Below are positions 1 to 64,000 of a stretch of 64,000 nt of DNA, piece by piece. A model generated the notes under the pieces. That model made no database searches. It had not been told where the DNA came from and saw nothing but the letters and a program-made list of their open reading frames with translations. Position 1 is the first letter of the stretch, and every line of letters begins with the position of its first letter. This DNA comes from Deltaproteobacteria bacterium (GTDB lineage: Bacteria > BMS3Abin14), in contig JAADHJ010000016.1 in assembly GCA_013151915.1 (NCBI GenBank), positions 1 to 64,000 on the forward strand, read 5' to 3'. The position numbers and the translations under genes were made by a program.

Positions 1-541
1 GCGGGGGACACCGTTGCTTTTACAAGCCTGCTCGCCGGGATCCCCACATGGTCGGTGGCCGATACATCGATAGGGTCCATCGATCCTGTCACCGGGGTCT
101 TCACGGCGCTGGCGGAAGGGCGGACGCGGGTCAGCCTGGGCATTGACGGGAGTCCCGCCGATACCAGCGGGGTAATCACCGTCATAAATTCGGCCTCATC
201 CGGAGGAGGCGGAGGATGCTTCATCGCCACGGCGGCCTTCGGATCCTACGAGGCCCCCGCCGTGAGGGTGCTCAGGGATTTCAGGGATGCCGACCTTTTG
301 ACCAACGGTCCCGGAAAATGGTTCGTCGCCATGTTATTACCGCTACTCACCCCCCGCCGCGCAATGGCTGGATGATCATCCATGGCTAAAACCGGTCGCC
401 CGCGTCCTCCTGCTTCCCCTCATCGGCTTCGCGTGGGTATCCCTGAGGGTCGGACCCGCCTGGGCCGCCCTGCTGCTGGCCCTTTTACTCATGTCCATGG
501 TTGTCCTGACCTGGAAATTCCGTTATGACGTAAAAAGATAA
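1..541 (+). pseudogene. CFI-box C-terminal surface protein, 3' end, frameshifted
   Basis: The reading frame is open from base 1, so the gene starts upstream of the window. The first ~65 residues resemble a bacterial Ig-like (Big_2) repeat ([28 protein letters not shown]). After a Gly-rich linker comes [20 protein letters not shown], the CFI-box motif found at the C-terminus of secreted proteins in deltaproteobacteria and relatives. The expected tail ([20 protein letters not shown], then a hydrophobic segment and a basic end FRYDVKR) is present but in another frame: the frame in use stops at 373-375, and the tail runs on from about 331 to a TAA at 539-541. One surplus T near 329-332 explains the break. 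This is either a real inactivating mutation or a sequencing error. The likely role is cell-surface anchoring of a repeat protein. Confidence 0.75.
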
Positions 542-548
542 TCCAACA

Positions 549-697
549 CAGTGCAGCCGCTCGAAGGCTGCTCCACAGGGTTTCAGGTGAGGGTTTCGCG
601 GGAGAGATCTAACCCATGGTTCTGGTATTAAACTTCACGATTCTATCCGTGTACCCTGTCTATTAACCCTGTGTACTCCGTGTTAAATTAGCTTTTC
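549..697. repeat. Intergenic repeat patches (families B and C)
   Basis: The gap between the surface protein and rtcB holds two recurrent patches. One is the hairpin GCAGCC-N7-GGCTGC at 549-579, seen again at 42921-42950 and, inverted, at 32181-32213. The other is a run of TTAACCCTGTGTA-type sequence at 663-697 ending in TTAGCTTTTC, seen again at 48156-48211. No gene or clear promoter is visible here. Confidence 0.6.
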
Positions 698-707
698 GGT
701 AAGTTCC

Positions 708-2207
708 TTAACCCTTGACCACGCACAGCGGCCGCATCCTGGCCACCTTCGAGGCGATCCCGGCCCTGTGAACTACCTCCACCACCCGCGAGACGTCCTT
801 GTAGGCCTCGGGCATCTCCTCCATCAGCGATGTTCTCCCCGACGCCCGGGCGAAGACCCCCCTGTCCTCCAGTTCCCGGGTAATTGACCTGCCCTTGGCT
901 TGCCTGATGGCGGCCTTCCGGGACAGAACCCTCCCGGCGCCGTGGCAGGTGCTCCCGAAGGTCTCGGCCATGCCCGTTTCCGTTCCTCTGAGAAGGTAGG
1001 AGGCCGTGCCCATGTCACCGGGAATAATGACGGGCTGTCCAAACGGCCTGTAATCGGCGGGCAGGTCCGGGTGCCCCGGCGGGAAGGCGCGTGTGGCGCC
1101 CTTCCGGTGGACGGCCAGAATACGCTCTTTTCCACCCACCCGGTGGGACTCCAGTTTGACGATGTTGTGGGCCACGTCGTAAACCAGCCGGAACCCCAGG
1201 TCCCCGGGCCCCATGGAGAAGAAATCCATCATTATCTCCCGGACACGGTTCATGAGGCACTGGCGGTTTGCCCACGCGTAGTTGGCGGCGCACTTCATGG
1301 CCCCCCAGTAGCTCCGGCCCTCCGGGGAACGGAACGGTGCGCAGACGAGCTGCCGGTCGGGAAGCTCGATGCCATATTTCCCCGCCGCCCTGTTCATCCT
1401 CTCCAGGTGGTCCGTACAGACCTGGTGGCCGAATCCCCGGGACCCGGAGTGGACCATGACGGTTATCTGGTCCTTGTGTATCCCGAAGGCGGAGGCCGCC
1501 TCGGGGTCAAATATCCTGTCTACGTACTGGACCTCGACGAAGTGGTTTCCGGATCCCAGGGTTCCCTGCTGGGAGGACCCCCTCTGCAGGGAACGGTCGC
1601 TGACCTGCGCCGGGTCAGCGCCTTCAAGGCAGCCGCCCTCCTCGGTGTGGGTCAGATCGTCAGGATCTCCCAGGCCCTTTTCCACCGCCCAGCGTGAACC
1701 TTTGACGAGGACTTTCTCCTGCTCGGGCCTGCTCAACCGGATTGGGCCCCTGGAGCCGACGCCCGAGGGTACTCCGGCGAAGAGAGAATCGGCCAGACGC
1801 TCAAGGGTGTTCCTTTTTTCCAATCCCTTACGGTCGAGTCCGGTGACTGCCAACCTCACCCCGCAGTTGATGTCGTATCCCGTGCCGCCGGGGGATATGA
1901 TTCCGTCGTTCTGAATGTCGGTGGCCACGACCCCTCCGATGGGAAGACCATAACCGAAGTGAATATCAGGCATTGCCATGGATGCCACGACGATACCGGG
2001 CAGTGTGGCTCCGTTGGCCACCTGGAGGGCGCTTTTGTCCTGCCGGATGTCCTCCATGAGGGTTTCGTCCGCGTAGATGATCCCGTGAACCCTCATTCCG
2101 GGAACAGTCCCGATGGGGATCTCCCACTTGAACGGTGCAATTTTTCCGGGAGTTATTATATCAGCCAATGTACGGTCCCCCGGCAGCGTGTCGTAAAATA
2201 TCGACAC
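708..2207 (-). CDS. rtcB: RNA-splicing ligase RtcB
   Basis: 3'-phosphate/5'-hydroxyl RNA ligase that repairs or splices RNA, mainly tRNA, using GTP and Mn2+. The 499-residue protein aligns from memory along its whole length with archaeal-type RtcB: WEIPIG, MPDIHFGYGLPIGG, SPGGTGYDINCGVR (metal-binding Cys near 115), LGSGNHFVEV, VYDVAHNIVK, RKGATRAFPPGH and GSTCHGAGRVLSR, where the His near 422 is the guanylylated residue. The C-terminus KVARMRPLCVVKG is also typical. It lies 11 bp after panD and is probably co-transcribed with panBCD. The start is a GTG with no strong ribosome site. Homologues begin about 15 residues further in, so the first ~15 residues are uncertain. Confidence 0.95.
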   Translation of the reverse strand: MSIFYDTLPGDRTLADIITPGKIAPFKWEIPIGTVPGMRVHGIIYADETLMEDIRQDKSALQVANGATLPGIVVASMAMPDIHFGYGLPIGGVVATDIQNDGIISPGGTGYDINCGVRLAVTGLDRKGLEKRNTLERLADSLFAGVPSGVGSRGPIRLSRPEQEKVLVKGSRWAVEKGLGDPDDLTHTEEGGCLEGADPAQVSDRSLQRGSSQQGTLGSGNHFVEVQYVDRIFDPEAASAFGIHKDQITVMVHSGSRGFGHQVCTDHLERMNRAAGKYGIELPDRQLVCAPFRSPEGRSYWGAMKCAANYAWANRQCLMNRVREIMMDFFSMGPGDLGFRLVYDVAHNIVKLESHRVGGKERILAVHRKGATRAFPPGHPDLPADYRPFGQPVIIPGDMGTASYLLRGTETGMAETFGSTCHGAGRVLSRKAAIRQAKGRSITRELEDRGVFARASGRTSLMEEMPEAYKDVSRVVEVVHRAGIASKVARMRPLCVVKG

Positions 2208-2218
2208 GCCAAGTGGGG

Positions 2219-2581
2219 CTATCCCTGTTTTGTCTCGGTGATGGCGTTGTTTTGGTCCACGTAGACCAGTGACGGTTTATGGGAGAGAACATCCTTGGCC
2301 GAAACATGGCAATAGCACGCGATGATGATAATATCCCCGGCATTTGCCTTGTGCGCGGCGGCGCCGTTAAGCGCAATGGTGCCCGACCCCCGTCCGCCCA
2401 TGATGGCGTAGGTCTCGAACCTCTCCCCGTTGGTGATGTTGTAGATCTGGACCTGGGAGTACAGGGGAATCCTGGCCGCTTCAAGGAGGTCCTTGTCAAT
2501 GGTGATGGATCCTTCGTACTCCAGATCGGTATTCGTTACTGTCGCACGATGGATCTTGCCCGCAAGCAACGTGTATCTCAT
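2219..2581 (-). CDS. panD: Aspartate 1-decarboxylase
   Basis: Makes beta-alanine from L-aspartate for pantothenate and CoA synthesis, using a pyruvoyl cofactor. The 120-residue proenzyme has the expected size. The self-cleavage site is visible as YEGSITID (Gly24-Ser25), where Ser25 becomes the pyruvoyl group. The N-terminal MRYTLLAGKIHRATVT, the Tyr58 region (ERFETYAI) and GAAAHKANAGDIIII are also typical. A GGAGG lies about a dozen bases before the ATG and directly adjoins an HPE fragment. Last of the three pan genes, immediately upstream of rtcB. Confidence 0.96.
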   Translation of the reverse strand: MRYTLLAGKIHRATVTNTDLEYEGSITIDKDLLEAARIPLYSQVQIYNITNGERFETYAIMGGRGSGTIALNGAAAHKANAGDIIIIACYCHVSAKDVLSHKPSLVYVDQNNAITETKQG

Positions 2582-2599
2582 TTTTCTTATGCCTCCAGT

Positions 2600-2691
2600 T
2601 TCGATTTGCGCGCCCCTGAGTGGGCGCGTTGATGACTTTTTACGAAGTCATCAATTTTGATTGTGTCGTAAAGAGTCCATCAATGGTTTTT
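2600..2691 (-). repeat. HPE copy, partial (hairpins a, b, half c, plus e)
   Basis: Between panC and panD. Hairpin e remains at about 2661-2691 (GTCGTAAAGAGTCCAT), then hairpin a at 2631-2655, GCGCCCCTGAGTGGGCGC, and half of hairpin c. The end of panC, including its TGA at 2651-2653, lies inside it. Confidence 0.8.
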
Positions 2692-3544
2692 CCGATTTGC
2701 CTGTTTGTAAAATAGCGTTGTCGATAAGCTTGGCGCCGCCGACAGAGACGGCCAGCGCAAGCAGCGCGTCCTCCTCCATGTGATCCATGGGGGTAAGGTC
2801 CTGCGCGTTCACCACCTGGACGTAATCCACCCTGGTGTGCGGCTCCTCTTCGATTATTGATCGAACCCGGGCCTCAATGGTTTTCGTGTCCCGAATTCCG
2901 GAGGCGACCATACGTTTCGCCGCGTCCAGGGATCGGTTGAGGGAAAGGGCGCTCACGCGTTCCTCAGTGGAGAGGTAAGTGTTCCTGCTGCTCATTGCAA
3001 GGCCATCGTCCTCCCGTACGATGGGAAGCCCGATTACTTCCAGGTCCAGATCAAGGTCCCGGGCCATTCTCCTTATGACCAGATACTGCTGGTAGTCCTT
3101 CAGGCCGAAGTATGTCCTGTGGGGGCGGACGATGGAGAAAAGTTTGACCACGACCGTTGTGACGCCGTCGAAGTGGCCCGGCCTGGACCGGCCGCACAGC
3201 ACATCCGTCAGACCGGCGACATGGACGGTGGTACAAAAACCATCCGGATACATCTGCTCGGCCGAGGGGGCGAAAAGGACATCCACACCGGAATCGCGGC
3301 ACAAAGCGGCATCCCGCTCCATGTCTCTCGGGTAGCTTTCCAGATCCTCGGTGGGGCCGAACTGGGTCGGATTTACGAAGATACTCGTTACGAGGGTGTG
3401 GTTTTCCTCCCGGGCCTTTCTAATCAGGCTCAAATGCCCCTCGTGAAGAAATCCCATGGTGGGGACGAACCCGATCCGGTCACCGTCGTGCCTCCGCCGG
3501 ACCGCGTATTCATGCATCTGTTGTATGGTCGAAATAATCTTCAT
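2651..3544 (-). CDS. panC: Pantothenate synthetase
   Basis: Joins pantoate and beta-alanine with ATP hydrolysis to AMP, the last step of pantothenate synthesis. The protein has 297 residues. Visible motifs: VPTMGFLHEGHLSLI (HIGH-like, residues ~27-41), FVNPTQFGP, YPRD, GHFDGVTTVV, FGLKDYQQ and the KMSKS-like AMSSRN. The C-terminal tail after DNAILQTGKSE (PLMDSLRHNQN) is encoded by the HPE repeat, which also provides the stop codon, so the native C-terminus was probably shorter or different. HPE copies lie on both sides of the gene. Confidence 0.96.
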   Translation of the reverse strand: MKIISTIQQMHEYAVRRRHDGDRIGFVPTMGFLHEGHLSLIRKAREENHTLVTSIFVNPTQFGPTEDLESYPRDMERDAALCRDSGVDVLFAPSAEQMYPDGFCTTVHVAGLTDVLCGRSRPGHFDGVTTVVVKLFSIVRPHRTYFGLKDYQQYLVIRRMARDLDLDLEVIGLPIVREDDGLAMSSRNTYLSTEERVSALSLNRSLDAAKRMVASGIRDTKTIEARVRSIIEEEPHTRVDYVQVVNAQDLTPMDHMEEDALLALAVSVGGAKLIDNAILQTGKSEKPLMDSLRHNQN

Positions 3545-3552
3545 CTTCTACC

Positions 3553-3735
3553 TTTGATTGTGTCGTAAAAAGTCCATTCGTGGCCTTTTACTCCACGGAA
3601 AGCGAAAAGTGTCATTTTCACTTTCCTTACAGATCAACAACTTGTCCCGCAAATCGATGACCTGCGGGACAAGTCATTGATCTGGGCGCCCCTTAAGTGG
3701 GCGCATTGATGACTTTTTGCGAAGTCATCAATTTT
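3553..3735 (-). repeat. HPE copy, complete, long-c variant
   Basis: Separates panB and panC. All five hairpins are present. Hairpin c is the longest in the window: CAGATCAACAACTTGTCC pairs with GGACAAGTCATTGATCTG, extended by CGCA/TGCG, giving a 22-bp stem with two mismatches. The outer part reads CAGATC/GATCTG instead of CAAATC/GATTTG, a paired change. Confidence 0.9.
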
Positions 3736-3749
3736 CGTAGCGGGTGTTC

Positions 3750-4550
3750 CTATTCATAACTGTGTTCCTCATCGGGGAACTTTTCATCTTTGATGTCCCT
3801 GACGAACTCCCCCAGGGCTTTTTCCATTTCAGCCCCCAGCTGTGCGTAGCGTTTGACGAACTTCGGGACAAACCGGTCGTAGATGCCCAGCACATCGTTA
3901 AAAACCAGAACCTGCCCATCGCAGAAGGGTCCGGCGCCAATACCGATGGTAGGAATCACGAGATCCCGGGTGATCCTTCTGGCGGCCTCCAATGGTATTC
4001 CCTCAAGGACCATGGAGTAGGCGCCGGATTCCTGAACGGCCCTGGCGTCCTCCAGGAGAGCCGCGAGACCCTCCTCTCCGCGTCCCTGTATCCTGTACCC
4101 TCCCATCTGGTGGACGGATTGCGGTGTAAGACCGACATGACCCATAACGGGAATTCCCCTGGCGGCCAGGAATTCGATGGTCGCGGCCATGTGGACACCG
4201 CCCTCCAGCTTGACGCTCTTTGCACCGGCCTCCTTGAGAAACCGGGCAGCGTTCCTGAAAGCCTGGTCGGGACCGGCCTGGTAGGAACCAAACGGCATAT
4301 CCGCAACGAGATAGGCGTTTTCACATCCCCTGGCGGCTGCCCGCGTGTGATGGAGCATATCTTCCATGGTGACAGGCAGGGTAGTGTCGTATCCGAGTAC
4401 CGTCTGTCCGAGGGAATCTCCAACGAGGATAATCTCAGCCCCGGCTCTCTCCCCGAACAGGGCGGAGGGGTAGTCAAAAGCCGTTAACATGGCTATCTTT
4501 TCCTTCCCTTTCATTCCCATTATGGTCTGGTTGGTGACCTGTTTTTTCAT
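3750..4550 (-). CDS. panB: 3-methyl-2-oxobutanoate hydroxymethyltransferase
   Basis: Ketopantoate hydroxymethyltransferase, the first committed step to pantothenate, using methylene-tetrahydrofolate. The protein has 266 residues. Motifs: MLTAFDYPSA, ILVGDSLGQTVLGYDTTLPV (metal-binding Asp), VADMPFGSY, AGAKSVKLEGG, IPVMGHVGLTPQSV, VLEGIP (catalytic Glu region) and IGIGAGPFCDGQVLV. The ATG at 4550 is chosen over the in-frame GTG at 4556 because GAGGTGG sits 5 bases upstream of it. A terminator just upstream (4604-4630) suggests panB starts its own transcript with panC, panD and rtcB. Confidence 0.96.
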   Translation of the reverse strand: MKKQVTNQTIMGMKGKEKIAMLTAFDYPSALFGERAGAEIILVGDSLGQTVLGYDTTLPVTMEDMLHHTRAAARGCENAYLVADMPFGSYQAGPDQAFRNAARFLKEAGAKSVKLEGGVHMAATIEFLAARGIPVMGHVGLTPQSVHQMGGYRIQGRGEEGLAALLEDARAVQESGAYSMVLEGIPLEAARRITRDLVIPTIGIGAGPFCDGQVLVFNDVLGIYDRFVPKFVKRYAQLGAEMEKALGEFVRDIKDEKFPDEEHSYE

Positions 4551-4603
4551 TTCCACCTCGCTTAATGCCGGTTGGAACTCGGTAGACCCGGTGGAGGGGC
4601 TGC

Positions 4604-4630
4604 AAAAAAAAACCCCGTACGCGGACGGGG
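4604..4630 (-). terminator. Rho-independent terminator after dgk
   Basis: On the minus strand: stem CCCCGT, 6-nt loop, stem ACGGGG, then a run of nine T. It lies between the dgk stop codon (4679) and panB, and should end the arg-dap-folK-dgk transcript. Confidence 0.85.
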
Positions 4631-4678
4631 ACTGCCGATGGAACGCAGCTTCAATATTAACCCCCGTCCCGGTCCACC

Positions 4679-5323
4679 TCAGGCGGATCCAAGCGGCACA
4701 TAGAATTGAACCCCTTTTCTCATCCTTCGGATCTCCCGGACCAGGTCCTGGAAGTCCTCCGGTCTCCTGACGAAATCAACATCAGCGGTGTTGATGATCA
4801 GGAGAGGGGTTCGATCGTAACTAAAAAAGAACCTGTTATAGGCCTCGTTGACAGCCGCGATATAATCGCGGTTTATCTCTCTTTCAAAACTCCTGCCCCT
4901 CCTCCTGATACGTTGCTGAAGCACCTCGGTGGGGGACTGGAGGTAAATCACGAGATCCGGCCTTGGTATCCTCTGGTCCAACAGGCTGTATATCTGCCGG
5001 TATAACGCAAGCTCATCCTCACCAAGGTTTACCGACGCGAAGATGCGATCCTTGGCGAACAGATAATCACAGACTATACTCTGGCTGAAAAGATCCTGTT
5101 GTGCAAGCTCTTTTTGCTGCTGAAAGCGGCTCAGGAGGAAGAATATCTGGGTCTGAAAGGCATGTCTGGACGGATCGCGATAGAATCCGGGAAGGAAAGG
5201 ATTGTCCTCAACCCTTTCAAGGATGACCCTTGCCCCGAACTCCTCGCCGATCATCTCCACGAGGCTCGTTTTTCCAACGCCGATGGGTCCTTCGACCACG
5301 ATATATCTTTTATCAATCATCAC
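4679..5323 (-). CDS. Deoxynucleoside kinase (dGK/dAK family)
   Basis: Phosphorylates deoxynucleosides (probably deoxyadenosine or deoxyguanosine) for salvage. The 214-residue protein has the P-loop VVEGPIGVGKTSL at ~9-21, the ERVEDNPFL segment containing the catalytic Glu of this family, the DRS-like CDYLFAKDRIF, and the Arg-rich lid RIRRRGRSFE with the substrate segment around YIAAVNEAYNRFF. Its start overlaps the end of folK by 11 bp. Substrate preference cannot be told from sequence alone. Confidence 0.88.
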   Translation of the reverse strand: MMIDKRYIVVEGPIGVGKTSLVEMIGEEFGARVILERVEDNPFLPGFYRDPSRHAFQTQIFFLLSRFQQQKELAQQDLFSQSIVCDYLFAKDRIFASVNLGEDELALYRQIYSLLDQRIPRPDLVIYLQSPTEVLQQRIRRRGRSFEREINRDYIAAVNEAYNRFFFSYDRTPLLIINTADVDFVRRPEDFQDLVREIRRMRKGVQFYVPLGSA

Positions 5324-5834
5324 CCAATCTCCCCATGGGTCGAATTACCTGTTCCGGGTGTTTTTCTTCAACCTCTCGGCCAATCTCCCTGATGGTCTTA
5401 TCTGTCCCCGGTATTTTGAGGAGAGGAGCCAGCTCCTTCAGGGGTTCGAGGACAAATCGTCTCGACCGGAGCCGCGGGTGAGGAATGGTCAGTTCGGGAG
5501 TGTCCATCAATAAATCCTCGAAAAGCAGAATGTCCAGATCAATGGCCCTCGGGGCAACAACCCCGGGGGTCCTGACCCTTCCCATGGTTTTCTCAATGTG
5601 AAGGAGAGATTTCAGCAGGTCAATGGGTTCAAGGGTCGTGGAAATCGAGGCCGCGATGTTGAGAAAAGGTCCCCCTTGCACGTCGCCGACCGGATCCGTT
5701 TCGTATACCGCGGACAGTACATTGACCGTAATGGCAGGGTGTCTGTCAAGCATCATGACAGCTTTTTCCAGGTTGATGGCCCTGTCACCCATGTTGCTCC
5801 CGAGCCCGATGTAGACGGCGTTCCTAAAGGTCAT
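5313..5834 (-). CDS. folK: HPPK, folate biosynthesis
   Basis: 2-amino-4-hydroxy-6-hydroxymethyldihydropteridine pyrophosphokinase: transfers pyrophosphate from ATP to the pterin precursor of folate. The ~173-residue protein shows VYIGLGSNMGDR, SAVYETDPVG, PFLNIAASISTTL, IEKTMGRVR and the signature RAIDLDILLF, followed by IPHPRLRSRRFVL. The ATG at 5834 is preferred to an upstream TTG because family members begin just before YIGLGSN. It sits between dapL and dgk in the same operon. Confidence 0.93.
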   Translation of the reverse strand: MTFRNAVYIGLGSNMGDRAINLEKAVMMLDRHPAITVNVLSAVYETDPVGDVQGGPFLNIAASISTTLEPIDLLKSLLHIEKTMGRVRTPGVVAPRAIDLDILLFEDLLMDTPELTIPHPRLRSRRFVLEPLKELAPLLKIPGTDKTIREIGREVEEKHPEQVIRPMGRLGDD

Positions 5835-5870
5835 CTTTTGACGAGAATGCAATCACGCAAAAAAACGGTT

Positions 5871-7037
5871 CTACCATTGCATCCGATCCATGCGCGTGAA
5901 GGCCTCCTCGAGGCGCTGTTCGTTCACCGTCAGGGAGATGCGGAAGTACCCCTCGCCGTGTTTTCCGAACCCGTTTCCGGGGGTGAGAACAACACCCGTC
6001 TCCTGAAGGACCCGGGAGACGAAATCCGCCGAGGTCAGGCCCGCCGGGGTGGCCACCCAAAGGTAGAAGGTAGCCCTGGGCACTGTGAGGGAAAACCCCA
6101 TCCTGCTCAGAAAGCGGCAGGCCAGGTCCCTTCTTCCCTGGTAGATCCTCCGCATTTCGGCCACAGGTCCCTGATCGGATTCCAGCGCCGTGATCCCTGC
6201 CTCCTGGATGGCCTGAAAAATTCCCGAATCGATATTGCTCTTGATCTTCCCGAGACCGGCCACCGCTTCGGCATTGCCCGATGCGAACCCGATTCGCCAC
6301 CCTGTCATGTTGTAGGTTTTCGACAGGGAGTGAAACTCGATACAGACCTCTTTAGCGCCCGGGGTCTGCAGGAAGCTTACGGGAGGCTCGTCATCGAAGA
6401 AAACCTCGGTATAGGCGGCATCATGGCATACCATGATGCCGTTCTCCATGGCAAAGTCAACAACCTGCCGAAAAAAATTCCCATCGGCGCATGCCGATGT
6501 CGGGTTGTTGGGGTAGTTCAAAAAAAGCAGCCTGGCGCGTTTGAGCACATCCTTCGGCACGGCTTCAAGCTCGGGAAGAAATCGATTTTTCTCCTCTAAC
6601 GGCATGAAGTAGGGAACGCCTCCGGCAAAAAGAGTGCCGATATTGTATACCGGGTAGGCCGGATCGGGACAAAGCACCACGTCGCCCGGATTAACGAAGG
6701 CGAGGGGAATGTGGGCGATCCCTTCCTTGGATCCGACGAGAGAGACGACCTCTTTTTCGGGGTCAAGGTCCACACCGAAACGGGCGGCATACCAGTCGGC
6801 AATAGACCGGCGGAAACTCAACAATCCATCATAGCTTGGATACTGGTGATTGACCGGATCTTCCGCAGAGCTCTTCAGGCGGTCAATAATATGGGGCGGT
6901 GTGGGAAGATCGGGGTCGCCGATGCCGAGGCTGATGATGTCTACTCCCCTGGCCGCCAATGCGGCCTTCTTGCGATCTATCTCGGCAAAGAGGTATGGGG
7001 GGAGCATTTTCAGCCTGTCAGCCTGCTCTATTTTCAT
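5871..7037 (-). CDS. dapL: LL-diaminopimelate aminotransferase
   Basis: PLP enzyme that converts tetrahydrodipicolinate directly to LL-diaminopimelate, bypassing DapD/DapC/DapE. The 388-residue protein has ISLGIGDPDLPTP, the PLP-anchoring segment FHSLSKTYNMTGWRIGF (Schiff-base Lys near 240), LNYPNNPTSA and FRISLT. The frame is open 26 codons further upstream, but the ATG at 7037 follows GAAAGG and fits the family start MKIEQADRLKMLPPYLF. Position directly after dapB, dapA and dapF supports DapL over a generic class I aminotransferase. Confidence 0.93.
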   Translation of the reverse strand: MKIEQADRLKMLPPYLFAEIDRKKAALAARGVDIISLGIGDPDLPTPPHIIDRLKSSAEDPVNHQYPSYDGLLSFRRSIADWYAARFGVDLDPEKEVVSLVGSKEGIAHIPLAFVNPGDVVLCPDPAYPVYNIGTLFAGGVPYFMPLEEKNRFLPELEAVPKDVLKRARLLFLNYPNNPTSACADGNFFRQVVDFAMENGIMVCHDAAYTEVFFDDEPPVSFLQTPGAKEVCIEFHSLSKTYNMTGWRIGFASGNAEAVAGLGKIKSNIDSGIFQAIQEAGITALESDQGPVAEMRRIYQGRRDLACRFLSRMGFSLTVPRATFYLWVATPAGLTSADFVSRVLQETGVVLTPGNGFGKHGEGYFRISLTVNEQRLEEAFTRMDRMQW

Positions 7038-7054
7038 AACCGGCCTTTCGATTA

Positions 7055-7858
7055 CTAACCCAACCCAAGTACGTCCGCCATGGTGTACAGGCCGGCAGGC
7101 TGGTTCACGACCCACCGGGCAGCCCGAATGGCGCCAAGGGCGAAGTTGTCTCGGTTGTGGGCGCGGTGAGTCAGTTCAAGGCGTTCTCCCGGCCCTGCCA
7201 GGATAAGGGTGTGCTCCCCGACAATGTCGCCCGCCCGGATAGTCTGTATGCCGATCTCATCTTTTCCCCGTTCCCCGATAATCCCCCGGCGGGAATAGCA
7301 CGCGGTCCGGTCAAGATCCCTCCCTAGCGCGCCGGCCACCACCTCGGCAAGGCGCATGGCGGTGCCGCTCGGCGCGTCCTTTTTCAGCCGGTGATGGGCC
7401 TCGATAATCTCCACATCATAACCGTCGCCAAGGGACCTGGCCGCCGTCTCGGCCAGCTTGAACAGAAGGTTTACCCCTACGCTCATGTTTGGAGCGAGGA
7501 CGACAGGGATGGTCCGTGAAAAGAGAGTCATCGAGGTGACCTGATCGGAGGAAAGACCGGTGGTCCCCACCACTGCCGGGGTGTCGGCCTTTGCACATGC
7601 CTCCACGGACTGAAGGGCCGCGTCGGGGGCGGTAAAATCTATAAGGACATCGGCCTCTTTGAGGAGAGGGGCAATTTCACTGACCAGGGGGATTCCCAAA
7701 TCACCTTTACCCGCCAGCCGCCCCGCGTCCTGCCCCAGGGCCGGATGTCCTTTCCTCTCGAGAGCGCCGATCAGGCTGATACCGTCAGCGGTATGCATTG
7801 CTCCGATAATGGCACGGCCCATTCGGCCCGCGGCGCCTGAAACGGTTGCCTTGATCAT
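7055..7858 (-). CDS. dapB: 4-hydroxy-tetrahydrodipicolinate reductase
   Basis: NAD(P)H-dependent second step of the dedicated lysine/diaminopimelate pathway. 267 residues. The N-terminal Rossmann motif is VSGAAGRMGRAI. VDFTAP-like LIDFTAPDA, VVGTTGL, PNMSVGVNLLF and the catalytic EAHHRLKKDAPSGTA (His and Lys) are present, with ERGKDEIGIQTIRAGDIVGEH near the C-terminus. GAGGT lies 6 bases before the ATG. It follows dapA with a 19-bp gap. Confidence 0.97.
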   Translation of the reverse strand: MIKATVSGAAGRMGRAIIGAMHTADGISLIGALERKGHPALGQDAGRLAGKGDLGIPLVSEIAPLLKEADVLIDFTAPDAALQSVEACAKADTPAVVGTTGLSSDQVTSMTLFSRTIPVVLAPNMSVGVNLLFKLAETAARSLGDGYDVEIIEAHHRLKKDAPSGTAMRLAEVVAGALGRDLDRTACYSRRGIIGERGKDEIGIQTIRAGDIVGEHTLILAGPGERLELTHRAHNRDNFALGAIRAARWVVNQPAGLYTMADVLGLG

Positions 7859-7877
7859 GGATAGACCTCAAATTCCG

Positions 7878-8756
7878 TCAGGAGATATTTATGCCAAACT
7901 CTCCGAGGGCTTTCCGGAGCTTCAATCGGGAAGCGTCGGACAGGGGGACCATGGGCAGTCTGAGTTCATTTTTTATGCGGCCCATCATAAAGAGAGCTCC
8001 CTTGACCGGGATTGGGTTGGTTTCCAGAAACATGGCGTCGCACAGCGGCAGCAGCAGGTGATGAAGCTCGCGGGCCTTCTTTACATCACCCCCAAGAAAG
8101 GACCCTGTCAGGTCCGCCATCTGACGGGGCGCGATGTTGGATACAACGGAGATAACCCCCCGGCCGCCGATACTCATGAGGGGATACGCCAGAGCGTCCT
8201 CACCGGAGAGGATAACGAAGTCGTCCGTTACCGCTTGGATGGTGTAGCTGGCCTGCTTCAGGTCACCGGTGGCGTCCTTGAGCCCCACAATATTGGGTAT
8301 CCCGGCCAGCCGGCCAACAGTCTCGGGCAGCATGTTAACCCCCGTTCTTCCGGGTACATTGTAGAGGATGATGGGTATGTCCACCTGTCCGGCGATGTAG
8401 CTGAAATGCTGATAGAGTCCCTCCTGGGTAGGTTTATTGTAGTAAGGGGTGATCATCAGACAGGCGTCGGCGCCGACTTCCCTGACGCGTTCGGTCAGCC
8501 TGACTGCTTCCTCGGTGGAATTGGAGCCGGACCCGGCAATGACGGGCACCCGGCCGTTCACATGCTCCACTGTGATCCGAACCACCTCGATGTGCTCCTC
8601 ATGGTTCAGGGTTGAAGCCTCACCCGTGGTACCGCAGGGTACCAGGCCGTCGATCCCATTGTCGATCTGGAAGTCGATGTGCCGGCGAAGAGCGTCGGCA
8701 TCGATTTTCCCTCCCGAAAATGGGGTAATAAGAGCTGTCATGCACCCTTTAAACAT
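7878..8756 (-). CDS. dapA: 4-hydroxy-tetrahydrodipicolinate synthase
   Basis: Condenses pyruvate with aspartate semialdehyde, the entry step to diaminopimelate and lysine. 292-residue TIM barrel with CGTTGEASTL (Thr44/Thr45), MITPYYNKPTQEG, LYNVPGRTG (Tyr132) and the Schiff-base Lys160 in GLKDATGDL. A strong GGGAGGT precedes the ATG, which overlaps the dapF stop region by 8 bp, suggesting translational coupling. Confidence 0.97.
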   Translation of the reverse strand: MFKGCMTALITPFSGGKIDADALRRHIDFQIDNGIDGLVPCGTTGEASTLNHEEHIEVVRITVEHVNGRVPVIAGSGSNSTEEAVRLTERVREVGADACLMITPYYNKPTQEGLYQHFSYIAGQVDIPIILYNVPGRTGVNMLPETVGRLAGIPNIVGLKDATGDLKQASYTIQAVTDDFVILSGEDALAYPLMSIGGRGVISVVSNIAPRQMADLTGSFLGGDVKKARELHHLLLPLCDAMFLETNPIPVKGALFMMGRIKNELRLPMVPLSDASRLKLRKALGEFGINIS

Positions 8757-9600
8757 TTTTACCTCCCGGGACAGTCTCCCCAGTCAGCTGCCCGCGGTAG
8801 ATAATGTGGGCAGCGCCTTCAAGACAGGTCCGGCCGCGGACAGGATCGACCGGATCAATGTAAATGGTAAGGGATTCTCCGCCGCATGTCCTGACCTCTA
8901 CCGGAGGTGTTACTAATTTCCGTGCCGTGCAGATGACCGCCGCAGCGACGGCGCCGGTTCCGCATGCCAGGGTTTCTCCCTCAACGCCCCTCTCGTAAGT
9001 CCTGATACGAATAGTCCGGGTGTCTGAAATCGCTACGAAATTTACATTGGTGCCGGCCGGAGCGAACCTGGGATGGTAGCGGATCTCCCTGCCCAGATCC
9101 GGCACCGGGGTGTCGTCAAGGTCCGCTTCGTCCACGAGGATCACAGTGTGAGGCACACCGGTGTTGATGAAACCAGCCTCAATCTCATCCTCACCTCCCA
9201 GACGGAGGGAAAATATCCTCTCCATGCCCTGCGGGGGGGTGAGTTGAATACGGACCCTGCTGTCCCTCATCTCGGCTTCGATTGGCCCTGCCGTCGTCCT
9301 GAAAATCATCAAGGGCCCGGAAATATTTTCCGTAAAGGCAAAGCGGGCGGCGCACCTTGCCCCGTTCCCGCACATTTCAGCTTCACTCCCGTCGGAGTTG
9401 AAAAAACGCCAGGAAAAATCCAGCTCGGGGTCGTTATGGATAAGTATAAGACCGTCGGCGCCCACCGATTGGCGTCTTCTGCACACCTGCACAGCCAGAG
9501 GCACCATTTCATCTTCCCCGACAACGCCGGATCGATTGTCAATGAGGATGAAATCGTTTCCCGTGCCGCTCATTTTGGTGAAGTTTATGGGAAATTTCAT
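8749..9600 (-). CDS. dapF: Diaminopimelate epimerase
   Basis: Converts LL- to meso-diaminopimelate, the peptidoglycan cross-linker and lysine precursor. 283 residues with both catalytic cysteines in context: EMCGNGARC in the N-terminal half and LACGTGAVA in the C-terminal half. FTKMSGTGNDFILID, GADGLI, NTGVPH and GTNVNFV are further family motifs. Overlaps the start of dapA and follows lysA by 1 bp. Confidence 0.97.
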   Translation of the reverse strand: MKFPINFTKMSGTGNDFILIDNRSGVVGEDEMVPLAVQVCRRRQSVGADGLILIHNDPELDFSWRFFNSDGSEAEMCGNGARCAARFAFTENISGPLMIFRTTAGPIEAEMRDSRVRIQLTPPQGMERIFSLRLGGEDEIEAGFINTGVPHTVILVDEADLDDTPVPDLGREIRYHPRFAPAGTNVNFVAISDTRTIRIRTYERGVEGETLACGTGAVAAAVICTARKLVTPPVEVRTCGGESLTIYIDPVDPVRGRTCLEGAAHIIYRGQLTGETVPGGKNV

Positions 9601-9601
9601 A

Positions 9602-10852
9602 TTATTCCCTAAGGAACCGCTCCCCTTTAACGAGGTCCTCGAAGGTCTCCCGGTCCCGGATAACCTGGAATCGTCCCTCCCTTACCATAACCTCCGCACA
9701 TCGTGGGCGGGAGTTGTACTGGGATGCCATGGAAAACCCGTAGGCGCCGGCGCTCATTACGGCCAGGAGTTCACCTGAGACAACCTGGGAAAGCACATGG
9801 TCCCTGGCCAGAAAATCGGTGGATTCGCATATGGGCCCCACGACGTCCGTGACAATCTCCGTACGGTCGGTCCTTACCACCGTTTTGATCTCGTGGTACG
9901 CCTCATACAGGCTTGGCCGGATAAGATCGTTCATGCCGGCGTCCACGATAACGAAATTTTTTGTTGGGCCCCGCTTGTTGAAAAGCACCCTGGTTACGAG
10001 CGCTCCGGCGTTGCCCAACAGAACACGGCCGGGCTCGAAAATGAGAGTTCGGTCGGAGTTTCCCACCGCGCGGAGGACCGTTTCGGCATAGTCTGCAGGC
10101 AGCGGAGGGGATTCCTTTTCATAGACAATACCAAGCCCTCCGCCGACGTCAATGTAATCTATCCTTATCCCCTCGTTGTCCAGATGGTAGACCAGCTCCA
10201 TCATTTTCGATATCGCATCACCGAAAGGGGTGGAGGTGGTCAGCTGTGAGCCGATGTGGCAGCCGATCCCCACCACATTCAGATGGTCCATCTCCGCGGC
10301 CTTCCGATAAAGAGAGCGTGCCTCGATTATCGGAATGCCGAACTTGTTTTTTTTCATCCCGGTGGAGATGTAAGGGTGTGTCTTGGGGTCGACGTCAGGG
10401 TTGACGCGCAGGGAAACCGGAGCCACCTTGGACATGTCTCCGGCGACACGTCCAATCGCCTTCAACTCTTCTTCAGATTCAACGTTGAACATCAGTATCC
10501 CAGCGGACAGGGCGTAACGAATCTCGTCATCCCTCTTTCCCACGCCGGAATAGACAATTTTTCCAGGATCGATACCGCTTTTCATCGCCCTGAAGAGTTC
10601 CCCCGACGAGACGATGTCGGCACCCGAGCCCATGGATCCCATCAGGTTGAGGACGGCCATGTTGGAGTTGGATTTGACCGAGAAACAGACGAGATGCCTG
10701 GCGTCGGCGAAGGCTTCCTCAAATACCCTGTAATGGCGTTCGATGGTAGTGGCGCTATACAGGTAGAAAGGTGTGCCTACCTCCTCGGCGATGGTCTCCA
10801 CCGGCACCTCTTCGCAGTAAAGCTCGTTTTCCCTGTAAGTAAAGTAGTTCAC
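9602..10852 (-). CDS. lysA: Diaminopimelate decarboxylase
   Basis: PLP enzyme of fold type III that decarboxylates meso-diaminopimelate to lysine. About 416 residues from the GTG at 10852, which has GGAG 8 bases upstream; an upstream TTG (10879) extends the frame by nine residues. The Schiff-base Lys is near 60 in CFSVKSNSN, with SGGEL-like SSGELFRAM, GIGCHIGSQ, DVGGGLG, EPGR and the C-terminal CESTDFLARD, SAGAYGFSMASQYN. It opens the lys/dap section, directly after the LptM-like gene, an order common in Proteobacteria. Confidence 0.96.
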   Translation of the reverse strand: MNYFTYRENELYCEEVPVETIAEEVGTPFYLYSATTIERHYRVFEEAFADARHLVCFSVKSNSNMAVLNLMGSMGSGADIVSSGELFRAMKSGIDPGKIVYSGVGKRDDEIRYALSAGILMFNVESEEELKAIGRVAGDMSKVAPVSLRVNPDVDPKTHPYISTGMKKNKFGIPIIEARSLYRKAAEMDHLNVVGIGCHIGSQLTTSTPFGDAISKMMELVYHLDNEGIRIDYIDVGGGLGIVYEKESPPLPADYAETVLRAVGNSDRTLIFEPGRVLLGNAGALVTRVLFNKRGPTKNFVIVDAGMNDLIRPSLYEAYHEIKTVVRTDRTEIVTDVVGPICESTDFLARDHVLSQVVSGELLAVMSAGAYGFSMASQYNSRPRCAEVMVREGRFQVIRDRETFEDLVKGERFLRE

Positions 10853-10900
10853 CTGACGCACTCCGACGAGCCTCGGCAAAGGAAATTGGATTTTTCTGAT

Positions 10901-10973
10901 TGATGGACTCGCAATAAGTACACCGATCAGGATGTGCGCGAATCATGTATCCTGGGGTAGGGGTGGAACCAGG
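10901..10973. repeat. Intergenic repeat, family E
   Basis: A ~73-bp patch containing TTGATGGACTCG, GATGTGCGCGAA and GGGGTAGGGGT followed by GAACCAGG. A second copy lies at 48517-48590 upstream of galU. It fills the gap between lysA and the small lipoprotein gene. No riboswitch-like structure was recognised. Confidence 0.55.
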
Positions 10974-11040
10974 TTGTCATACTTGATGGGCCCGGATGCA
11001 TGTTTCCCGATAAAAAGAACACTCAATCTAACAGAGAAAA

Positions 11041-11235
11041 TCAGGGACTGTCAATTACCGGGGCCGGGATGTCGGTCGTAGCGGAGGGGGAATCGGCGTT
11101 TATTGCCGCGGGCGTTCCCTCAGGGCCCCAAAACCCTGTGGGATTGGCCGGCGGCCCCTTGACCCCGCAGGAACCGGACATCACAGCAAGGGCCAGAGCG
11201 CTAATTATCAACAGTATTCTGATCGAGGAAAACAC
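11041..11235 (-). CDS. LptM (YifL)-like small lipoprotein
   Basis: A ~64-residue lipoprotein in another frame over the end of argH. It has a hydrophobic signal segment (RILLIISALALAVMSGSC), a lipobox Cys, then CGVKGPPANP, which matches the CGLKGPLYFP hallmark of LptM/YifL. That protein assists LptD-LptE maturation in the outer membrane. A location next to lysA and dapF is the classic context of this gene. The GTG at 11235 is preferred because GGAAGAAG lies a few bases upstream. The longest frame (ATG 11289) would overlap argH by 89 bp and read argH sequence. The C-terminal Ala/Ser/Pro-rich tail is unremarkable. Confidence 0.7.
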   Translation of the reverse strand: MFSSIRILLIISALALAVMSGSCGVKGPPANPTGFWGPEGTPAAINADSPSATTDIPAPVIDSP

Positions 11236-12595
11236 GGGCTTCTTCCATGGCTTTTTTAACACGTCCGGGCGCGGTTCCGCCGGGGACATCCCTTCGTTTT
11301 ACCGAAGACTGAACGGACAGTGCGTCGTAGACATCCCGGTCAATATGTTCCGAGTGATGCCGCATTTCGTCGAGCGTAAGATCGGTGAGGGCACAACCCC
11401 TATCCAGGCAAGCTCCCACCATTTGTCCTGCAATCTCGTGGGCCTTCCGGAAAGGGATGCCCCGGGTGACCAGGTAGTCGGCCAGATCGGTGGCGGTAGT
11501 GAAGCCGTCCACCGTGGCGTTCTGAAGCCGCTTTTGGTCGAATCGGGTATTGGAGATCAACCCCGTCATGACCTCAAGCGAGGCTGAGAGAGTGTCGGCC
11601 GAATCAAATACCGGTTCCTTATCCTCCTGGAGGTCGCGGTTATATGTCATGGGCAGGCCCTTGAGGATAACCAGCAGGGACGTCAGGTTGCCAATGGCCC
11701 TTCCGGTCTTACCCCGCACGAGCTCGGCCGGGTCGGGATTTTTCTTCTGGGGCATCATGCTGCTTCCGGTGCAGTAGGAGTCCGGCAGGATAACGAAAGA
11801 GAACTCCTGCGTCGACCATAGGACGATCTCTTCGGCCAGGCGGCTGAGATGAACCTGGCACAGGGCCGCGGTGAAAAGGAATTCCGCAGCAAAATCCCTG
11901 TCGGAGACGGCGTCCATGCTGTTTCGCGATATCCTGGAAAAACCGAGGTCCCGTGCTGTTTTTTCCCGATCAATGGGGAATGTGGTCCCCGCGAGAGCGC
12001 CGGCGCCCAGGGGGGAAACGTTGAGGCTGTCCGCCATCCGGGTAAATCGTTCGTGATCACGTCTGAACATCTCGAAATAGGCCATAAGATGATGAGAAAG
12101 CAGGACCGGCTGGGCGCGCTGCATGTGGGTATAACCAGGCATCACAGTGCCGAAATTCCCCTCGGCCGCGGAAAGGAGGGCCTCAAGAAGGCCGGCAAGA
12201 AGGTCACCCATCTTTCCGGACTCCTCCCGGATGAACATCCTGAAATCCAGGGCAACCTGGTCGTTGCGGCTCCTGGCCGTGTGGAGTTTCAGGCCGGCGT
12301 CCCCGACAAGGTCGCCCAGGGAGGATTCGATGTTCATGTGAACGTCCTCGAGGGACGAATCCCATTGGAATGTTCCACTGTCGATCTGGCCTCGGATCTT
12401 CACAAGGCCTTCAACTATTTTTCGGGCGTCCTCCTCCGGGATGATGCCCCTCTCTCCCAGCATCCGGGCATGGGCCATGCTCCCCTCGATATCGTGGCGG
12501 TACAGCCTTTGATCGAATGAAACCGATTCGGAGAATCGTTCCATAAGATCTGCGGTTTCATCTTGAAAACGGCCCTTCCATGGTTTCTTGCTCAT
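11201..12595 (-). CDS. argH: Argininosuccinate lyase
   Basis: Last step of arginine synthesis: cleaves argininosuccinate to arginine and fumarate. About 464 residues of the aspartase/fumarase superfamily. Motifs: KPWKGRF at the start, SRNDQVALD, GYTHMQRAQPV, SPLGAGALAGT and the signature GSSMMPQKKNPDPAE with the catalytic Ser loop. The ATG at 12595 is used rather than a GTG four codons upstream. The last ~35 bp overlap the LptM-like gene. Confidence 0.97.
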   Translation of the reverse strand: MSKKPWKGRFQDETADLMERFSESVSFDQRLYRHDIEGSMAHARMLGERGIIPEEDARKIVEGLVKIRGQIDSGTFQWDSSLEDVHMNIESSLGDLVGDAGLKLHTARSRNDQVALDFRMFIREESGKMGDLLAGLLEALLSAAEGNFGTVMPGYTHMQRAQPVLLSHHLMAYFEMFRRDHERFTRMADSLNVSPLGAGALAGTTFPIDREKTARDLGFSRISRNSMDAVSDRDFAAEFLFTAALCQVHLSRLAEEIVLWSTQEFSFVILPDSYCTGSSMMPQKKNPDPAELVRGKTGRAIGNLTSLLVILKGLPMTYNRDLQEDKEPVFDSADTLSASLEVMTGLISNTRFDQKRLQNATVDGFTTATDLADYLVTRGIPFRKAHEIAGQMVGACLDRGCALTDLTLDEMRHHSEHIDRDVYDALSVQSSVKRRDVPGGTAPGRVKKAMEEARVFLDQNTVDN

Positions 12596-12624
12596 GGTAC
12601 CTACCACCCCTTCACAGCAAAAAA

Positions 12625-13842
12625 CTACTTGTCCCGGGTCTTTGCCTGGGCGTTGATTCGCAGGCGCAGCGCGTTGACCTTGATAAAACCGGTGGAGTCG
12701 GCCTGGTCAAAGACCGATTCTTCCTCGAAGGTGGCGAAATCGTGCATATAGAGGGAATGGGGCGCCTTCCTCCCCACAACGCGGCAAGAGCCCTTGTAGA
12801 GCTTAATCCTGGCGGTTCCGGTTACGTCCCGTTGGGTCTCATCGATACACTTCAACATCCACTCCATCTCGGGGGAGAACCAATATCCGTTATAGATCAG
12901 CTCTGAAAATCGAGGGGTCAGGGAGTCCCTCAGATGCATCACCTCCCGGTCCATGGTCAGGGATTCCACCGCGCGGTGGGCATAATGGAGAATCGTCCCC
13001 CCCGGGGTTTCGTAAACGCCCCTGGACTTTATCCCGACATAGCGGTTTTCCACCATGTCAAGCCTGCCCACCCCGTGCCTGCCGCCTGCCTCGTTGAGAC
13101 TCTGGAGGAGATTGGCTGGGGACAACGCCTTCCCGTTCACGCTCACAGGAGTTCCGCCCTGGAAATCCACCGTTATGTACTCGGGAGTTTCCGGGGCGTT
13201 TTCAGGGGCTACAGTCAGGGTGAACATGGACTCGTCCGGCTCCTCCCACGGATCCTCCAGGATGCCCCCCTCATAGCTGATGTGGAGGAGGTTTCGGTCG
13301 CTGCTGTAGGGTTTGTCCTTGGTGACCGGGACGGGAATGTCGTGTTTCCTGGCATACTCCATGAGGGATGACCTGCTGCCAAGGTCCCATTCCCTCCAGG
13401 GGGCGATCACGGTAACGCCGGGCATCAGTGCGTGATAGCCCAACTCGAACCTGACCTGATCGTTCCCCTTTCCGGTAGCGCCATGGGCCACCGCGTCGGC
13501 ACCGACCCGCCTGGCGATATCGATCTGTGCCTTCGCGATAAGAGGCCGGGCGATGGAGGTGCCAAGCAGGTAGAACCCCTCGTAAATGGCGTTGCCTTTC
13601 AGGGCCGGAAAGACGAAATCCCTGACGAATTCTTCCTTGAGATCCTCGATGAAGACCTCGCTTGCCCCGGTCTTCAGAGCCTTTTCCCGGATGCCGTCCA
13701 TCTCATCGCCCTGGCCAAGGTCTGCCGCGAAGGCTACCACCTCACAACCGTATTCCTCCTTTAACCATGTAAGGATGACCGACGTGTCCAAGCCACCTGA
13801 GTAGGCGAGGACGGCCTTGTTTATCTCCGGTTTTGCCATCAT
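12625..13842 (-). CDS. argG: Argininosuccinate synthase
   Basis: ATP-dependent ligation of citrulline and aspartate. About 405 residues. N-terminal PP-loop [34 protein letters not shown] and [18 protein letters not shown] are typical, as is [20 protein letters not shown]. The start is the ATG at 13842, which overlaps the argF TGA in an ATGA arrangement with GGAG just before it. Confidence 0.97.
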
Positions 13843-14768
13843 TTCTCCCTCATCGTTAACAGCCACTCCAAAATGGCTTTCTGCGCGTGAAGCCGGTTTT
13901 CCGCCTGATCGAAAACGATGGAATCCGGATGTTCCATCATTTCATCTGTGATCTCCTCGCCCCTGTGAGCGGGCAGACAGTGCATTATCCTGGCGCCCGG
14001 GGCCGCGTCAAGGAGCTTTCCGTTGAGCTGGTAATCGGCCAGGTCGCGCCTTCGTTTCCCGGATTCTTCCTCCTGGCCCATGCTCGTCCATACATCGGTG
14101 TACAGGAACTGCGATCCCGCCGCGGCCTCGACCGGATCCCTCAGAACACGGACCGTCCCTCCATTTTCCGTAGCCCGCCTCTGCCCCTCAGCAAGGAAGG
14201 CCGGGTCGGGATCGTATCCGGCGGGACATGCAAGGGCGAGGTTAAGGCCCATGGCCGCGCAACCGATGATGAGGCTGTTGGCCACGTTGTTGCCGTCTCC
14301 GACATATGTAATCCTCGTGCCGGCCATCTGCACGGTGTATTCCTTAACCGTCAGTAGATCACCGACGATCTGGCATGGATGGGCCAGGTCCGTCAAGGCG
14401 TTGATGATGGGGATGCCGGCTTCTTTTGCCAGAATCTCCAATGTTTCCTGTGAGTAGGTTCTGATGACCAGGGCAGACAGGTACCGGGAAAGAACCCTTG
14501 CGGTATCGTTAAGGGGTTCACCCCGGGATAGCTGAACGTCCCTTGGACTCAGAAAAATGGACTGTCCGCCGAGCTGGTAGATTCCAACTTCAAAGGATAC
14601 CCGGGTTCTGGTTGACGGTTTTTCAAACAGAAGGGCAACGCTTTTGCCTATGAGAGGGCAGGAACTGTTCTGTCCCTTCGGTTGATGTTTCATCTCCCAG
14701 GCTCGCAGGACAAGTCCAGCCAGTTCCCCGGAGGTCAGATCGCGTAAAGTGAGAAAGTCCCTTTTCAT
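13839..14768 (-). CDS. argF: Ornithine carbamoyltransferase
   Basis: Makes citrulline from ornithine and carbamoyl phosphate. 309 residues. Carbamoyl-phosphate site [13 protein letters not shown], then [24 protein letters not shown], the ornithine-binding region [10 protein letters not shown] and the catalytic [12 protein letters not shown]. Overlaps argG by 4 bp. The gap to argD is occupied by a shortened HPE copy. Confidence 0.97.
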
Positions 14769-14787
14769 TCCAACGAGCCTTTCATTA

Positions 14788-14875
14788 ATAGGGCCGCAAA
14801 AAATCCATTCATGGCTTTTTCACTCCACGAAAAGTGAAAATGGGCGCGATGATGACTTCATGAAAAGTCATCATC
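14788..14875 (-). repeat. HPE copy, internally deleted
   Basis: Between argD and argF. Hairpins e and a are intact (CGCAAAAAATCCATTCATGG; GATGACTTCATGAAAAGTCATC). Hairpin d is reduced and c is missing. The last codons and TGA of argD (14858-14860) fall within hairpin a. Confidence 0.75.
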
Positions 14876-16060
14876 CATTGAAAGAACAACATCTTTAAGG
14901 TTGGCGAGAAGACCGCGGATATCCTTCTCCTCCACCGTTAGTGGAGGGGTGAACCTGAGGGTTTTCTCCTGGACGGCGGTCACGAGATAACCCCTTTTCA
15001 TCAGCGACTCAACTATGGGGCCCGCCTTGATTTTCAGCTCAAGGCCCAACAGGAGACCCGCTCCACGGACTTCCAGGGCCATGGGTGTTTGGCCGAGCAG
15101 TTCCTCGAGGCCTTGGCGAAGGATCTCCCCCACAACACGGGCCCTGCCGGGCAGATCCTCCGAAACGATGGTGTTGAGAGTGGCCAGGGCCGCCGAACAG
15201 GCCAGGGGATTTCCTCCGAAGGTGCTGCCGTGTGACCCGGGTCCAAGGTGTAACGCCACTTCCTCTTTGGCGAGCACGGCTCCGATGGGGAAGCCGTTCC
15301 CAAGCCCTTTGGCAAGGGTGACAATGTCAGGCGTTATTCCCATCAGTTCTGAAGCAAGGAGCGAACCGCATCTTCCCATTCCGGTCTGCACCTCATCCAT
15401 TATCATGAGGACCCCGCCCTCGCGGCATGCCCTTTCCGCTTCCCTTACAAAGTCCGGATCGATGGGGTAGACTCCGCCTTCACCCTGGATGGGTTCCATC
15501 AGGAAAGCGCAGGAGTGGGGAATGTGTTCCCTGAGAGCCGCCAGGTCACCTGCACGGATGTGGACAAACCCCTCCGGATATGGGGAAAAGGCCGCGTGGT
15601 GATGTTTGGGGTCGGTGGCCGTGAGGGCCTTCATTGTCCGGCCATGAAAGGCGCCGAGCAGACTGATCACCGTGCATCGTCCCGGACCGTGCTCCTCGTG
15701 TGCCCATTTACGTGCCGCCTTGATGGCGGCTTCAGCCGCCTCGGCGCCGCTGTTGCAGAAGAAAACACGATCCATGGATGTGAGGTCCGTCAGCCTTCGG
15801 GACAGCTCGACCTGGGGGGAGTTGAAGTACCAGTTGGAAACGTGAATAACCTTTTGCGCCTGTTCTCTGATCGCCTCCGTTACCGCGGGATGACAGTGTC
15901 CCAGGTTGCAGGTGGCGATTCCCGCGACGAAGTCGACATACTCGTTGCCATCCGTGTCCCACACCCTGCAGTTCTTTCCCCGCTCGATGACAATGGGGTA
16001 CTGCCGGTAATTGGGAAACAGCTTTTCTCTGCCCGTCTGAATGGTGCTGTCGGTGTCCAT
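14858..16060 (-). CDS. argD: Acetylornithine aminotransferase
   Basis: PLP class III aminotransferase converting N-acetylglutamate semialdehyde to N-acetylornithine; may also act in lysine synthesis. 400 residues. Motifs: VDFVAGIATCNLGHCHP, CNSGAEAAEAAIKAAR, GAFHGRTMKALTAT, EPIQGEGGV, MIMDEVQTGMGR, the Schiff-base TLAKGLGNGFPIGA and GSTFGGNPLA. The C-terminal DDDFS and the stop codon come from an HPE hairpin, so the native end was probably altered by its arrival. Confidence 0.95.
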   Translation of the reverse strand: MDTDSTIQTGREKLFPNYRQYPIVIERGKNCRVWDTDGNEYVDFVAGIATCNLGHCHPAVTEAIREQAQKVIHVSNWYFNSPQVELSRRLTDLTSMDRVFFCNSGAEAAEAAIKAARKWAHEEHGPGRCTVISLLGAFHGRTMKALTATDPKHHHAAFSPYPEGFVHIRAGDLAALREHIPHSCAFLMEPIQGEGGVYPIDPDFVREAERACREGGVLMIMDEVQTGMGRCGSLLASELMGITPDIVTLAKGLGNGFPIGAVLAKEEVALHLGPGSHGSTFGGNPLACSAALATLNTIVSEDLPGRARVVGEILRQGLEELLGQTPMALEVRGAGLLLGLELKIKAGPIVESLMKRGYLVTAVQEKTLRFTPPLTVEEKDIRGLLANLKDVVLSMDDDFS

Positions 16061-16086
16061 GGGATTGGCCCGCTCCTGAAAATGCG

Positions 16087-16968
16087 CTACTGGACGATCT
16101 CCGTCCCGATTCCCGTTTGGGTGAAAATCTCAAGAAGAATCGCGTGCTCGATACGTCCGTCAAGGATATGGACCTTGGGGACCCCTGCTTCCAGGGCGAA
16201 TGCCGCAGCTTCAACCTTGGGGATCATCCCTCCATGGATTGTCCCCTTCTCCATGAAGCTTCTGAGGTTTTTGATGGAAAGCGATGAGATGAGCTTGCCT
16301 GCCTCGTCCTGAATCCCGGGTACGTCGGTCATCAGGACAAGCTTCTCCGCATGGAGGGCCGCGGCCAGAGACCCGGCGACTGAATCCGCGTTTACGTTGT
16401 AGGTGTACCCTTCTTCGTCCATCCCCACAGGAGCGATGATCGGGATAAAATTGCTGTCATCCATCTTTCTGATGATCTCAGGATCGACCTTCCGGACCCT
16501 GCCAACCCTGCCCGGGTCGATGATCTCGGGGGGGCCGTCCTTCTGCGGTGTTCCCTCGAACATAATCTTCTCCACGGTAAAGAGCCCGCCGTCCTTGCCG
16601 GTCAAGCCGACGGCACGCCCGCCGTGTTTCTGAATGAGGGCTACGATGTCCTTGTTCACCTTCCCCCCAAGGACCATTTCGACGATATCCATCGTTTCCT
16701 CGTCGGTGATGCGGTGTCCGTGGACGAAACGGCTTTCTTTCCCCATCCTGGAGAGAGTCTGCCCGATCTGGGGGCCCCCTCCGTGGACTATCACGGGTTT
16801 GATGCCGATATATCGAAGCAGAATAATGTCCTCGGCAAACCTGGATCGAAGGGTTGGGTTGACCATGGCATGACCGCCATACTTGACGATGACGGTTTTA
16901 CCCCGGAACGCCTTGATATAGGGGAGTGCCTCAAGGAGTACGTTTGCCTTTTCTATGAGTTTTTTCAT
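16087..16968 (-). CDS. argB: Acetylglutamate kinase
   Basis: Phosphorylates N-acetylglutamate, the second and often feedback-controlled step of arginine synthesis. About 293 residues of the amino-acid kinase family: [45 protein letters not shown] and LMTDVPGI. The N-terminal helix ([19 protein letters not shown]) is as expected. A longer frame reaches 17130, but its first 54 codons are HPE sequence and are not protein. First gene of the arg-dap run. Confidence 0.95.
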
Positions 16969-16986
16969 TGCCTGACTTTCTATTTG

Positions 16987-17141
16987 GTAGTGTCGTAAAA
17001 AGTCCATCAATGGCTTTTTACTCCACGGAAAGCGAAAAGTGTCATTTTCACTTTCCTCACAAATCAACGACTTGCGTTGCAAGTCATTGATTTGCGCACC
17101 CTTTAAGTAGGTGCGTTGATGACTTTTCACGAAGTCATCAT
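16987..17141 (-). repeat. HPE copy 1 of a tandem trio
   Basis: Complete, with medium hairpin c (CAAATCAACGACTTGC / GCAAGTCATTGATTTG, 15 of 16 paired). Hairpin b reads CGCACC/GGTGCG, a paired change from CGCGCC/GGCGCG. The region 16969-17403, between argB and the double-GAF gene, holds only this trio. Confidence 0.9.
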
Positions 17142-17143
17142 TG

Positions 17144-17276
17144 ACAGGGTCGTAAAAAGTTCCTTAATGGCTTTTTACTCCACGGAAAGCGAAAAGTGTC
17201 ATTTTCACTTTTCTCACAAATCTTCGATTTGCGCGCCCCTTAAGTAGGTGCGTTGATGACTTTTCACGAAGTCATC
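17144..17276 (-). repeat. HPE copy 2 of a tandem trio
   Basis: Complete, with short hairpin c (CAAATCTTCGATTTG). It starts at GACAGGGTCGTAAAAAG, two bases after copy 1 ends. Confidence 0.9.
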
Positions 17277-17283
17277 TAATTTT

Positions 17284-17416
17284 GATATGGTTGTAAAAAG
17301 TCCATGAATGGCTTTTTACTCTACGGAAAGCGAAAAGTGTCATTTTCACTTTCCTCACAAATCTTCGATTTGCGCGCCCGTAAGTGGGCGCGTTGATGAC
17401 TTCTTACGAAGTCATC
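17284..17416 (-). repeat. HPE copy 3 of a tandem trio
   Basis: Complete, with short hairpin c and hairpin b GCGCCCGTAAGTGGGCGC. Its hairpin a (GATGACTTCGTAAGAAGTC on the minus strand) supplies the TAA stop of the double-GAF gene. Confidence 0.9.
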
Positions 17417-18945
17417 TTTTGTTGAAGCCTGGACAATGCCCGGGTCTTCTCCGTTGCCGACCGTGTGGCCTCATCAAGCTTCCTTTCCGTGGCAACGACC
17501 TCGTCGATGCTTCGGGTAAGGTTTTGATAAAGCCATGCGTTTTTCAGGCCCATGGATGCGTGGGGTGCCAATGAGGCAAGAATCTCCATATCCCAGTCAT
17601 CGAATGGCCGGCCGTCTTCCCTGTCGTAAAACGCCAGAATCCCGATGATGCTTCCCTTCAGCTTCAAAGGCATGGCAGCGATCATGTCGGCCTGAATGCA
17701 GCCAAGCAGGTCGGCTTTCCTGTCTACTCCATCACCTTCCATGGCATTGTTTATCTTTACGGATTTCCCCGTTTCCAGGACCTTTGCAAATATTCCCGTT
17801 CCGGGAGCGAAGGGTTCCGGCCTGAGGGAAACGTCCGATCTTGAACTTACCGCGCAGATGGCCAGTCGATCACCCTGGTCCTCCAGGGTCAGCAGAACGC
17901 AAAGGTTCGCCCTGAGGTTCGTCCTTATCTTGTCCACCAGGCTCTGGTAGATCTCCTCCGAGCTGTCGCTTGCGGCCATGGCGAAAACGACGTTGTTGAT
18001 AAACGTCAGCTTCAGGTTTTCCCTCTCGATCTTTCGGCTCACGGACAGATTGGCGATTTCCATGGACAAAAGATGCGTGAAAGTGTTGAGAATGGCCAGA
18101 TCGCTTTCGGTAAAGACACTTCCATCAATTTTGTCATTGGCACTGATGGCACCTACCACCTTCTTGTTGAAAAGCAACGGCGTGCAGACAAAGGAAGGCG
18201 AGTCATACTGTTTTGAAAACCGGGCCAGCTTTATCCTCTTGTCCGTGTTGACATCCTTGATAAGGACCGGCTTACCGTTTCGGACGACCCATCCGGAGAC
18301 CCCTTTTAAAACAGGCTGATGGATGGACTGCATGATTTCCGGGCTCATCCAGGTTGACTGGGCCATCATGAGTTCCTTACCGTTTTTGTCCAGGAGCATC
18401 ATGGATACCTTCCTGGTCTCCATCACATCTGCCATCAGATGGAGGGTCTTCTTCAGGAACTTGTCCTCGCGGATGATATCCTCCTGGAGGAATTCATCCA
18501 TTCTAAAGGAGGTCAGTTGACCAGCATGCATTTCCAGGAGGCGAAGGCGTTCGAACTGTTTTTCCCCACTCCTTTTCAGACGGCTCTTTTCCATGACGTT
18601 TCTGACGGCGAGCAGGACCTCCTCGGAATTGAACGGCTTCTGAATGATATCCGCGGCTCCCCTGGCCAAGGCCAGAGCGGAGGCCTTCCGGTCCTCCCTT
18701 CCCATCAGCATGATAACAGGCTGTCCGGGCCTGTATTTCCGCATGGCGATGAGGGTGTCCGTTCCGGACAGGCCCGGCATCCTGTCAGCGAGAAAAACGA
18801 GATCGAAGGGGTCCGAACTCCTCACGGCGCTGATACCTTGTTGGCCGTCGGCAGCCTCCTGGATGGAAAAACCCTCACTGGACAGAAGGTCCCTAAGGGC
18901 CTGTCTGTGGATATTCTTGCTCTCTACCAACAGCGCACGTTTCAT
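17404..18945 (-). CDS. Receiver-like protein with two GAF domains (degenerate receiver)
   Basis: A 513-residue cytoplasmic signalling protein. Residues 1-115 have a receiver fold, but the phosphorylation site is eroded: the usual LLDxxMPG reads FLADRMPGLSG, with Ala at the phospho-acceptor position. The N-terminal acidic pair is Glu-Ser (LLVESKN), and the conserved Thr region reads LMGRED. The conserved Lys (QKPF) is kept. Two GAF domains follow (~165-310 with GVSGWVVRNGKPVLIKD and CTPLLFNKKVVGAIS; ~330-480 with GTGIFAKVLETG and MPLKLKGSIIGILAF), then a short coiled coil. There is no output domain. The last residues KMTS and the stop lie in an HPE hairpin. Probably a phosphorylation-independent sensor or scaffold; its partner is unknown. 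Confidence 0.8.
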   Translation of the reverse strand: MKRALLVESKNIHRQALRDLLSSEGFSIQEAADGQQGISAVRSSDPFDLVFLADRMPGLSGTDTLIAMRKYRPGQPVIMLMGREDRKASALALARGAADIIQKPFNSEEVLLAVRNVMEKSRLKRSGEKQFERLRLLEMHAGQLTSFRMDEFLQEDIIREDKFLKKTLHLMADVMETRKVSMMLLDKNGKELMMAQSTWMSPEIMQSIHQPVLKGVSGWVVRNGKPVLIKDVNTDKRIKLARFSKQYDSPSFVCTPLLFNKKVVGAISANDKIDGSVFTESDLAILNTFTHLLSMEIANLSVSRKIERENLKLTFINNVVFAMAASDSSEEIYQSLVDKIRTNLRANLCVLLTLEDQGDRLAICAVSSRSDVSLRPEPFAPGTGIFAKVLETGKSVKINNAMEGDGVDRKADLLGCIQADMIAAMPLKLKGSIIGILAFYDREDGRPFDDWDMEILASLAPHASMGLKNAWLYQNLTRSIDEVVATERKLDEATRSATEKTRALSRLQQKMTS

Positions 18946-18965
18946 TTTTCTTCCACTCTATTATT

Positions 18966-19114
18966 TGGTCGCAAAAAGTCCATTCGTGGCTTTTTGCTCA
19001 ACGGAAAGCAAAAGTGTCATTTTCACTTTCCTCACAAATCAATAACCTGCGTTGCAAGCCATTGATTTGGGCGCTCATTACAGGGCGCTTTGATGACTTT
19101 TTGCGAAGTCATGA
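18966..19114 (-). repeat. HPE copy, complete
   Basis: Fills the gap between hslU and the double-GAF gene. Hairpin c is the medium form (CAAATCAATAACCTGC / GCAAGCCATTGATTTG, with mismatches). Hairpin b is GCGCTC/GGGCGC. Hairpin e starts GGTCGCAAAAAGTCC. Confidence 0.85.
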
Positions 19115-19128
19115 ATCCAGGCTACAGG

Positions 19129-20472
19129 TCAAAGGATGTATCGGCTGAGGTCCTCATCTCCGACCACATCGGCCAGCCTTTCCCGAACGTATTGCGAATC
19201 GATACTGATCTTCTCGTCCGTGAGATCAGGGGCGGTAAAAGATACCTCCTCCAGAAGCTTTTCCATGATTGTGTGAAGCCTCCTGGCTCCAATATTCTCG
19301 GTACGGGTATTAACCTCCTCGGCCATCCGCGCGATTGTCTCGATTGCATCGGAAGAGAATGAGAGCTCCAGCCCCTCGGTGTGGAGAAGCTCGGTGTACT
19401 GGAGGATCAATGCGTTTTCAGGCTCGGTGAGAATGCGGACAAAATCCTCCCGTGTCAACGGGTCAAGCTCCACCCTTATTGGGAAACGCCCCTGAAGTTC
19501 CGGCAGCAGGTCCGATGGCTTTGTCCCGTGGAACGCCCCGGCGGCGATAAACAGGATGTGATCGGTCTTGATCATTCCGTGTTTGGTGGTGACGGTTGTC
19601 CCCTCAATTATGGGAAGCAGGTCCCTTTGTACACCCTCTCGGGAAACGTCCGGCCCCTGACCGCCCGTTCCGCCGGAAATTTTGTCGATCTCATCCAGGA
19701 AGATAATGCCGTTCTGCTCAACCCGTACAATGGCTTCGGAGACTACCTTGTCCATGTCGATGAGTTTCTGAGCCTCCTCCTCGGCAAGAATTCCGGCCGC
19801 TTCAGGAATCCTGACCTTGCGCGTTTTTTTTCTTCCAGGAAAGAGGCTGCCCATCATGTCCCTGATATTGAAATCCATACCCTCCATGCCGGGGCCGCTG
19901 AATATCTCAACAAGAGGTTTGGACCTCTCCTCCACCTGGATCTCCACTTCACGATCGTCCAGGTTACCGTTGCGAAGCATTGCCCGGAGCTTCTCCCTCG
20001 TGTCTGCGCTCGGGGTTTTCTCCTCCTCGGGGCCGGTGTGCCTGACGGCGCTGCGGGGAAGGAGCAGTTCGAGGGTTCTCTCTTCGGCCAGTATTTCGGC
20101 CCTCTCCCTGACGGATGTGGTGTGTTCCTCACGGACCATCTTGATGGTCAGCTCCATTAGGTCGCGGACCATGGATTCGACATCTCTGCCCACGTAGCCC
20201 ACTTCCGTGAATTTTGTGGCTTCCACTTTGAGAAATGGTGAATCAGCCAGATTTGCGAGGCGTCTGGCAATCTCGGTCTTGCCGACTCCGGTGGGGCCCA
20301 TCATGATAATATTTTTTGGAGCTATCTCATCCCTTAGTTCCTCCGGAACCTGACGTCTTCTCCATCGGTTTCTCAGGGCGATGGCCACGGATTTTTTTGC
20401 CCGTTCCTGCCCGATTATGAACCGGTCCAGGCTGTCAACAATCTCTCTCGGGGTAAAATTTTTGTGTGTCAT
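19129..20472 (-). CDS. hslU: HslU, ATPase of the HslUV protease
   Basis: AAA+ unfoldase that feeds substrates to HslV. About 447 residues. N-terminal [17 protein letters not shown], Walker [38 protein letters not shown] (pore loop), inserted I-domain at ~120-230, Walker [12 protein letters not shown], sensor and arginine finger GRFPIRVEL, and the C-terminal LSRYIL that docks into HslV. The ATG at 20472 is chosen; ten upstream codons are non-conserved. Directly after hslV. Confidence 0.97.
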
Positions 20473-20485
20473 AAGATAGGAACCC

Positions 20486-21013
20486 TTAACCCAACTCTTC
20501 AACGTGGATCTGGTCGTTGGTGTAAATACAGATCCCGGAGGCGATCAGAAGCGCCTCATTGACAATTTCCACCGCCGTCATATCCGTATGTTTAATAAGC
20601 GCTTCGGCGGCCGCCCGGGCGTAAACCCCCCCGGATCCAATAGCAAGAATCCCCCCCTCGGGCTCCAGGACATCCCCGGTGCCGGAGATGAGGAAGAGAT
20701 CATCCCGGTCACAGACAGCCATGAGGGCTTCCAGCCGTCTGAGGACCTTGTCGGTGCGCCAGTCTTTTGCCAGTTCAACGGCAGCCCTGGACAGGTTGCC
20801 GGAATATTGATCCAGTTTCTTCTCGAACCGTTCGAAGAGGGTGAAAGCGTCGGCGGTGGCTCCAGCGAACCCCGCCAGAATTTTGCCCTGGTACAGTGTC
20901 CGAACCTTTCGGGCCGTATGCTTGATGGTCGTATCGCCCAAGGTGACCTGGCCATCGCCGCCCATGGCTACTTTTCCATCCCGCATGATGGCCAGTACAG
21001 TGGTGCCCTTCAT
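20486..21013 (-). CDS. hslV: HslV, peptidase of the HslUV protease
   Basis: Proteasome-related threonine peptidase. 175 residues. The N-terminus [21 protein letters not shown] places a catalytic Thr after a short MKG leader that must be removed. [28 protein letters not shown] and the C-terminal [14 protein letters not shown] are typical. AAGGGG precedes the ATG. It overlaps xerC by 4 bp (ATGA). The xerC-hslV-hslU order is a known conserved arrangement. Confidence 0.97.
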
Positions 21014-21912
21014 ACTTTTTCCCCTTTTGTCGATGCCCTTGGATGGCTCTGGTCATAGACATCCAGCAGGCGTTCCAGCGTCACATGTGTGTATCTTTGG
21101 GTCGTTTCCAGACTTTCATGGCCCAACATTTCCTGAATGGACCTGATATCGGCTCCGCTGTCAAGAAGGTGGGTGGCGAATGTGTGTCTCAGCACATGCG
21201 GGCTGACCCGGTTGTTCAAACCGCAGGCCCTGAGCCTTTTTTCCAGGCGTTTCTGGATACTGCGAACCGTCAGACGCGTGCCCCTTGTGCTCAGGAAAAT
21301 GGGGGCATCCCCTCTTGCCGGTGGCCACCGATCGGTGGCCGTCAGGTATGCCTTCATCCTCTCCACGGCCTGCCTGCCCAGGGGGACGATACGTTCCTTG
21401 CTTCCTTTTCCCATCACTCTCACGGTCTGTCCCTCATGGTCCCAATCCGACAGGTTCAGGCCCGCCAGTTCGCTGACCCTTATGCCGGAGCTGTACAGAA
21501 GCTCCCAAAGGGCGAGGTCCCGGAGATCAATGGACCGATGGCCGGACGGGCTGTCGAGCAGCGCATTGATCTCATCCATGTTCAGAAACCGTGGTGTTCT
21601 TCGGCCGCCGCGCGGAGCCGGAATACCGTCGCACGGATTAAAGCTGATGAGCCCCTCCCTGACCATGTACCGGCTGCAGGAACGTACGGCCGAGATCTTT
21701 CTGGCCATACTGGAGCGGGCAAGGCCCCTTCGGAAAAGATAGCCCACGTAGGAACGGACCGATTCAGGAGCATCCGGCCCCATCCGCTTTTCGGAAAGGT
21801 ATCGTCGATATTCCCTGAGGTCCCTCCGGTAGGCGGATACAGTGTGGGATGAGGCACCCTGTATGTCGGACAGATACTGAAGGTATTTTTCCACGAATGT
21901 CCAATCCTGCAT
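21010..21912 (-). CDS. xerC: Tyrosine recombinase XerC
   Basis: Site-specific recombinase for chromosome dimer resolution at dif. 300 residues. N-terminal SAM-like domain ([20 protein letters not shown]), then catalytic Arg in [13 protein letters not shown], Lys beta-hairpin [30 protein letters not shown] (His-x-x-Arg), [15 protein letters not shown] (His/Trp position) with nucleophile Tyr. Upstream of hslV in a conserved cluster, so a housekeeping role is more likely than a phage integrase. No dif site was identified in the window. Confidence 0.93.
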
Positions 21913-22014
21913 GGAACTTTCCCCCCCGTTCGCTTAAAAACGGCTCTATAAGGGAAAACCGGTCCAAAAGCCATTAGTAAACCAACAGTATATTTCACTT
22001 GATTTTCAATGTCC

Positions 22015-22076
22015 AGAATTGAGGACTTCTTGCGAAGTCCTCAATTCGCCCATTTAAGGGCCTTTTTACAACCCTA
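22015..22076 (+). repeat. HPE fragment with compensated hairpin a
   Basis: Reads TTGAGGACTTC-TTGC-GAAGTCCTCAA: both arms of hairpin a differ from the common form (T to G and A to C), so pairing is kept. Then a reduced hairpin b and end e (CTTTTTACAACCCTA), which supplies the TAG stop of trmFO (22074-22076). The rest of the gap to xerC shows nothing else. Confidence 0.7.
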
Positions 22077-23390
22077 GCAGGATGGGACATCGGACAGATA
22101 TGCCCTCATATGTTCCAGTGCTCTTTCGGCAAAGGCCTCTTTTCTAGCTGCCTTGCCAAGTGGAGGGCCATCTATGGGCGGCAGGAGGCCGAACTGGGCA
22201 TTGACCGGCTGAAAACCACCCCGGGGAGAAAAGGAAAGCCGTCCCAGCAGGGCACCGATCATGGTGGTAACCGGCGGCGGGGAGGGGGTTCCACCAAAAA
22301 TTTTCCATGCGGTATAAATTCCGGACATCGCCCCACTGGCGATGGATTCGACATACCCCTCGACACCGGTAATTTGCCCGGCGAAAGACAGCCATGGAGC
22401 CGAAGAGGCCCTCTGAAATTGATCCAGCAGGGCCGGCGCATTGATGAAGGTGTTGCGGTGGATACTTCCTAAACGTTCAAAGACAGCCCTTTCCAGCCCC
22501 GGGATCATTCTGAAAATCCTCTCCTGCTCGGATTGCCTGAGCTTGGTCTGGAATCCGACCATACCGAAGAGCGTTTTACCCCGGTTTTCGGGCCGGAGCT
22601 GAACGACGGCATAGGGCCTGCGGCCCGTCATCGGATCGGACAACCCCACAGGCCTCATGGGTCCGAACGCCAAAGTCCTGTCGCCTCTCGAGGCGAGAAC
22701 CTCCACGGGCAGACACGCCTCAAAGAGGTTCTCCTCCTCAAAGTGGTGAGGAAGAACAGTCGCACCCGTGCGAAGGGCTTCCACCAGATTCAGGTAATCC
22801 CCCTTCCGGAGGGGACAGTTGACATAGGATCCCACTCCCTGTTCCCCGTAACGGTCCTGGATGAATACCTTTTCCCAGTCGATGGAATCCGATTCTATGG
22901 TTGGGGCAATGGCATCATAAAAGGCCAGAGCGCCCTCGCCCAGGAGCCCTTCGATGTCGGCGGCGAGGATGTCGGATGTCAAAGGGCCCGTCGCGATGAT
23001 GGCGGGACCTTCAGGGGGAAGGGATGTCATCTCATCACGAAAGACGGTGATGCCGTCGTTTTTTTCGATGGATTCCGTTACCAGGCGAGCGTATTCCAGA
23101 CGGTCGACACACAGGGATGATCCCCCGGGGATGGAGGCTTCTTCAGCTAACCGGATGAGCAGGGAATCGGCAAGCCTGAGCTCGGCTTTCAGAAGACCGC
23201 CGGCCCTGTCGACACGGTTGGATTTAAGGGAATTGCTGCAGACCAGCTCTCCGAGGTCCCCGGTCCTGTGGGCGGGGGATCTGCGGAGGGGCCTCATCTC
23301 GTACAGGTGAACCGGAATTCCTCTCCTTGCGATCTGCCAGGCGGCCTCACATCCGGCAAGTCCCCCTCCAATAACCTTAACCGGAAGCAT
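22074..23390 (-). CDS. trmFO: Folate-dependent tRNA (uracil-54-C5)-methyltransferase
   Basis: FAD enzyme that makes ribothymidine at tRNA position 54 using methylene-tetrahydrofolate. 438 residues. FAD motif VKVIGGGLAGCEAAWQIARR, then LYEMRPLR, LVCSNSLKSN, ALAFYDAIAPTIESDSID, GSYVNCPLRKGDY, LPVEVLASRG, GRRPYAVVQLRPEN and QITGVEGYVESIASG. Its start overlaps the end of topA by 14 bp, the usual topA-trmFO pairing. Stop codon in an HPE fragment. Confidence 0.96.
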   Translation of the reverse strand: MLPVKVIGGGLAGCEAAWQIARRGIPVHLYEMRPLRRSPAHRTGDLGELVCSNSLKSNRVDRAGGLLKAELRLADSLLIRLAEEASIPGGSSLCVDRLEYARLVTESIEKNDGITVFRDEMTSLPPEGPAIIATGPLTSDILAADIEGLLGEGALAFYDAIAPTIESDSIDWEKVFIQDRYGEQGVGSYVNCPLRKGDYLNLVEALRTGATVLPHHFEEENLFEACLPVEVLASRGDRTLAFGPMRPVGLSDPMTGRRPYAVVQLRPENRGKTLFGMVGFQTKLRQSEQERIFRMIPGLERAVFERLGSIHRNTFINAPALLDQFQRASSAPWLSFAGQITGVEGYVESIASGAMSGIYTAWKIFGGTPSPPPVTTMIGALLGRLSFSPRGGFQPVNAQFGLLPPIDGPPLGKAARKEAFAERALEHMRAYLSDVPSC

Positions 23391-25632
23391 CCACCTGCAT
23401 CCGATACTTACATTCCTTTCTGGGACAAGCCAGATACTCCCCGCCGCGGGTCACCTTCCGGGTCATGACGGTATTCCCGCATTCCGGGCATGGGTGGGAT
23501 ACAGGCTCGTCCCAGAGGGCGTATTTGCATTTGGGGTAACTGGAGCAGCCGTAAAAGGTCCGGCCCTTCCGACTCCTTTTGACCACCAGCTCACCGTCAC
23601 AGCCATCCTCCGGACAGTGTACCCCGGTGGAAAGCGGCAGGGTGCCGCGGCATTCGGGATAGCGGGTGCAGCCGATAAAGGGGCCGCCACGTCCCTGCCT
23701 GAGGACCATCGGGCTGCCGCATTGGGGACAGCGCTCCTCAACCTCCTGTTCCTGGACCAGTTCGATGCTTCCATCGGATGCCTTTTTGAAATTGGAGGTG
23801 AACTTACATTCGGGATATCCGGAGCATGCCAGGAATTCCCCGGTTTTTCCGCTCATTTTTATCTGAAGAGGTTTCTGGCAGTCCGGGCACTGCATGTCGG
23901 TCATACCCCAGGCATAGGCATCACCGGCCGTTTCCGCTTCCAGAAGTTCCTGGGTAAAGGGGTTGTAAAATCCGGAAAGCATTTCGGTATAGGTCTTGTT
24001 GCCCTCCGCGATGCTGTCGAGCTGATCCTCCATGTCGGCGGTAAACTTAACGTCAACCAGGCGGGGAAACCTCGATACGAGATAATCATTCACGGCCATT
24101 CCAAGGGTCGTGGGAAGAAAGCGTCTTTGTTCCTTGATAACGTAACTGCGTTTCTGAATGGTTTCGAGGGTGGCGGCATAGGTGCTGGGCCGCCCGATCC
24201 CTTTTTCCTCCAGGATCTTTACCAGTGTGGCTTCCGTAAATCTTGGTGGCGGCTGAGTTGTCTTTTTTTCCACCTCAACATCAACAAGGGTAAGTTTCTG
24301 CCCTTTTTTCATGGGCGGAAGGGTAGGACCTCCGTTGGCTTCATCATCCCTTCCCTCCTCGTACAGGGCCGTAAACCCGTTAAAGATGGTAACCTGACCG
24401 GCCACCTGAAGGCCGAAGGGGCCGGCCTGGATTGACACAAGGGTTTTTTCCAGAATGGCGTCCGCCATTTGGGATGCGATAAACCTCTTGTAGATAAGTT
24501 CATAAAGCCGTGCCTGGTCCTTATTCAGGTATTGTGCGGCGGTCTTCGGGTCCAGTTCGGGATTGGTGGGGCGAATGGCCTCATGGGCATCCTGGGCACC
24601 CTTCCTGTTGCGGTAGGTCCTAGGGGTTTTCGGAAGGTGGTCCGGGCCGAAGACGCGGGCTATCTCCTGACGGGCCCCATCGATCGCTTCCTTCGACACA
24701 CGAAGGGAGTCGGTCCGCATATAGGTGATCAGTCCGGTTGTTCCGGCATTTCCGAGGGCCACGCCTTCGTAGAGCTGCTGGGCGATCATCATGGTCTTCT
24801 TGGCTGTGAATCGAACCTTCCTCGCCGCATCCTGCTGCAGGGTACTTGTAATGAAAGGAGGAGCGGGACTACGATGGACTTTTTTTACCTGGATATCGGT
24901 GATTGAATGGAGCTCTTTCCTGAGCCGGGCCTGAACCTCCAGGGCATGGGATTCATCCGACAAGCGGTTTTTCGTTCCCCCGATCCGTTCGTTATCGACG
25001 GATATCAAACGGGCCTTTATCTCCGGGGGCTGGTCGGCTTTCAGGTGCGAGAAGATGAGCCAGTAGTTCTCCGGGGAAAAGGCGATAATATCCTTCTCCC
25101 TTTCACATATAAGTCTAAGGGCAACCGACTGTACCCTGCCTGCGGAGATGCCCCTTTTGATTTTTTTCCACAGGACCGGGCTTACTTTATACCCCACAAG
25201 CCGGTCGATGGCGCGCCGCGCCTGTTGGGCCTCAAACTTCAGTTCATCGGGCCTTCCGGGGTTCTCAATGGCTTTTAGAATACCTTTTTTGGTTATCTCG
25301 TGAAAAAGGACCCGGTATACTTTGTCCTCGGGGATTTTGAGATGCCTGGCGATAAGGACCGCAATGGCTTCGCCTTCCCGGTCCGGGTCCGAGGCAAGCA
25401 GGACCCTGTCGGCATCGCTTGCCGCCTTGGAGATCTGGCTGAGGATCTTCCTCTTGCTGGGTATCACCCTGTTTTTTAGAGCGAAACCTTTTTCCGGATC
25501 GACGGCAAGTTCCTTGGCGGGAAGATCAATGACGTGGCCGTTGGAGGAAATCACCTCGTATCCCTCGGGAAGGATCCGACCGATGGTCTTCGCTTTAGTG
25601 GGTGATTCTACGATTATAAGAGATTTTGACAT
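23377..25632 (-). CDS. topA: DNA topoisomerase I
   Basis: Type IA topoisomerase that relaxes negative supercoils. 751 residues. TOPRIM N-terminus SLIIVESPTKAKTI with SDPDREGEA, catalytic Tyr in GLITYMRTDSLRVS, EKGIGRPSTYA and NDYLVSRFP. The C-terminus has four zinc-finger modules: CPDC..CSGYPEC, CPQC..CTRYPEC, CPEDGC..CSSYPKC and CPEC..CPRKEC (residues ~580-745). GAGGAA precedes the ATG. Transcribed with trmFO. Confidence 0.97.
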   Translation of the reverse strand: MSKSLIIVESPTKAKTIGRILPEGYEVISSNGHVIDLPAKELAVDPEKGFALKNRVIPSKRKILSQISKAASDADRVLLASDPDREGEAIAVLIARHLKIPEDKVYRVLFHEITKKGILKAIENPGRPDELKFEAQQARRAIDRLVGYKVSPVLWKKIKRGISAGRVQSVALRLICEREKDIIAFSPENYWLIFSHLKADQPPEIKARLISVDNERIGGTKNRLSDESHALEVQARLRKELHSITDIQVKKVHRSPAPPFITSTLQQDAARKVRFTAKKTMMIAQQLYEGVALGNAGTTGLITYMRTDSLRVSKEAIDGARQEIARVFGPDHLPKTPRTYRNRKGAQDAHEAIRPTNPELDPKTAAQYLNKDQARLYELIYKRFIASQMADAILEKTLVSIQAGPFGLQVAGQVTIFNGFTALYEEGRDDEANGGPTLPPMKKGQKLTLVDVEVEKKTTQPPPRFTEATLVKILEEKGIGRPSTYAATLETIQKRSYVIKEQRRFLPTTLGMAVNDYLVSRFPRLVDVKFTADMEDQLDSIAEGNKTYTEMLSGFYNPFTQELLEAETAGDAYAWGMTDMQCPDCQKPLQIKMSGKTGEFLACSGYPECKFTSNFKKASDGSIELVQEQEVEERCPQCGSPMVLRQGRGGPFIGCTRYPECRGTLPLSTGVHCPEDGCDGELVVKRSRKGRTFYGCSSYPKCKYALWDEPVSHPCPECGNTVMTRKVTRGGEYLACPRKECKYRMQVDASG

Positions 25633-25683
25633 GGATTCCTCGGATCATGATTTATGTTTATTCCGGCACGGTTACGGAAGAGC

Positions 25684-25830
25684 CTTTTTACGACCCATCA
25701 ACGCGCCCGGCGAGGGTGCCCAAATCAATGGCTTGCATGGCAAGTCGTTGATTTGTGAGGAAAGTGAAGATGACACTTTTCGCTTTCCGTTGAGTAAAAA
25801 GCCGCGAATGGACTTTTTACGACTCATCAT
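25684..25830 (+). repeat. HPE copy with hairpin a replaced, opposite to its genes
   Basis: Between dprA and topA, both on the minus strand, yet the element reads on the plus strand. Hairpins c (medium), d and e are clear. Hairpin a is replaced by CTTTTTACGACCCATCAACG, as if the e end of another copy had fused to it. Confidence 0.85.
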
Positions 25831-25903
25831 AATGGTTAGGTTCTAAACAGGATGCCGGTCAAATTGTCAACATCTTTTTATTCCGGGTTTCCACACCTCC
25901 ATA

Positions 25904-26096
25904 CCTCGATACTTTGATATCTCGACACGCCCCCACGCCCGTACTCCCATATTGCCCTTCCGCCGATGCGCTCTTCGTCTTCGCGTCTCCGTGTCCGCCT
26001 TTCCCTCTGGACTCTGGACTCTGGACACTGGACTCTGGACTCTGGACACCCTGTCGCGCCGTAGCTTCAGCGAAGGTGGATGGACGTTGGACTCCG
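25904..26096. repeat. Direct repeat DR1 with CTCTGGA tandem tract
   Basis: Contains CTCGATACTTTGATATCTCG, GCGCTCTTCGTCTTCG, a tract of about six CTCTGGA/CACTGGA units (26005-26050), then CACCCTGTCGCGCCGTAG and TTCAGCGAAGG. The same blocks in the same order and orientation recur at 32248-32380. It directly abuts the end of dprA. The gap 25633-26100 holds only this and an HPE copy. Confidence 0.7.
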
Positions 26097-26100
26097 GGTT

Positions 26101-26952
26101 CTATCGTATGGAATAGGTTCCCCCGGGATTCTTTACGATCAGCCCGGCGATCTCGAGATGCGACAGCTCCGTGAGGACCTTTGGGATAGACCAATTAAGC
26201 GCACGAGCGATCTCTTCCGGTCTCATGGGCCTAGTGTTCAGTTCCATGACTATCCTGTTGGACGGCCGGCGCGACGCCTGTTCGGACCGTGGGAACTCGA
26301 TTCCCAAAGAGTGGATTACATCAGCCGCGCAGGCTACCGGCACAGCGCCGTCCTTGATCAGCGCCAAGGTGCCTTGGGACATGCCGCTGTCCGCGCGGCC
26401 CGGGACGGCCATAACCTCTCTTCCCTGGTCGAGGGCCCAGCGGGCGGTAATGAGTGACCCGCTCTTCACGCCGGCTTCAACTACGACCACCGCAAGGGAC
26501 AGCCCGCTGATGATCCTGTTGCGTCGCGGGAAATTCCAGCTTACGGGCTTGGTCCCCGGGGGGAATTCGGTCAGAAGCGCCCCCTGCCGTGAGATCCTGG
26601 ACTTCAAGGGCATGCTCCCCCGGGGATAGTCCTGATCGAGCCCGCATCCCAGGACACCAAGGGTTCTTCCACCCGTGTCGAGCGCGGCGCGGTGGGCGGC
26701 GGCGTCGATGCCCCGGGCCATGCCGCTTACAATGGTAAAGCCGTACCGGACCAGGTTTCGGGCAAGTTTTTGCGCCATTGAAATTCCGTAAGGGGTTGGC
26801 CTGCGCGATCCTACGATTGCTACCGCCAGGTCGTCATCTTTCACTATCTGTCCGCTGATATACAAGGGGTCGGGCGGTGAGGAGATTTTGTACAGCGGCC
26901 TGGGATATCCAGGTGATCCCAGGGCAACAGTCCCGGCGGGCGCGCGCTTCAT
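26101..26952 (-). CDS. dprA: DNA processing protein DprA
   Basis: Binds single-stranded DNA and loads RecA, acting in natural transformation and recombination. About 283 residues, starting at the ATG at 26952 (GAGGG upstream; six more codons are open). YPRPLYKISSPPDPLYISG leads into the Rossmann-like DprA domain: IVGSRRPTPYG, IVSGMARGIDAAAHRAAL, LGCGLDQDYPRG, LLTEFPPGTKP, FPRRNRIISGLS and VVEAGVKSGSLITA. A C-terminal winged helix (RPEEIARALNW, VLTELSHLEIAGLI) is present. The N-terminal SAM domain of longer DprA proteins is absent. Confidence 0.94.
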   Translation of the reverse strand: MKRAPAGTVALGSPGYPRPLYKISSPPDPLYISGQIVKDDDLAVAIVGSRRPTPYGISMAQKLARNLVRYGFTIVSGMARGIDAAAHRAALDTGGRTLGVLGCGLDQDYPRGSMPLKSRISRQGALLTEFPPGTKPVSWNFPRRNRIISGLSLAVVVVEAGVKSGSLITARWALDQGREVMAVPGRADSGMSQGTLALIKDGAVPVACAADVIHSLGIEFPRSEQASRRPSNRIVMELNTRPMRPEEIARALNWSIPKVLTELSHLEIAGLIVKNPGGTYSIR

Positions 26953-26976
26953 TCGGTGTCCCTCAAGCATTGTGTC

Positions 26977-29121
26977 TCAGACGGTCTCGAAATCGATGTG
27001 GCGGCGTGAAGCATCCACATGAATGACCCGGGCGGTAACTGGATCACCGATTCGGAATATTCGCCCGGTGTGTTCCCCAATGAGGGTCAACTCCCTTTCA
27101 TTGAAGTGGTAGTAGTCGTCGTTCAGAGAAGACAGGTGAACCAGCCCTTCAACGAAAAATTCCTGCAGTTCCACGAAAAAACCGAAGGTTGTGATGCCGG
27201 AGATCACCCCGGAAAATTCCTGCCCTACTTTATTCTCCATGAAACGGGCTCTGAACAGCGAAAGTATGTCCCTTTCGGCCGATTCGGCGATGTGTTCGGT
27301 CTCCGTTACGTGAGCACAGATGTTTTCCAGGTCGGAGTGACGTACAGGGGCTGCGAATTCCATTATCCCCTTGAGAATTCTGTGGACCATGAGATCGGCG
27401 TAGCGGCGGATCGGTGATGTAAAGTGGGTATAGTCGCCAAGCGCCAGACCGAAATGTCCGCTCGGTACGGTGGAATACTGTGCCCTCATCATGGATCTCA
27501 GGATAACCGTGTTGAGAAAACGTTCCCTGACGCTCCCCCTGGAGTCTTCTAGTATCCTTTTGAAAGGCTGGGGTGAACGGCTAAGTTTAGAGGGAACGTG
27601 GTATCCCAGGGCTGCCAGAAGATGGTTGAGTTCCTCGATGCGTCCTTCATCCGGCGGTTCATGGATGCGGTAGATTCCCGGAGAATCAGACTCGCGCAAA
27701 ATTCTGGCGACCACCTCGTTGGCCAGCAACATGCATTCCTCCACCACCTTGTGGGAGGTATAGCGGTTGGAGCGGTAGATGTTTTCCACATGTCCCAGGC
27801 TGTCCAGGACAACCTCAGGTTCGGGCAGGTCGAAGTCCAGGCTGTTGCGGTCCCGGCGCCTTTTTACCAGCCGTTCGAAGAGTTCGTGAAGGCAGTCGAG
27901 GTTCTGTGCAACCGGTCCCCGGGGCGAATCGGGGCCATCGTTTCCGTTAAAGTAGTTCTCCACCCCAATGTAGGTCAGTCGGGCAGCGCTCCTGATCACC
28001 CCGGGAAAGAGGCGGTGGTCCGACAGGTTGCCGGCCCGGTCAACCTCGATCCGACAGGTAAAGGTCAGCCGGTCAACATGGGGCTTCAGGCTGCAAAGAT
28101 CGTTGGAGAGCCGCTCGGGAAGCATCGGGATGACCATGTCGGGAAAGTAGACCGAGTTACCCCTTCTGAGCGCCTCACGGTCCGGGGGAGACCCTGTCCT
28201 GACAAAATGGGAGACATCCGCGATGGCCACAAACAGGGTGATCACCCCGCTGGTGGCGCGTGTCGCGTAGAGTGCATCATCAAAATCCTTCGCGCCGGTG
28301 CCATCGATGGTGACAAAGTCAAGATCCCTCAGGTCCTCTCTTTTCCTCAAAGAACCCCTCGGAATCGGTCCGGTAATCGCAGCGGCGGATTTGACCGCTG
28401 CGTTGGGAAAACGGTGGGGGATCTTGAATGTGTGAACAACCGCCATGGTTTCCGACCCCGGATCATCAGGGTATCCCAGGATCTCCATCACAGCGCCGGT
28501 GGCCGCCATTCCACGTTCCGGATAGCGGGTGATCTCCACTACCACCATCTGCCCGGGGAGGGCTTTACCTTCGGAGCCTTTCGGGATGATAACCTCTCTA
28601 CCCAAACGGATGTCATAAGGTCTGCCGAATGATGCATCGCCGGCTTTTTCAAAATAGGCGACGATCTGTTGGTGGGCGCGATCCACAATACGGATAACGC
28701 GGCCCAAGGGTCTGCCATGGCGGGCAGGCCGCTCCACCCTCACGATTACCCTGTCGCCGTGCATCGCGGAATTAAGATAGGTCGGGGGAACCGCAACCTC
28801 CCCGGTATTGTCCTCCGGAACGAGGATGCCCTTTCCCACGCTGTTGATATGGATGGTTCCAGTTACCAGATGGACCCTCGATGGGAGGGCGTAGCGTCCC
28901 CCCTTTATCCGGATTACCGAACCGGACCGGACCAGCGCATTTAATGCCCTCGTAAAGGTTCCCTTCTCATCCGGTGGGACCTGAAGAGCTTCAGAAATCT
29001 CCCTGGACAGGAGAGGCCTGGTGGATTTTCCGGCGAGGAACTGAAGGATAGTTTCCCTGTAGGGGTTCGACGTTCTCCTCCTCTTTACACCGGGTTTTTC
29101 AGATGAGGTTCTTCTTGACAA
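26977..29121 (-). CDS. rnr: Ribonuclease R
   Basis: Processive 3'-5' exoribonuclease of the RNase II family. 714 residues: N-terminal winged helix (~20-85), cold-shock domains (~90-240), the RNB catalytic domain with TIDGTGAKDFDDALY and the GNSVYFPDMVIPMLPERLSN, LTFTCRI and HFTSPIRRYADLMVHR motifs, and a C-terminal S1 domain (FSGVISGITTFGFFVEL). The start is a TTG with a strong GGAGGAATAAA spacing; no ATG lies near. Seven bases to the next open frame of dprA, so probably one transcript. Confidence 0.95.
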   Translation of the reverse strand: MSRRTSSEKPGVKRRRTSNPYRETILQFLAGKSTRPLLSREISEALQVPPDEKGTFTRALNALVRSGSVIRIKGGRYALPSRVHLVTGTIHINSVGKGILVPEDNTGEVAVPPTYLNSAMHGDRVIVRVERPARHGRPLGRVIRIVDRAHQQIVAYFEKAGDASFGRPYDIRLGREVIIPKGSEGKALPGQMVVVEITRYPERGMAATGAVMEILGYPDDPGSETMAVVHTFKIPHRFPNAAVKSAAAITGPIPRGSLRKREDLRDLDFVTIDGTGAKDFDDALYATRATSGVITLFVAIADVSHFVRTGSPPDREALRRGNSVYFPDMVIPMLPERLSNDLCSLKPHVDRLTFTCRIEVDRAGNLSDHRLFPGVIRSAARLTYIGVENYFNGNDGPDSPRGPVAQNLDCLHELFERLVKRRRDRNSLDFDLPEPEVVLDSLGHVENIYRSNRYTSHKVVEECMLLANEVVARILRESDSPGIYRIHEPPDEGRIEELNHLLAALGYHVPSKLSRSPQPFKRILEDSRGSVRERFLNTVILRSMMRAQYSTVPSGHFGLALGDYTHFTSPIRRYADLMVHRILKGIMEFAAPVRHSDLENICAHVTETEHIAESAERDILSLFRARFMENKVGQEFSGVISGITTFGFFVELQEFFVEGLVHLSSLNDDYYHFNERELTLIGEHTGRIFRIGDPVTARVIHVDASRRHIDFETV

Positions 29122-29233
29122 TTTATTCCTCCGTGTTTTAATTAGCGCCTATAATTTTACAAGCAAGATCGGGACCAACCTGCGGGGACAACACTCGGAA
29201 AATTATCCATGCCGCGGTGGTGGAAATTTATCA

Positions 29234-29320
29234 GCGAAAGTGGCGGAACTGGTAGACGCGCTGGGTTCAGGGTCCAGTGGGGGCAACTCCGTGGGGGTTC
29301 GAATCCCCCCTTTCGCACCA
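29234..29320 (+). tRNA. tRNA-Leu (anticodon CAG)
   Basis: Acceptor GCGAAAG pairs with CTTTCGC, CCA encoded. Anticodon stem CTGGG/TCCAG with loop TTCAGGG gives anticodon CAG. Long variable arm as expected for Leu, T-arm GGGGGTTCGAATCCCCC. It is on the opposite strand from rnr and the HAD gene, with an HPE fragment starting 7 bases after its CCA. Confidence 0.97.
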
Positions 29321-29327
29321 GATTCAA

Positions 29328-29403
29328 AGGGCGCCCTCCTTGGGCGCGGTGATGACTTTTTACGAAGTCATCAACTTTTATATGATCGTAAAAAGTCATC
29401 ATC
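29328..29403 (-). repeat. HPE fragment after tRNA-Leu(CAG)
   Basis: Hairpin b (GGGCGCCCTCCTTGGGCGC), hairpin a (GATGACTTTTTACGAAGTC) and end e (ATCGTAAAAAGTCATC). The GC hairpin could act as the tRNA terminator. Its last bases provide the TGA of the HAD gene. Confidence 0.75.
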
Positions 29404-30010
29404 CTTGTTTCTTGAAAAGCCCGGCCGTCAGGAGGACGTCCCGGCAGGCTCCGGGACTTCGAAACAGGTGGGCCGAAAACCCGAATTCCCTGGCTTTTTC
29501 GACGTTCTCCATATTATCATCGAAGAAAATCCCTTCCTCGGGAAATATGTCCATTCGCTGACAGGCTGTTCGGAATATCTCATAATCTCTCTTGCTGAAA
29601 CCTTCCTCATAAGAGGAGATGACCTGGTCGAAATTAAGGAACAGGTTGTCACGCTCCTGGAGTTCATACAGCCAGTTGGTCTGATCCGTCAACAGGCCGA
29701 CGGGAACTTCATGGCGTATTTCCTGGACAAGAAAATCCATCCCGCCCCGGAGTTTGAAGGACTCAAGAATAATCTGTCTGTATTGCCGAGGATTCTCCTC
29801 CGTGTCCGTCGTGTTTGCAAGGGCCTTCCAGAACTCGGATTCGGGAGCGTTTCCGGTGATGTATCCGGTGGTGAAGACAAGTTCTTTCCCGGCCGAGTAT
29901 AGGTGGGCCGCGTCCGCCCCGACCTCGCCGGCGATGGCGTAGAGCCCATCACGAAATCCCTCGGTATAGTAGACTCCCCCGAGATCGAATAAGACGGCCT
30001 TGACATTCAT
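29399..30010 (-). CDS. HAD-superfamily phosphatase
   Basis: 203 residues, haloacid-dehalogenase fold, subfamily IA-like. Motif I is VLFDLGGVYYTEG: the nucleophile Asp is present, but the second Asp of the usual DxD is Gly, as in YihX-type sugar-phosphate phosphatases. Motif II GLLTDQTN, motif III Lys in FSKRDYEIFRTAC, motif IV IFFDDNMENVEKAREFG. The substrate is unknown. The stop codon lies in an HPE fragment. It is flanked by repeats, with no clear operon partner. Confidence 0.8.
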   Translation of the reverse strand: MNVKAVLFDLGGVYYTEGFRDGLYAIAGEVGADAAHLYSAGKELVFTTGYITGNAPESEFWKALANTTDTEENPRQYRQIILESFKLRGGMDFLVQEIRHEVPVGLLTDQTNWLYELQERDNLFLNFDQVISSYEEGFSKRDYEIFRTACQRMDIFPEEGIFFDDNMENVEKAREFGFSAHLFRSPGACRDVLLTAGLFKKQG

Positions 30011-30055
30011 TACGACGTTTCCATATCCTCTGTTGATAGGGTCGTAAAAAGTCCA

Positions 30056-30161
30056 GGGGACGTAGTTAAGTTGTTAAGTTGTTTTTCCGACGGCTGGAAA
30101 AACACGGATATTATGCTTACAAATCAGCAAATAAACAACTTAACAACTTAACTACGTCCCC
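30056..30161. repeat. 29-bp perfect inverted repeat upstream of nfo
   Basis: GGGGACGTAGTTAAGTTGTT plus AAGTTGTTT at 30056-30084 is the exact reverse complement of 30133-30161, with a 48-base centre. The arms contain GTTAAGTT repeats. A smaller hairpin TTTTTCC/GGAAAAA lies at the left of the centre. An HPE end fragment (GATAGGGTCGTAAAAAGTCC, 30035-30054) directly abuts the left arm. The right arm ends 18 bases before the nfo ATG. It could be a MITE-like insertion or a strong RNA hairpin. Confidence 0.85.
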
Positions 30162-30179
30162 CAAGCTAAAGGCAAGGCG

Positions 30180-31040
30180 ATGTTGATCGGGGCACACGAA
30201 TCCATATCCGGTGGACTGGAACGGTCCATTGAAAGGGCGGAGGAGGACGGCTGCGAGGCCATGCAGATTTTTTCGGGGTCGCCCAGCAAATGGTCCGTGC
30301 CGCCGGTTCCCTGCGATGTGGCAGGGAAGTTCAAAGGAAGGCTGGCGGAATCTCCGCTCCGCTCCGTTATGGTTCACGGATCCTATCTGATCAATCCGGC
30401 ATCACCTGATCATGGGCTGTGGAAAAGATCCCTTGATGCCATGAAGGCGGAGTATTCCAGATGTCGGCAGATCGCGGTCGATTATCTGGTGGTCCATCCC
30501 GGATCCCACAGAGGCTCAGGTCTTGAGGACGGAATCAGGAGAGCGGCGGATTTTTTCACCCGGGTCCTTGATGGGGCCTGTGGTGGACCTGTTATCCTAC
30601 TGGAGAATACCGCCGGGTCGGGCGACACCCTGGGGGGCGACTTTACGGAACTCGGCCGAATCAGAAGGTCCATCCCATTTCCGGACCGGGTCGGTTTTTG
30701 TCTTGATACCGCTCATGCCTTCGCGGGGGGATATGATCTGGGCGTCGGCGACGGGATAAAAAAAGCCCTCGCCAGGATCAACGACGAGGCCGGTACCGAG
30801 TTCATCAGGGCATTTCATATCAACGATTCGGCAAGGCCTCTTGGGGCCGGAATAGACAGGCACGCACGGATCGGAGAGGGTCTTATGGGAAAGGATGGAT
30901 TTAAAACCCTCTTTGGGATGGGGGAGTTCAGGGATCATCCCGCTATCCTTGAGACCCGGCCCCTTCCGGTTTCGCGGGGCCGATACAAGGACCAGGTGGA
31001 TATTCTCAAAAGCCTGCGCATGGAGGCTGGACGAGAATGA
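30180..31040 (+). CDS. nfo: Endonuclease IV
   Basis: Zn-dependent apurinic/apyrimidinic endonuclease for base-excision repair. 286 residues, TIM barrel. Motifs in order: IGAHESISGG, AMQIFSGSPSKW, MVHGSYLINPASPD, YLVVHPGSHRGSG, VILLENTAGSGDTLGG, GFCLDTAHAFAGGYD, AFHINDSARPLGAGIDRHAR and IGEG, with C-terminal ILETRP. These carry the His/Glu/Asp ligands of the three-Zn site. A 29-bp inverted repeat lies in its leader. Overlaps the next gene by 4 bp. Confidence 0.96.
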   Translation: MLIGAHESISGGLERSIERAEEDGCEAMQIFSGSPSKWSVPPVPCDVAGKFKGRLAESPLRSVMVHGSYLINPASPDHGLWKRSLDAMKAEYSRCRQIAVDYLVVHPGSHRGSGLEDGIRRAADFFTRVLDGACGGPVILLENTAGSGDTLGGDFTELGRIRRSIPFPDRVGFCLDTAHAFAGGYDLGVGDGIKKALARINDEAGTEFIRAFHINDSARPLGAGIDRHARIGEGLMGKDGFKTLFGMGEFRDHPAILETRPLPVSRGRYKDQVDILKSLRMEAGRE

Positions 31041-31672
31041 GTTTCCTGGTGCTTTACTTCTCGTCGTTTATCGTGGCCCTTTCAGGCGCCCTGATGCCGG
31101 GACCTCTTCTCGCGGTTACGCTGGGAAATTCACCCAGTTACGGCTGGAAATTCGGTCCCCTGGCTGTCCTCGGTCACGGCATTCTGGAACTGGGCCTGGT
31201 TTCCCTCGTCTTCCTCGGTGCGGGCCCGTTGTTCCAGGCCAGGCCGGTCCAGGGCTGGATCGGTCTTGCCGGAGGGCTCATCCTTGTGTGGATGGGAAAG
31301 GGCATGTTCACTGTCGTCAGGTCGGGAGAATTTACGGAAAAACCATCCGGGCCGGAACAAAGCGGTCGCAGGGCGGTGTTCCTGGGTATTGCCGGCAGCC
31401 TCTCAAACCCCTATTGGACCCTCTGGTGGGCGACGGTAGGGTTGGCATATCTGACGGTGGCGGCCGAAAGAGGTCCTCTCGGAGTGGCCGTTTTTTTCGC
31501 CGGGCATATTTCCGGAGACCTCGCGTGGTACACGCTGGTTTCCACAACGGTCTCAAGAGGGATAGGCATCTCGGACATGAAATTCTATTCGACCCTGATG
31601 TACCTGTGCTCAATGGCCCTGGTGGTATTGGGTTTCTGGTTCATCTATTACGGCGTCCGCCTGGTGGTTTAA
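31037..31672 (+). CDS. LysE/RhtB-family exporter
   Basis: 211-residue inner-membrane protein with six predicted hydrophobic segments. The start matches the family signature ALMPGPLLAVTLGNSPSYGWK, followed by GHGILELGLV, GLILVWMGKGMF and GSLSNPYWTLWWATVG. Such proteins export amino acids or related small molecules; the substrate cannot be told. It overlaps nfo in an ATGA arrangement, so the two are probably co-translated, with no obvious functional link. Confidence 0.85.
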   Translation: MSFLVLYFSSFIVALSGALMPGPLLAVTLGNSPSYGWKFGPLAVLGHGILELGLVSLVFLGAGPLFQARPVQGWIGLAGGLILVWMGKGMFTVVRSGEFTEKPSGPEQSGRRAVFLGIAGSLSNPYWTLWWATVGLAYLTVAAERGPLGVAVFFAGHISGDLAWYTLVSTTVSRGIGISDMKFYSTLMYLCSMALVVLGFWFIYYGVRLVV

Positions 31673-32247
31673 ATTCATGCTCAACGTCCGAATAACCACG
31701 TTCAACGTTCAAAGTCCAAGGTCCAAAGCCAACTCACCAGGGTTTTAAAGGAGGGTTTTAAAGTAATAAATTCTGGGTCATCGCAAAAACGAGTACCTGG
31801 CTGTGAAATTCTTTTCTCACGCTCGCTCCCTGTTCAGCTTCGTCGGAGCCTGGGGCGGATAATCATCATGAACCTTTTCTCACAGGGATGGAGGGGATGG
31901 AGGGGATAAATTCCCGAACAACCCCTTTCAGAGCCCCGGTGTCCATGGAAAAGATACTCCCCTCACCAAACCTCTCCCGGGGGAGAGGGATTTCTCTGAA
32001 ATCGGCTGATTGAGACACTTCGGATTGAGAATAAAGCAAGCTTTCATCGCAACCCGAAGTGCCTCAACGGCTTTGGTGAGGGATGCGCCTTATCCCCTCC
32101 ATCCCCTTCATCCCTGTTAAATCATGCTTTAAGATGCAGTGAGGTGCGCATTATTGTGATGAACCCTTTTTAAAACCCTGTGGTGCAGCCTTCAAGCGGC
32201 TGCACTGTGGTGAAATAACCAGGGTCTAGGATTTGAGGTCTGGAAAA
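31673..32247. other. Gene-free stretch rich in short repeats
   Basis: No plausible gene. Visible: CAACGTTCAA-type patches (31680-31735); GGGATGGAGGGGATGGAGGG at ~31885 and its inverted form at ~32092-32128; a large imperfect inverted repeat at 31965-32085 (CCCTCACCAAA to TTTGGTGAGGG, with GAGACACTTCGG/CCGAAGTGCCTC inside); and an inverted family-B hairpin at 32181-32213. Confidence 0.6.
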
Positions 32248-32380
32248 CCTCGATACTTTTGTATCTCGATACGCCCTCAAGCCCTTCCGTCGTTGCGCTC
32301 TCCGTCTCCGCTTTTTTCCTCTGGACTCTGGACACCCTGTCGCGCCGTAGTTTCAGCGAAGGCGGATGGACTCTGGACTT
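32248..32380. repeat. Direct repeat DR2, matching 25904-26096
   Basis: Blocks CTCGATACTTTTGTATCTCG, GCGCTCTCCGTCTCCG, CTCTGGACTCTGGACACC, CTGTCGCGCCGTAGTTTC and GCGAAGGCGGATGGA follow the same order and orientation as DR1. The two copies bracket the 6.2-kb dprA-to-lysE block. Confidence 0.7.
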
Positions 32381-32470
32381 TCTTTTTTACGTTGAACCTG
32401 TTTTACTCCAGGTTCCGAAAAAATCTGCGAATAAATATTTTGGGTATTGATGACCATTTAATAATGTTAT

Positions 32471-32514
32471 ATTTACAATTAATAAATTAAGTAAATAATT
32501 CATTAATTGTAAAT
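32471..32514. promoter_or_regulatory. AT-rich inverted repeat upstream of the AT-hook gene
   Basis: ATTTACAATTAAT and ATTAATTGTAAAT are perfect 13-bp arms with an 18-base AT-rich centre, ending 17 bases before the ATG. The whole 32405-32520 stretch is strikingly AT-rich compared with its surroundings. It is a plausible operator or nucleoprotein site; binding by the downstream AT-hook protein is inference. Confidence 0.5.
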
Positions 32515-32531
32515 TATGAAAGGAGAAAGGT

Positions 32532-33113
32532 ATGGAAAAAGAGTTGGAAAAAGTAAAAGGTGCTCTAGACGATTTTCGCAAAAAGCTGGTGGATGTCGTC
32601 ATGAAGGGAAAGGGTGAAGCCGACAGGGTCACAAAAGCGGCACAGATGAGAATCGAAATAGGGTCCTTGAAGCGGCAGAAAAAAGACCTTTTCGAAGAAC
32701 TGGGCGAGGCATTTTACGGAAGCTACAAAAAGCCGGGAAAAAAGGATGAAACGAATATTGCCGAATTAGTCTCCAATATCAAGGAGATCGATAAAAGGAT
32801 CAGCGGGCTTACCCGGCAGTTGAAGGCCGGTTCCAAGGACAAGGCACCGGCCTCAAGGAGGCGGGGCCGTCCCCCCAAGGCAGCCAAGGCAGCAGCTTCG
32901 GCAGGGACTTCCAAAGCGGCCATTCCCAAGCGTCGGGGCCGTCCTCCCAAGGCAGCAGCTTCGACGGGGACTTCCAAAGCGGCCGCCCCCAAGCGTCGAG
33001 GCCGTCCCCCCAAGGCAACAGCTTCGGCAGGGGCTTCCAAAGCGACCGCCCCCAAGCGTCGGGGCCGTCCTCCCAAGGCAGCTCCAGAGGTAAAAACTCC
33101 CACGGGACAGTAG
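32532..33113 (+). CDS. AT-hook protein with N-terminal coiled coil
   Basis: 193 residues. The first ~100 are charged and helical, probably a coiled coil (MEKELEKVKGALDDFRKKLV, IEIGSLKRQKKDLFEELGEA). The rest is Lys/Ala/Pro-rich and carries four AT-hook cores RGRPP at about 111, 135, 156 and 177, the last three in near-identical 21-residue units (KRRGRPPKAAASTGTSKAAA). AT-hooks bind the minor groove of AT-rich DNA, so this is probably a nucleoid-associated or regulatory protein. AAAGGAGAAAGGT precedes the ATG. NikR follows after 12 bp. No specific family was recognised beyond the hooks. Confidence 0.85.
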   Translation: MEKELEKVKGALDDFRKKLVDVVMKGKGEADRVTKAAQMRIEIGSLKRQKKDLFEELGEAFYGSYKKPGKKDETNIAELVSNIKEIDKRISGLTRQLKAGSKDKAPASRRRGRPPKAAKAAASAGTSKAAIPKRRGRPPKAAASTGTSKAAAPKRRGRPPKATASAGASKATAPKRRGRPPKAAPEVKTPTGQ

Positions 33114-33125
33114 TCCGAGGCCATA

Positions 33126-33545
33126 ATGCAAATAGAGAGATTGACCCGCTTCGGCGTGTCAATGCCAAGCCGGCTCCTGGCACGTTTCGATGAGTTAATT
33201 GCTGACAAAGGCTACGCCAACCGTTCGGAGGCATTGAGGGACCTTGTCAGGGACTATCTGGTTGAAGGGGAGTGGGAGGCCGACGAGGAGACGGTCGGCA
33301 CGGTAACGATTGTCTATGACCACCACGTCAGGGAACTGGCGGACGCCCTGACCCACATTCAGCATGAGATGGGAGCCTCGATTATCTCCAGTCTTCACGT
33401 TCACCTTACTCACGCCCATTGTCTGGAGATCATCGTGGTGAGGGGCAAGAGTTCGGATATAAGAAAGATGGCCGATCGCCTCATCGGCACCAGGGGCGTT
33501 ATCCACGGCAAACTCACCGCCGCCACCATAGGGTCGTCGTTTTAG
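33126..33545 (+). CDS. nikR: Nickel-responsive regulator NikR
   Basis: 139-residue ribbon-helix-helix repressor (residues 1-45: [34 protein letters not shown]) with a C-terminal ACT-like nickel domain. The four nickel ligands fall at the right spacing: His80, His91, His93 and Cys99 ([17 protein letters not shown]). It represses nickel uptake genes when nickel is plentiful; no nickel transporter lies in this window. Probably co-transcribed with the AT-hook gene. Confidence 0.95.
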
Positions 33546-33561
33546 GATAGAGGCCGCAGGG

Positions 33562-33589
33562 TTGACACCCCTTGATGTGCTGATATAAT
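33562..33589 (+). promoter_or_regulatory. Sigma-70 promoter for tRNA-Val
   Basis: Consensus TTGACA (33562-33567), 16-bp spacer, consensus TATAAT (33584-33589). The next gene on this strand is tRNA-Val at 33740, with an HPE copy in between. Confidence 0.8.
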
Positions 33590-33596
33590 TTTGCCA

Positions 33597-33733
33597 TTGA
33601 TGACTTCGTTAAGAAGTCATCAATGCGCCCATTGAGGGGCGCGCAAATCGAAGATTTGTAAGGAAAGTGAAAATGACATTTTTCGCTTTCCGTGGAGTAA
33701 AAAACCATGGATGGCCTGTTTACGACCCAATCA
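33597..33733 (+). repeat. HPE copy, complete, in the tRNA-Val leader
   Basis: All five hairpins with short c (CAAATCGAAGATTTG). It occupies almost exactly the space between the promoter and tRNA-Val and would form the 5' leader of the tRNA precursor. Confidence 0.9.
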
Positions 33734-33739
33734 ACATTG

Positions 33740-33814
33740 GGGCGATTAACTCAGCGGGAGAGTGCTACCTTCACACGGTAGAAGTCACTGGTTCAAACCC
33801 AGTATCGCCCACCA
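33740..33814 (+). tRNA. tRNA-Val (anticodon CAC)
   Basis: Acceptor GGGCGAT/ATCGCCC, discriminator A and encoded CCA. Anticodon stem CTACC/GGTAG, loop TTCACAC, anticodon CAC. T-arm ACTGGTTCAAACCCAGT. Confidence 0.96.
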
Positions 33815-33820
33815 GAAATA

Positions 33821-33848
33821 AAAGCAGCCGCCATTGAGCGGCTGCTTT
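33821..33848 (+). terminator. Terminator after tRNA-Val
   Basis: AAAGCAGCCGC, 6-nt loop, GCGGCTGCTTT: an 11-bp perfect stem ending in T, 6 bases after the tRNA CCA. The A-rich 5' arm means it could also work for the DUF1178 gene on the other strand. Confidence 0.8.
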
Positions 33849-33915
33849 CGTTCCGGCGGTCGGTCTTATCGACAAACCTGATTTTCGACCCTCTTTCAAC
33901 CAGGATTGGAAAGAC

Positions 33916-34317
33916 TCAGCTCTGGAATTTGGGGATGGGGATCTTGAGATACTCAACCCCCTCTTCCTGCAGGTCCTTTTCTTCGTCCGGGGTAACGGAT
34001 CCACGAATGTTTTTCTGATCGATCTCTCCGAAATGTATCTTGAATGCAACTTCCGCAAAGTTTGGGCCTACGTTTTCGAATTTTTCTTCCAGATAGTCAC
34101 TTAGCCTCTTGGCAAATGAAGGCTCGGGTTTGGCTGAGGATGCATCCTCAGATTTTTTTGAGAAATGTCCCCCTGATGGAAGAAGTTGTATCTCCTGAGT
34201 GCCGCACATAGGACATGTAAGGCGCCCGGCGCTCTTTTCCTGTTCCATCTCCTGGTGTCCCCTGAACCAGCCTTCGAAAACATGGCCTCGGGAACAGTGC
34301 AGGTCGTAAACGATCAT
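33916..34317 (-). CDS. DUF1178-family protein
   Basis: 133 residues, cytoplasmic. Begins MIVYDLHCSRGHVFEGWF, the family hallmark, with a zinc-ribbon-like cysteine arrangement (CSRGH early, then LTCPMCGT at ~42-49). The C-terminal half (FENVGPNFAEVAFKIHFGEI, NIRGSVTPDEEKDLQEEG) is also conserved in the family. The function is unknown. The frame extends 22 codons further upstream but without conservation. Convergent with tRNA-Val. Confidence 0.85.
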   Translation of the reverse strand: MIVYDLHCSRGHVFEGWFRGHQEMEQEKSAGRLTCPMCGTQEIQLLPSGGHFSKKSEDASSAKPEPSFAKRLSDYLEEKFENVGPNFAEVAFKIHFGEIDQKNIRGSVTPDEEKDLQEEGVEYLKIPIPKFQS

Positions 34318-34460
34318 TCGATAAACCCCCTTATTTTCATTATATATGAAAATTAAATATATTGTCGTACATGTCAATACCACATATTCTCCAGAAGATT
34401 ACTATTCCGAGAGCCTCACCTGCTCCGGGGCTGGTCTGACTGATTTGACACCACCATGGA

Positions 34461-34521
34461 AATGGTTAGTTTTTAACCATTGACGACCTCGTAAAAAGTC
34501 TCTTCGAGCCATTTTACAATG
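34461..34521. repeat. Hairpin and HPE-related patch upstream of clpB
   Basis: AATGGTTA-GTTTT-TAACCATT (34461-34481) is a perfect 8-bp hairpin. It is followed by GACGACCTCGTAAAAAGTCT with CTTCGAGCCATTTTAC, the reverse complement of the patch at 61871-61911. A TTGACA lies at 34445-34450, but no convincing -10 follows. No heat-shock promoter or CIRCE element was seen. Confidence 0.5.
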
Positions 34522-34604
34522 CGGGGAATGGTTTCCGCTTAGCGTTCGGCAATTAGCTCGCGACAGGTCCGCTTAAGAGATTTTCATGGTGGGAGGAAGA
34601 CCAG

Positions 34605-37199
34605 ATGGCATTAAATTTTGACAGATTAACAATCAAGGCCCAGGAGGCACTTCAGGGGGCGCAGCGCGATGCCGAGGAACGTGGGCATCAACAAATAGAG
34701 ATAGAGCACCTGCTCCACGCTCTTCTGGATCAGGAGGGAGGGGGAGTGATTTGGCCCCTCGTTGAGAAGGTGGGAGCCGATCCCAACGGCGTCAAGACAG
34801 CGCTGGAAGATGCCCTTGATCGTATGCCCCGGGTTTCGGGGCTGACCCAGGCGTATATCAGCCCGCGTCTGAACAACCTCTTTAATCTCGCTCTTACGGA
34901 AGCGGAGGCTCTGAAGGATGAATATGTCAGCACCGAACATCTATTCCTGGCCATGCTCCAGGAGAAGGAAGGGGCGGTCGCAGATATTCTCCGTTCCGCC
35001 CGGATCAACCGGGACCAGGTACTGGGCGCGCTGAAGGATGTCCGGGGCAGCCACCGTGTGACGGACCAGAATCCCGAGGAGAGCTATCAGGCGCTCATGA
35101 AATACGGGCGGGATCTCACAGACCTGGCACGGCGAGGCAAGATGGATCCTGTTGTCGGCCGGGACGACGAGGTCAGGAGGGTTATTCAGGTTCTGTCAAG
35201 ACGTACAAAGAACAACCCGGTCCTGATAGGAGAGCCCGGTGTCGGCAAGACCGCCATTGCAGAGGGCCTTGCCCAGAGAATAGCCGCAGGAGATGTTCCG
35301 GAGGGTCTGAAAAGCAAGCGGATCGTGGCCCTGGACATGGGCGCCCTTGTCGCAGGCGCCAAATACAGGGGACAATTCGAGGAGCGGCTCAAGGCGGTCT
35401 TAAAGGAAGTGGAAGAAGGCGCTGGTGAGATCATCCTGTTCATCGATGAGCTTCACAACCTTGTCGGGGCCGGCCGCGCCGAAGGGTCCATGGACGCGTC
35501 AAATATGCTCAAACCAGCGCTGGCGCGAGGGGAGTTAAAATGCGTCGGAGCGACTACCCTGGATGAATATCGTAAATATATCGAGAAAGATGCCGCTCTG
35601 GAGCGGCGCTTCCAGCAGGTCTACGTATCCGAGCCTTCAGTGGAGGATACCATTGCCATCCTTCGCGGCCTCAAGGAGCGATATGAGGTGCACCACGGTG
35701 TCCGTATTACCGACTCGGCGATTGTTGCGGCGGCGACACTTTCCCACCGTTATATTGCCGATCGCTTTCTTCCGGACAAGGCCATTGATCTTATGGACGA
35801 GGCTGCTTCCCGCCTGCGCATCGAGATAGACAGTCTCCCGCAGGAGATTGATGAGGTGGAAAGAAAGATAGTTCAGCTTCAGATTGAAAAGGAGGCGCTG
35901 AAAAAGGAGAAGGATCCAGGTTCCAGGGACAGGCTGAAAAAGATCGAAAAAGAACTTGCCGATCTTTCGGAAAAAGGGTCGGCTATGAAAGCGCACTGGC
36001 AACAGGAGAAAGATACGATCCAGACCATCCGTTCCCTGAAAGAGGAACTGGAGCAAGTGCGGAACGAGGCACAAAGGGCTGAACGGGAGGGCAACCTCGA
36101 GGCGGCGGCGGAGCTCAAGTACGGTCGTCTTCCCCGGGTTCAGGAGGCGCTGGCGGAGGCGAACCGTAAGCTTCAGGAGCTCCAATCGATCCAGAGAATG
36201 CTCAAGGAGGAGGTTGACTCTGATGATATTGCGGAAATCGTGTCCCGCTGGACAGGAATTCCGGTCAGCCGCCTGGTGGAAGGGGAAGTTGAGAAACTCA
36301 TCAAAATGGAAGAGCGTCTCAGCGAAAGGGTGATAGGGCAGAAAGAGGCCGTGATCGCCGTGTCCAACGCAGTCAGGAGGTCGCGTGCCGGCCTCCAGGA
36401 CCCCGATCGTCCCATCGGCTCATTCATATTCATGGGACCCACCGGTGTTGGAAAGACCGAACTGGCCAAGGCCCTGGCTGAATTTCTTTTCGATGACGAA
36501 AATGCCATGGTTCGGGTGGATATGTCCGAATTCATGGAAAAACATGCTGTTGCCAGGCTCATCGGGGCCCCTCCCGGGTATGTCGGTTATGAGGAGGGAG
36601 GTTATCTCACCGAGGCGGTGAGGCGGCGTCCCTACAGCGTCATCCTTTTCGATGAGATAGAAAAGGCCCATCGGGATGTCTTCAACGTTCTGCTCCAGCT
36701 GCTGGATGACGGACGTCTGACCGATGGGCAGGGCAGGACTGTGGATTTCCGTAATACCGTCGTGATCATGACATCAAATATTGGAAGTGACTACCTGGCA
36801 GAGTTCCAATTCGAAGGGGAGGAAAAGATAAGACAAAGGATCATGGAGGCTTTGAAATCCCACTTTCGACCGGAGTTTCTCAACAGAGTTGACGATGTCA
36901 TAATATTCCATTCCCTGACCAGGGAGGAGATCAAGGTTATCGTCGGCACCCAGATCCGCAGGCTGGAATCCCTTCTCGCGGACAGGGGAATATCCCTGGA
37001 ACTGACGGATAGTGCATTGCAGCTCATCGCGAAAGAGGGTTACGATCCCGCATATGGGGCCAGGCCATTGAAAAGAGTTATACAGAAGAGGATACAGAAC
37101 GTCCTCGCCACCGATATTCTGTCCGGCGTCTTTAAGGATGGCGAAACAGTTGTGGTGGACGCAGACGGTAAAGAGCTTACGTTCAGCAGGAAGGAATAA
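34605..37199 (+). CDS. clpB: Chaperone ClpB
   Basis: Disaggregase that works with DnaK to rescue aggregated proteins. 864 residues: N-terminal Clp repeat domain (~1-150), NBD1 with Walker [14 protein letters not shown] (~209) and [16 protein letters not shown], middle coiled-coil domain (~400-540) that marks ClpB rather than ClpA/C, NBD2 with [33 protein letters not shown] and [11 protein letters not shown], then C-terminal [30 protein letters not shown] precedes the ATG. Convergent with the downstream kinase gene. Confidence 0.98.
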
Positions 37200-37222
37200 A
37201 AATTTAGAGGGGCCGGTTGTTT

Positions 37223-38938
37223 TCAGGCCTGAGACAGGGAGAGGGTGAAATGGAATGTGCTGCCCTTTCCGTGGATGCTTTCAACCCAGATTTTTCCTCC
37301 ATGGAGTTCAACGAGGGATTTGGATATGAATAATCCAAGGCCCGCGCCTGTTCGAGATCTGGCCGCCCCCTGGTCGATCTGGAAAAACCGTTCGAATACC
37401 TTTTCCAGATTCTCTTCCGTTATTCCTATTCCCTGATCCGTCACGCTGATACGTACCAGGTCGCTTTTGTCGTTCTCCCGGCGTCCTTCAAGAAGCCTGG
37501 CGCTTATGACCACCGGTGAACCGCCCGGAGAAAATTTCAGGGCGTTGGTGGTGAGGTTGGTAAGGATCTGGGCGACTTTGTCGGGATCGGCCTCTATTTC
37601 CGGCAGATCGTCGGGCAGTTCCATCTGGATCAGGGGTTTGGCGCCCGTTACATGCCGGGTTGATGACAGGACATTGTTCATTACATCCCGCAGGTTAACC
37701 ATTCTGAACCTGCAGGCAATGCGGCCTGCATCTAAACGACCTGTGTCCAGGATATCGTTGATCAGTGCCAGCAGATCCTTTCCCTTCCGAAGGATCTGCC
37801 GGGTATACTCCTTCTGTTCTCTGGTGAGGGCTCCTGCCTGTTCCTCGGCCATAAGCTCCGAGAATCCGATAATGGATGTCAGAGGTGTTCGCAGTTCGTG
37901 GGAAACCGTGGAGACGAACTCCGATTTGACCTTACTCAAACGTTCGAGTTCCTGGTTGGTTCTCAGAAGTTCCTCGTTGAGTTTCTCGGCTCTCCGGGTT
38001 CTGTCCTCCAATGCCTCGTACAGGGAAGCGTTTTTCAGAGCGTTGGTGCTCGCTCCGGCTATGACCCTCGCAATGGCGATCTCTTCTTCCGAGAAGCTTC
38101 TTCCGGACCTTGCCGATCGGAGAAGCAGTGCTCCCATCACCTCTCCGCGAAAGGAAAGGGGCGCGGCGAGGATGGATTGGTATCCAAGGGGCGCTACCAT
38201 TTCACGAACGTCTTTCATCAGTGGGTCGGTGGCGACGTCCTCCACCAGAACGACCTCACCGGTGCTGAATGCCTTGAGAATCTCTGGGTATCTTGACAGG
38301 TCGATGGAGATTTCGTGGAGGTTGGGATCCTCGTGGGAGACCAGGACCCTACCCTTCATACCGCTGCTTTCCTCATCCCATTCGTTCTCAACCACCACGA
38401 TGGAACACCGTTCCGCTTTCAAAGCCACCGCTGTTTTCTCCACAAGAACGAAAAGGATCCTTTTTAGATCCAGCAGGGACGTGGTTGTTTCCAGAACTTC
38501 ATAGGCCAGCCGGAACTTGCTGGTCCTGTCCTTGAGCTTGTCGAGGAAAAACTTCTGTTCCAGATTCACCTTGGCCCTGGCCAGGACTTCCGCGGGATTG
38601 AACGGTTTGGGTATGTAATCGTTAGCCCCCGATTTCAGGCCCTTGATAATGTTTTCTTTCCGATCAAGCGAGGTTATTATCAGGATCGGGATGGAGGATG
38701 CGGACCGGTTTTTCCTGACGGATCGACACACCTCAAAGCCGGACAGTCTTGGGAGGACAACGTCCAGAATGACCAGGTCAGGTGCCTCACTGAGGATTTT
38801 TTCCAGGCCTTCCACGCCGTCTGACCCAACGGAGACGGTGTACCCCTCGTTTTCAAAGATGTTTGAAAGGATGTTCCTCGAGATGGGATCATCCTCAATA
38901 ATCAGGATATGCCCTTTTTTTGAAGCGATCTTCTTCAT
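37223..38938 (-). CDS. Hybrid histidine kinase (REC-GAF-HisKA-HATPase)
   Basis: About 571 residues, cytoplasmic, no membrane segment. N-terminal receiver (LIIEDDP, VILDVVLPRLSG, ITSLDR, PKPF) is intact. The GAF domain spans ~165-310 (AERCSIVVVENEWDEES, ILAAPLSFRGEVMGALLL). The kinase has H-box VSTVSHELRTPLTSIIGFSE, N-box LTTNALKFSPGG and GTGAGLGLFISKSLV-type G boxes (RTGAGLGLFISKSL). The ATG at 38938 fits the receiver start. An N-terminal receiver fused to a kinase suggests it relays input from another kinase; the partner is unknown. Confidence 0.93.
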   Translation of the reverse strand: MKKIASKKGHILIIEDDPISRNILSNIFENEGYTVSVGSDGVEGLEKILSEAPDLVILDVVLPRLSGFEVCRSVRKNRSASSIPILIITSLDRKENIIKGLKSGANDYIPKPFNPAEVLARAKVNLEQKFFLDKLKDRTSKFRLAYEVLETTTSLLDLKRILFVLVEKTAVALKAERCSIVVVENEWDEESSGMKGRVLVSHEDPNLHEISIDLSRYPEILKAFSTGEVVLVEDVATDPLMKDVREMVAPLGYQSILAAPLSFRGEVMGALLLRSARSGRSFSEEEIAIARVIAGASTNALKNASLYEALEDRTRRAEKLNEELLRTNQELERLSKVKSEFVSTVSHELRTPLTSIIGFSELMAEEQAGALTREQKEYTRQILRKGKDLLALINDILDTGRLDAGRIACRFRMVNLRDVMNNVLSSTRHVTGAKPLIQMELPDDLPEIEADPDKVAQILTNLTTNALKFSPGGSPVVISARLLEGRRENDKSDLVRISVTDQGIGITEENLEKVFERFFQIDQGAARSRTGAGLGLFISKSLVELHGGKIWVESIHGKGSTFHFTLSLSQA

Positions 38939-39106
38939 GTCGGGACCTGTCGGCAATAGCGTGAAGCGCAAAGTGGCACTTTTCAGTCATAGAAATTCTA
39001 GGAAATTCGGTAGCTTTTGTCAAGCTGGTTAATCCGTTACCTGAATATTATTTCTCCCTGCCTATGATGGTGTGACAGTTGTGAATGCAGGAAATTTAAA
39101 AATGGT

Positions 39107-39133
39107 TTGACTGGGGCGCAGGTGGTTGATAAT
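39107..39133 (+). promoter_or_regulatory. Possible promoter upstream of gap
   Basis: TTGACT (39107-39112), a short 15-bp spacer and GATAAT (39128-39133). The gap gene starts 220 bp downstream, after an HPE copy. The rest of 38939-39157 shows nothing definite. Confidence 0.3.
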
Positions 39134-39157
39134 GTTTGAACGTTAACCGGATTAAGG

Positions 39158-39291
39158 TTGATGACTTCGTTAGAAGTCATCAACGTGCCCACAGAAGAGC
39201 GCGCAAATCGAAGATTTGTTAGGAAAGTGAAAATGACATTTTTCGCTTTCCGTGAAGTAAAAAACCATGGATGGATTTTTTACGACCCTAT
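39158..39291 (+). repeat. HPE copy, complete, upstream of gap
   Basis: Short hairpin c, full d and e. Hairpin b is weak here (GTGCCC/AGCGCG). It would lie in the 5' leader of gap if transcription starts at or before 39140. A GGAGCG/CGCTCC hairpin follows at 39311-39328. Confidence 0.85.
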
Positions 39292-39354
39292 TTATGGTCA
39301 AAATTTTTTAGGAGCGCCCCGTCGCTCCCGGATCCTGGAAGGAGGGATGAGTTC

Positions 39355-40359
39355 ATGGCCGTCAGAGTCGCGATCAACGGGTTCGGCCGCATCGGAAGGC
39401 TTGTCGTGAGAAGTGCCCTTCACGACGCTTCAATCGAATTTGTTGCAATTAACGATCTTACGGATGCCGGGACATTAAGTTTTCTCCTCTGCCATGATTC
39501 GGTCCACGGCTGCCTTTCCGACGAGGTCGAAACTACGGAGGACACCATTAAAATAGGTGGAAGGGAAGTGAAGGTTCTGTCGGAGAAAGATCCCGGAAAC
39601 CTGCCCTGGAAAGAGCTGGGTATTGATGTCGTGTTGGAGTGCACGGGGCTTTTCAGGACGCGGGAAGCGGCCGGGAAACACCTCGAGGCCGGGGCTTCTC
39701 ATGTTGTAATTTCGGCTCCAGCCAAGGCTCCGGACATCACCGTGGTCATGGGTGTTAATAACCGGGATCTCGACAGGGATAAACACAGAATTATATCCAA
39801 TGCCTCCTGCACCACCAATTGCCTCGCTCCGGTGGCAAAAGTCCTGGACGAAAATTTCGGGATCGTTCACGGGATCATGACAACCATCCACTCCTACACC
39901 AACGATCAGCGCATACTTGACCTGCCCCATAAGGACCTGAGGAGAGCAAGGGCCGCCGGGGTCTCCATGATACCCACCACGACCGGCGCCGCTGTCGCTG
40001 TGGCTGAGGTTCTTCCCATGTTGAAAGGCAAGCTTGACGGCATTGCCGTCCGGGTTCCGACCCCCAACGTCTCGCTGGTGGATCTGACCGTTGATCTGGG
40101 GAAGGATGTGGACCCGGAGGTTATCAACGATGCCATGAAAAAGGCCTCGGAGGAGGGTCCGCTTGTAGGTTTTCTTCGCTATTCCGAGGATCCCCTGGTC
40201 TCCGTGGATTTCAACGGAAACGATGCCTCATCCATCTTCGACGCTCCTATGACCAAGGTCATAGGAGGGCGGATGGCCAAGGTGCTCGCCTGGTATGACA
40301 ACGAATTCGGCTATGCCTCGAGGCTGAGGGATCTCATGAAATACCTTTACGGGGTTTAA
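39355..40359 (+). CDS. gap: Glyceraldehyde-3-phosphate dehydrogenase
   Basis: NAD-dependent glycolytic/gluconeogenic dehydrogenase. 334 residues. NAD motif VAINGFGRIGRLVVRS, catalytic Cys152 in SNASCTTNCLAP, TTIHSYTNDQRILD, TGAAVAV, VRVPTPNVSLVDLTV and AWYDNEFGYASRL. The ATG at 39355 has GGAAGGAGG upstream; the frame extends 28 codons into the HPE copy and those are discarded. First gene of gap-pgk-tpiA-secG. Confidence 0.98.
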   Translation: MAVRVAINGFGRIGRLVVRSALHDASIEFVAINDLTDAGTLSFLLCHDSVHGCLSDEVETTEDTIKIGGREVKVLSEKDPGNLPWKELGIDVVLECTGLFRTREAAGKHLEAGASHVVISAPAKAPDITVVMGVNNRDLDRDKHRIISNASCTTNCLAPVAKVLDENFGIVHGIMTTIHSYTNDQRILDLPHKDLRRARAAGVSMIPTTTGAAVAVAEVLPMLKGKLDGIAVRVPTPNVSLVDLTVDLGKDVDPEVINDAMKKASEEGPLVGFLRYSEDPLVSVDFNGNDASSIFDAPMTKVIGGRMAKVLAWYDNEFGYASRLRDLMKYLYGV

Positions 40360-40364
40360 TCGTA

Positions 40365-41552
40365 ATGGATAAACTGACGGTGGAAGACGTTGACTTTCAT
40401 GGAAAGCGGGCGCTTGTCCGTGTGGACTACAATGTTCCCCTTGACAGTGATGGGAACATCGCCAACGACACGAGAATAAGGTCCACACTTCCCACCATCA
40501 ACCATATTCTCGATGGAGGCGGCAGCGTCATCCTCATGAGCCACCTCGGCAGACCCAACGGCAAGGTGAGGCCGGAGATGAGCCTCAGCCCGGTCGCAAA
40601 GCGTCTGGGACGCCTTTTGCACCAGCATGTGATGATGGCTCCCGACTGCATTGGTGAAGAGGTGAAGAGCCTGGTGAAGGGTCTCCATCCTGGAGATATT
40701 CTCCTCCTGGAAAACCTTCGGTTCCATCCTGGAGAAAGTGCCAATGACCCCGATTTTTCCCGGGAGCTGGCGTCCCTTGGGGAGATATACGTTGATGATG
40801 CGTTTGCCACAGCCCATCGGAAGCATGCCTCCGTTGTGGGAGTCCCGGTCCTCCTGAGGCCCGCCGTCGCTGGATTCCTGGTTAAAAACGAGATTTCCTT
40901 CTTTAAAAAGGCGCTCGAGGAACCGGTTCGACCCCTGGTCGCCATTATCGGCGGAGCTAAGGTGTCCGGAAAGATCAAGGCTATTGTGAGTCTCCTTGAG
41001 AAGGTCGACAAGATTCTCATCGGAGGCGGGATGGCCTTTACCTTCCTGAAATCCATGGGGATGCGGGTCGGTCGTTCCCTCGTTGAGGAGGACATGCTTG
41101 ATCTTGCCCGGGAAATCATGGAGGGGGCCGGGAAACGGGGCATTCCGTTCTATCTTCCTGTCGACGCCGTGGTTGCCAGGGAAATAGAGGAGAGGGCCGA
41201 GACGAGGATCTTTCCGTGCCAGGAGATCCCGGATGATTACATGGGGCTGGATATCGGACCTGCCACGGTCACCCTGTTTCGCCAGGCCCTTGTTGATGTC
41301 CGAACTATCGTCTGGAACGGTCCCATGGGGGTATTTGAGCTCTACCCGTTTTGCAAAGGCACTTTCGCCATCGTTGAAACCCTGGCCCGGTCCCAGGCGT
41401 TGACTATCCTGGGAGGGGGGGATACGGATGTGGCCGTTCACGCTACCGGCAACTCCGACAGGATGGATTACATCTCCACCGGCGGCGGGGCTTTCCTTAA
41501 ACTGCTGGAAACCGGTGAGCTGCCCGGCGTCAACGCTCTTGACAGTCGCTGA
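40365..41552 (+). CDS. pgk: Phosphoglycerate kinase
   Basis: ATP-generating glycolytic kinase. 395 residues. N-terminal RALVRVDYNVPLD (usually RVDFNVP), SHLGRPNGK, LLLENLRFHPGE, DDAFATAHRKHASVVG, IIGGAKVSGKI, LIGGGMAFTFL, WNGPMGVFELYPF and the C-terminal GGGDTDVAVHATG, STGGGAFLKLLETGELPGV. It starts 5 bp after gap. The long open frame on the opposite strand is a codon-bias shadow. Confidence 0.98.
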   Translation: MDKLTVEDVDFHGKRALVRVDYNVPLDSDGNIANDTRIRSTLPTINHILDGGGSVILMSHLGRPNGKVRPEMSLSPVAKRLGRLLHQHVMMAPDCIGEEVKSLVKGLHPGDILLLENLRFHPGESANDPDFSRELASLGEIYVDDAFATAHRKHASVVGVPVLLRPAVAGFLVKNEISFFKKALEEPVRPLVAIIGGAKVSGKIKAIVSLLEKVDKILIGGGMAFTFLKSMGMRVGRSLVEEDMLDLAREIMEGAGKRGIPFYLPVDAVVAREIEERAETRIFPCQEIPDDYMGLDIGPATVTLFRQALVDVRTIVWNGPMGVFELYPFCKGTFAIVETLARSQALTILGGGDTDVAVHATGNSDRMDYISTGGGAFLKLLETGELPGVNALDSR

Positions 41553-41634
41553 CCGCATCAACAGGCAGACAATTGGTTGACAGATCGTTTCGCCGGTGGT
41601 AAAGCCCGCTTGCTGCCCTTAGGAGGTAATGGAT

Positions 41635-42396
41635 ATGCCCAAACCGCTTATTGTTGCGAACTGGAAGATGCACAAAACAGTTCCTGAAGCGTTGGACATG
41701 GTTCAGGAACTCTTCCGGGAGATCGGCAATGCGCCGGATGATGTGGACGTAGTTTTGGCCCCGCCTTTTACCGCCCTGTACTCAGTGGGCCGCGCCCTCA
41801 GAGGAACGGGTATTTCACTGGCTTCCCAGAACATGTTCTGGGAAGAGGACGGGGCCTATACGGGCGAAATCAGCGCTGGAATGCTCCGTGATCTCGGCTG
41901 CCGCTTTGTGATCCTTGGTCATTCCGAAAGGAGACAATATTTCGGAGACGGCGATGGGGAGGTCGGCAGGAAGGTCAATACGGCAGTCCGGGAAGGGCTG
42001 ATTCCCATCCTTTGTGTGGGTGAGACCCTAGGTGAGAGAGAATACGGAAAGACGCTGGATGTTATCGAGAGACAGGTCAGGGGCGGAACGCATGGCACTG
42101 TCCTGGATAGCGGCAGTGAACTGGTCATCGCCTACGAACCTATCTGGGCCATCGGTACCGGTAAGACCTCGTTTCCGGAAACCGCCCAGGAGGTTCACAG
42201 CTTTATCCGCGGCATTCTGGCCAACATCTTTGGTGATGACACGGCCGGGGACATCAGGATACTTTACGGCGGTTCCGTAAAGCCGGACAATATCGATAAG
42301 CTGATGGACATGCCGGACATTAATGGAGCCCTCGTAGGGGGTGCCGGTCTTAAAGCTGACAGTTTTGCACGCATTATTCGCTTTAACGCGAAGTAG
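41635..42396 (+). CDS. tpiA: Triosephosphate isomerase
   Basis: Interconverts dihydroxyacetone phosphate and glyceraldehyde 3-phosphate. 253 residues. VANWKMHKT (Lys11), LGHSERRQYFGDGD (catalytic His), AYEPIWAIGTGKT (catalytic Glu) and LYGGSVKPDN. GGAGGT lies 7 bases before the ATG at 41635; an in-frame ATG at 41629 is too close to it. Confidence 0.98.
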   Translation: MPKPLIVANWKMHKTVPEALDMVQELFREIGNAPDDVDVVLAPPFTALYSVGRALRGTGISLASQNMFWEEDGAYTGEISAGMLRDLGCRFVILGHSERRQYFGDGDGEVGRKVNTAVREGLIPILCVGETLGEREYGKTLDVIERQVRGGTHGTVLDSGSELVIAYEPIWAIGTGKTSFPETAQEVHSFIRGILANIFGDDTAGDIRILYGGSVKPDNIDKLMDMPDINGALVGGAGLKADSFARIIRFNAK

Positions 42397-42426
42397 GATG
42401 ATTTTATTTAGAAGGAGAAAACAGTA

Positions 42427-42834
42427 ATGCTGATCATATTTCTCACAGTTATTCACATCACTGTCGCGCTGTTCCTGATCCTGGTAGTGCTTCTCCAGAC
42501 AGGTAAAGGCGCTGAGATGGGAGCAGCGTTTGGCGGCGCCAGCCAGACGGTCTTTGGAAGCGGTGGTCCCGCAGGGTTCATGGCCAAGCTGACAACGACT
42601 GCGGCGGTCCTCTTTATGGTTACGTCCCTCAGCCTGGCTTACCTCTCTTCAGCCGGCCTAAGGGGCAGGACCATTGCGCCGGCGGTTCCGGTCCAGTCCC
42701 AAACAACTCAGGAATCCCCTGCCCGGACCGGCAACATCCCCGCTGATGAACAGAAGCCGTCCCCCGGTTCACAGAGCAGCACTACCCCCGCCTCCGAGAG
42801 CCAGGCCCCGGCGGAGGGCGGAACGACACAGTAA
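42427..42834 (+). CDS. secG: Preprotein translocase subunit SecG
   Basis: Small SecYEG component. 135 residues, two membrane segments (~2-22 and ~52-75) separated by the conserved loop LLQTGKGAEMGAAFGGASQT with VFGSGGPAGF. The C-terminal ~55 residues are a disordered Ser/Thr/Pro/Gln tail, longer than in many SecG proteins. AGAAGGAG precedes the ATG. Following tpiA is a common arrangement. Confidence 0.95.
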   Translation: MLIIFLTVIHITVALFLILVVLLQTGKGAEMGAAFGGASQTVFGSGGPAGFMAKLTTTAAVLFMVTSLSLAYLSSAGLRGRTIAPAVPVQSQTTQESPARTGNIPADEQKPSPGSQSSTTPASESQAPAEGGTTQ

Positions 42835-43100
42835 CGCCTTGCCGGCGAATATCCCTGAAAATAAGAATTCAGTCTTTGGGGAAAGAGCAGCTCGATGCGA
42901 TAAGGCGCATTGTTTCACCACAGTGCAGCCGTTCGGAGGCTGCTCCACAGAAGGGTTTTAAGGTAAAAAATACTAATCTTTAGGTTTTACCCTGTGTAAT
43001 AACCCTGTCTGTTCTGAGCTTGTCGAAGGATGGTGTGACCTGAAAGTGGTTACGCTGTGGTGAATTGGCTTTTCCCTGAACAAAAAGGGAAGACTGGATT
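42835..43100. other. Gene-free stretch with repeat patches
   Basis: Contains GCGATAAGGCGCATTGTTTC (shared with 47868-47892), the family-B hairpin at 42921-42950, CCCTGTGTAATAACCCTGT (family C) and CTGAGCTTGTCGAAGGATGG, a sequence type scattered in many bacterial genomes. No gene is visible. No clear terminator for secG. Confidence 0.55.
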
Positions 43101-44192
43101 CTACTGCTGAGGGGAAGATATTACCGGATCTCCCGGTGTTATCTCCCTGTTGCTCTGGATGATCCTGGCCAGAGATGTTCGCTCTCTGGCTATTATTACC
43201 TCGACCTTTCCTTTTGATCTCTGGGTGTTGGATTGCGTCGCGGATATTTCTCCCCCAGAGCTTTTTGACTTTGGGCCCAATACCGTGAGGACCTCGCCCG
43301 TTCCGAGGCCATCCTTCCTGCCAAGATCCAGGAAAAGGACATCCCCTTTTCCCATAATGGTTTTTCCCTCAGGACTAATCAGGACAACCCCCCGGAGCAC
43401 CTCTCCGGGGTGTGACCCATTCTTGCGGTGCCATGTCTGATACTGTACGTGCTTCATGATGTGATCCCCAACCTGCGCCTCCATATAGATATCCCCAACT
43501 ATTGCAGTATCCACCTTGTTGCCCACATCCACGACCGACAGGTCTCCCAGTATCCTGGCCAGATATCCCATCGGCCTGCCTGTAACTGGGTGGAAGACCT
43601 GTTTGAAGACCCGCACTATGGAATATTTCTCGCCCTTCTCCAGAGACCGCCCCTTTGCAGGGGTAATAAATACCGTCTGGCCCGGCCCGATGAGCATATG
43701 GGTCTCTTCCTGGGAGGAGATGGTACCGAGGCCGATTTCACTTTTATCCGCGATAAAGCCGTATGTGCTCAGGGCCTCAATGACCTCGTGCTGGATGGCC
43801 ACCGGCTGGGTTTCGAGGACCGGCTCGACCTCCGGCGCGGGTTTGGGAATAACCGTGGGTTTTTCCTCGGCAACCGGCTGAGGCGGTGGGGGGAGAACCG
43901 GTTTTGCTACCCGGGGCGCCGGTTTGGGAGCCTCGATTTCCGCAGGAATGGTAATACTCTGTCCTGGATAGATCAGGTGCGGGTTTTCAATTTCCCTGTT
44001 GGCGTTCCAGACCCTGGGCCATAGGAAAGGGTCGTAAAGATATTCAGAGGATATGTCCCAGAGAGTGTCGCCTTTCTGGACGATGTGTACTTTTCCTCCG
44101 TTCGCGGCCAGGACAGGGGCGGCCGTAAATACGATCATGCCTGCCAACATAACGCCGGCTACCGTAAAGAGAATCAGACGGAACGCTCTCAT
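43101..44192 (-). CDS. Secreted LysM peptidoglycan-binding protein
   Basis: 363 residues. The signal peptide is MRAFRLILFTVAGVMLAGMI to VLAANGG. A LysM domain follows at ~35-80 (VQKGDTLWDISSEYLYDPF, LWPRVWNANREIENPHLIYP). Then a Pro-rich linker (~85-135), which would span the periplasm, and a ~220-residue C-terminal region with no recognised fold (IGPGQTVFITPAKGRSL, LGDLSVVDVGNKVDTAIVGD). This architecture is common in deltaproteobacterial LysM proteins. The ATG at 44192 has AGGAG 6 bases upstream; two earlier ATGs are in frame. Confidence 0.85.
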   Translation of the reverse strand: MRAFRLILFTVAGVMLAGMIVFTAAPVLAANGGKVHIVQKGDTLWDISSEYLYDPFLWPRVWNANREIENPHLIYPGQSITIPAEIEAPKPAPRVAKPVLPPPPQPVAEEKPTVIPKPAPEVEPVLETQPVAIQHEVIEALSTYGFIADKSEIGLGTISSQEETHMLIGPGQTVFITPAKGRSLEKGEKYSIVRVFKQVFHPVTGRPMGYLARILGDLSVVDVGNKVDTAIVGDIYMEAQVGDHIMKHVQYQTWHRKNGSHPGEVLRGVVLISPEGKTIMGKGDVLFLDLGRKDGLGTGEVLTVLGPKSKSSGGEISATQSNTQRSKGKVEVIIARERTSLARIIQSNREITPGDPVISSPQQ

Positions 44193-44266
44193 GGAATTCT
44201 CCTGTGTCATTCTCACGGCATCCTCCTGCGCCGGGGGGCGATACATTTTTTTGGTACTATTTAAAT

Positions 44267-44423
44267 GTGATGACTTCTCAAGAAATCATCACTGCGCCCA
44301 TTGAAGAGCGCCCAAATCAATGATTTGCAGGGCAAGTTGTTGATTTGTGAGGAAAGTGAAAATGACACTTTTCGCTTTCCGTGGAGTAAAAAGCCATAAA
44401 TGGACTTTTTACGACCCTATCAT
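44267..44423 (+). repeat. HPE copy, complete, opposite to its genes
   Basis: Hairpin c is the medium form and fully paired using G-U (CAAATCAATGATTTGC / GCAAGTTGTTGATTTG). Lies between two minus-strand genes. An extra e end (TTTTTACGACCCTATC) follows at 44422-44438. Confidence 0.85.
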
Positions 44424-44528
44424 TTTTACGACCCTATCAATGGTTAATGGGATGATAGGATTCATTCGCCGCACTGTCAAGGGAACGATAGGTGAAAAAT
44501 TGACGGACTTTTTGCGAGGTTATCAAAA

Positions 44529-44575
44529 TTGATGACTTCGAAAAAAGTCATGGATGGACTTTTTACGATCCTATC
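44529..44575 (+). repeat. Minimal HPE (ends only)
   Basis: TTGATGACTTCGAAAAAAGT runs directly into ATGGACTTTTTACGATCC: hairpin a joined to end e with b, c and d absent. The same minimal form is seen at 47632-47681. The stretch 44424-44592 holds nothing else. Confidence 0.75.
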
Positions 44576-44592
44576 AAAATGTTGCCCGTTTT

Positions 44593-45324
44593 CTAGAAAT
44601 CCTCCTGCTCCCTAATGAAACTCAGATACATCAGGGCTTTGGAATATTGAGGATCCAGCCGCAGAACCTCCTCCCATTCATCCTGTGCCCTGTCAACAAA
44701 TCCTCGTGAAAAGTAGGTGATGCCAAGCTGAATTCTGGCATCCAGATAGTCCGGCCGTTTGATCGCCGTAGTGGAGAAAATATCCAGGGCCTCATCGATG
44801 CGGCCCATCTCCCTGAGCGCAATTCCCAACTTGACCTGGATATCGGCAAAACCAGGTGAGAGAGTCAGGGCCTTCCGATATTCATCCACACTTTCCTGCA
44901 TTAGCCCCAGTTCCCTGTAAATATCACCTACTTCCTTGTGCTTGTTGGCCAGCTTTCCCGCAATAAAGGGGTCAATGGGGATCTTTTTCCTTCTGACCCT
45001 CTCACGGGCCCGGTCTACAACCTTTCTGGCCTCCTCATATTTCCCAATCTCGTTGTAGGTAACCGCCAGGTTCAGGGACGCTTCGGTGTAGTCCGGGTTA
45101 AGCCTGACCGCTCTGGCCAGGAACTCCTTGGCGCGGAGATAGTCACCTTTCTGAAAGTATAATTGGCCCATCTTGTTGCAGATGTCTGCAAAATCCGGAT
45201 TCCGCTTATGCATGGCCAGGAGGGATTTCTCCGCATCGTCAAGTTGCCCGCGCAAAATGAGAACATCAACCTCGGCTATGCCGTTTCCTACCCCTTGAAA
45301 CCGAAGATTGTTTTCCTCAGCCAT
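44593..45324 (-). CDS. TPR-repeat protein
   Basis: 243 residues built of tetratricopeptide repeats from ~15 to the end, for example ADICNKMGQLYFQKGDYLRA, PDYTEASLNLAVTYNEIGKY, GDIYRELGLMQESVDEYRKA and PDYLDARIQLGITYFSRGFV. No signal peptide or membrane segment, so a cytoplasmic scaffold is likely. GGGAGCG lies before the ATG at 45324. Downstream of the BamD-like gene on the same strand. Binding partner unknown. Confidence 0.85.
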   Translation of the reverse strand: MAEENNLRFQGVGNGIAEVDVLILRGQLDDAEKSLLAMHKRNPDFADICNKMGQLYFQKGDYLRAKEFLARAVRLNPDYTEASLNLAVTYNEIGKYEEARKVVDRARERVRRKKIPIDPFIAGKLANKHKEVGDIYRELGLMQESVDEYRKALTLSPGFADIQVKLGIALREMGRIDEALDIFSTTAIKRPDYLDARIQLGITYFSRGFVDRAQDEWEEVLRLDPQYSKALMYLSFIREQEDF

Positions 45325-45461
45325 TACGAACGCTCCCCATGCCCAATGCTCCTCAGGTTTGGCACGCCTTTGGAAACCTATCACAGGTCTTTTCCCTGGT
45401 ATTCGGTACAGCGGCCGGCCTGTAAGCCAGGCGTCTGCAGGGTGTCTTACTGCTTAAAAGT

Positions 45462-46145
45462 TTATTGTGAATCCGTCCGAGCTTTGGCCTGCTGAACAAT
45501 CAGGCCGGCTTTTTCCCTGATCTCCGGTGAAAAGTCCCCGTCCATTACAGCGGAAGCCCTGGATATGGCCGCCTCCGTTTTACCCTTTTTCAGATAGAAG
45601 GAGGCTATATTCAGTTCATGCAGGCCTTCCTTTTCAAGGAGGGTGTCGGCCATGTTTGAGGCCTCAGCCGCGTGCTCTCCCTCCGGGAATCGGTCCAGGT
45701 ATTGAGTGAAAAGGAGCCGCGCTTCCCTGATGGGCGTAATATCCCGATCCGCCGGGATGACCTTCCTGATTCCGAAAAAGTAAAGAACGGTTTTCCGTAT
45801 CTCCCTGACCTTGGCCATGGCCCGCTTATAAAGCGCCTCGGATGCGTGTGGCCCGTCCGGGTAATTCGATTCATAGGAGGCATAGTACGAATCCGCCTCA
45901 GTATATTTTCCAAGGTGGAAATTTACCTCGCCCAGCAAAAATTTTACATCTCCCCCCAGGGCGGTTCCGGCAGTGAGGGTCTCCAGACCGTCAAGGCTGT
46001 TAAGGGCTTCCGTATAATGTCCCTTGCTGACCTGGGATTCTGCCTCGGCAAGTTTTTCCGACGGGCCGGTCTCCCGTTTTATGTTGGACGCACAGGATAC
46101 GACGAATATGGATAAAAGGAACAGAATGGGCAGACGGGAAACCAT
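45462..46145 (-). CDS. BamD (YfiO)-like outer-membrane lipoprotein
   Basis: About 227 residues. Signal peptide MVSRLPILFLLSIFVVSC with a lipobox Cys near 18, then TPR-like helices: KLAEAESQVSKGHYTEALNS, GEVNFHLGKYTEADSYYASY, YPDGPHASEALYKRAMAKVR and ARLLFTQYLDRFPEGEHAAE. The pattern of paired repeats after a lipobox resembles BamD, which is part of the outer-membrane barrel assembly machine, but it could be another TPR lipoprotein. The longest frame begins at 46364, but its first 73 codons overlap a different small gene. Confidence 0.65.
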   Translation of the reverse strand: MVSRLPILFLLSIFVVSCASNIKRETGPSEKLAEAESQVSKGHYTEALNSLDGLETLTAGTALGGDVKFLLGEVNFHLGKYTEADSYYASYESNYPDGPHASEALYKRAMAKVREIRKTVLYFFGIRKVIPADRDITPIREARLLFTQYLDRFPEGEHAAEASNMADTLLEKEGLHELNIASFYLKKGKTEAAISRASAVMDGDFSPEIREKAGLIVQQAKARTDSQ

Positions 46146-46194
46146 GTTTTTCAGTTGAGGGCTCCTTCTTGTGCCGGTTGCGGACCGGGTCGTT

Positions 46195-46302
46195 TTATTC
46201 CTGTTTTTCGAAGCTGTCGGCGGCCCCGCAGGCGGGACACTTCCTGGGTTTACAGCGGCCCTCCTTCGTCTGTCCGCATTCCGTGCATTTGAATATGGCC
46301 AT
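46195..46302 (-). CDS. RCKP-type rubredoxin-like protein, 35 residues
   Basis: A complete 35-residue gene: AGGAGG 7 bases before the ATG, TAA at 46195. The sequence has CTECGQ..EGRCKPRKCPACGA, two CxxC pairs joined by the RCKP motif that names this rubredoxin-like family, and should bind one Fe or Zn. Its start was missed because a longer overlapping frame covers it. It sits between a PerR/Fur regulator and the BamD-like gene. In anaerobes such mini-rubredoxins are found with peroxide-stress genes; the electron partner is unknown. Confidence 0.82.
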   Translation of the reverse strand: MAIFKCTECGQTKEGRCKPRKCPACGAADSFEKQE

Positions 46303-46400
46303 GGCATGTCCTCCTGTAAAGTTGATGGACCCGCAAAAAGTCCAACGGGGTAAAAAACGTTCAACGTTCAACGTGATAAAGAACGTTCAATGTTCATGTT

Positions 46401-46535
46401 GATAGGGTCGTAAAAAGTCCTTTCATGGCTTTTTACTCCACGGAAAGCGAAAAGTGTCATTTTCACTTTCCTCACAAATCTTCGATTTGTGCGCCCCCAA
46501 TGGGCGCCTTGATGACTTCGTAAGAAGTCATCAAG
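46401..46535 (-). repeat. HPE copy, complete
   Basis: Between the rubredoxin-like gene and the PerR/Fur gene. Short hairpin c, hairpin b GCGCCCCCAATGGGCGC, hairpin a CTTGATGACTTCGTAAGAAG. Preceded by AACGTTCAACGTTCAACG patches at 46358-46390. Confidence 0.9.
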
Positions 46536-46543
46536 GTTGGAAA

Positions 46544-46966
46544 TTAATCCCTGCAATGGCCGCAAATACCCACCATGTGAACCTGAACGCTCTTAACCAT
46601 GAACCCGTTGTCGGGCGCGGAGGGAGGAAAGGCGGATTCCATTGCGGGGTCGGGTAATAAATCCCATATTTCACGGCACCTGGAACAGAATGTGTGGTAA
46701 TGATCCTCTACCATGGGGTCATAATGCGCCCTTTCAGGATCAATGTTTAGTTCGATAATTTCCCCAAAATCCCGCAGGATCTGAAGGGTCTTGTACACCG
46801 TGGTAAACGATATGGACGGATGTGTCTCAAGGACTTTCTGATAGATGTCATCGGCGGATGGGTGACTCTGGTTTTTCATGATAAGTCTGAAGATGCTCAA
46901 CCTTTGAGGGGTGATCTTAAGTCCGGCATTGCGGAACCTCAGGATCACTGTTCCAATGTCGTTCAT
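46544..46966 (-). CDS. Fur-family regulator, PerR-like
   Basis: 140 residues. Winged-helix DNA-binding half (LKITPQRLSIFRLIMKNQSH, TTVYKTLQILRDFGEI) and a metal-binding half with HYDPMVEDHYHTF and two CxxC pairs (FCSRCREI and ICGHCRD) for structural zinc. Proteins of this size next to a rubredoxin-like gene are usually PerR, a peroxide-sensing repressor, but Fur or Zur cannot be excluded. The C-terminus is short after the last Cys pair. The upstream region is AT-rich (47055-47095), without a clean PerR box. Confidence 0.83.
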   Translation of the reverse strand: MNDIGTVILRFRNAGLKITPQRLSIFRLIMKNQSHPSADDIYQKVLETHPSISFTTVYKTLQILRDFGEIIELNIDPERAHYDPMVEDHYHTFCSRCREIWDLLPDPAMESAFPPSAPDNGFMVKSVQVHMVGICGHCRD

Positions 46967-47106
46967 GTTCTACTCCACCATTTGACGCGATAACCGGGAA
47001 AAACGCCGCCTCAACAACCGGTGCCGCCAGCGTATCTGTAAGGCTTATCGATTGACATATAGATAGAAAATAAAAAAATGTAAATAGAGAATATAGATCT
47101 GGAGGG

Positions 47107-47126
47107 CGTCAGGGACGTCCCTGACG
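47107..47126. repeat. 20-bp perfect palindrome
   Basis: CGTCAGGGACGTCCCTGACG reads the same on both strands without a spacer. It lies in the 363-bp gap between the small membrane protein and the PerR/Fur gene, which otherwise shows no gene. Confidence 0.5.
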
Positions 47127-47329
47127 AGACGTGTATGCGGGATAAAGAATGACCAACGTCCAACGGGGAAGGCGGGCTATAAGCTGTATGCTGTAGGGTA
47201 GTAGAATAGGTTCAGAATCCAGAGAGGGGAAAAGAAGACACGTTGGGAAAGGCAGTATCGAAGTATCGAACCCATCTGAACTCTGAATCCGCGACCTTCG
47301 ACTCTGGGATCCGGTTTTTCTGCGTGCTG

Positions 47330-47560
47330 CTAGAGGTGCCAATCCTCCCAATCCCTGTCCAGCAGTTCCATGAGGAATCCCACCATTGGGAAATAGAACA
47401 GAAGAAACGGAGCCAGGGATGAAAATGTCAGCCAGAAGGGCGGTCTGCTCCAGGCGGAGATTGCAATAATCATGAGGAAGAGAAGAAAAAACAGGCGGAT
47501 GGACGCCTGTTTCCAACCCGCCATTGAATAGTATAATATACGGGACCAATTGCGATTCAT
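47330..47560 (-). CDS. Small membrane protein, unknown function
   Basis: A 76-residue frame with two probable membrane helices (IRLFFLLFLMIIAISAW and FSSLAPFLLFYFPMVGFLM), basic residues before the first and an acidic tail (DRDWEDWHL). GGGGGTTG lies before the ATG at 47560. No family was recognised. Codon use and the start context are reasonable, but the evidence that it is expressed is weak. Confidence 0.45.
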   Translation of the reverse strand: MNRNWSRILYYSMAGWKQASIRLFFLLFLMIIAISAWSRPPFWLTFSSLAPFLLFYFPMVGFLMELLDRDWEDWHL

Positions 47561-47631
47561 ATCAACCCCCATACATGTGAAAAAAAGGGTCTGTTGATTA
47601 AATGAAAGCATGTTTTATTTCATTGTCAAGT

Positions 47632-47681
47632 GTTGATGACTTCGCAAAAAGTCATTAATGGACTTTTTACGACCCTATCAA
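47632..47681 (+). repeat. Minimal HPE (ends only)
   Basis: TTGATGACTTCGCAAAAAGT followed by CATTAATGGACTTTTTACGA: hairpin a fused to end e, as at 44529-44575. Confidence 0.75.
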
Positions 47682-48258
47682 TGTCCAACGTGGTAAGTCA
47701 GTCCAGAGCCTGCCCTGAGCCTGTCGAAGGGTCCAGAGTCCAGTGTCCAGAGTGGAAAAGCGGATGCAAAGGCTTGGTTTAACAGGGATGAAGGGGATGG
47801 AAGGGATAAGGCAAACATCGGAAGCGGATAAAATCAGAAATCTTTTGGGGTTAAGGAGTGGCGCATCGCGATAAGGCGCATTGTTTCACCACCCGTTCGT
47901 CACGCCGATGGCGTGACTCACTGGAGACACCCCCCCATATTATTTATGGTTCATCACAATAATGCGTACCTTTGTCACTATTGTTGTCATTGCGCCTGTC
48001 CCGTCGTAGTTCAGGAAACGAAGACGGAAGCAATCCTGAGCTAAGTCGAAGGAAGCCTGCCGAGGGGCGTCTTAAGCGAGTCACGTTATTTGTGTGTGTG
48101 ATAAGCGGGCGTGAGATAAGAATGTTTGGAACTTCTACCCGTTAAGGATTTTGATTTAACCCTGTGTCACCCTGAGTAACTCTGTGTACCCTGTGTTAAG
48201 TTAGCTTTTCCCAAAGTCCGGTCCTCATCCAGGTACTCATTTCCAGGATGAACCAAAT
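47682..48258. other. Gene-free stretch rich in repeats
   Basis: Holds CCTGAGCCTGTCGAAGGGTC, inverted CTCTGGA units (47730-47755), AACAGGGATGAAGGGGATGG (also in 31.9-32.1 kb), GCGATAAGGCGCATTGTTTC, a patch with GGTTCATCACAATAATGCG (inverted at ~32145) and the family-C run at 48156-48211. No gene seen. Confidence 0.55.
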
Positions 48259-48287
48259 AAAAAATCCCCGTTTCAGGGGACTTTTTG
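48259..48287 (-). terminator. Terminator after tRNA-Leu(GAG)
   Basis: On the minus strand: TCCCC-TGAAAC-GGGGA followed by six T, starting about 13 bases after the tRNA CCA. Confidence 0.85.
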
Positions 48288-48292
48288 ATCGT

Positions 48293-48379
48293 TGGTGCCG
48301 AAGGCGAGATTCGAACTCGCACGGGCTCTCGCCCACCACCCCCTCAAGATGGCGTGTCTACCACTTCCACCACTTCGGC
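48293..48379 (-). tRNA. tRNA-Leu (anticodon GAG)
   Basis: Acceptor GCCGAAG/CTTCGGC with encoded CCA. Anticodon stem CCATC/GGTGG, loop TTGAGGG, anticodon GAG. Long variable arm (TGGGCGAGAGCCCG) and T-arm GCGAGTTCGAATCTCGC. Confidence 0.97.
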
Positions 48380-48390
48380 AGTAAGGGGCC

Positions 48391-48419
48391 ATTATTTTCA
48401 AAGGGTGTCGATTTGTCAA
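48391..48419 (-). promoter_or_regulatory. Promoter for tRNA-Leu(GAG)
   Basis: On the minus strand: TTGACA (48414-48419), 17-bp spacer, AATAAT (48391-48396), 11 bases before the mature tRNA 5' end. Confidence 0.75.
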
Positions 48420-48516
48420 GTGCTCCTATGCATATCTGCCTGCCCTCAATTATTGACATTTTGGGAAGACGATTAAGATATTTGGAAAAACGGTGTTATC
48501 TGTTATATTTCTAAGG

Positions 48517-48590
48517 TTGATGGACTCGTAAAAAGTCCATCAAGCGGGATGTGCGCGAAGCGTGCATTCCGCGGTGGGGGTAGTACCAGG
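48517..48590. repeat. Family E repeat with HPE-like hairpin
   Basis: TTGATGGACT-CGTAAAA-AGTCCATCAA hairpin, then GATGTGCGCGAAGCGTGC and GTGGGGGTAGTACCAGG, matching 10901-10973. Lies between tRNA-Leu(GAG) and galU. A possible promoter TTGGAA (48482) with 16-bp spacing to TATATT (48504) precedes it. Confidence 0.55.
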
Positions 48591-48692
48591 CGGATTCACT
48601 TCGCTCCTTCGGCAAGCTCAGGATGGTGAGCCTGTCGAACCACTGACAGGTGGTCGCCTTTGGGATATTTTCGTCTGGGGGGTAAGGACCGG

Positions 48693-49619
48693 ATGGACAG
48701 GGTCAAACTGCAGGGATTGTCTGCCGTGGGAGAAGAGCCGTTGAGGATTTGCAAAGCTGTCATTCCTGTCGCAGGTATGGGTACCCGATTTCTGCCCATC
48801 ACCAAATCAGTCCCAAAGGAGATGCTGCCCCTCCTCGACCGGCCTGTCATCCAGGAGGTTGTCGAGGAGACGGTGCGTTCCGGGATTCGGGATATCGTCC
48901 TCGTTACCGGGATGGGAAAGAGCAGCATTGAGGACTATTTTGACATTTCGCCCCATCTCGAATCGTTTCTGGCTAAGAGTAACCGGAAGAAGCTTCTGGA
49001 AAGGGTCCGTGATATTTCAAGATTTGCGGAGATCGCGTCTGTGCGCCAAAAGGAGCCTATGGGGCTTGGACACGCGATCCTCTGCGCCCGGAATTTTGTC
49101 GGAAATGAGCCGTTCGGCGTTCTTTTGGGTGATGATATTATTGATTCTGATGTGCCCTGCCTTTCCCAACTCATCCACGTCTTCGAGAAGGTTGGCAGGA
49201 CCGTTATAGCCCTGCAGGAGGTGCCACCCGAAGAGGTCGATCGCTACGGGATCATCGAGGGGGAGATGGTTGAGCCTGGCTTGTACAGGGTATCCCGTCT
49301 TGTTGAAAAGCCGTCTCCCGGGGAAGCTCCATCAAACCTGGCGGTTATCGGCCGTTATATCCTTCCGCCGGCCGTTTTCGGGATTATCGATTCTCTTGAT
49401 CCAGGCGCCGGAGGGGAGATTCAGCTGACCGATGCTCTGGACAGACTTGCCGCCGATGAGGGGGTGTTTGGACTGGTTTTTGACGGTCTGAGACACGACA
49501 CCGGGAATCTCCTGGGATTTATATCGGCAAATATTCATTACGCGTTGAAAGACCCGGATCTGGGCCCGCGTCTTCGCAGCTACATTGAAAAACGCCTGGA
49601 ACAGGATGATGACCTGTGA
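48693..49619 (+). CDS. galU: UTP-glucose-1-phosphate uridylyltransferase
   Basis: Makes UDP-glucose for cell-envelope polysaccharides. About 308 residues. KAVIPVAGMGTRFLPITKSV and PKEMLPLLDRPVIQ hold the nucleotide-binding loop; EPMGLGHAILCARNFVG, VLLGDDIIDS, YGIIEGE, VEKPSPGEAPSNLAVIGRY and GGEIQLTDAL follow. The ATG at 48693 has TAAGGA upstream; an upstream TTG frame reads repeat DNA. Overlaps hsp20 by 4 bp. Confidence 0.96.
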   Translation: MDRVKLQGLSAVGEEPLRICKAVIPVAGMGTRFLPITKSVPKEMLPLLDRPVIQEVVEETVRSGIRDIVLVTGMGKSSIEDYFDISPHLESFLAKSNRKKLLERVRDISRFAEIASVRQKEPMGLGHAILCARNFVGNEPFGVLLGDDIIDSDVPCLSQLIHVFEKVGRTVIALQEVPPEEVDRYGIIEGEMVEPGLYRVSRLVEKPSPGEAPSNLAVIGRYILPPAVFGIIDSLDPGAGGEIQLTDALDRLAADEGVFGLVFDGLRHDTGNLLGFISANIHYALKDPDLGPRLRSYIEKRLEQDDDL

Positions 49620-50062
49620 GAAAGTTCTGGGACGCCACCGCCGATGCAACCTGGCTGAGAATACGAAAAAGCGGACTCGGCCGCCAATTTTTCTCCAGTG
49701 CCGTTACCCATTCCGATAAAGGGACCGAGACTTCCGAACCGGTCATCGATGTGTGGGAAAAGGGAAGCGAGATTATTGTTGAAGGTGAGATTCCCGGAGC
49801 CGTAAGGGAAGATTTCAGCCTGACCCTTGATCAGGGGAGGCTGATTATCGAGGGATATAAGAAGGAACCTCATTACAGCGGTTGTAAAAAATTCTTTCGA
49901 ATGGAAAGGCAATTCGGCTATTTCAGAAGGGTTATCGATCTTCCGGCCAGTGTGCAGTCCACCCATATCAGCGCAAGTCTGAAAGATGGGCTCCTGATGA
50001 TAAGAATTCCGAAGGTCGGAGAGAGAAGAAAGGGCGCTGTAAGCATTCCGGTATCAGAATAA
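49616..50062 (+). CDS. Small heat-shock protein (Hsp20)
   Basis: ATP-independent holdase chaperone. 148 residues with an alpha-crystallin domain at ~42-140: PVIDVWEKGSEIIVEGEIPG, LDQGRLIIEGYKKE, FRMERQFGYFRRVIDLP, and SLKDGLLMIRIPKV as the conserved end strand. Starts with GTG overlapping the galU TGA. Followed by lon after 25 bp, so this is a protein-quality pair. Confidence 0.93.
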   Translation: MRKFWDATADATWLRIRKSGLGRQFFSSAVTHSDKGTETSEPVIDVWEKGSEIIVEGEIPGAVREDFSLTLDQGRLIIEGYKKEPHYSGCKKFFRMERQFGYFRRVIDLPASVQSTHISASLKDGLLMIRIPKVGERRKGAVSIPVSE

Positions 50063-50087
50063 CCTGGCTCAAGGGAAAGGGTTTTGA

Positions 50088-52526
50088 ATGAAAGAAGAAT
50101 TGCGAGATACGGAGGAACCGGGGGCACCGGACGAAAAACATCTGGAACCGGCCATCCCCAAGATCCTGCCCCTCCTTCCCATAAGGGATATGGTGGTCTT
50201 TCCGAGCATGATCGTTCCGTTGATCGTGGGTAGGGAAAAATCCATCAACGCCCTTGATGAGGCATTGAAGAGGGACCGCCTGATCTTCCTGTCGTCACAG
50301 CGTGAGGGGGAGAACGAAAATCCGTCACCGGATGAGATCTCCATAACCGGCACCGTTTCGGTAATCGTCAGGATGATCAAGACTCCTGATGAAAAGGTAA
50401 AGATACTGGTTCAGGGGCTGCAGCGGGGCAGGGTCGAGGAGTTTCTTAAGACGGAACCTTTCTTCTCCGTTCGACTCGATCTAATAAAGGAGATAAGCCT
50501 CGATGCCGTTCCGGTCAAGGTTGAGGCGCTTGCCCGGGCCCTGAAGGAAGGGATGGCCCGCATGGTCCAATTGGGCAAGCTTATTCCTCCGGACGTCCTG
50601 GCTGTCGCTGAAAATATCAATGATCCGGGGCGACTTGCCGATCTGGCTGGATCGAGTATCGGGCTGGATCTGAACGAGGCCCAGATGGCTCTGGAAATGG
50701 AGGACCCCAACGAACGCCTCGTCTTTGTCCACAAGGTTTTGAGGAGAGAACTCAAGGTCCTCGAGATGCAGCAGCGCATCCAGGACCAGACCAAGGAGGA
50801 GATGACGAAAACCCAGAGGGAATATTTTCTCCGTCAGCAGCTCAAGACGATTCAGGCGGAACTGGGAGAAAAGGGCGACAGAGAGACCGAAAGCGAGGAA
50901 TTCCAGGACAAGATTGAGAAAGCCCAAATGCCCCCCGAGGTCAGGAAGGAGGTTGAAAAACAGCTCGAAAGACTCTCAAAAATGCATCCCGATTCCGCTG
51001 AGGCTGCCATTATCCGGACCTATCTTGAGTGGATGGTGGAGCTGCCATGGAAACGGTCCACAAGAGACCGTCTGGATCTGAAAAAGGCCCAGAAGGTATT
51101 GGATGATGACCATTACGACCTGGAAAAGGTCAAGGAAAGGATTCTTGAGTATCTGGGAGTCCTCAAGCTTAGGAAGGGACTGAAGGGGCCGATTCTCTGT
51201 TTCGTGGGCCCCCCCGGCGTCGGGAAAACATCACTCGGCAGGTCCATCGCCAGAGCCATGGGAAGAAATTTCGTCAGAATGTCCCTTGGCGGTATGAGGG
51301 ACGAGGCTGAAATCAGGGGCCACAGGCGGACTTATGTCGGGGCCCTGCCCGGGAGGATCATCCAGGGTATCAAACAAGCAGGATCCCGAAACCCCGTATT
51401 CATGCTCGACGAGATAGATAAACTTGGTTCGGATTTCAGAGGTGATCCGTCCTCGGCGCTTCTGGAGGTCCTGGATCCCGAGCAGAACCATGCCTTCCGG
51501 GACCACTACCTGGCAGTTCCCTATGACCTGTCCCCGGTCATGTTTATCGCCACCGCCAATATGACCGATCCGGTTCCATCGGCCCTGCTGGACAGGATGG
51601 AAGTAATCAGGCTTGCGGGATACACCGCGGTGGACAAGAGACATATTGCGAGACGGTATCTTATTTCCCGTCAGATGGAGAGAAACGGCATTAACGAGGA
51701 TTTTCTTTCCATCTCCAATGGAGCGCTGGACCATCTCATCCTGAAATACACCAGAGAAGCAGGTGTCCGTAACCTGGAGCGGGAGATCGGGAATCTCTGC
51801 CGGAAGGCGGCCAAGAAGGTCGCCATGGGAAAGACCGCCCGGACAAGGATAACCGCCGGCAATATTTCAGCCTATCTTGGTCCCCCAAGGCATTTCGGCA
51901 CGAAGGAGAGGGGTGAACCTCAGGTCGGGGTTGTTATGGGACTTGCCTGGACCCCGGTGGGGGGGGACATCCTTTATATCGAGGTTGCCGCCGTCAAGGG
52001 GAAGGGGATACTTACCCTGACGGGTTCCCTCGGCAATGTCATGAAGGAGTCCGCCCAGGCCGCCCTAAGCTTTATCCGGTCCCACGGCAGGGAGTTGGGA
52101 ATTGAGCCGGAGAACGCTGCAAAATTCGATTTTCACGTCCACGTTCCGGCCGGGGCCATTCCCAAGGACGGGCCGTCCGCGGGTATCGCAATTACCACGG
52201 CTATCGTTTCCGCTCTGTCCGGCGTGCCGCCGGGACCTGACCTTGCCATGACCGGAGAGGTGACCCTGACGGGAAGGGTTCTGCCGATAGGGGGCCTCAA
52301 GGAAAAGCTTCTCGCTGCCAAAAGGGCGCAGGTCAAGCGGGTTGTTATCCCGGAAGGAAACTCCCCGGATCTGGAGGAGATCCCCTCCTACATCCTGCGG
52401 AGCATGGAGATAATCCCTGTCGGGGATGTGGGTCAGGTCCTGGAAGCCGCTTCCCTCAAGCCGGTTAAGATAAAAGGCCGGGCTTCCATGGCCGGGAAGA
52501 GTTCCGGCAAAAAGGAGAAATCGTGA
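50088..52526 (+). CDS. lon: Lon protease
   Basis: ATP-dependent serine protease for damaged and regulatory proteins. 812 residues: N-terminal LAN domain (LPLLPIRDMVVFPSMIVPLI), coiled-coil linker (~210-300), AAA+ domain with FVGPPGVGKTSLGRSIA and NPVFMLDEIDKLG, and the peptidase domain with catalytic Ser in PKDGPSAGI (~697) and Lys in GGLKEKLLAAKRA. The stop overlaps the next gene by 4 bp (GTGA), so the downstream kinase is probably translationally coupled. Confidence 0.98.
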   Translation: MKEELRDTEEPGAPDEKHLEPAIPKILPLLPIRDMVVFPSMIVPLIVGREKSINALDEALKRDRLIFLSSQREGENENPSPDEISITGTVSVIVRMIKTPDEKVKILVQGLQRGRVEEFLKTEPFFSVRLDLIKEISLDAVPVKVEALARALKEGMARMVQLGKLIPPDVLAVAENINDPGRLADLAGSSIGLDLNEAQMALEMEDPNERLVFVHKVLRRELKVLEMQQRIQDQTKEEMTKTQREYFLRQQLKTIQAELGEKGDRETESEEFQDKIEKAQMPPEVRKEVEKQLERLSKMHPDSAEAAIIRTYLEWMVELPWKRSTRDRLDLKKAQKVLDDDHYDLEKVKERILEYLGVLKLRKGLKGPILCFVGPPGVGKTSLGRSIARAMGRNFVRMSLGGMRDEAEIRGHRRTYVGALPGRIIQGIKQAGSRNPVFMLDEIDKLGSDFRGDPSSALLEVLDPEQNHAFRDHYLAVPYDLSPVMFIATANMTDPVPSALLDRMEVIRLAGYTAVDKRHIARRYLISRQMERNGINEDFLSISNGALDHLILKYTREAGVRNLEREIGNLCRKAAKKVAMGKTARTRITAGNISAYLGPPRHFGTKERGEPQVGVVMGLAWTPVGGDILYIEVAAVKGKGILTLTGSLGNVMKESAQAALSFIRSHGRELGIEPENAAKFDFHVHVPAGAIPKDGPSAGIAITTAIVSALSGVPPGPDLAMTGEVTLTGRVLPIGGLKEKLLAAKRAQVKRVVIPEGNSPDLEEIPSYILRSMEIIPVGDVGQVLEAASLKPVKIKGRASMAGKSSGKKEKS

Positions 52527-54037
52527 ACATAGAAGGCCCTGCGACCCGCGATCCCGGGCCTGTTCTCGTCGTAGATGATGAGAAGTTCTTTCAGGAGGTT
52601 CTGACCAAGATACTTCGTGAAGAGGGATACGATGTTTCAGTGGCCGCCTCCGGCCGGGAAGCCATAAGCGCTTTTCAAAGTGGGCGCTTCAAGGTTGTTG
52701 TATTGGATCTGGTCCTCCCCGATCTCATGGGTACCGAGGTCATTGGCCGCATGAAGGAGATGGAGGACGACATAGCGGTGATCATGGTTACGGCCTATGC
52801 CTCACTGGAGAGCGCCATTGATGCCCTGAAAGCGGGGGCCTACGACTATATCCGCAAGCCCATCGTCCGTGAGGACCTGGTGAGATCCGTGGAGAGGGCC
52901 ATCGAGCGTCATCAGCTCAGCTCCCGGAACAAGGTCCTGGTAAAGGAGCTTCAATCCCACCTGGTTGAGGTCAAAACGTTAAGCAGGGAAAAGGATGAAG
53001 TGTTCCGGATTCTCGATGAGGGCCTCGTGGTTATTGAGGAGGACGGCAGGATCGTTGATCTGAACCCTGCCGCCCGGCAGTTTCTCGAATGGATCACCGG
53101 ACAACCGGCCGGTGAAACTTTATCCGGTTCGGGATTTCCTCTGTCGGACGGTTTTATGTCGTCCGTGAACAAGGCGGAGGGCAGACCCGTCAGGACCATG
53201 GTTTCCCTCACACAGGATTCCGGCGTAGGGCGTAAGGACATTGAGCTTGTGGGTCTTTCAATGGATCTTGATATCGCCGGCCGGAGATTTCTCCTGGCCA
53301 TGAGAGACATGACTGAAATTAAAGACATGGAAAGAAGAAGGGATGAATTCCTGGCAATCGTAACCCACGATCTCAGGACCCCTTTAACATCCCTGAAAGG
53401 TTTTGTGGAACTGCTCGTGAATGAGAATAAGGGGGCGGATCGGGTTGTAGGTGACTATCTTGATATCATCGACTCGGAGGCCGACAGGATGATCTCCCTG
53501 ATAAACGATCTCCTGGACCTGGACCGCCTGAATTCAGATAGGATCAGGATGGAACTTGAGCCCATATCAATGCCCAAACTGGTGGCTTATGGGCTGAAGA
53601 GTATGGAGGGCCTGAGTCGTCAAAGGGACGTGACCTTGAGGATGTCCATCAGGGGAGATGAAGAATCCCTCGTTTTTATGGGGGACAGGCGGAGGATTCT
53701 TCAGGTTCTCATAAATCTCCACTCCAATGCCATCCGGTTCTCCCCGAGGGGAGGTTCCGTGGACACGGTGGCCTATCTGGAGGACGGATATGTTTTTACG
53801 GAGATCCTTGACGAAGGGCCCGGTATTGCACCGGAGGAAAGGAAGAGTATCTTCGAAAAATATAAGCAGGTCGGACAGCCTTTTTACGAGCGAACCAAGG
53901 GAAGCGGGCTGGGCTTGACCATTGTCAAAAAGATTGTGAATATGCACGGAGGCAGCGTTAGGATGGACGGGAGGGACGATAAACAGGGTAGCCGTTTTAT
54001 CGTTAAACTACCGGCCGGAGTGAAGGGAGCCTATTGA
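52523..54037 (+). CDS. Hybrid histidine kinase (REC-PAS-HisKA-HATPase)
   Basis: 504 residues, soluble. Intact receiver at ~12-125 (VLVVDDEKFF, VVVLDLVLPDLMG, MVTAYAS, IRKPI). PAS-like region ~155-280 (FRILDEGLVVIEEDGRIVDL). Kinase core: H-box LAIVTHDLRTPLTSLKGFVE, N-box LHSNAIRFSPRGG and GSGLGLTIVKKIV. GTG start overlaps the lon stop. It is followed by a second receiver-kinase overlapping by one base. Receiver-first kinases of this kind may act in a relay. Confidence 0.92.
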   Translation: MNIEGPATRDPGPVLVVDDEKFFQEVLTKILREEGYDVSVAASGREAISAFQSGRFKVVVLDLVLPDLMGTEVIGRMKEMEDDIAVIMVTAYASLESAIDALKAGAYDYIRKPIVREDLVRSVERAIERHQLSSRNKVLVKELQSHLVEVKTLSREKDEVFRILDEGLVVIEEDGRIVDLNPAARQFLEWITGQPAGETLSGSGFPLSDGFMSSVNKAEGRPVRTMVSLTQDSGVGRKDIELVGLSMDLDIAGRRFLLAMRDMTEIKDMERRRDEFLAIVTHDLRTPLTSLKGFVELLVNENKGADRVVGDYLDIIDSEADRMISLINDLLDLDRLNSDRIRMELEPISMPKLVAYGLKSMEGLSRQRDVTLRMSIRGDEESLVFMGDRRRILQVLINLHSNAIRFSPRGGSVDTVAYLEDGYVFTEILDEGPGIAPEERKSIFEKYKQVGQPFYERTKGSGLGLTIVKKIVNMHGGSVRMDGRDDKQGSRFIVKLPAGVKGAY

Positions 54038-56100
54038 TGGGGCATCGAATACTCGTTGTGGATGACAGCCCTTTTATCCATGAATTGGTGAAAGATATCC
54101 TCCGCCGTGAGGGGTGTGAGGTTGAGAGGGCTATGAACGGGCATGAGGCCATGGTTTCCATCGGGCAGAATCCACCTGACCTGGTTCTTCTCGACATCAT
54201 CATGCCTGAGATGAGCGGCTATCAGGTATGCCGGCTTATCCGGAGTGATGACCGCCTGAAGGATCTGCCGGTGGTTATGATGACAGCGAAGGACACCCAG
54301 AAGGACCGGTTCTGGGGAATGGAGGTTGGGGCTGATGCCTACGTCACTAAACCCATTGAGGAGAAGAATCTTCTTAAAACCATTTCTTCCCTTCTGAAGG
54401 AGGCCAGAACCCCTGCGAAACCGGTTGGTCGTGATGAATTGACAAGCGAAACCCTCAAGGGACGCGCGGACGATATCCTCGAGAGAAAGCTGCTCGAATT
54501 AACCATCATCAACGAGGTCGGCAAGCTGTTTTCGCTCCTGGACAAGCCCAAAACCCTGTTGCAGAGCTGTCTCCAGCTTGTTTCAAAGGTCATTGATTAC
54601 GATCTTGGTGTTGTTTTTCTCGCATTCCCGGAAGCCGACTTCAAGACCGTTGCGATAAGGACGCGAAACGTCCCCCTGAAGGTATCCAAAAAAGAGCTTC
54701 TACGAAGAGGCGGCGAAAATTTAGGTCTGCATAGGGGATGTAACAGGTCGAAGATCGCCGCCCTGACTACGGAACTGATCGAGGATAGTGAAATTGAAGA
54801 AAAGACTTTCCGCAGGCCCTCCCTTTCCAGCCTGGAAGTTGTTCTGAGATCCTCCATGGATGTCCTGGGCAGCGTCATGCTCTTCAGCAACCGAAAGGAT
54901 TTTTTTATTGAGGATGACCGCAACCTGGTTGAGATGATTGGTGTTCAGCTGTCCATACTTCTGGACAACCTTTTTCTGCTGCAGGAACGTGACCGGCAGC
55001 TCGCTACCCTGGAGCTTGAGAAGAACCGCGTGGAGGCGATCCTCCAGAACATGGGGGAGGGTGTACTTGTGACGGACTGGTCATACAGGATCATTCACGC
55101 CAATCCACTGGCTCACCATCTGCTCGATATGGATGACGGTGAGTTGGTCGGCCATGTCCTGTTCGATCATGTCCCGAAGGACATCTTCAGCATTCTGGAA
55201 AAACAGCACATTGGGGAGAAGAACCCCACCTGGAATATCAAATTCAGCTCCATCAGGGGAGAACTGCCCCTTATGGCCAGTGTCGCTGTGGTCGATGAGG
55301 AAGAAGAACAGACCCTGGGACTTATCATTCTGCTGCGCGACATTACCGTGGAGAGGGAACTCGACCGCATGAAGAACAAGTTTCTTCAGAATGTCTCAAA
55401 CCACCTGAGAAATCCCCTGGCCGCACTGAAAGGGTTCACCGACCTGATGCGTGGGGAGATGTACGAACCGGCGACGTCCCGGCAGAAAGAATACATGGAT
55501 TCCATCGAATCCGAGACGGCCAAGCTCATCGAGATCGTCGAGGATCTCCTGAGTCTTTCGAGGATTGAACTGGCCGATTACAGGTTTCGCGCGGAGAAAT
55601 TCGCTGTTTCGGACGCCCTGCTCACCGCCATGGTAAGTACACAGGACATCGCCCGGGGCAGAGGGATAACCCTCAAGACCGAAGTATCCGAAGATCTGCC
55701 CAAGGTTTTTGCGGATCGTGACAGTGTGGTGGACATAACAACCCGCCTGGCGTCCAACGCAATAAAGTTCAGCCCCGACGATAGGGATGTCATCATTGGC
55801 GCCAGGCTGGGCGGGGATGACGGCAACGGGAAAATAGTGGAGGTCTTCGTGCGCGATGCTGGGCCCGGCGTCCCCCTGGACAAGCGGGATTCCATCTTTG
55901 AGAAATACCCTGCCGATCACCTTTTCACCGAAAGCCGCCGGGAAGGTGTTGGGCTTGGACTGCCCATATGCAGGCAGCTGGTCGAAATGAACGGTGGGAG
56001 GATTCATCTGGAATCGACCGGGGAATCCGGGAGCACCTTCATTTTCACCCTTCCACTTGCCGAGGAGAATGCGCCCCGCTTGGGGCGTCCAAATCAATGA
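54037..56100 (+). CDS. Hybrid histidine kinase (REC-GAF-PAS-kinase)
   Basis: About 687 residues, soluble. Receiver ~1-125 (ILVVDDSPFIH, LVLLDIIMPEMSG, MTAKD, VTKPI), GAF ~155-320, PAS ~335-440 (GVLVTDWSYRIIHANPLAHH), kinase ~455-680. The H-box is unusual, NVSNHLRNPLAALKGFTDL instead of SHELRTPL, though the His is kept. N-box LASNAIKFSPDD; G2 box REGVGLGLPICRQLV. The start ATG overlaps the previous TGA (TGATG). The C-terminal APRLGRPNQ and the stop are encoded by an HPE copy. Confidence 0.9.
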   Translation: MGHRILVVDDSPFIHELVKDILRREGCEVERAMNGHEAMVSIGQNPPDLVLLDIIMPEMSGYQVCRLIRSDDRLKDLPVVMMTAKDTQKDRFWGMEVGADAYVTKPIEEKNLLKTISSLLKEARTPAKPVGRDELTSETLKGRADDILERKLLELTIINEVGKLFSLLDKPKTLLQSCLQLVSKVIDYDLGVVFLAFPEADFKTVAIRTRNVPLKVSKKELLRRGGENLGLHRGCNRSKIAALTTELIEDSEIEEKTFRRPSLSSLEVVLRSSMDVLGSVMLFSNRKDFFIEDDRNLVEMIGVQLSILLDNLFLLQERDRQLATLELEKNRVEAILQNMGEGVLVTDWSYRIIHANPLAHHLLDMDDGELVGHVLFDHVPKDIFSILEKQHIGEKNPTWNIKFSSIRGELPLMASVAVVDEEEEQTLGLIILLRDITVERELDRMKNKFLQNVSNHLRNPLAALKGFTDLMRGEMYEPATSRQKEYMDSIESETAKLIEIVEDLLSLSRIELADYRFRAEKFAVSDALLTAMVSTQDIARGRGITLKTEVSEDLPKVFADRDSVVDITTRLASNAIKFSPDDRDVIIGARLGGDDGNGKIVEVFVRDAGPGVPLDKRDSIFEKYPADHLFTESRREGVGLGLPICRQLVEMNGGRIHLESTGESGSTFIFTLPLAEENAPRLGRPNQ

Positions 56101-56202
56101 CTCGCAACCTAATGTCATTGATTTGCGAGGAAAACGAAAACGACGTTTTTCGCTTTCCGTTGAGCAAAAAGCCACGAATGGACTTTTTGCGACCATATCA
56201 AG
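56070..56202 (+). repeat. HPE copy, lacking hairpin a
   Basis: Hairpin b GCGCCCCGCTTGGGGCG, hairpin c CAAATCAATGAC/GTCATTGATTTG (12 bp, perfect), hairpin d and hairpin e. It begins inside the 3' end of the upstream kinase gene and ends 10 bases before the next ATG. Confidence 0.85.
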
Positions 56203-56211
56203 GATGAATCC

Positions 56212-57792
56212 ATGAACAAGGGATATCTGAACCTTCGCAAGGAGGATGTCCGGGAATTTTTGCGGCCTTTGGCCAGGATAACAGGGCTTCGTTTTTCCCT
56301 GTGGCCGCCGGGCGAGAGCAGCCAATCGTTGATTACCGGGGAGAATAACTTCTGTATGCTGCTTCAGACCACCAAAATGGGGAACGAGCGCTGCAGGAAT
56401 TCGTTTCTTTCCATACTGAGTAAAACCCGCGACACAGATGAACCCGTGTTTGATCTATGCCATGCATTAATGGGACGGGTAACCGTTCCACTGGAGATCA
56501 ACGGCACCGATCTTGGAACTGTAATAATATGTCAGGACCTGGTCGGGGAGATATCGGAGGAGCACAAGGACCACCTTCGAGACCTGGCCGCGGAAGTGGA
56601 ATTGGAGGATCCGGTTGCCCTCATTCGGGCAGCCGAAGAAAATCCCATATATTCCAGATCCAGGCTGGAAATTCTCGGTAAATTCGTGCGGGATCAGATC
56701 CTGGAAAAGACCGCTTCCCTCGAGGCGATTCAGGACACGACGGAGTTCCTCCTGGAGAAGTACGAGGAACTCATGTTTCTGTACTCCATCACGGACAGTA
56801 TTTCGCCCGACAGGGAGTACGGAAAAGCTCTGGCGACCATCCTGGACCGTGGGATTCAGAAACTTTCCGCGCAATCCGGATTTCTGATTCTGTCGGGAGA
56901 GGAAAACTCCCAGGCGCTGGTGACCGTAGAGGTCTGCGGCAATACACCTTGGGGCAAAGGCCCCGGTGAGGTCCCCCCTCCGCTGGCCCGGCTCATGCGA
57001 TCCTGCGGCGGCCCGGCTGTGATCGTCAGACCTTCTGATGGGGACGAGGCATGGAGCCCCGAACTGTCAGCCCTTCTGGTTTGTCCTTTCCGCATAAAAA
57101 GTTTCCGAAACGGCTACCTCGTCTTTGGTTGGGAAAAGGTAGAAGATATTGACGATAACGAGCTTAAGTTCGCCATGGCTCTGGCAAACCAATCGGCATC
57201 CCTCCTCCACGGGGTCCAGCTTTACAGGGAGCTTGCGGACCTGCTCTTCTCAACTCTTGAGGCCCTCAGTTCCGCCATCGATGTCAGGGATTCCTACACC
57301 CACGGCCACTCCCGGAGGGTGGCGGATTACGCCGTTAAGACAGCCCGGGAGTTGGGATATTCCTCCAAGTTTCTCACCATGCTCAAGATAGCCGGTATGC
57401 TTCACGATTTCGGCAAAATTGGAATACCGGAACAGATTCTGACCAAGGAAGGGAATCTGAATGATGATGAACTCCAGGCCATGAAGGAACATCCTGTAAT
57501 AGGTGCGCGAATTCTGGGAAAATTCAAATCGTTTGCGGATATCGCACCGGGGATCCGCCATCATCACGAGAGATTCGACGGCAGTGGATATCCCAACGGG
57601 TTGGCAGGGGAGACGATTCCCCTGGTGGGCAGGTTTATCTCCATAGCCGACGCCTACGATGCCATGACCACGACCAGACCTTATAGACGACAGATGCTGG
57701 CCCATGAGGCCAAGGAGGAACTGCGGAATTGCTCCGGTATACAGTTCGATCCGGTGCTGGTGCAGGCCTTTATTCGTGGAATTGAGAAATGA
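56212..57792 (+). CDS. PocR-GAF-HD-GYP protein (cyclic-di-GMP phosphodiesterase)
   Basis: 526 residues, soluble. N-terminal PocR sensory domain (~12-160) with its cysteine pattern (NNFCMLLQTTKMGNERCRNS, FDLCHALMGRVTVPL), then GAF (~195-335), then HD-GYP (~345-520): AGMLHDFGKIGIPEQILTK, HHHERFDGSGYPNGLAGE, FISIADAYDAMTT. HD-GYP domains hydrolyse cyclic-di-GMP, and all metal-binding motifs are present. PocR domains are thought to sense small hydrocarbon-derived ligands. Eight bases before the next regulator gene. Confidence 0.93.
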   Translation: MNKGYLNLRKEDVREFLRPLARITGLRFSLWPPGESSQSLITGENNFCMLLQTTKMGNERCRNSFLSILSKTRDTDEPVFDLCHALMGRVTVPLEINGTDLGTVIICQDLVGEISEEHKDHLRDLAAEVELEDPVALIRAAEENPIYSRSRLEILGKFVRDQILEKTASLEAIQDTTEFLLEKYEELMFLYSITDSISPDREYGKALATILDRGIQKLSAQSGFLILSGEENSQALVTVEVCGNTPWGKGPGEVPPPLARLMRSCGGPAVIVRPSDGDEAWSPELSALLVCPFRIKSFRNGYLVFGWEKVEDIDDNELKFAMALANQSASLLHGVQLYRELADLLFSTLEALSSAIDVRDSYTHGHSRRVADYAVKTARELGYSSKFLTMLKIAGMLHDFGKIGIPEQILTKEGNLNDDELQAMKEHPVIGARILGKFKSFADIAPGIRHHHERFDGSGYPNGLAGETIPLVGRFISIADAYDAMTTTRPYRRQMLAHEAKEELRNCSGIQFDPVLVQAFIRGIEK

Positions 57793-57799
57793 GAAACTG

Positions 57800-58780
57800 A
57801 TGGCTCCTGACATGGTAAAGATTCTGATAGTGGATGACGACGACAACATTCGCCATCTCCTCCGACTGGCTTTTGAGGACGAGTTCGAGGTCCGGGAGGC
57901 CCGGGATGGACAGGAAGCGTACGAAATTGCCGGGCAATGGAATCCGGATATGGTCGTCTCCGATATAATGATGCCGAAGCTTGACGGGTATTCTCTCTAT
58001 CGAAAACTAAAGAACATGCCCGCAACATCTTCGATCCCGTTTATCTTCCTCTCAGCCAAGAAAGACGTGGACGAAAAGGTTGTCGGACTCGAGATGGGCG
58101 CAGACGACTACATAACCAAGCCTTTTTCCATAAAGGAACTTAAGGCCAAGGTTCGTTCGATCATAAAGAAGATGGGCGATCTGAATGTCCGGGGGAGTCT
58201 TGAGGGCCTGCTTAACGAGATCGACCTGGTGGAGATCATCCAACTGATTGATATGGGCCGGAAGACCGGGATGCTCATTCTGGACAATCTGGAAAATACC
58301 GGGAAAATATATTTTGAAAGGGGGGAGGCTCTTTTTGCTCAGACGGGTCACTGGACCGGGCCGGATGCCCTTTTTACCCTGCTGTCGTGGAAGGAAGGAA
58401 AGTTCCGTCTGGATCCTGCCCCCGTCAGGGTCCAGACGAACATGGATCGGAGTCGGGGCCAGGAAATGCTGATGGAAGGTGTCAGGCTCATGGATGAAAT
58501 GGAGGAAGCCATAAGGCAACTGCCCCCGGCAGGGACTGTCCTCATCCCGGTGGTCGAGGGCAAATCCCCATCGGATGAGATGCGAAAGGTCTGCAATTTA
58601 TTTATTGGCGGAGCCACGGTAGCGAGCGTTCGCGGGAAAGCCCCTTTTCCATGTTACCGTTTTTATCCTCTTGTGGCGAAAACTGTTGCCGCCGGTTGTC
58701 TGAAGGTAAAGGCACCCACCGCCCGGGAAACCGAAATCGATCTTCTTAAGCGTGTCAAAGCCGCTGTCCGGGATCTTTAA
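57800..58780 (+). CDS. Response regulator with PATAN (DUF4388) domain
   Basis: 326 residues. Intact receiver ~1-122 (ILIVDDDDN, VVSDIMMPKLDG, FLSAKKD, ITKPF) then a PATAN domain ~128-225 (GSLEGLLNEIDLVEIIQLID, GKIYFERGEALFAQTG). The last ~100 residues are not recognised. PATAN domains mediate protein interactions in motility and small-GTPase circuits, which fits the next gene. The ATG at 57800 is chosen; the open frame upstream overlaps the HD-GYP gene. Confidence 0.9.
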   Translation: MAPDMVKILIVDDDDNIRHLLRLAFEDEFEVREARDGQEAYEIAGQWNPDMVVSDIMMPKLDGYSLYRKLKNMPATSSIPFIFLSAKKDVDEKVVGLEMGADDYITKPFSIKELKAKVRSIIKKMGDLNVRGSLEGLLNEIDLVEIIQLIDMGRKTGMLILDNLENTGKIYFERGEALFAQTGHWTGPDALFTLLSWKEGKFRLDPAPVRVQTNMDRSRGQEMLMEGVRLMDEMEEAIRQLPPAGTVLIPVVEGKSPSDEMRKVCNLFIGGATVASVRGKAPFPCYRFYPLVAKTVAAGCLKVKAPTARETEIDLLKRVKAAVRDL

Positions 58781-58793
58781 TGGAGGTGACACG

Positions 58794-59219
58794 GTGTTGA
58801 TCCGGTATCTGGTGCTTTCCCCCTCAGGCGAAAAAAGGGGGGTTTTCCTGGAGGAACTGTTCGGATCTTACGAACTGTCGCCAAATGGAAAGGGGGAAAA
58901 GGCCCAACTCCCTCTCGGGACCGGGGAAAGTCTGGAGATCATCGGGGCCGGCGAACCCTCGCGCCTCTGTTCAACGGCTCAGACCCTTGTTACGAAAAAT
59001 ATCCGCATTAACGGTATTCTGTTCCTCCTCCCTTCAGGTGATGAAGGGTCCTGGAATGAATCCCAACGTCTTTCGGAATGGCTCCTGGAGATCGGGAAAA
59101 ATATTCCCGTTAAGACCTGGGTCATAGGGGATCGGAAGGAGATGGACAAGGCCACATCCAAGAGGATTCTCCTGGCTCTGCTTGAGGAGCACGAGAGGCT
59201 CCTGGCCGCCACAACCTGA
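58794..59219 (+). CDS. Degenerate small-GTPase-like protein
   Basis: 141 residues from a GTG with GGAGGTG 6 bases upstream. Not firmly recognised. The layout recalls a Ras/MglA-type fold: a first strand and loop YLVLSPSGEKRGVFLEELF in place of the P-loop, a central LEIIGAGEPSRL in place of switch II, INGILFLLPSGDEGSWNESQ as the strand and helix that follow, and KTWVIGDRKEMDKATSK near the NKxD position. The GxxxxGK[ST] P-loop and a clean NKxD are both missing, so GTP binding is doubtful. Its place between a PATAN regulator and a GAF kinase supports a signalling role. Confidence 0.5.
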   Translation: MLIRYLVLSPSGEKRGVFLEELFGSYELSPNGKGEKAQLPLGTGESLEIIGAGEPSRLCSTAQTLVTKNIRINGILFLLPSGDEGSWNESQRLSEWLLEIGKNIPVKTWVIGDRKEMDKATSKRILLALLEEHERLLAATT

Positions 59220-59221
59220 TC

Positions 59222-60523
59222 ATGACTCACAACGCCATGGAAAGAGAAGCGGCCCGGTATCGGGAAATCAGTGATCGATATACTGAACTTTCCACCGTGG
59301 TACGGCTTGGCCTTGAGTTGGGGGTGGAACTCAACGTTGAACATGTACTGGAGAAAATCGTACAGCAGATTCACGAAGAACTGGGTTTCGGGATCGTCTC
59401 CATAATGCTGTTGTCCGATGGGGGGGACTATTTGTCCATTAGTGCATCCCGGGGTCTGGGTGATGATATTGTAGCGTCATCGAGGCCCGCGGTCGGGGAA
59501 GGCATCGCGGGCTGGGTGGCAAAGGAAGGAGAACCTCTCCTTGTAAATAATATCGAAACGCATCCTCGATTCGGAAAACTTCGAAGCCATGGTCGTTACA
59601 GTTCCAAATCCCTCATCTGTGTTCCCCTAAAGGTGGGGAAAAGGATTATAGGCGTACTAAACGGAAATAACAGGAAGGGCTCGGATATCCTGACGGAGCA
59701 CGACCTCAGGCTTCTGAGCATCTATGCTTCCCAGGCGTCCGTGACTATAGAAAGGGCGCGGTTATACCGCAGTCTTGAACTTCAGGCAGACGAGCTGAGC
59801 GCTGCCTATAACCAACTGAAGGTACTTGATAGGATCAAAGCGGATTTCATAACCAACGTTTCCCATGAATTCCGAACTCCGGTCACGGTTATTCTGGGTT
59901 ACCTGGAGCTCCTTAAAGGAAGCGTCGAGACGCCGGAACAGGTCGAGAAGGTTAACATCGCCATGGATGCTTCATACAGATTGGCGAAGCTGGTTGACGA
60001 CAGCACCGATATTCTCAGGCTGGATTCGGGTTCCATGCCCTTCTTTTTCCACGACGAGAACATGGGGGAATTTCTCAGGGAGGCTCTTTACAAGCATGCC
60101 GACAGGACAGCCGAAAAAGGGGTTAAGCTTGAGATGGACCTTGAGAAAACCCTGCCTCCGGTTTCCATCGACGTTGGCAAGATGGGGGATGTTGTCGAAA
60201 AACTTATCGATAATTCCATAAAGTTCACATCCGCCGGTGGTTATGTGCGGGTTTCCTGTTCCGCAGCCAAAAAAGGCTGGGTTACGGTGGCCTTTGAGGA
60301 TTCGGGATCAGGTGTCCCCGCAGGTGAGCAGGAGCGGGTCTTCGAATACTTTGAGCAGGGCGGGGATATAATGACATCAAAACCCCCGGGGACAGGGCTG
60401 GGCCTTCCCATTGCCAAGGCCATTATTGTCCGTCATGGTGGGCATCTCTGGTTTGATAGGGACCATCCGAAAGGATGTCGAATCCTTTTTGATATTCCAG
60501 CGAAGGATTTCCATGCGGGATAA
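59222..60523 (+). CDS. GAF-domain sensor histidine kinase
   Basis: 433 residues, soluble. GAF ~45-190 (GIVSIMLLSDGGDYLSISAS, GEGIAGWVAKEGEPLLVNNI, ICVPLKVGKRIIGVLN). Short coiled coil, then HisKA with NVSHEFRTPVTVILGYLELL, N-box LIDNSIKFTSAGG, DSGSGVPAGEQERVFE and GTGLGLPIAKAII. It starts 2 bp after the previous stop and overlaps the next gene by 11 bp. No receiver of its own, so the PATAN regulator upstream is a natural partner (inference). Confidence 0.93.
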   Translation: MTHNAMEREAARYREISDRYTELSTVVRLGLELGVELNVEHVLEKIVQQIHEELGFGIVSIMLLSDGGDYLSISASRGLGDDIVASSRPAVGEGIAGWVAKEGEPLLVNNIETHPRFGKLRSHGRYSSKSLICVPLKVGKRIIGVLNGNNRKGSDILTEHDLRLLSIYASQASVTIERARLYRSLELQADELSAAYNQLKVLDRIKADFITNVSHEFRTPVTVILGYLELLKGSVETPEQVEKVNIAMDASYRLAKLVDDSTDILRLDSGSMPFFFHDENMGEFLREALYKHADRTAEKGVKLEMDLEKTLPPVSIDVGKMGDVVEKLIDNSIKFTSAGGYVRVSCSAAKKGWVTVAFEDSGSGVPAGEQERVFEYFEQGGDIMTSKPPGTGLGLPIAKAIIVRHGGHLWFDRDHPKGCRILFDIPAKDFHAG

Positions 60524-61847
60524 TCCCTATATTACCATTCTACTGGGGTTCGCGGTGGTGATCATCCTGGGGACCGTTGTCCTTTCCCTCCCCGCGAGCA
60601 CGGTTGACGGGAGAGGTCTTCCCCTGGATGACGCTTTCTTTATAGCGACATCCGCGACCTGTGTTACGGGTCTCTCTACGGTGGTAATCGGGAAAATTCT
60701 GACGCCCATGGGGCAGGGTGTTCTCCTGGCCATGATACAGGTGGGCGGGCTTGGACTGATGACCCTCTCCACCTTTTTCGGCCTGCTCCTGGGGATCCAT
60801 CCGCGTATTCAGAACAGGATTGTCATTAAAGAGGCCCTCAATCAGGTCGAAGAGTTTCACATCAAGCATCTTATTTGGAGGATTATCCTTTACACTCTTG
60901 GGATGGAAACCGCGGGAGCGATAATCTTCGCGGCCAGAACCGGACTGGGGGATGATCCGATGAGGGGAATTTTCTCCGCGGTTTTTCATTCCGTGTCGGC
61001 CTTCTGCAACGCAGGATTTACTCTCTATTCCGACAGTCTGTCCGCGTTCCGATTTGACCCGGTGATCAATGTCACCGTTATGGTCCTCGTTGTTGGAGGG
61101 GGCATAGGTTTCTGGGTGATCTACGGTTTCTATGAGAGTTTCAAGTCACGGATCAGGGGAGATGTAATCCATCCCTCAAGCCTTCAGACCCAGGTTGTTG
61201 TCAGGATGACCGCTGCCCTTATCCTGATTGGAACGATCCTTTTTATGGTTCTCGAAGGGAGTCGGTCCGGAGCCAGCGGCCTCGATCTGTTCTGGATCTC
61301 GGCATTTCAGTCCGTTACGACAAGAACAGCCGGCTTCAACACTGTCGACATCGCGTCGCTTTCCTTTCCAACCCTCATCTGGATCATGGCCTGGATGTTT
61401 ATCGGCGCGTCTCCAGGGTCCACCGGAGGCGGTGTAAAAACCACGACCTTCGCGGTTATGCTGGCTTCCATGAGGGCTGTTCTGACCGGTAGAGAAAAGG
61501 TCGAACTCAGGAAACGAACTCTGCCGGAGACGGTAGTCCGCAGGGCCCACGCTGTGTTTCTGGCCTCCATTGGATGGGTGTTTGTCGCTGTTTTCGCTCT
61601 CTCCATGATCGGTGTTGCCGGGGGGGCATCCACCTTCCTCCCTATTCTGTTCGAGACGATATCCGCCTTCGGGACTGTGGGATTGAGTATGGGGCTGACG
61701 ACATCCCTCACCGTGGCGGGGAAGGTTATCCTCTCGCTTACGATGTTTGCAGGGCGGGTAGGTCCCCTCAGCCTGATCCTGGCCCTTGCCCAGAAACCCG
61801 ACAGGGCGCAGATCGTGTATCCTGAGCAGCAGCTGCCCATCGGGTAA
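60513..61847 (+). CDS. TrkH/KtrB-type potassium channel subunit
   Basis: About 444-residue inner-membrane protein with multiple hydrophobic helices. The four pore loops of the superfamily are visible: TSATCVTGLSTV, HSVSAFCNAGFTLY, FQSVTTRTAGFNTV and ETISAFGTVGLSMG, each carrying the filter glycine. The length and the gating-loop stretch GASPGSTGGGVKTTTFAV favour KtrB. Moves K+ (perhaps with Na+). The ATG at 60513 has GAAGGA upstream and overlaps the kinase gene by 11 bp. No KtrA/TrkA regulatory subunit is present in the window. Confidence 0.9.
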   Translation: MRDNPYITILLGFAVVIILGTVVLSLPASTVDGRGLPLDDAFFIATSATCVTGLSTVVIGKILTPMGQGVLLAMIQVGGLGLMTLSTFFGLLLGIHPRIQNRIVIKEALNQVEEFHIKHLIWRIILYTLGMETAGAIIFAARTGLGDDPMRGIFSAVFHSVSAFCNAGFTLYSDSLSAFRFDPVINVTVMVLVVGGGIGFWVIYGFYESFKSRIRGDVIHPSSLQTQVVVRMTAALILIGTILFMVLEGSRSGASGLDLFWISAFQSVTTRTAGFNTVDIASLSFPTLIWIMAWMFIGASPGSTGGGVKTTTFAVMLASMRAVLTGREKVELRKRTLPETVVRRAHAVFLASIGWVFVAVFALSMIGVAGGASTFLPILFETISAFGTVGLSMGLTTSLTVAGKVILSLTMFAGRVGPLSLILALAQKPDRAQIVYPEQQLPIG

Positions 61848-61870
61848 AGGGGGAGAGCCATCCCCCGCCT

Positions 61871-61911
61871 CGCAAAATGGCTCGAAGAGACTTTTTACGA
61901 GGTCGTCAAAG
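61871..61911 (+). repeat. HPE-related patch
   Basis: GCAAAATGGCTCGAAGAGAC followed by TTTTTACGAGGTCGTCAAAG, the reverse complement of the patch upstream of clpB (34481-34521). The rest of the gap to cheR shows no clear promoter. Confidence 0.5.
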
Positions 61912-61993
61912 TTGACATTGTTAAATTTGTTATGCTAAAAAAAACGGTGAGTTCCCGAATAGTTACAAAGTTGATGGGCTTGCAGAAAATCCG

Positions 61994-62908
61994 GTGCCTT
62001 TTTCCGCCAAGGTTGTTCAGGATGATATTTTGACAGAAGGCGACACCCCGGGAATGGATTTACTCCCTTCTGAGGATGTTTGGGCTTTTGAGGCGCTCAA
62101 GGAACTTCTCATGGGGGAGAAGGGTTTTGACCTGGAGGCGTACAAGGTTCGATGCATCCTACGAAGGATATATCTTCGTGTGCGTTCGAAAGGGTTTCCC
62201 AGCCTTGGTCAATATTTCAAGGTTTTGAACAGGAACCCGGAGGAACTGGAAAGACTTTTTCAGTACCTGACTATCAACGTTACCGAGTTTTTCCGTAACC
62301 CTTCAGCCTTCCGTTACCTTTATGAACGGATTCTGCCGGCGCTGCTTGCCGAACGGGTCGGAAGGGGCGTAATTAACATCTGGAGCGCCGGCTGTTCAAG
62401 CGGTGAGGAGCCGTACAGCCTGGCTATTCTGGTCCTCGAGGTAATGAAAAACCTGGGTGTGCGCAACGCTTTTCATATACTTGCGACGGATGTGGACGTG
62501 GCAGTGCTTGCACGGGCCGAGACCGGCCGATATTCCGCTGACGCATTGAAAAACGCCACCGAGGAGGAAAAGTCCCGATATTTTATTCCCGACGGCGATG
62601 GCTACCTGATAGGAAAAAAACCGAAGGGGCTGGTAACATTCAGGGCCGCGAATTTGTTGGTAGATCCTCCAGGGGAAAAACAGGACTTGATTTTGTGCAG
62701 AAACCTGTTGATATATCTCTCCAGAGAAAAGCAGGAAAAGGTTATCTCAAACTTTGCCGGCGATATGCGGCCCGGCGGATACCTGATGCTGGGAAAGGCC
62801 GAAACGCTCATTGGCCGGAGCCGGTTATATTACCAGAATATCTCCCCCACGGAGAGGATCTATCGGAAACGTGACGTCCCTCTTGAAGGGGACAATCCCA
62901 CCCCCTGA
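61994..62908 (+). CDS. cheR: CheR-type chemoreceptor methyltransferase
   Basis: S-adenosylmethionine-dependent methylation of receptor glutamates. Up to 304 residues. N-terminal helical domain ~30-100 (ILRRIYLRVRSKGFPSLGQY, LTINVTEFFRNPSAFRYL), then the SAM domain with INIWSAGCSSGEEPYSLAIL, HILATDVDVAVLARAETGRY and DLILCRNLLIYLSREKQEKV. A GTG at 61994 opens the frame; an ATG at 62054 (MDLLPSEDVW) is an equally good start. Placed directly before a chemoreceptor gene. Confidence 0.92.
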   Translation: MPFSAKVVQDDILTEGDTPGMDLLPSEDVWAFEALKELLMGEKGFDLEAYKVRCILRRIYLRVRSKGFPSLGQYFKVLNRNPEELERLFQYLTINVTEFFRNPSAFRYLYERILPALLAERVGRGVINIWSAGCSSGEEPYSLAILVLEVMKNLGVRNAFHILATDVDVAVLARAETGRYSADALKNATEEEKSRYFIPDGDGYLIGKKPKGLVTFRAANLLVDPPGEKQDLILCRNLLIYLSREKQEKVISNFAGDMRPGGYLMLGKAETLIGRSRLYYQNISPTERIYRKRDVPLEGDNPTP

Positions 62909-62945
62909 TGTTGTTAGGGGCCCATAGGCAAAGGAGCTTCCAGGC

Positions 62946-64000
62946 ATGAGAATGGAAATGAAATACAAACTGATCCTGTCCTTCCTCATGGTGATCGCTG
63001 TGGTGGTTTTTGTTCCCTTTCTGTTCGACCTATTAAACGTCAAGGGGGGATGGAGCCAGCTCGGCTCAACTTCAGCGGCAATCGCAGTCGGCCTTATCCT
63101 GGGAAGCGTGGTTTCTACCAGTATAACCCGCGACCTGCGTGAAATGAGGGATGTGGCCATTAAGATAAGCAGGGGCGATCTCACGCAGGATCTATCCCCG
63201 CTGGAGAAACACTTTGAGGATGAAATAACCGATCTCCGGGCAGCTATTCGTGTTATGGTCCAGCGGCTGGCCCTCATGGTCAAGGAGGTGACCGGTTCGT
63301 CCGTTGAAGTCCATGAATCGGCCCAGACACTCTCGGCAACCGCGGAGGAGATGAATGCCTCCACCGAGGAGATAGCCGCGGCTATTGACGGGATCAGCAA
63401 GGGTGCGGAAACTCAGGCAACCCAGGTGGAGAAGATGGTAACGACCATTCGGCAGATGGCGTCCAGCCTCGAGTCCATGGCCGAAAAATCCAGGGAATCG
63501 GCCAAAATTTCCACGGAGGCAGGCTATACCGCCCAAGCGGGCAGTAAGCATACGGAAAGCGCCGTCAATAAGCTTAAGCAGGTCTTTGACACCGTTTCCC
63601 GCGCCAGTGGGACGGTCACCGGATTCAGCGAGCGGAGCAAAGAGATCGGTGAAATCGTCGACATCATCACCGGGGTTGCACAACAGACAACCCTCCTGGC
63701 TTTGAATGCCACCATCGAGGCTGCAAGAGCCGGTGACTACGGCCGCGGATTCGCGGTGGTGGCAGAGGAAGTTCGTAAGCTCGCGGAGAACACCGGACAG
63801 TTCGCTGAAAAAATCTCCGGTATTGTAGGAAGACTCCAGAATGAGACGGAACAGGTTCTTCTCTCTATGAAAGATGTCGGGGGGGTCCTGGACGAAGGCC
63901 AGGAGATTGTTCAGACCATGGGCGGAGCGTTGGAGGATATCGTGAAGATCGTCATGGAAACCACGAGCGGCGCCCAGGAGGTCTCACAGATTACTGAAGC
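62946..64000 (+). CDS. Methyl-accepting chemotaxis protein, 5' part
   Basis: Runs off the window end; about 351 codons are present. Two membrane segments near the N-terminus ([19 protein letters not shown] and [18 protein letters not shown]) are separated by only ~20 residues, so there is almost no periplasmic sensor domain. A HAMP-like linker ([20 protein letters not shown]) and the signalling coiled coil follow. Its tip is clear: [20 protein letters not shown] then [20 protein letters not shown] and RKLAENT. AAAGGAG precedes the ATG. Probably senses an internal or membrane cue and is methylated by the CheR encoded just upstream. Confidence 0.95.

Follow-up and report, generated by a model that had tools for sequence, protein, structure and literature searches.

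Copies of the element in the window

The locus at 16985-17416 of the window (the whole 64,000-nucleotide stretch that was analysed) holds three tandem, head-to-tail copies of an intergenic five-hairpin element, here called HPE. A sequence-only reading had listed 17 places in the window where this element or parts of it occur, and all 17 carry HPE or HPE parts. These are given below with their strand and, where available, their score against a covariance model.

2600..2653, +, fragment of hairpins d and e, the last three bases of which are the panC stop codon
3555..3730, +, full copy of 176 bp, hairpin c the longest (136.5 bits)
14786..14873, +, internally deleted copy retaining a and e
16985..17140, +, full copy with a long hairpin c, 156 bp (170.4 bits; alignment)
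17142..17277, +, full copy with a short hairpin c, 136 bp, second in the three-copy array (139.2 bits)
17283..17417, +, full copy with a short hairpin c, 135 bp, third in the array (150.6 bits)
18961..19114, +, full copy whose site is empty in the sister genome G001 (164.2 bits)
22020..22061, -, degenerate fragment
25677..25829, -, near-full copy, its right end altered (127.7 bits)
29329..29373, +, fragment of hairpins d and e
33598..33733, -, full copy adjoining the tRNA-Val gene at 33740-33814 (139.4 bits)
39159..39293, -, full copy (140.0 bits)
44268..44422, -, species-specific full copy, part of whose left end is duplicated next to it (175.0 bits)
44530..44576, -, short 47-bp form with the left end joined to the right end (4 mismatches)
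46400..46533, +, full copy (150.7 bits)
47634..47680, -, short 47-bp form with the left end joined to the right end (exact consensus)
56050..56200, -, copy truncated at its right end (107.8 bits)

The hairpin order a-b-c-d-e that had been read from the sequence stands, while the reported length of 130-185 bp can be refined to classes of approximately 135, 155 and 175 bp, governed mainly by hairpin c. The outer ends are indeed an inverted pair, but they had been placed too far inward: the true ends lie 6-9 bp beyond the TCGTAAAAAGTCC of the earlier reading. They read TGAT...ATCA, mostly with a T just before and an A just after. The right end of the third array copy (17283..17417) supplies the stop codon of the gene at 17404-18945, in another frame (offset -14). 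The internally deleted copy at 14786..14873 lies between an ornithine carbamoyltransferase gene and the next gene of an arginine cluster, in which argF and argB were identified. The two 47-bp forms were considered as proof that the ends suffice for mobility, and this argument was dropped because direct repeats, ATGGCTTTTTAC in hairpin a and ATGACTTTTTAC in hairpin e, permit deletion in place.

Other repeats share the window. One of approximately 84-125 bp occurs at 10890-10973 and 48496-48620, with ten matches in 463 kb; the copy at 48496 holds TTGATGGACTCGTAAAAAGTCCATCAA, a palindrome close to the HPE right end, and may be an HPE relative or a composite. An intergenic repeat at 26033-26093 and 32319-32379 (93% alike) contains GCCGTAGCTTCAGCGAAGG, in which GTAG is combined with a hairpin in the manner of REP sequences. 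Another intergenic repeat is centred around GATAAGGCGCATTGTTTCACCACAGTGCAGCCGTTCGGAGGCTGCTCCACAG (544-578, 42882-42950 and 47853-47892; 14 matches in 463 kb). Finally, a protein of 193 residues is encoded at 32532-33113 (+); its tandem repeats, 21 residues each, are of the type KRRGRPPKAAASAGTSKAAAP with AT-hook-like RGRPPK motifs, and its tail is histone-H1-like.

Copy number and distribution

The earlier count of about twenty copies was too low. A covariance model built from HPE copies finds at least 150 matches across the 2.27-Mb genome to which the window belongs, and further copies in its relatives. The sister species (G001) has far fewer, with 57 matches, of which approximately 18 are strong. 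The copies have a median nearest-neighbour identity of 0.93 and a mean identity of 0.87, indicating that many are young.

By DNA search, HPE is present in 11 of 12 sampled genomes of its phylum, all from one family; G002 is the one without it. No match was found by DNA search in any of 49 genomes of other lineages, with two exact patterns in IMG/VR, or by blastn in plasmids, phages and 5,426 E. coli genomes. E. coli genomes contain ERIC and BIME. Against Rfam, only tRNAs in the window scored above the gathering threshold, the best score for the array being far below it. The earlier reading had not recognised HPE as a named family, and no match to one was found across Rfam, the ERIC- and BIME-bearing E. 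coli genomes, plasmids and phages.

Ends, target site and insertion

The left border of HPE reads TGATAGGGTCG[T/C]AAAAAGTCC, also written TGATAGGGTCG[T/C]AAAAAGTC, and the right border reads GACTT.TT.CGAAGTCATCA, ending in GTCATCA. The two borders are inverted copies of one another, imperfect at a block of four differing bases: TGATAGGGTCGCAAAAAGTC and the reverse-complemented right end, TGATGACTTCGCAAAAAGTC, agree at 16/20 positions.

Insertion is accompanied by a 4-bp target duplication. This is exact in 13 of 66 singletons, where 1.3 would be expected with permuted partners, and none of 5000 permutations attained 13. The flanks show a consensus of T-C-A at -7 to -5, A at -4, T at -1, A at +1 and T at +5, from which a palindromic target, TCA|AYNT|TGA, can be derived.

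Presence and absence of insertions were compared between two species of one genus. The sister genome is collinear and approximately 85% identical, and window positions 13000-32000 align to its contig C8 with gaps at the elements. It lacks several of these insertions, among them the three-copy array and the copy at 18961, and its flanks are joined there. Examples of empty sites are those of window 16971-17418 and 18965-19126, L062:13889 and L076:6919. An orthologous place was found for 49 clusters; 22 have readable borders, some of the sister's sites being too diverged to read, and at nearly all of the 22 the sister either lacks the element or retains only a short remnant. Certain insertions are common to both species, such as L076:19832 and L094:7516, which share the same flank.

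Head-to-tail arrays

All HPE arrays are head-to-tail. In the 463-kb sample of the home genome, 16 spacers separate intact ends that face each other, and 14 of these measure exactly 4 bp, the same as the target duplication; some further arrays have other spacers. Neighbours within arrays are 0.92 alike, compared with 0.83 for random pairs.

Such arrays could arise from tandem dimers formed during transposition, or from slippage between duplicated target bases. Transposition of the IS21, IS30 and IS3 types is known to involve dimers whose spacer is short and fixed, and the likeness to HPE arrays is one of workings rather than membership. That preformed dimers were inserted, as opposed to slippage after insertion, is a reasonable candidate which we hold at somewhat below even odds. 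It agrees with the uniform head-to-tail order, with the 4-bp spacer in most arrays, and with the array at L016, where ACTT flanks the array at either end but ATAT forms the spacer, which looks like insertion of a whole dimer. At L035 and L074:11020, however, the same 4 bp occur at all three places, as slippage predicts, and a truncated copy terminates many arrays, which also speaks against the dimer route. The choice concerns only how arrays form.

Five-hairpin structure

The ordered hairpins a-b-c-d-e form the minimum-free-energy fold in most single copies tested, in agreement with what had been read from the window. In the third array copy, the folded hairpins are as follows.

17293..17319, +, hairpin a, GTAAAAAGTCCATGAATGGCTTTTTAC
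17325..17354, +, hairpin b, GGAAAGCGAAAAGTGTCATTTTCACTTTCC
17358..17372, +, hairpin c, short form, CAAATCTTCGATTTG
17373..17392, +, hairpin d, CGCGCCCGTAAGTGGGCGCG
17395..17416, +, hairpin e (right end), GATGACTTCTTACGAAGTCATC

Single copies form the five hairpins separately on either strand, with z-scores of -6 to -10 relative to dinucleotide shuffles; DNA parameters were also run. An exception is the L051 copy, from another genus, in which the best fold pairs the two ends.

Pairing in these hairpins goes far beyond chance. Across 33 copies from eleven genomes, 94.0% of pairs in the five-hairpin structure are standard, and 11 pairs show two-sided compensation, against 4.0 in shuffles. The covariation score was reached by none of 500 shuffles, a control that leaves relatedness in. 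Sliding partner columns by 1 to 3 positions, which preserves relatedness, lowers the paired cells to 38-52%. Between genera, compensated pairs are seen in b, c and d as well. Variation at pair 12-38 falls into CG and UA subfamilies and is inherited in part. The strand asymmetry of G-U versus A-C pairs was set aside as evidence because a single inherited change dominates this signal.

Gene context and stop codons

Context and density were assessed in the 463-kb sample, using 411 genes from a simple home-made hexamer-scored caller. The 78 HPE clusters fall into 55 codirectional, 9 divergent and 3 convergent spacers, with 6 inside gene calls and 5 at edges, and HPE occupies about a quarter of the codirectional gene gaps sampled. 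In codirectional spacers, the element is antisense to the genes by 40:15 (p 0.001).

The contact between HPE and coding sequence is often exact. Both ends of the element read TGA inward, and at 16 intact ends in this sample the stop codon of the upstream gene is exactly the first three bases of HPE. Frames at intact ends are distributed 16:3:5 (offsets of -3, approximately -14 and approximately -37; p 0.0009 if frames were equal). An ANNT-TGA context is present at just 17 of 385 gene ends, and HPE therefore brings this context about in most cases instead of meeting it ready-made.

Orthologs indicate what insertion does to the protein. One was found for 10 of the 16 sites at offset -3, and 7 of the 10 end at the same residue. 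At three of these seven (L062:14042, L070:2994 and L078:18545) the sister's gene uses TAA or TAG, which implies that insertion swapped the stop codon for TGA and left the protein untouched; those at L062 and L078 also have a readable empty site. A sister gene ending in TGA provides no test of such a swap, since an ancestral insertion may be shared. Insertion at the TAA and TAG sites thus kept the protein unchanged, and elsewhere it adds a short tail. At offset -37, a tail of the type DDFAKSHxRAx is appended to some proteins, as in the change from ...PRFED* to ...PRFEDDDFAKSHHRAR*. C-terminal tails of this type, encoded by the HPE right end, were seen on otherwise conserved proteins at L074:18827, L060:18153 and L066:2441.

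The target duplication, the supply of stop codons by HPE and the rule of tandem spacing are additions to what had been read from the window.

Search for a mobilising enzyme

No autonomous element with HPE ends was found among genes for Y1_Tnp, DDE_Tnp_1, rve or DDE_Tnp_1_4, and scanning the flanks of transposase genes for HPE ends returned only chance-level neighbours. The home genome has no DDE_Tnp_1, DDE_Tnp_1_4 or IS1380-type genes, and no multi-copy insertion sequence occurs in 463 kb of it. It carries one rve gene (L129) with other inverted repeats, one decayed IS3-like element (L126) with other ends, and two intact single-copy genes for Y1 transposase-like proteins of 317-329 residues (G000 C37:12697 and C44:52255; L102 and L107). 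The transposase acting on HPE is probably of the DDE type, as the short, fixed target duplication suggests.

Relation to known repeat families

HPE has the attributes of a miniature inverted-repeat transposable element (MITE). It is short, lacks coding capacity and is present in high copy number, with terminal inverted repeats, 4-bp target duplications, and filled and empty sites. This agrees with the earlier suggestion of a non-autonomous mobile element.

Among described families, a close parallel in gene context comes from QMITE1 and QMITE2 of Coxiella burnetii, small MITEs with approximately 50 copies or more, located at gene 3' ends and having strong folds (PMC5896051). Overlaps of 2-3 bp provide just the stop codon in some genes there, including ubiB and CBU_2020 (PMC5896051). 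HPE resembles them in all three respects, as a MITE at gene 3' ends that supplies stop codons and folds strongly. The two differ in size, and the parts of the QMITE account consulted describe direct repeats of 2-3 or 7-11 nt with variable sequence, with neither a fixed palindromic target nor fixed-spacer head-to-tail arrays (PMC5896051). Chunjie of Geobacter uraniireducens is described as a recently active MITE of 178-235 bp, mostly intergenic and with one copy in an operon; it is like HPE as an intergenic MITE, a comparison of descriptions rather than of sequences (PMC10969869).

The YPAL/RU-2 repeats of Yersinia are, like HPE, intergenic; they are approximately 168 bp and strongly palindromic, with targets near dyad symmetry and known filled and empty sites (PMC2229807). 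Their duplications are 3-26 bp and their inverted repeats are internal (PMC2229807), whereas HPE duplicates 4 bp and has its inverted repeats at the termini. ERIC, Correia/NEMIS and RUP are likewise mobile repeats of intergenic regions, short and without coding content, whose inverted ends fold, and most have TA at their ends and a stem formed from the two ends (PMC2229807). HPE differs from them in its TGA...TCA ends, its five local hairpins and its 4-bp duplication, which is AYNT rather than the TA seen in ERIC, Correia and RUP (PMC2229807).

MITEs at gene 3' ends that give no more than the stop codon (QMITE), and dyad-symmetric targets with empty sites (YPAL/RU-2), have already been described (PMC5896051, PMC2229807). 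What appears to be new in HPE is that it combines a fixed target containing a stop triplet, ends that restore the stop codon in both orientations, fixed-spacer arrays, a five-hairpin interior and restriction to one phylum-level lineage; this set of traits was not found described in the open-access literature searched.

In its modular, multi-hairpin, tandem organisation, HPE also recalls BOX of pneumococcus and REP/BIME. REP units bear a GTAG motif and are linked to RAYT genes, and neither feature was found for HPE.

Origin and role of the element

We interpret HPE as a non-autonomous DNA transposon (a MITE) of approximately 135-175 bp that is moved in trans, and assign this explanation a probability of roughly 0.8. 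HPE inserts with a 4-bp duplication at TCA|AYNT|TGA and spreads within the genus. Because both ends read TGA inward, a gene ending in ...ANNT plus any stop codon that is hit there still ends at the same residue. Stop restoration, together with selection against hits within genes, would lead the element to settle touching gene 3' ends. The five hairpins would thereby join the 3' region of the mRNA or the intercistronic spacer, where they would most likely serve as a stability structure or weak attenuator.

The multi-hairpin palindromic units, their arrays and their intergenic location, along with the Y1_Tnp genes at C37 and C44, would also suit a REP/BIME-like array spread by a RAYT (a Y1 transposase) acting on single-stranded hairpins without target duplication. 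We regard this as the least probable of the readings considered here. HPE has 4-bp target duplications and lacks a GTAG motif at the hairpin foot, and the 1.5 kb around each of the two intact Y1 genes of the home genome contain no copy, which led us to reject a RAYT link. G002, moreover, lacks HPE despite its two Y1 genes, and G010 and G011 carry HPE but gave no Y1 match. It is also very unlikely that HPE is no transposon but a host RNA element (a terminator or 3' stabiliser) that gene conversion or duplication has multiplied and selection has maintained. Such an origin would account for the covarying hairpins, the antisense bias and the contact with stop codons; against it, insertion is indicated by the target duplications and by the fact that most of the orthologous positions with readable borders are empty, and copies also occur in divergent spacers and inside some genes.

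A different challenge concerns the function step of the transposon explanation, and not the identification as a MITE. HPE may have no current role, its hairpins reflecting recent ancestry and the needs of transposition at the DNA level. The many young copies and the partly inherited CG and UA subfamilies favour this view, which we give a little less than an even chance; compensated pairs in b, c and d across genera, and orientation bias relative to genes, are harder to reconcile with it. That HPE has an effect at the mRNA level we take to be about an even bet. A putative mRNA 3'-end role would fit the position touching upstream stop codons, the compensated changes in hairpins b, c and d, and the 40:15 bias towards antisense. 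The hairpins do not look like classical terminators, as the U runs sit inside stem a, and T after some e hairpins is a chance feature of the flank. The copy at 14786 within the arginine cluster would argue against full termination at every copy.

A bolder formulation, which we advance as a rather improbable speculation, is that HPE is a self-neutralising, stop-codon-directed transposon. It would insert at the stop codon, regenerate it in either orientation, give mRNAs genome-wide a new 3' end in the form of its five-hairpin cassette and spread in tandem with a duplication-length junction, and its enzyme would be an unrecognised transposase of the candidate phylum.

For the biology of this lineage, HPE represents a way for a bacterial MITE to exceed 150 copies without breaking genes, since the target motif and the element ends together restore the stop codon. 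The many insertions that are not shared between sister species would be useful for marking genomes of an uncultured lineage. Many of the lineage's 3'-end structures would have been installed by one mobile family, should the hairpins act in mRNA.
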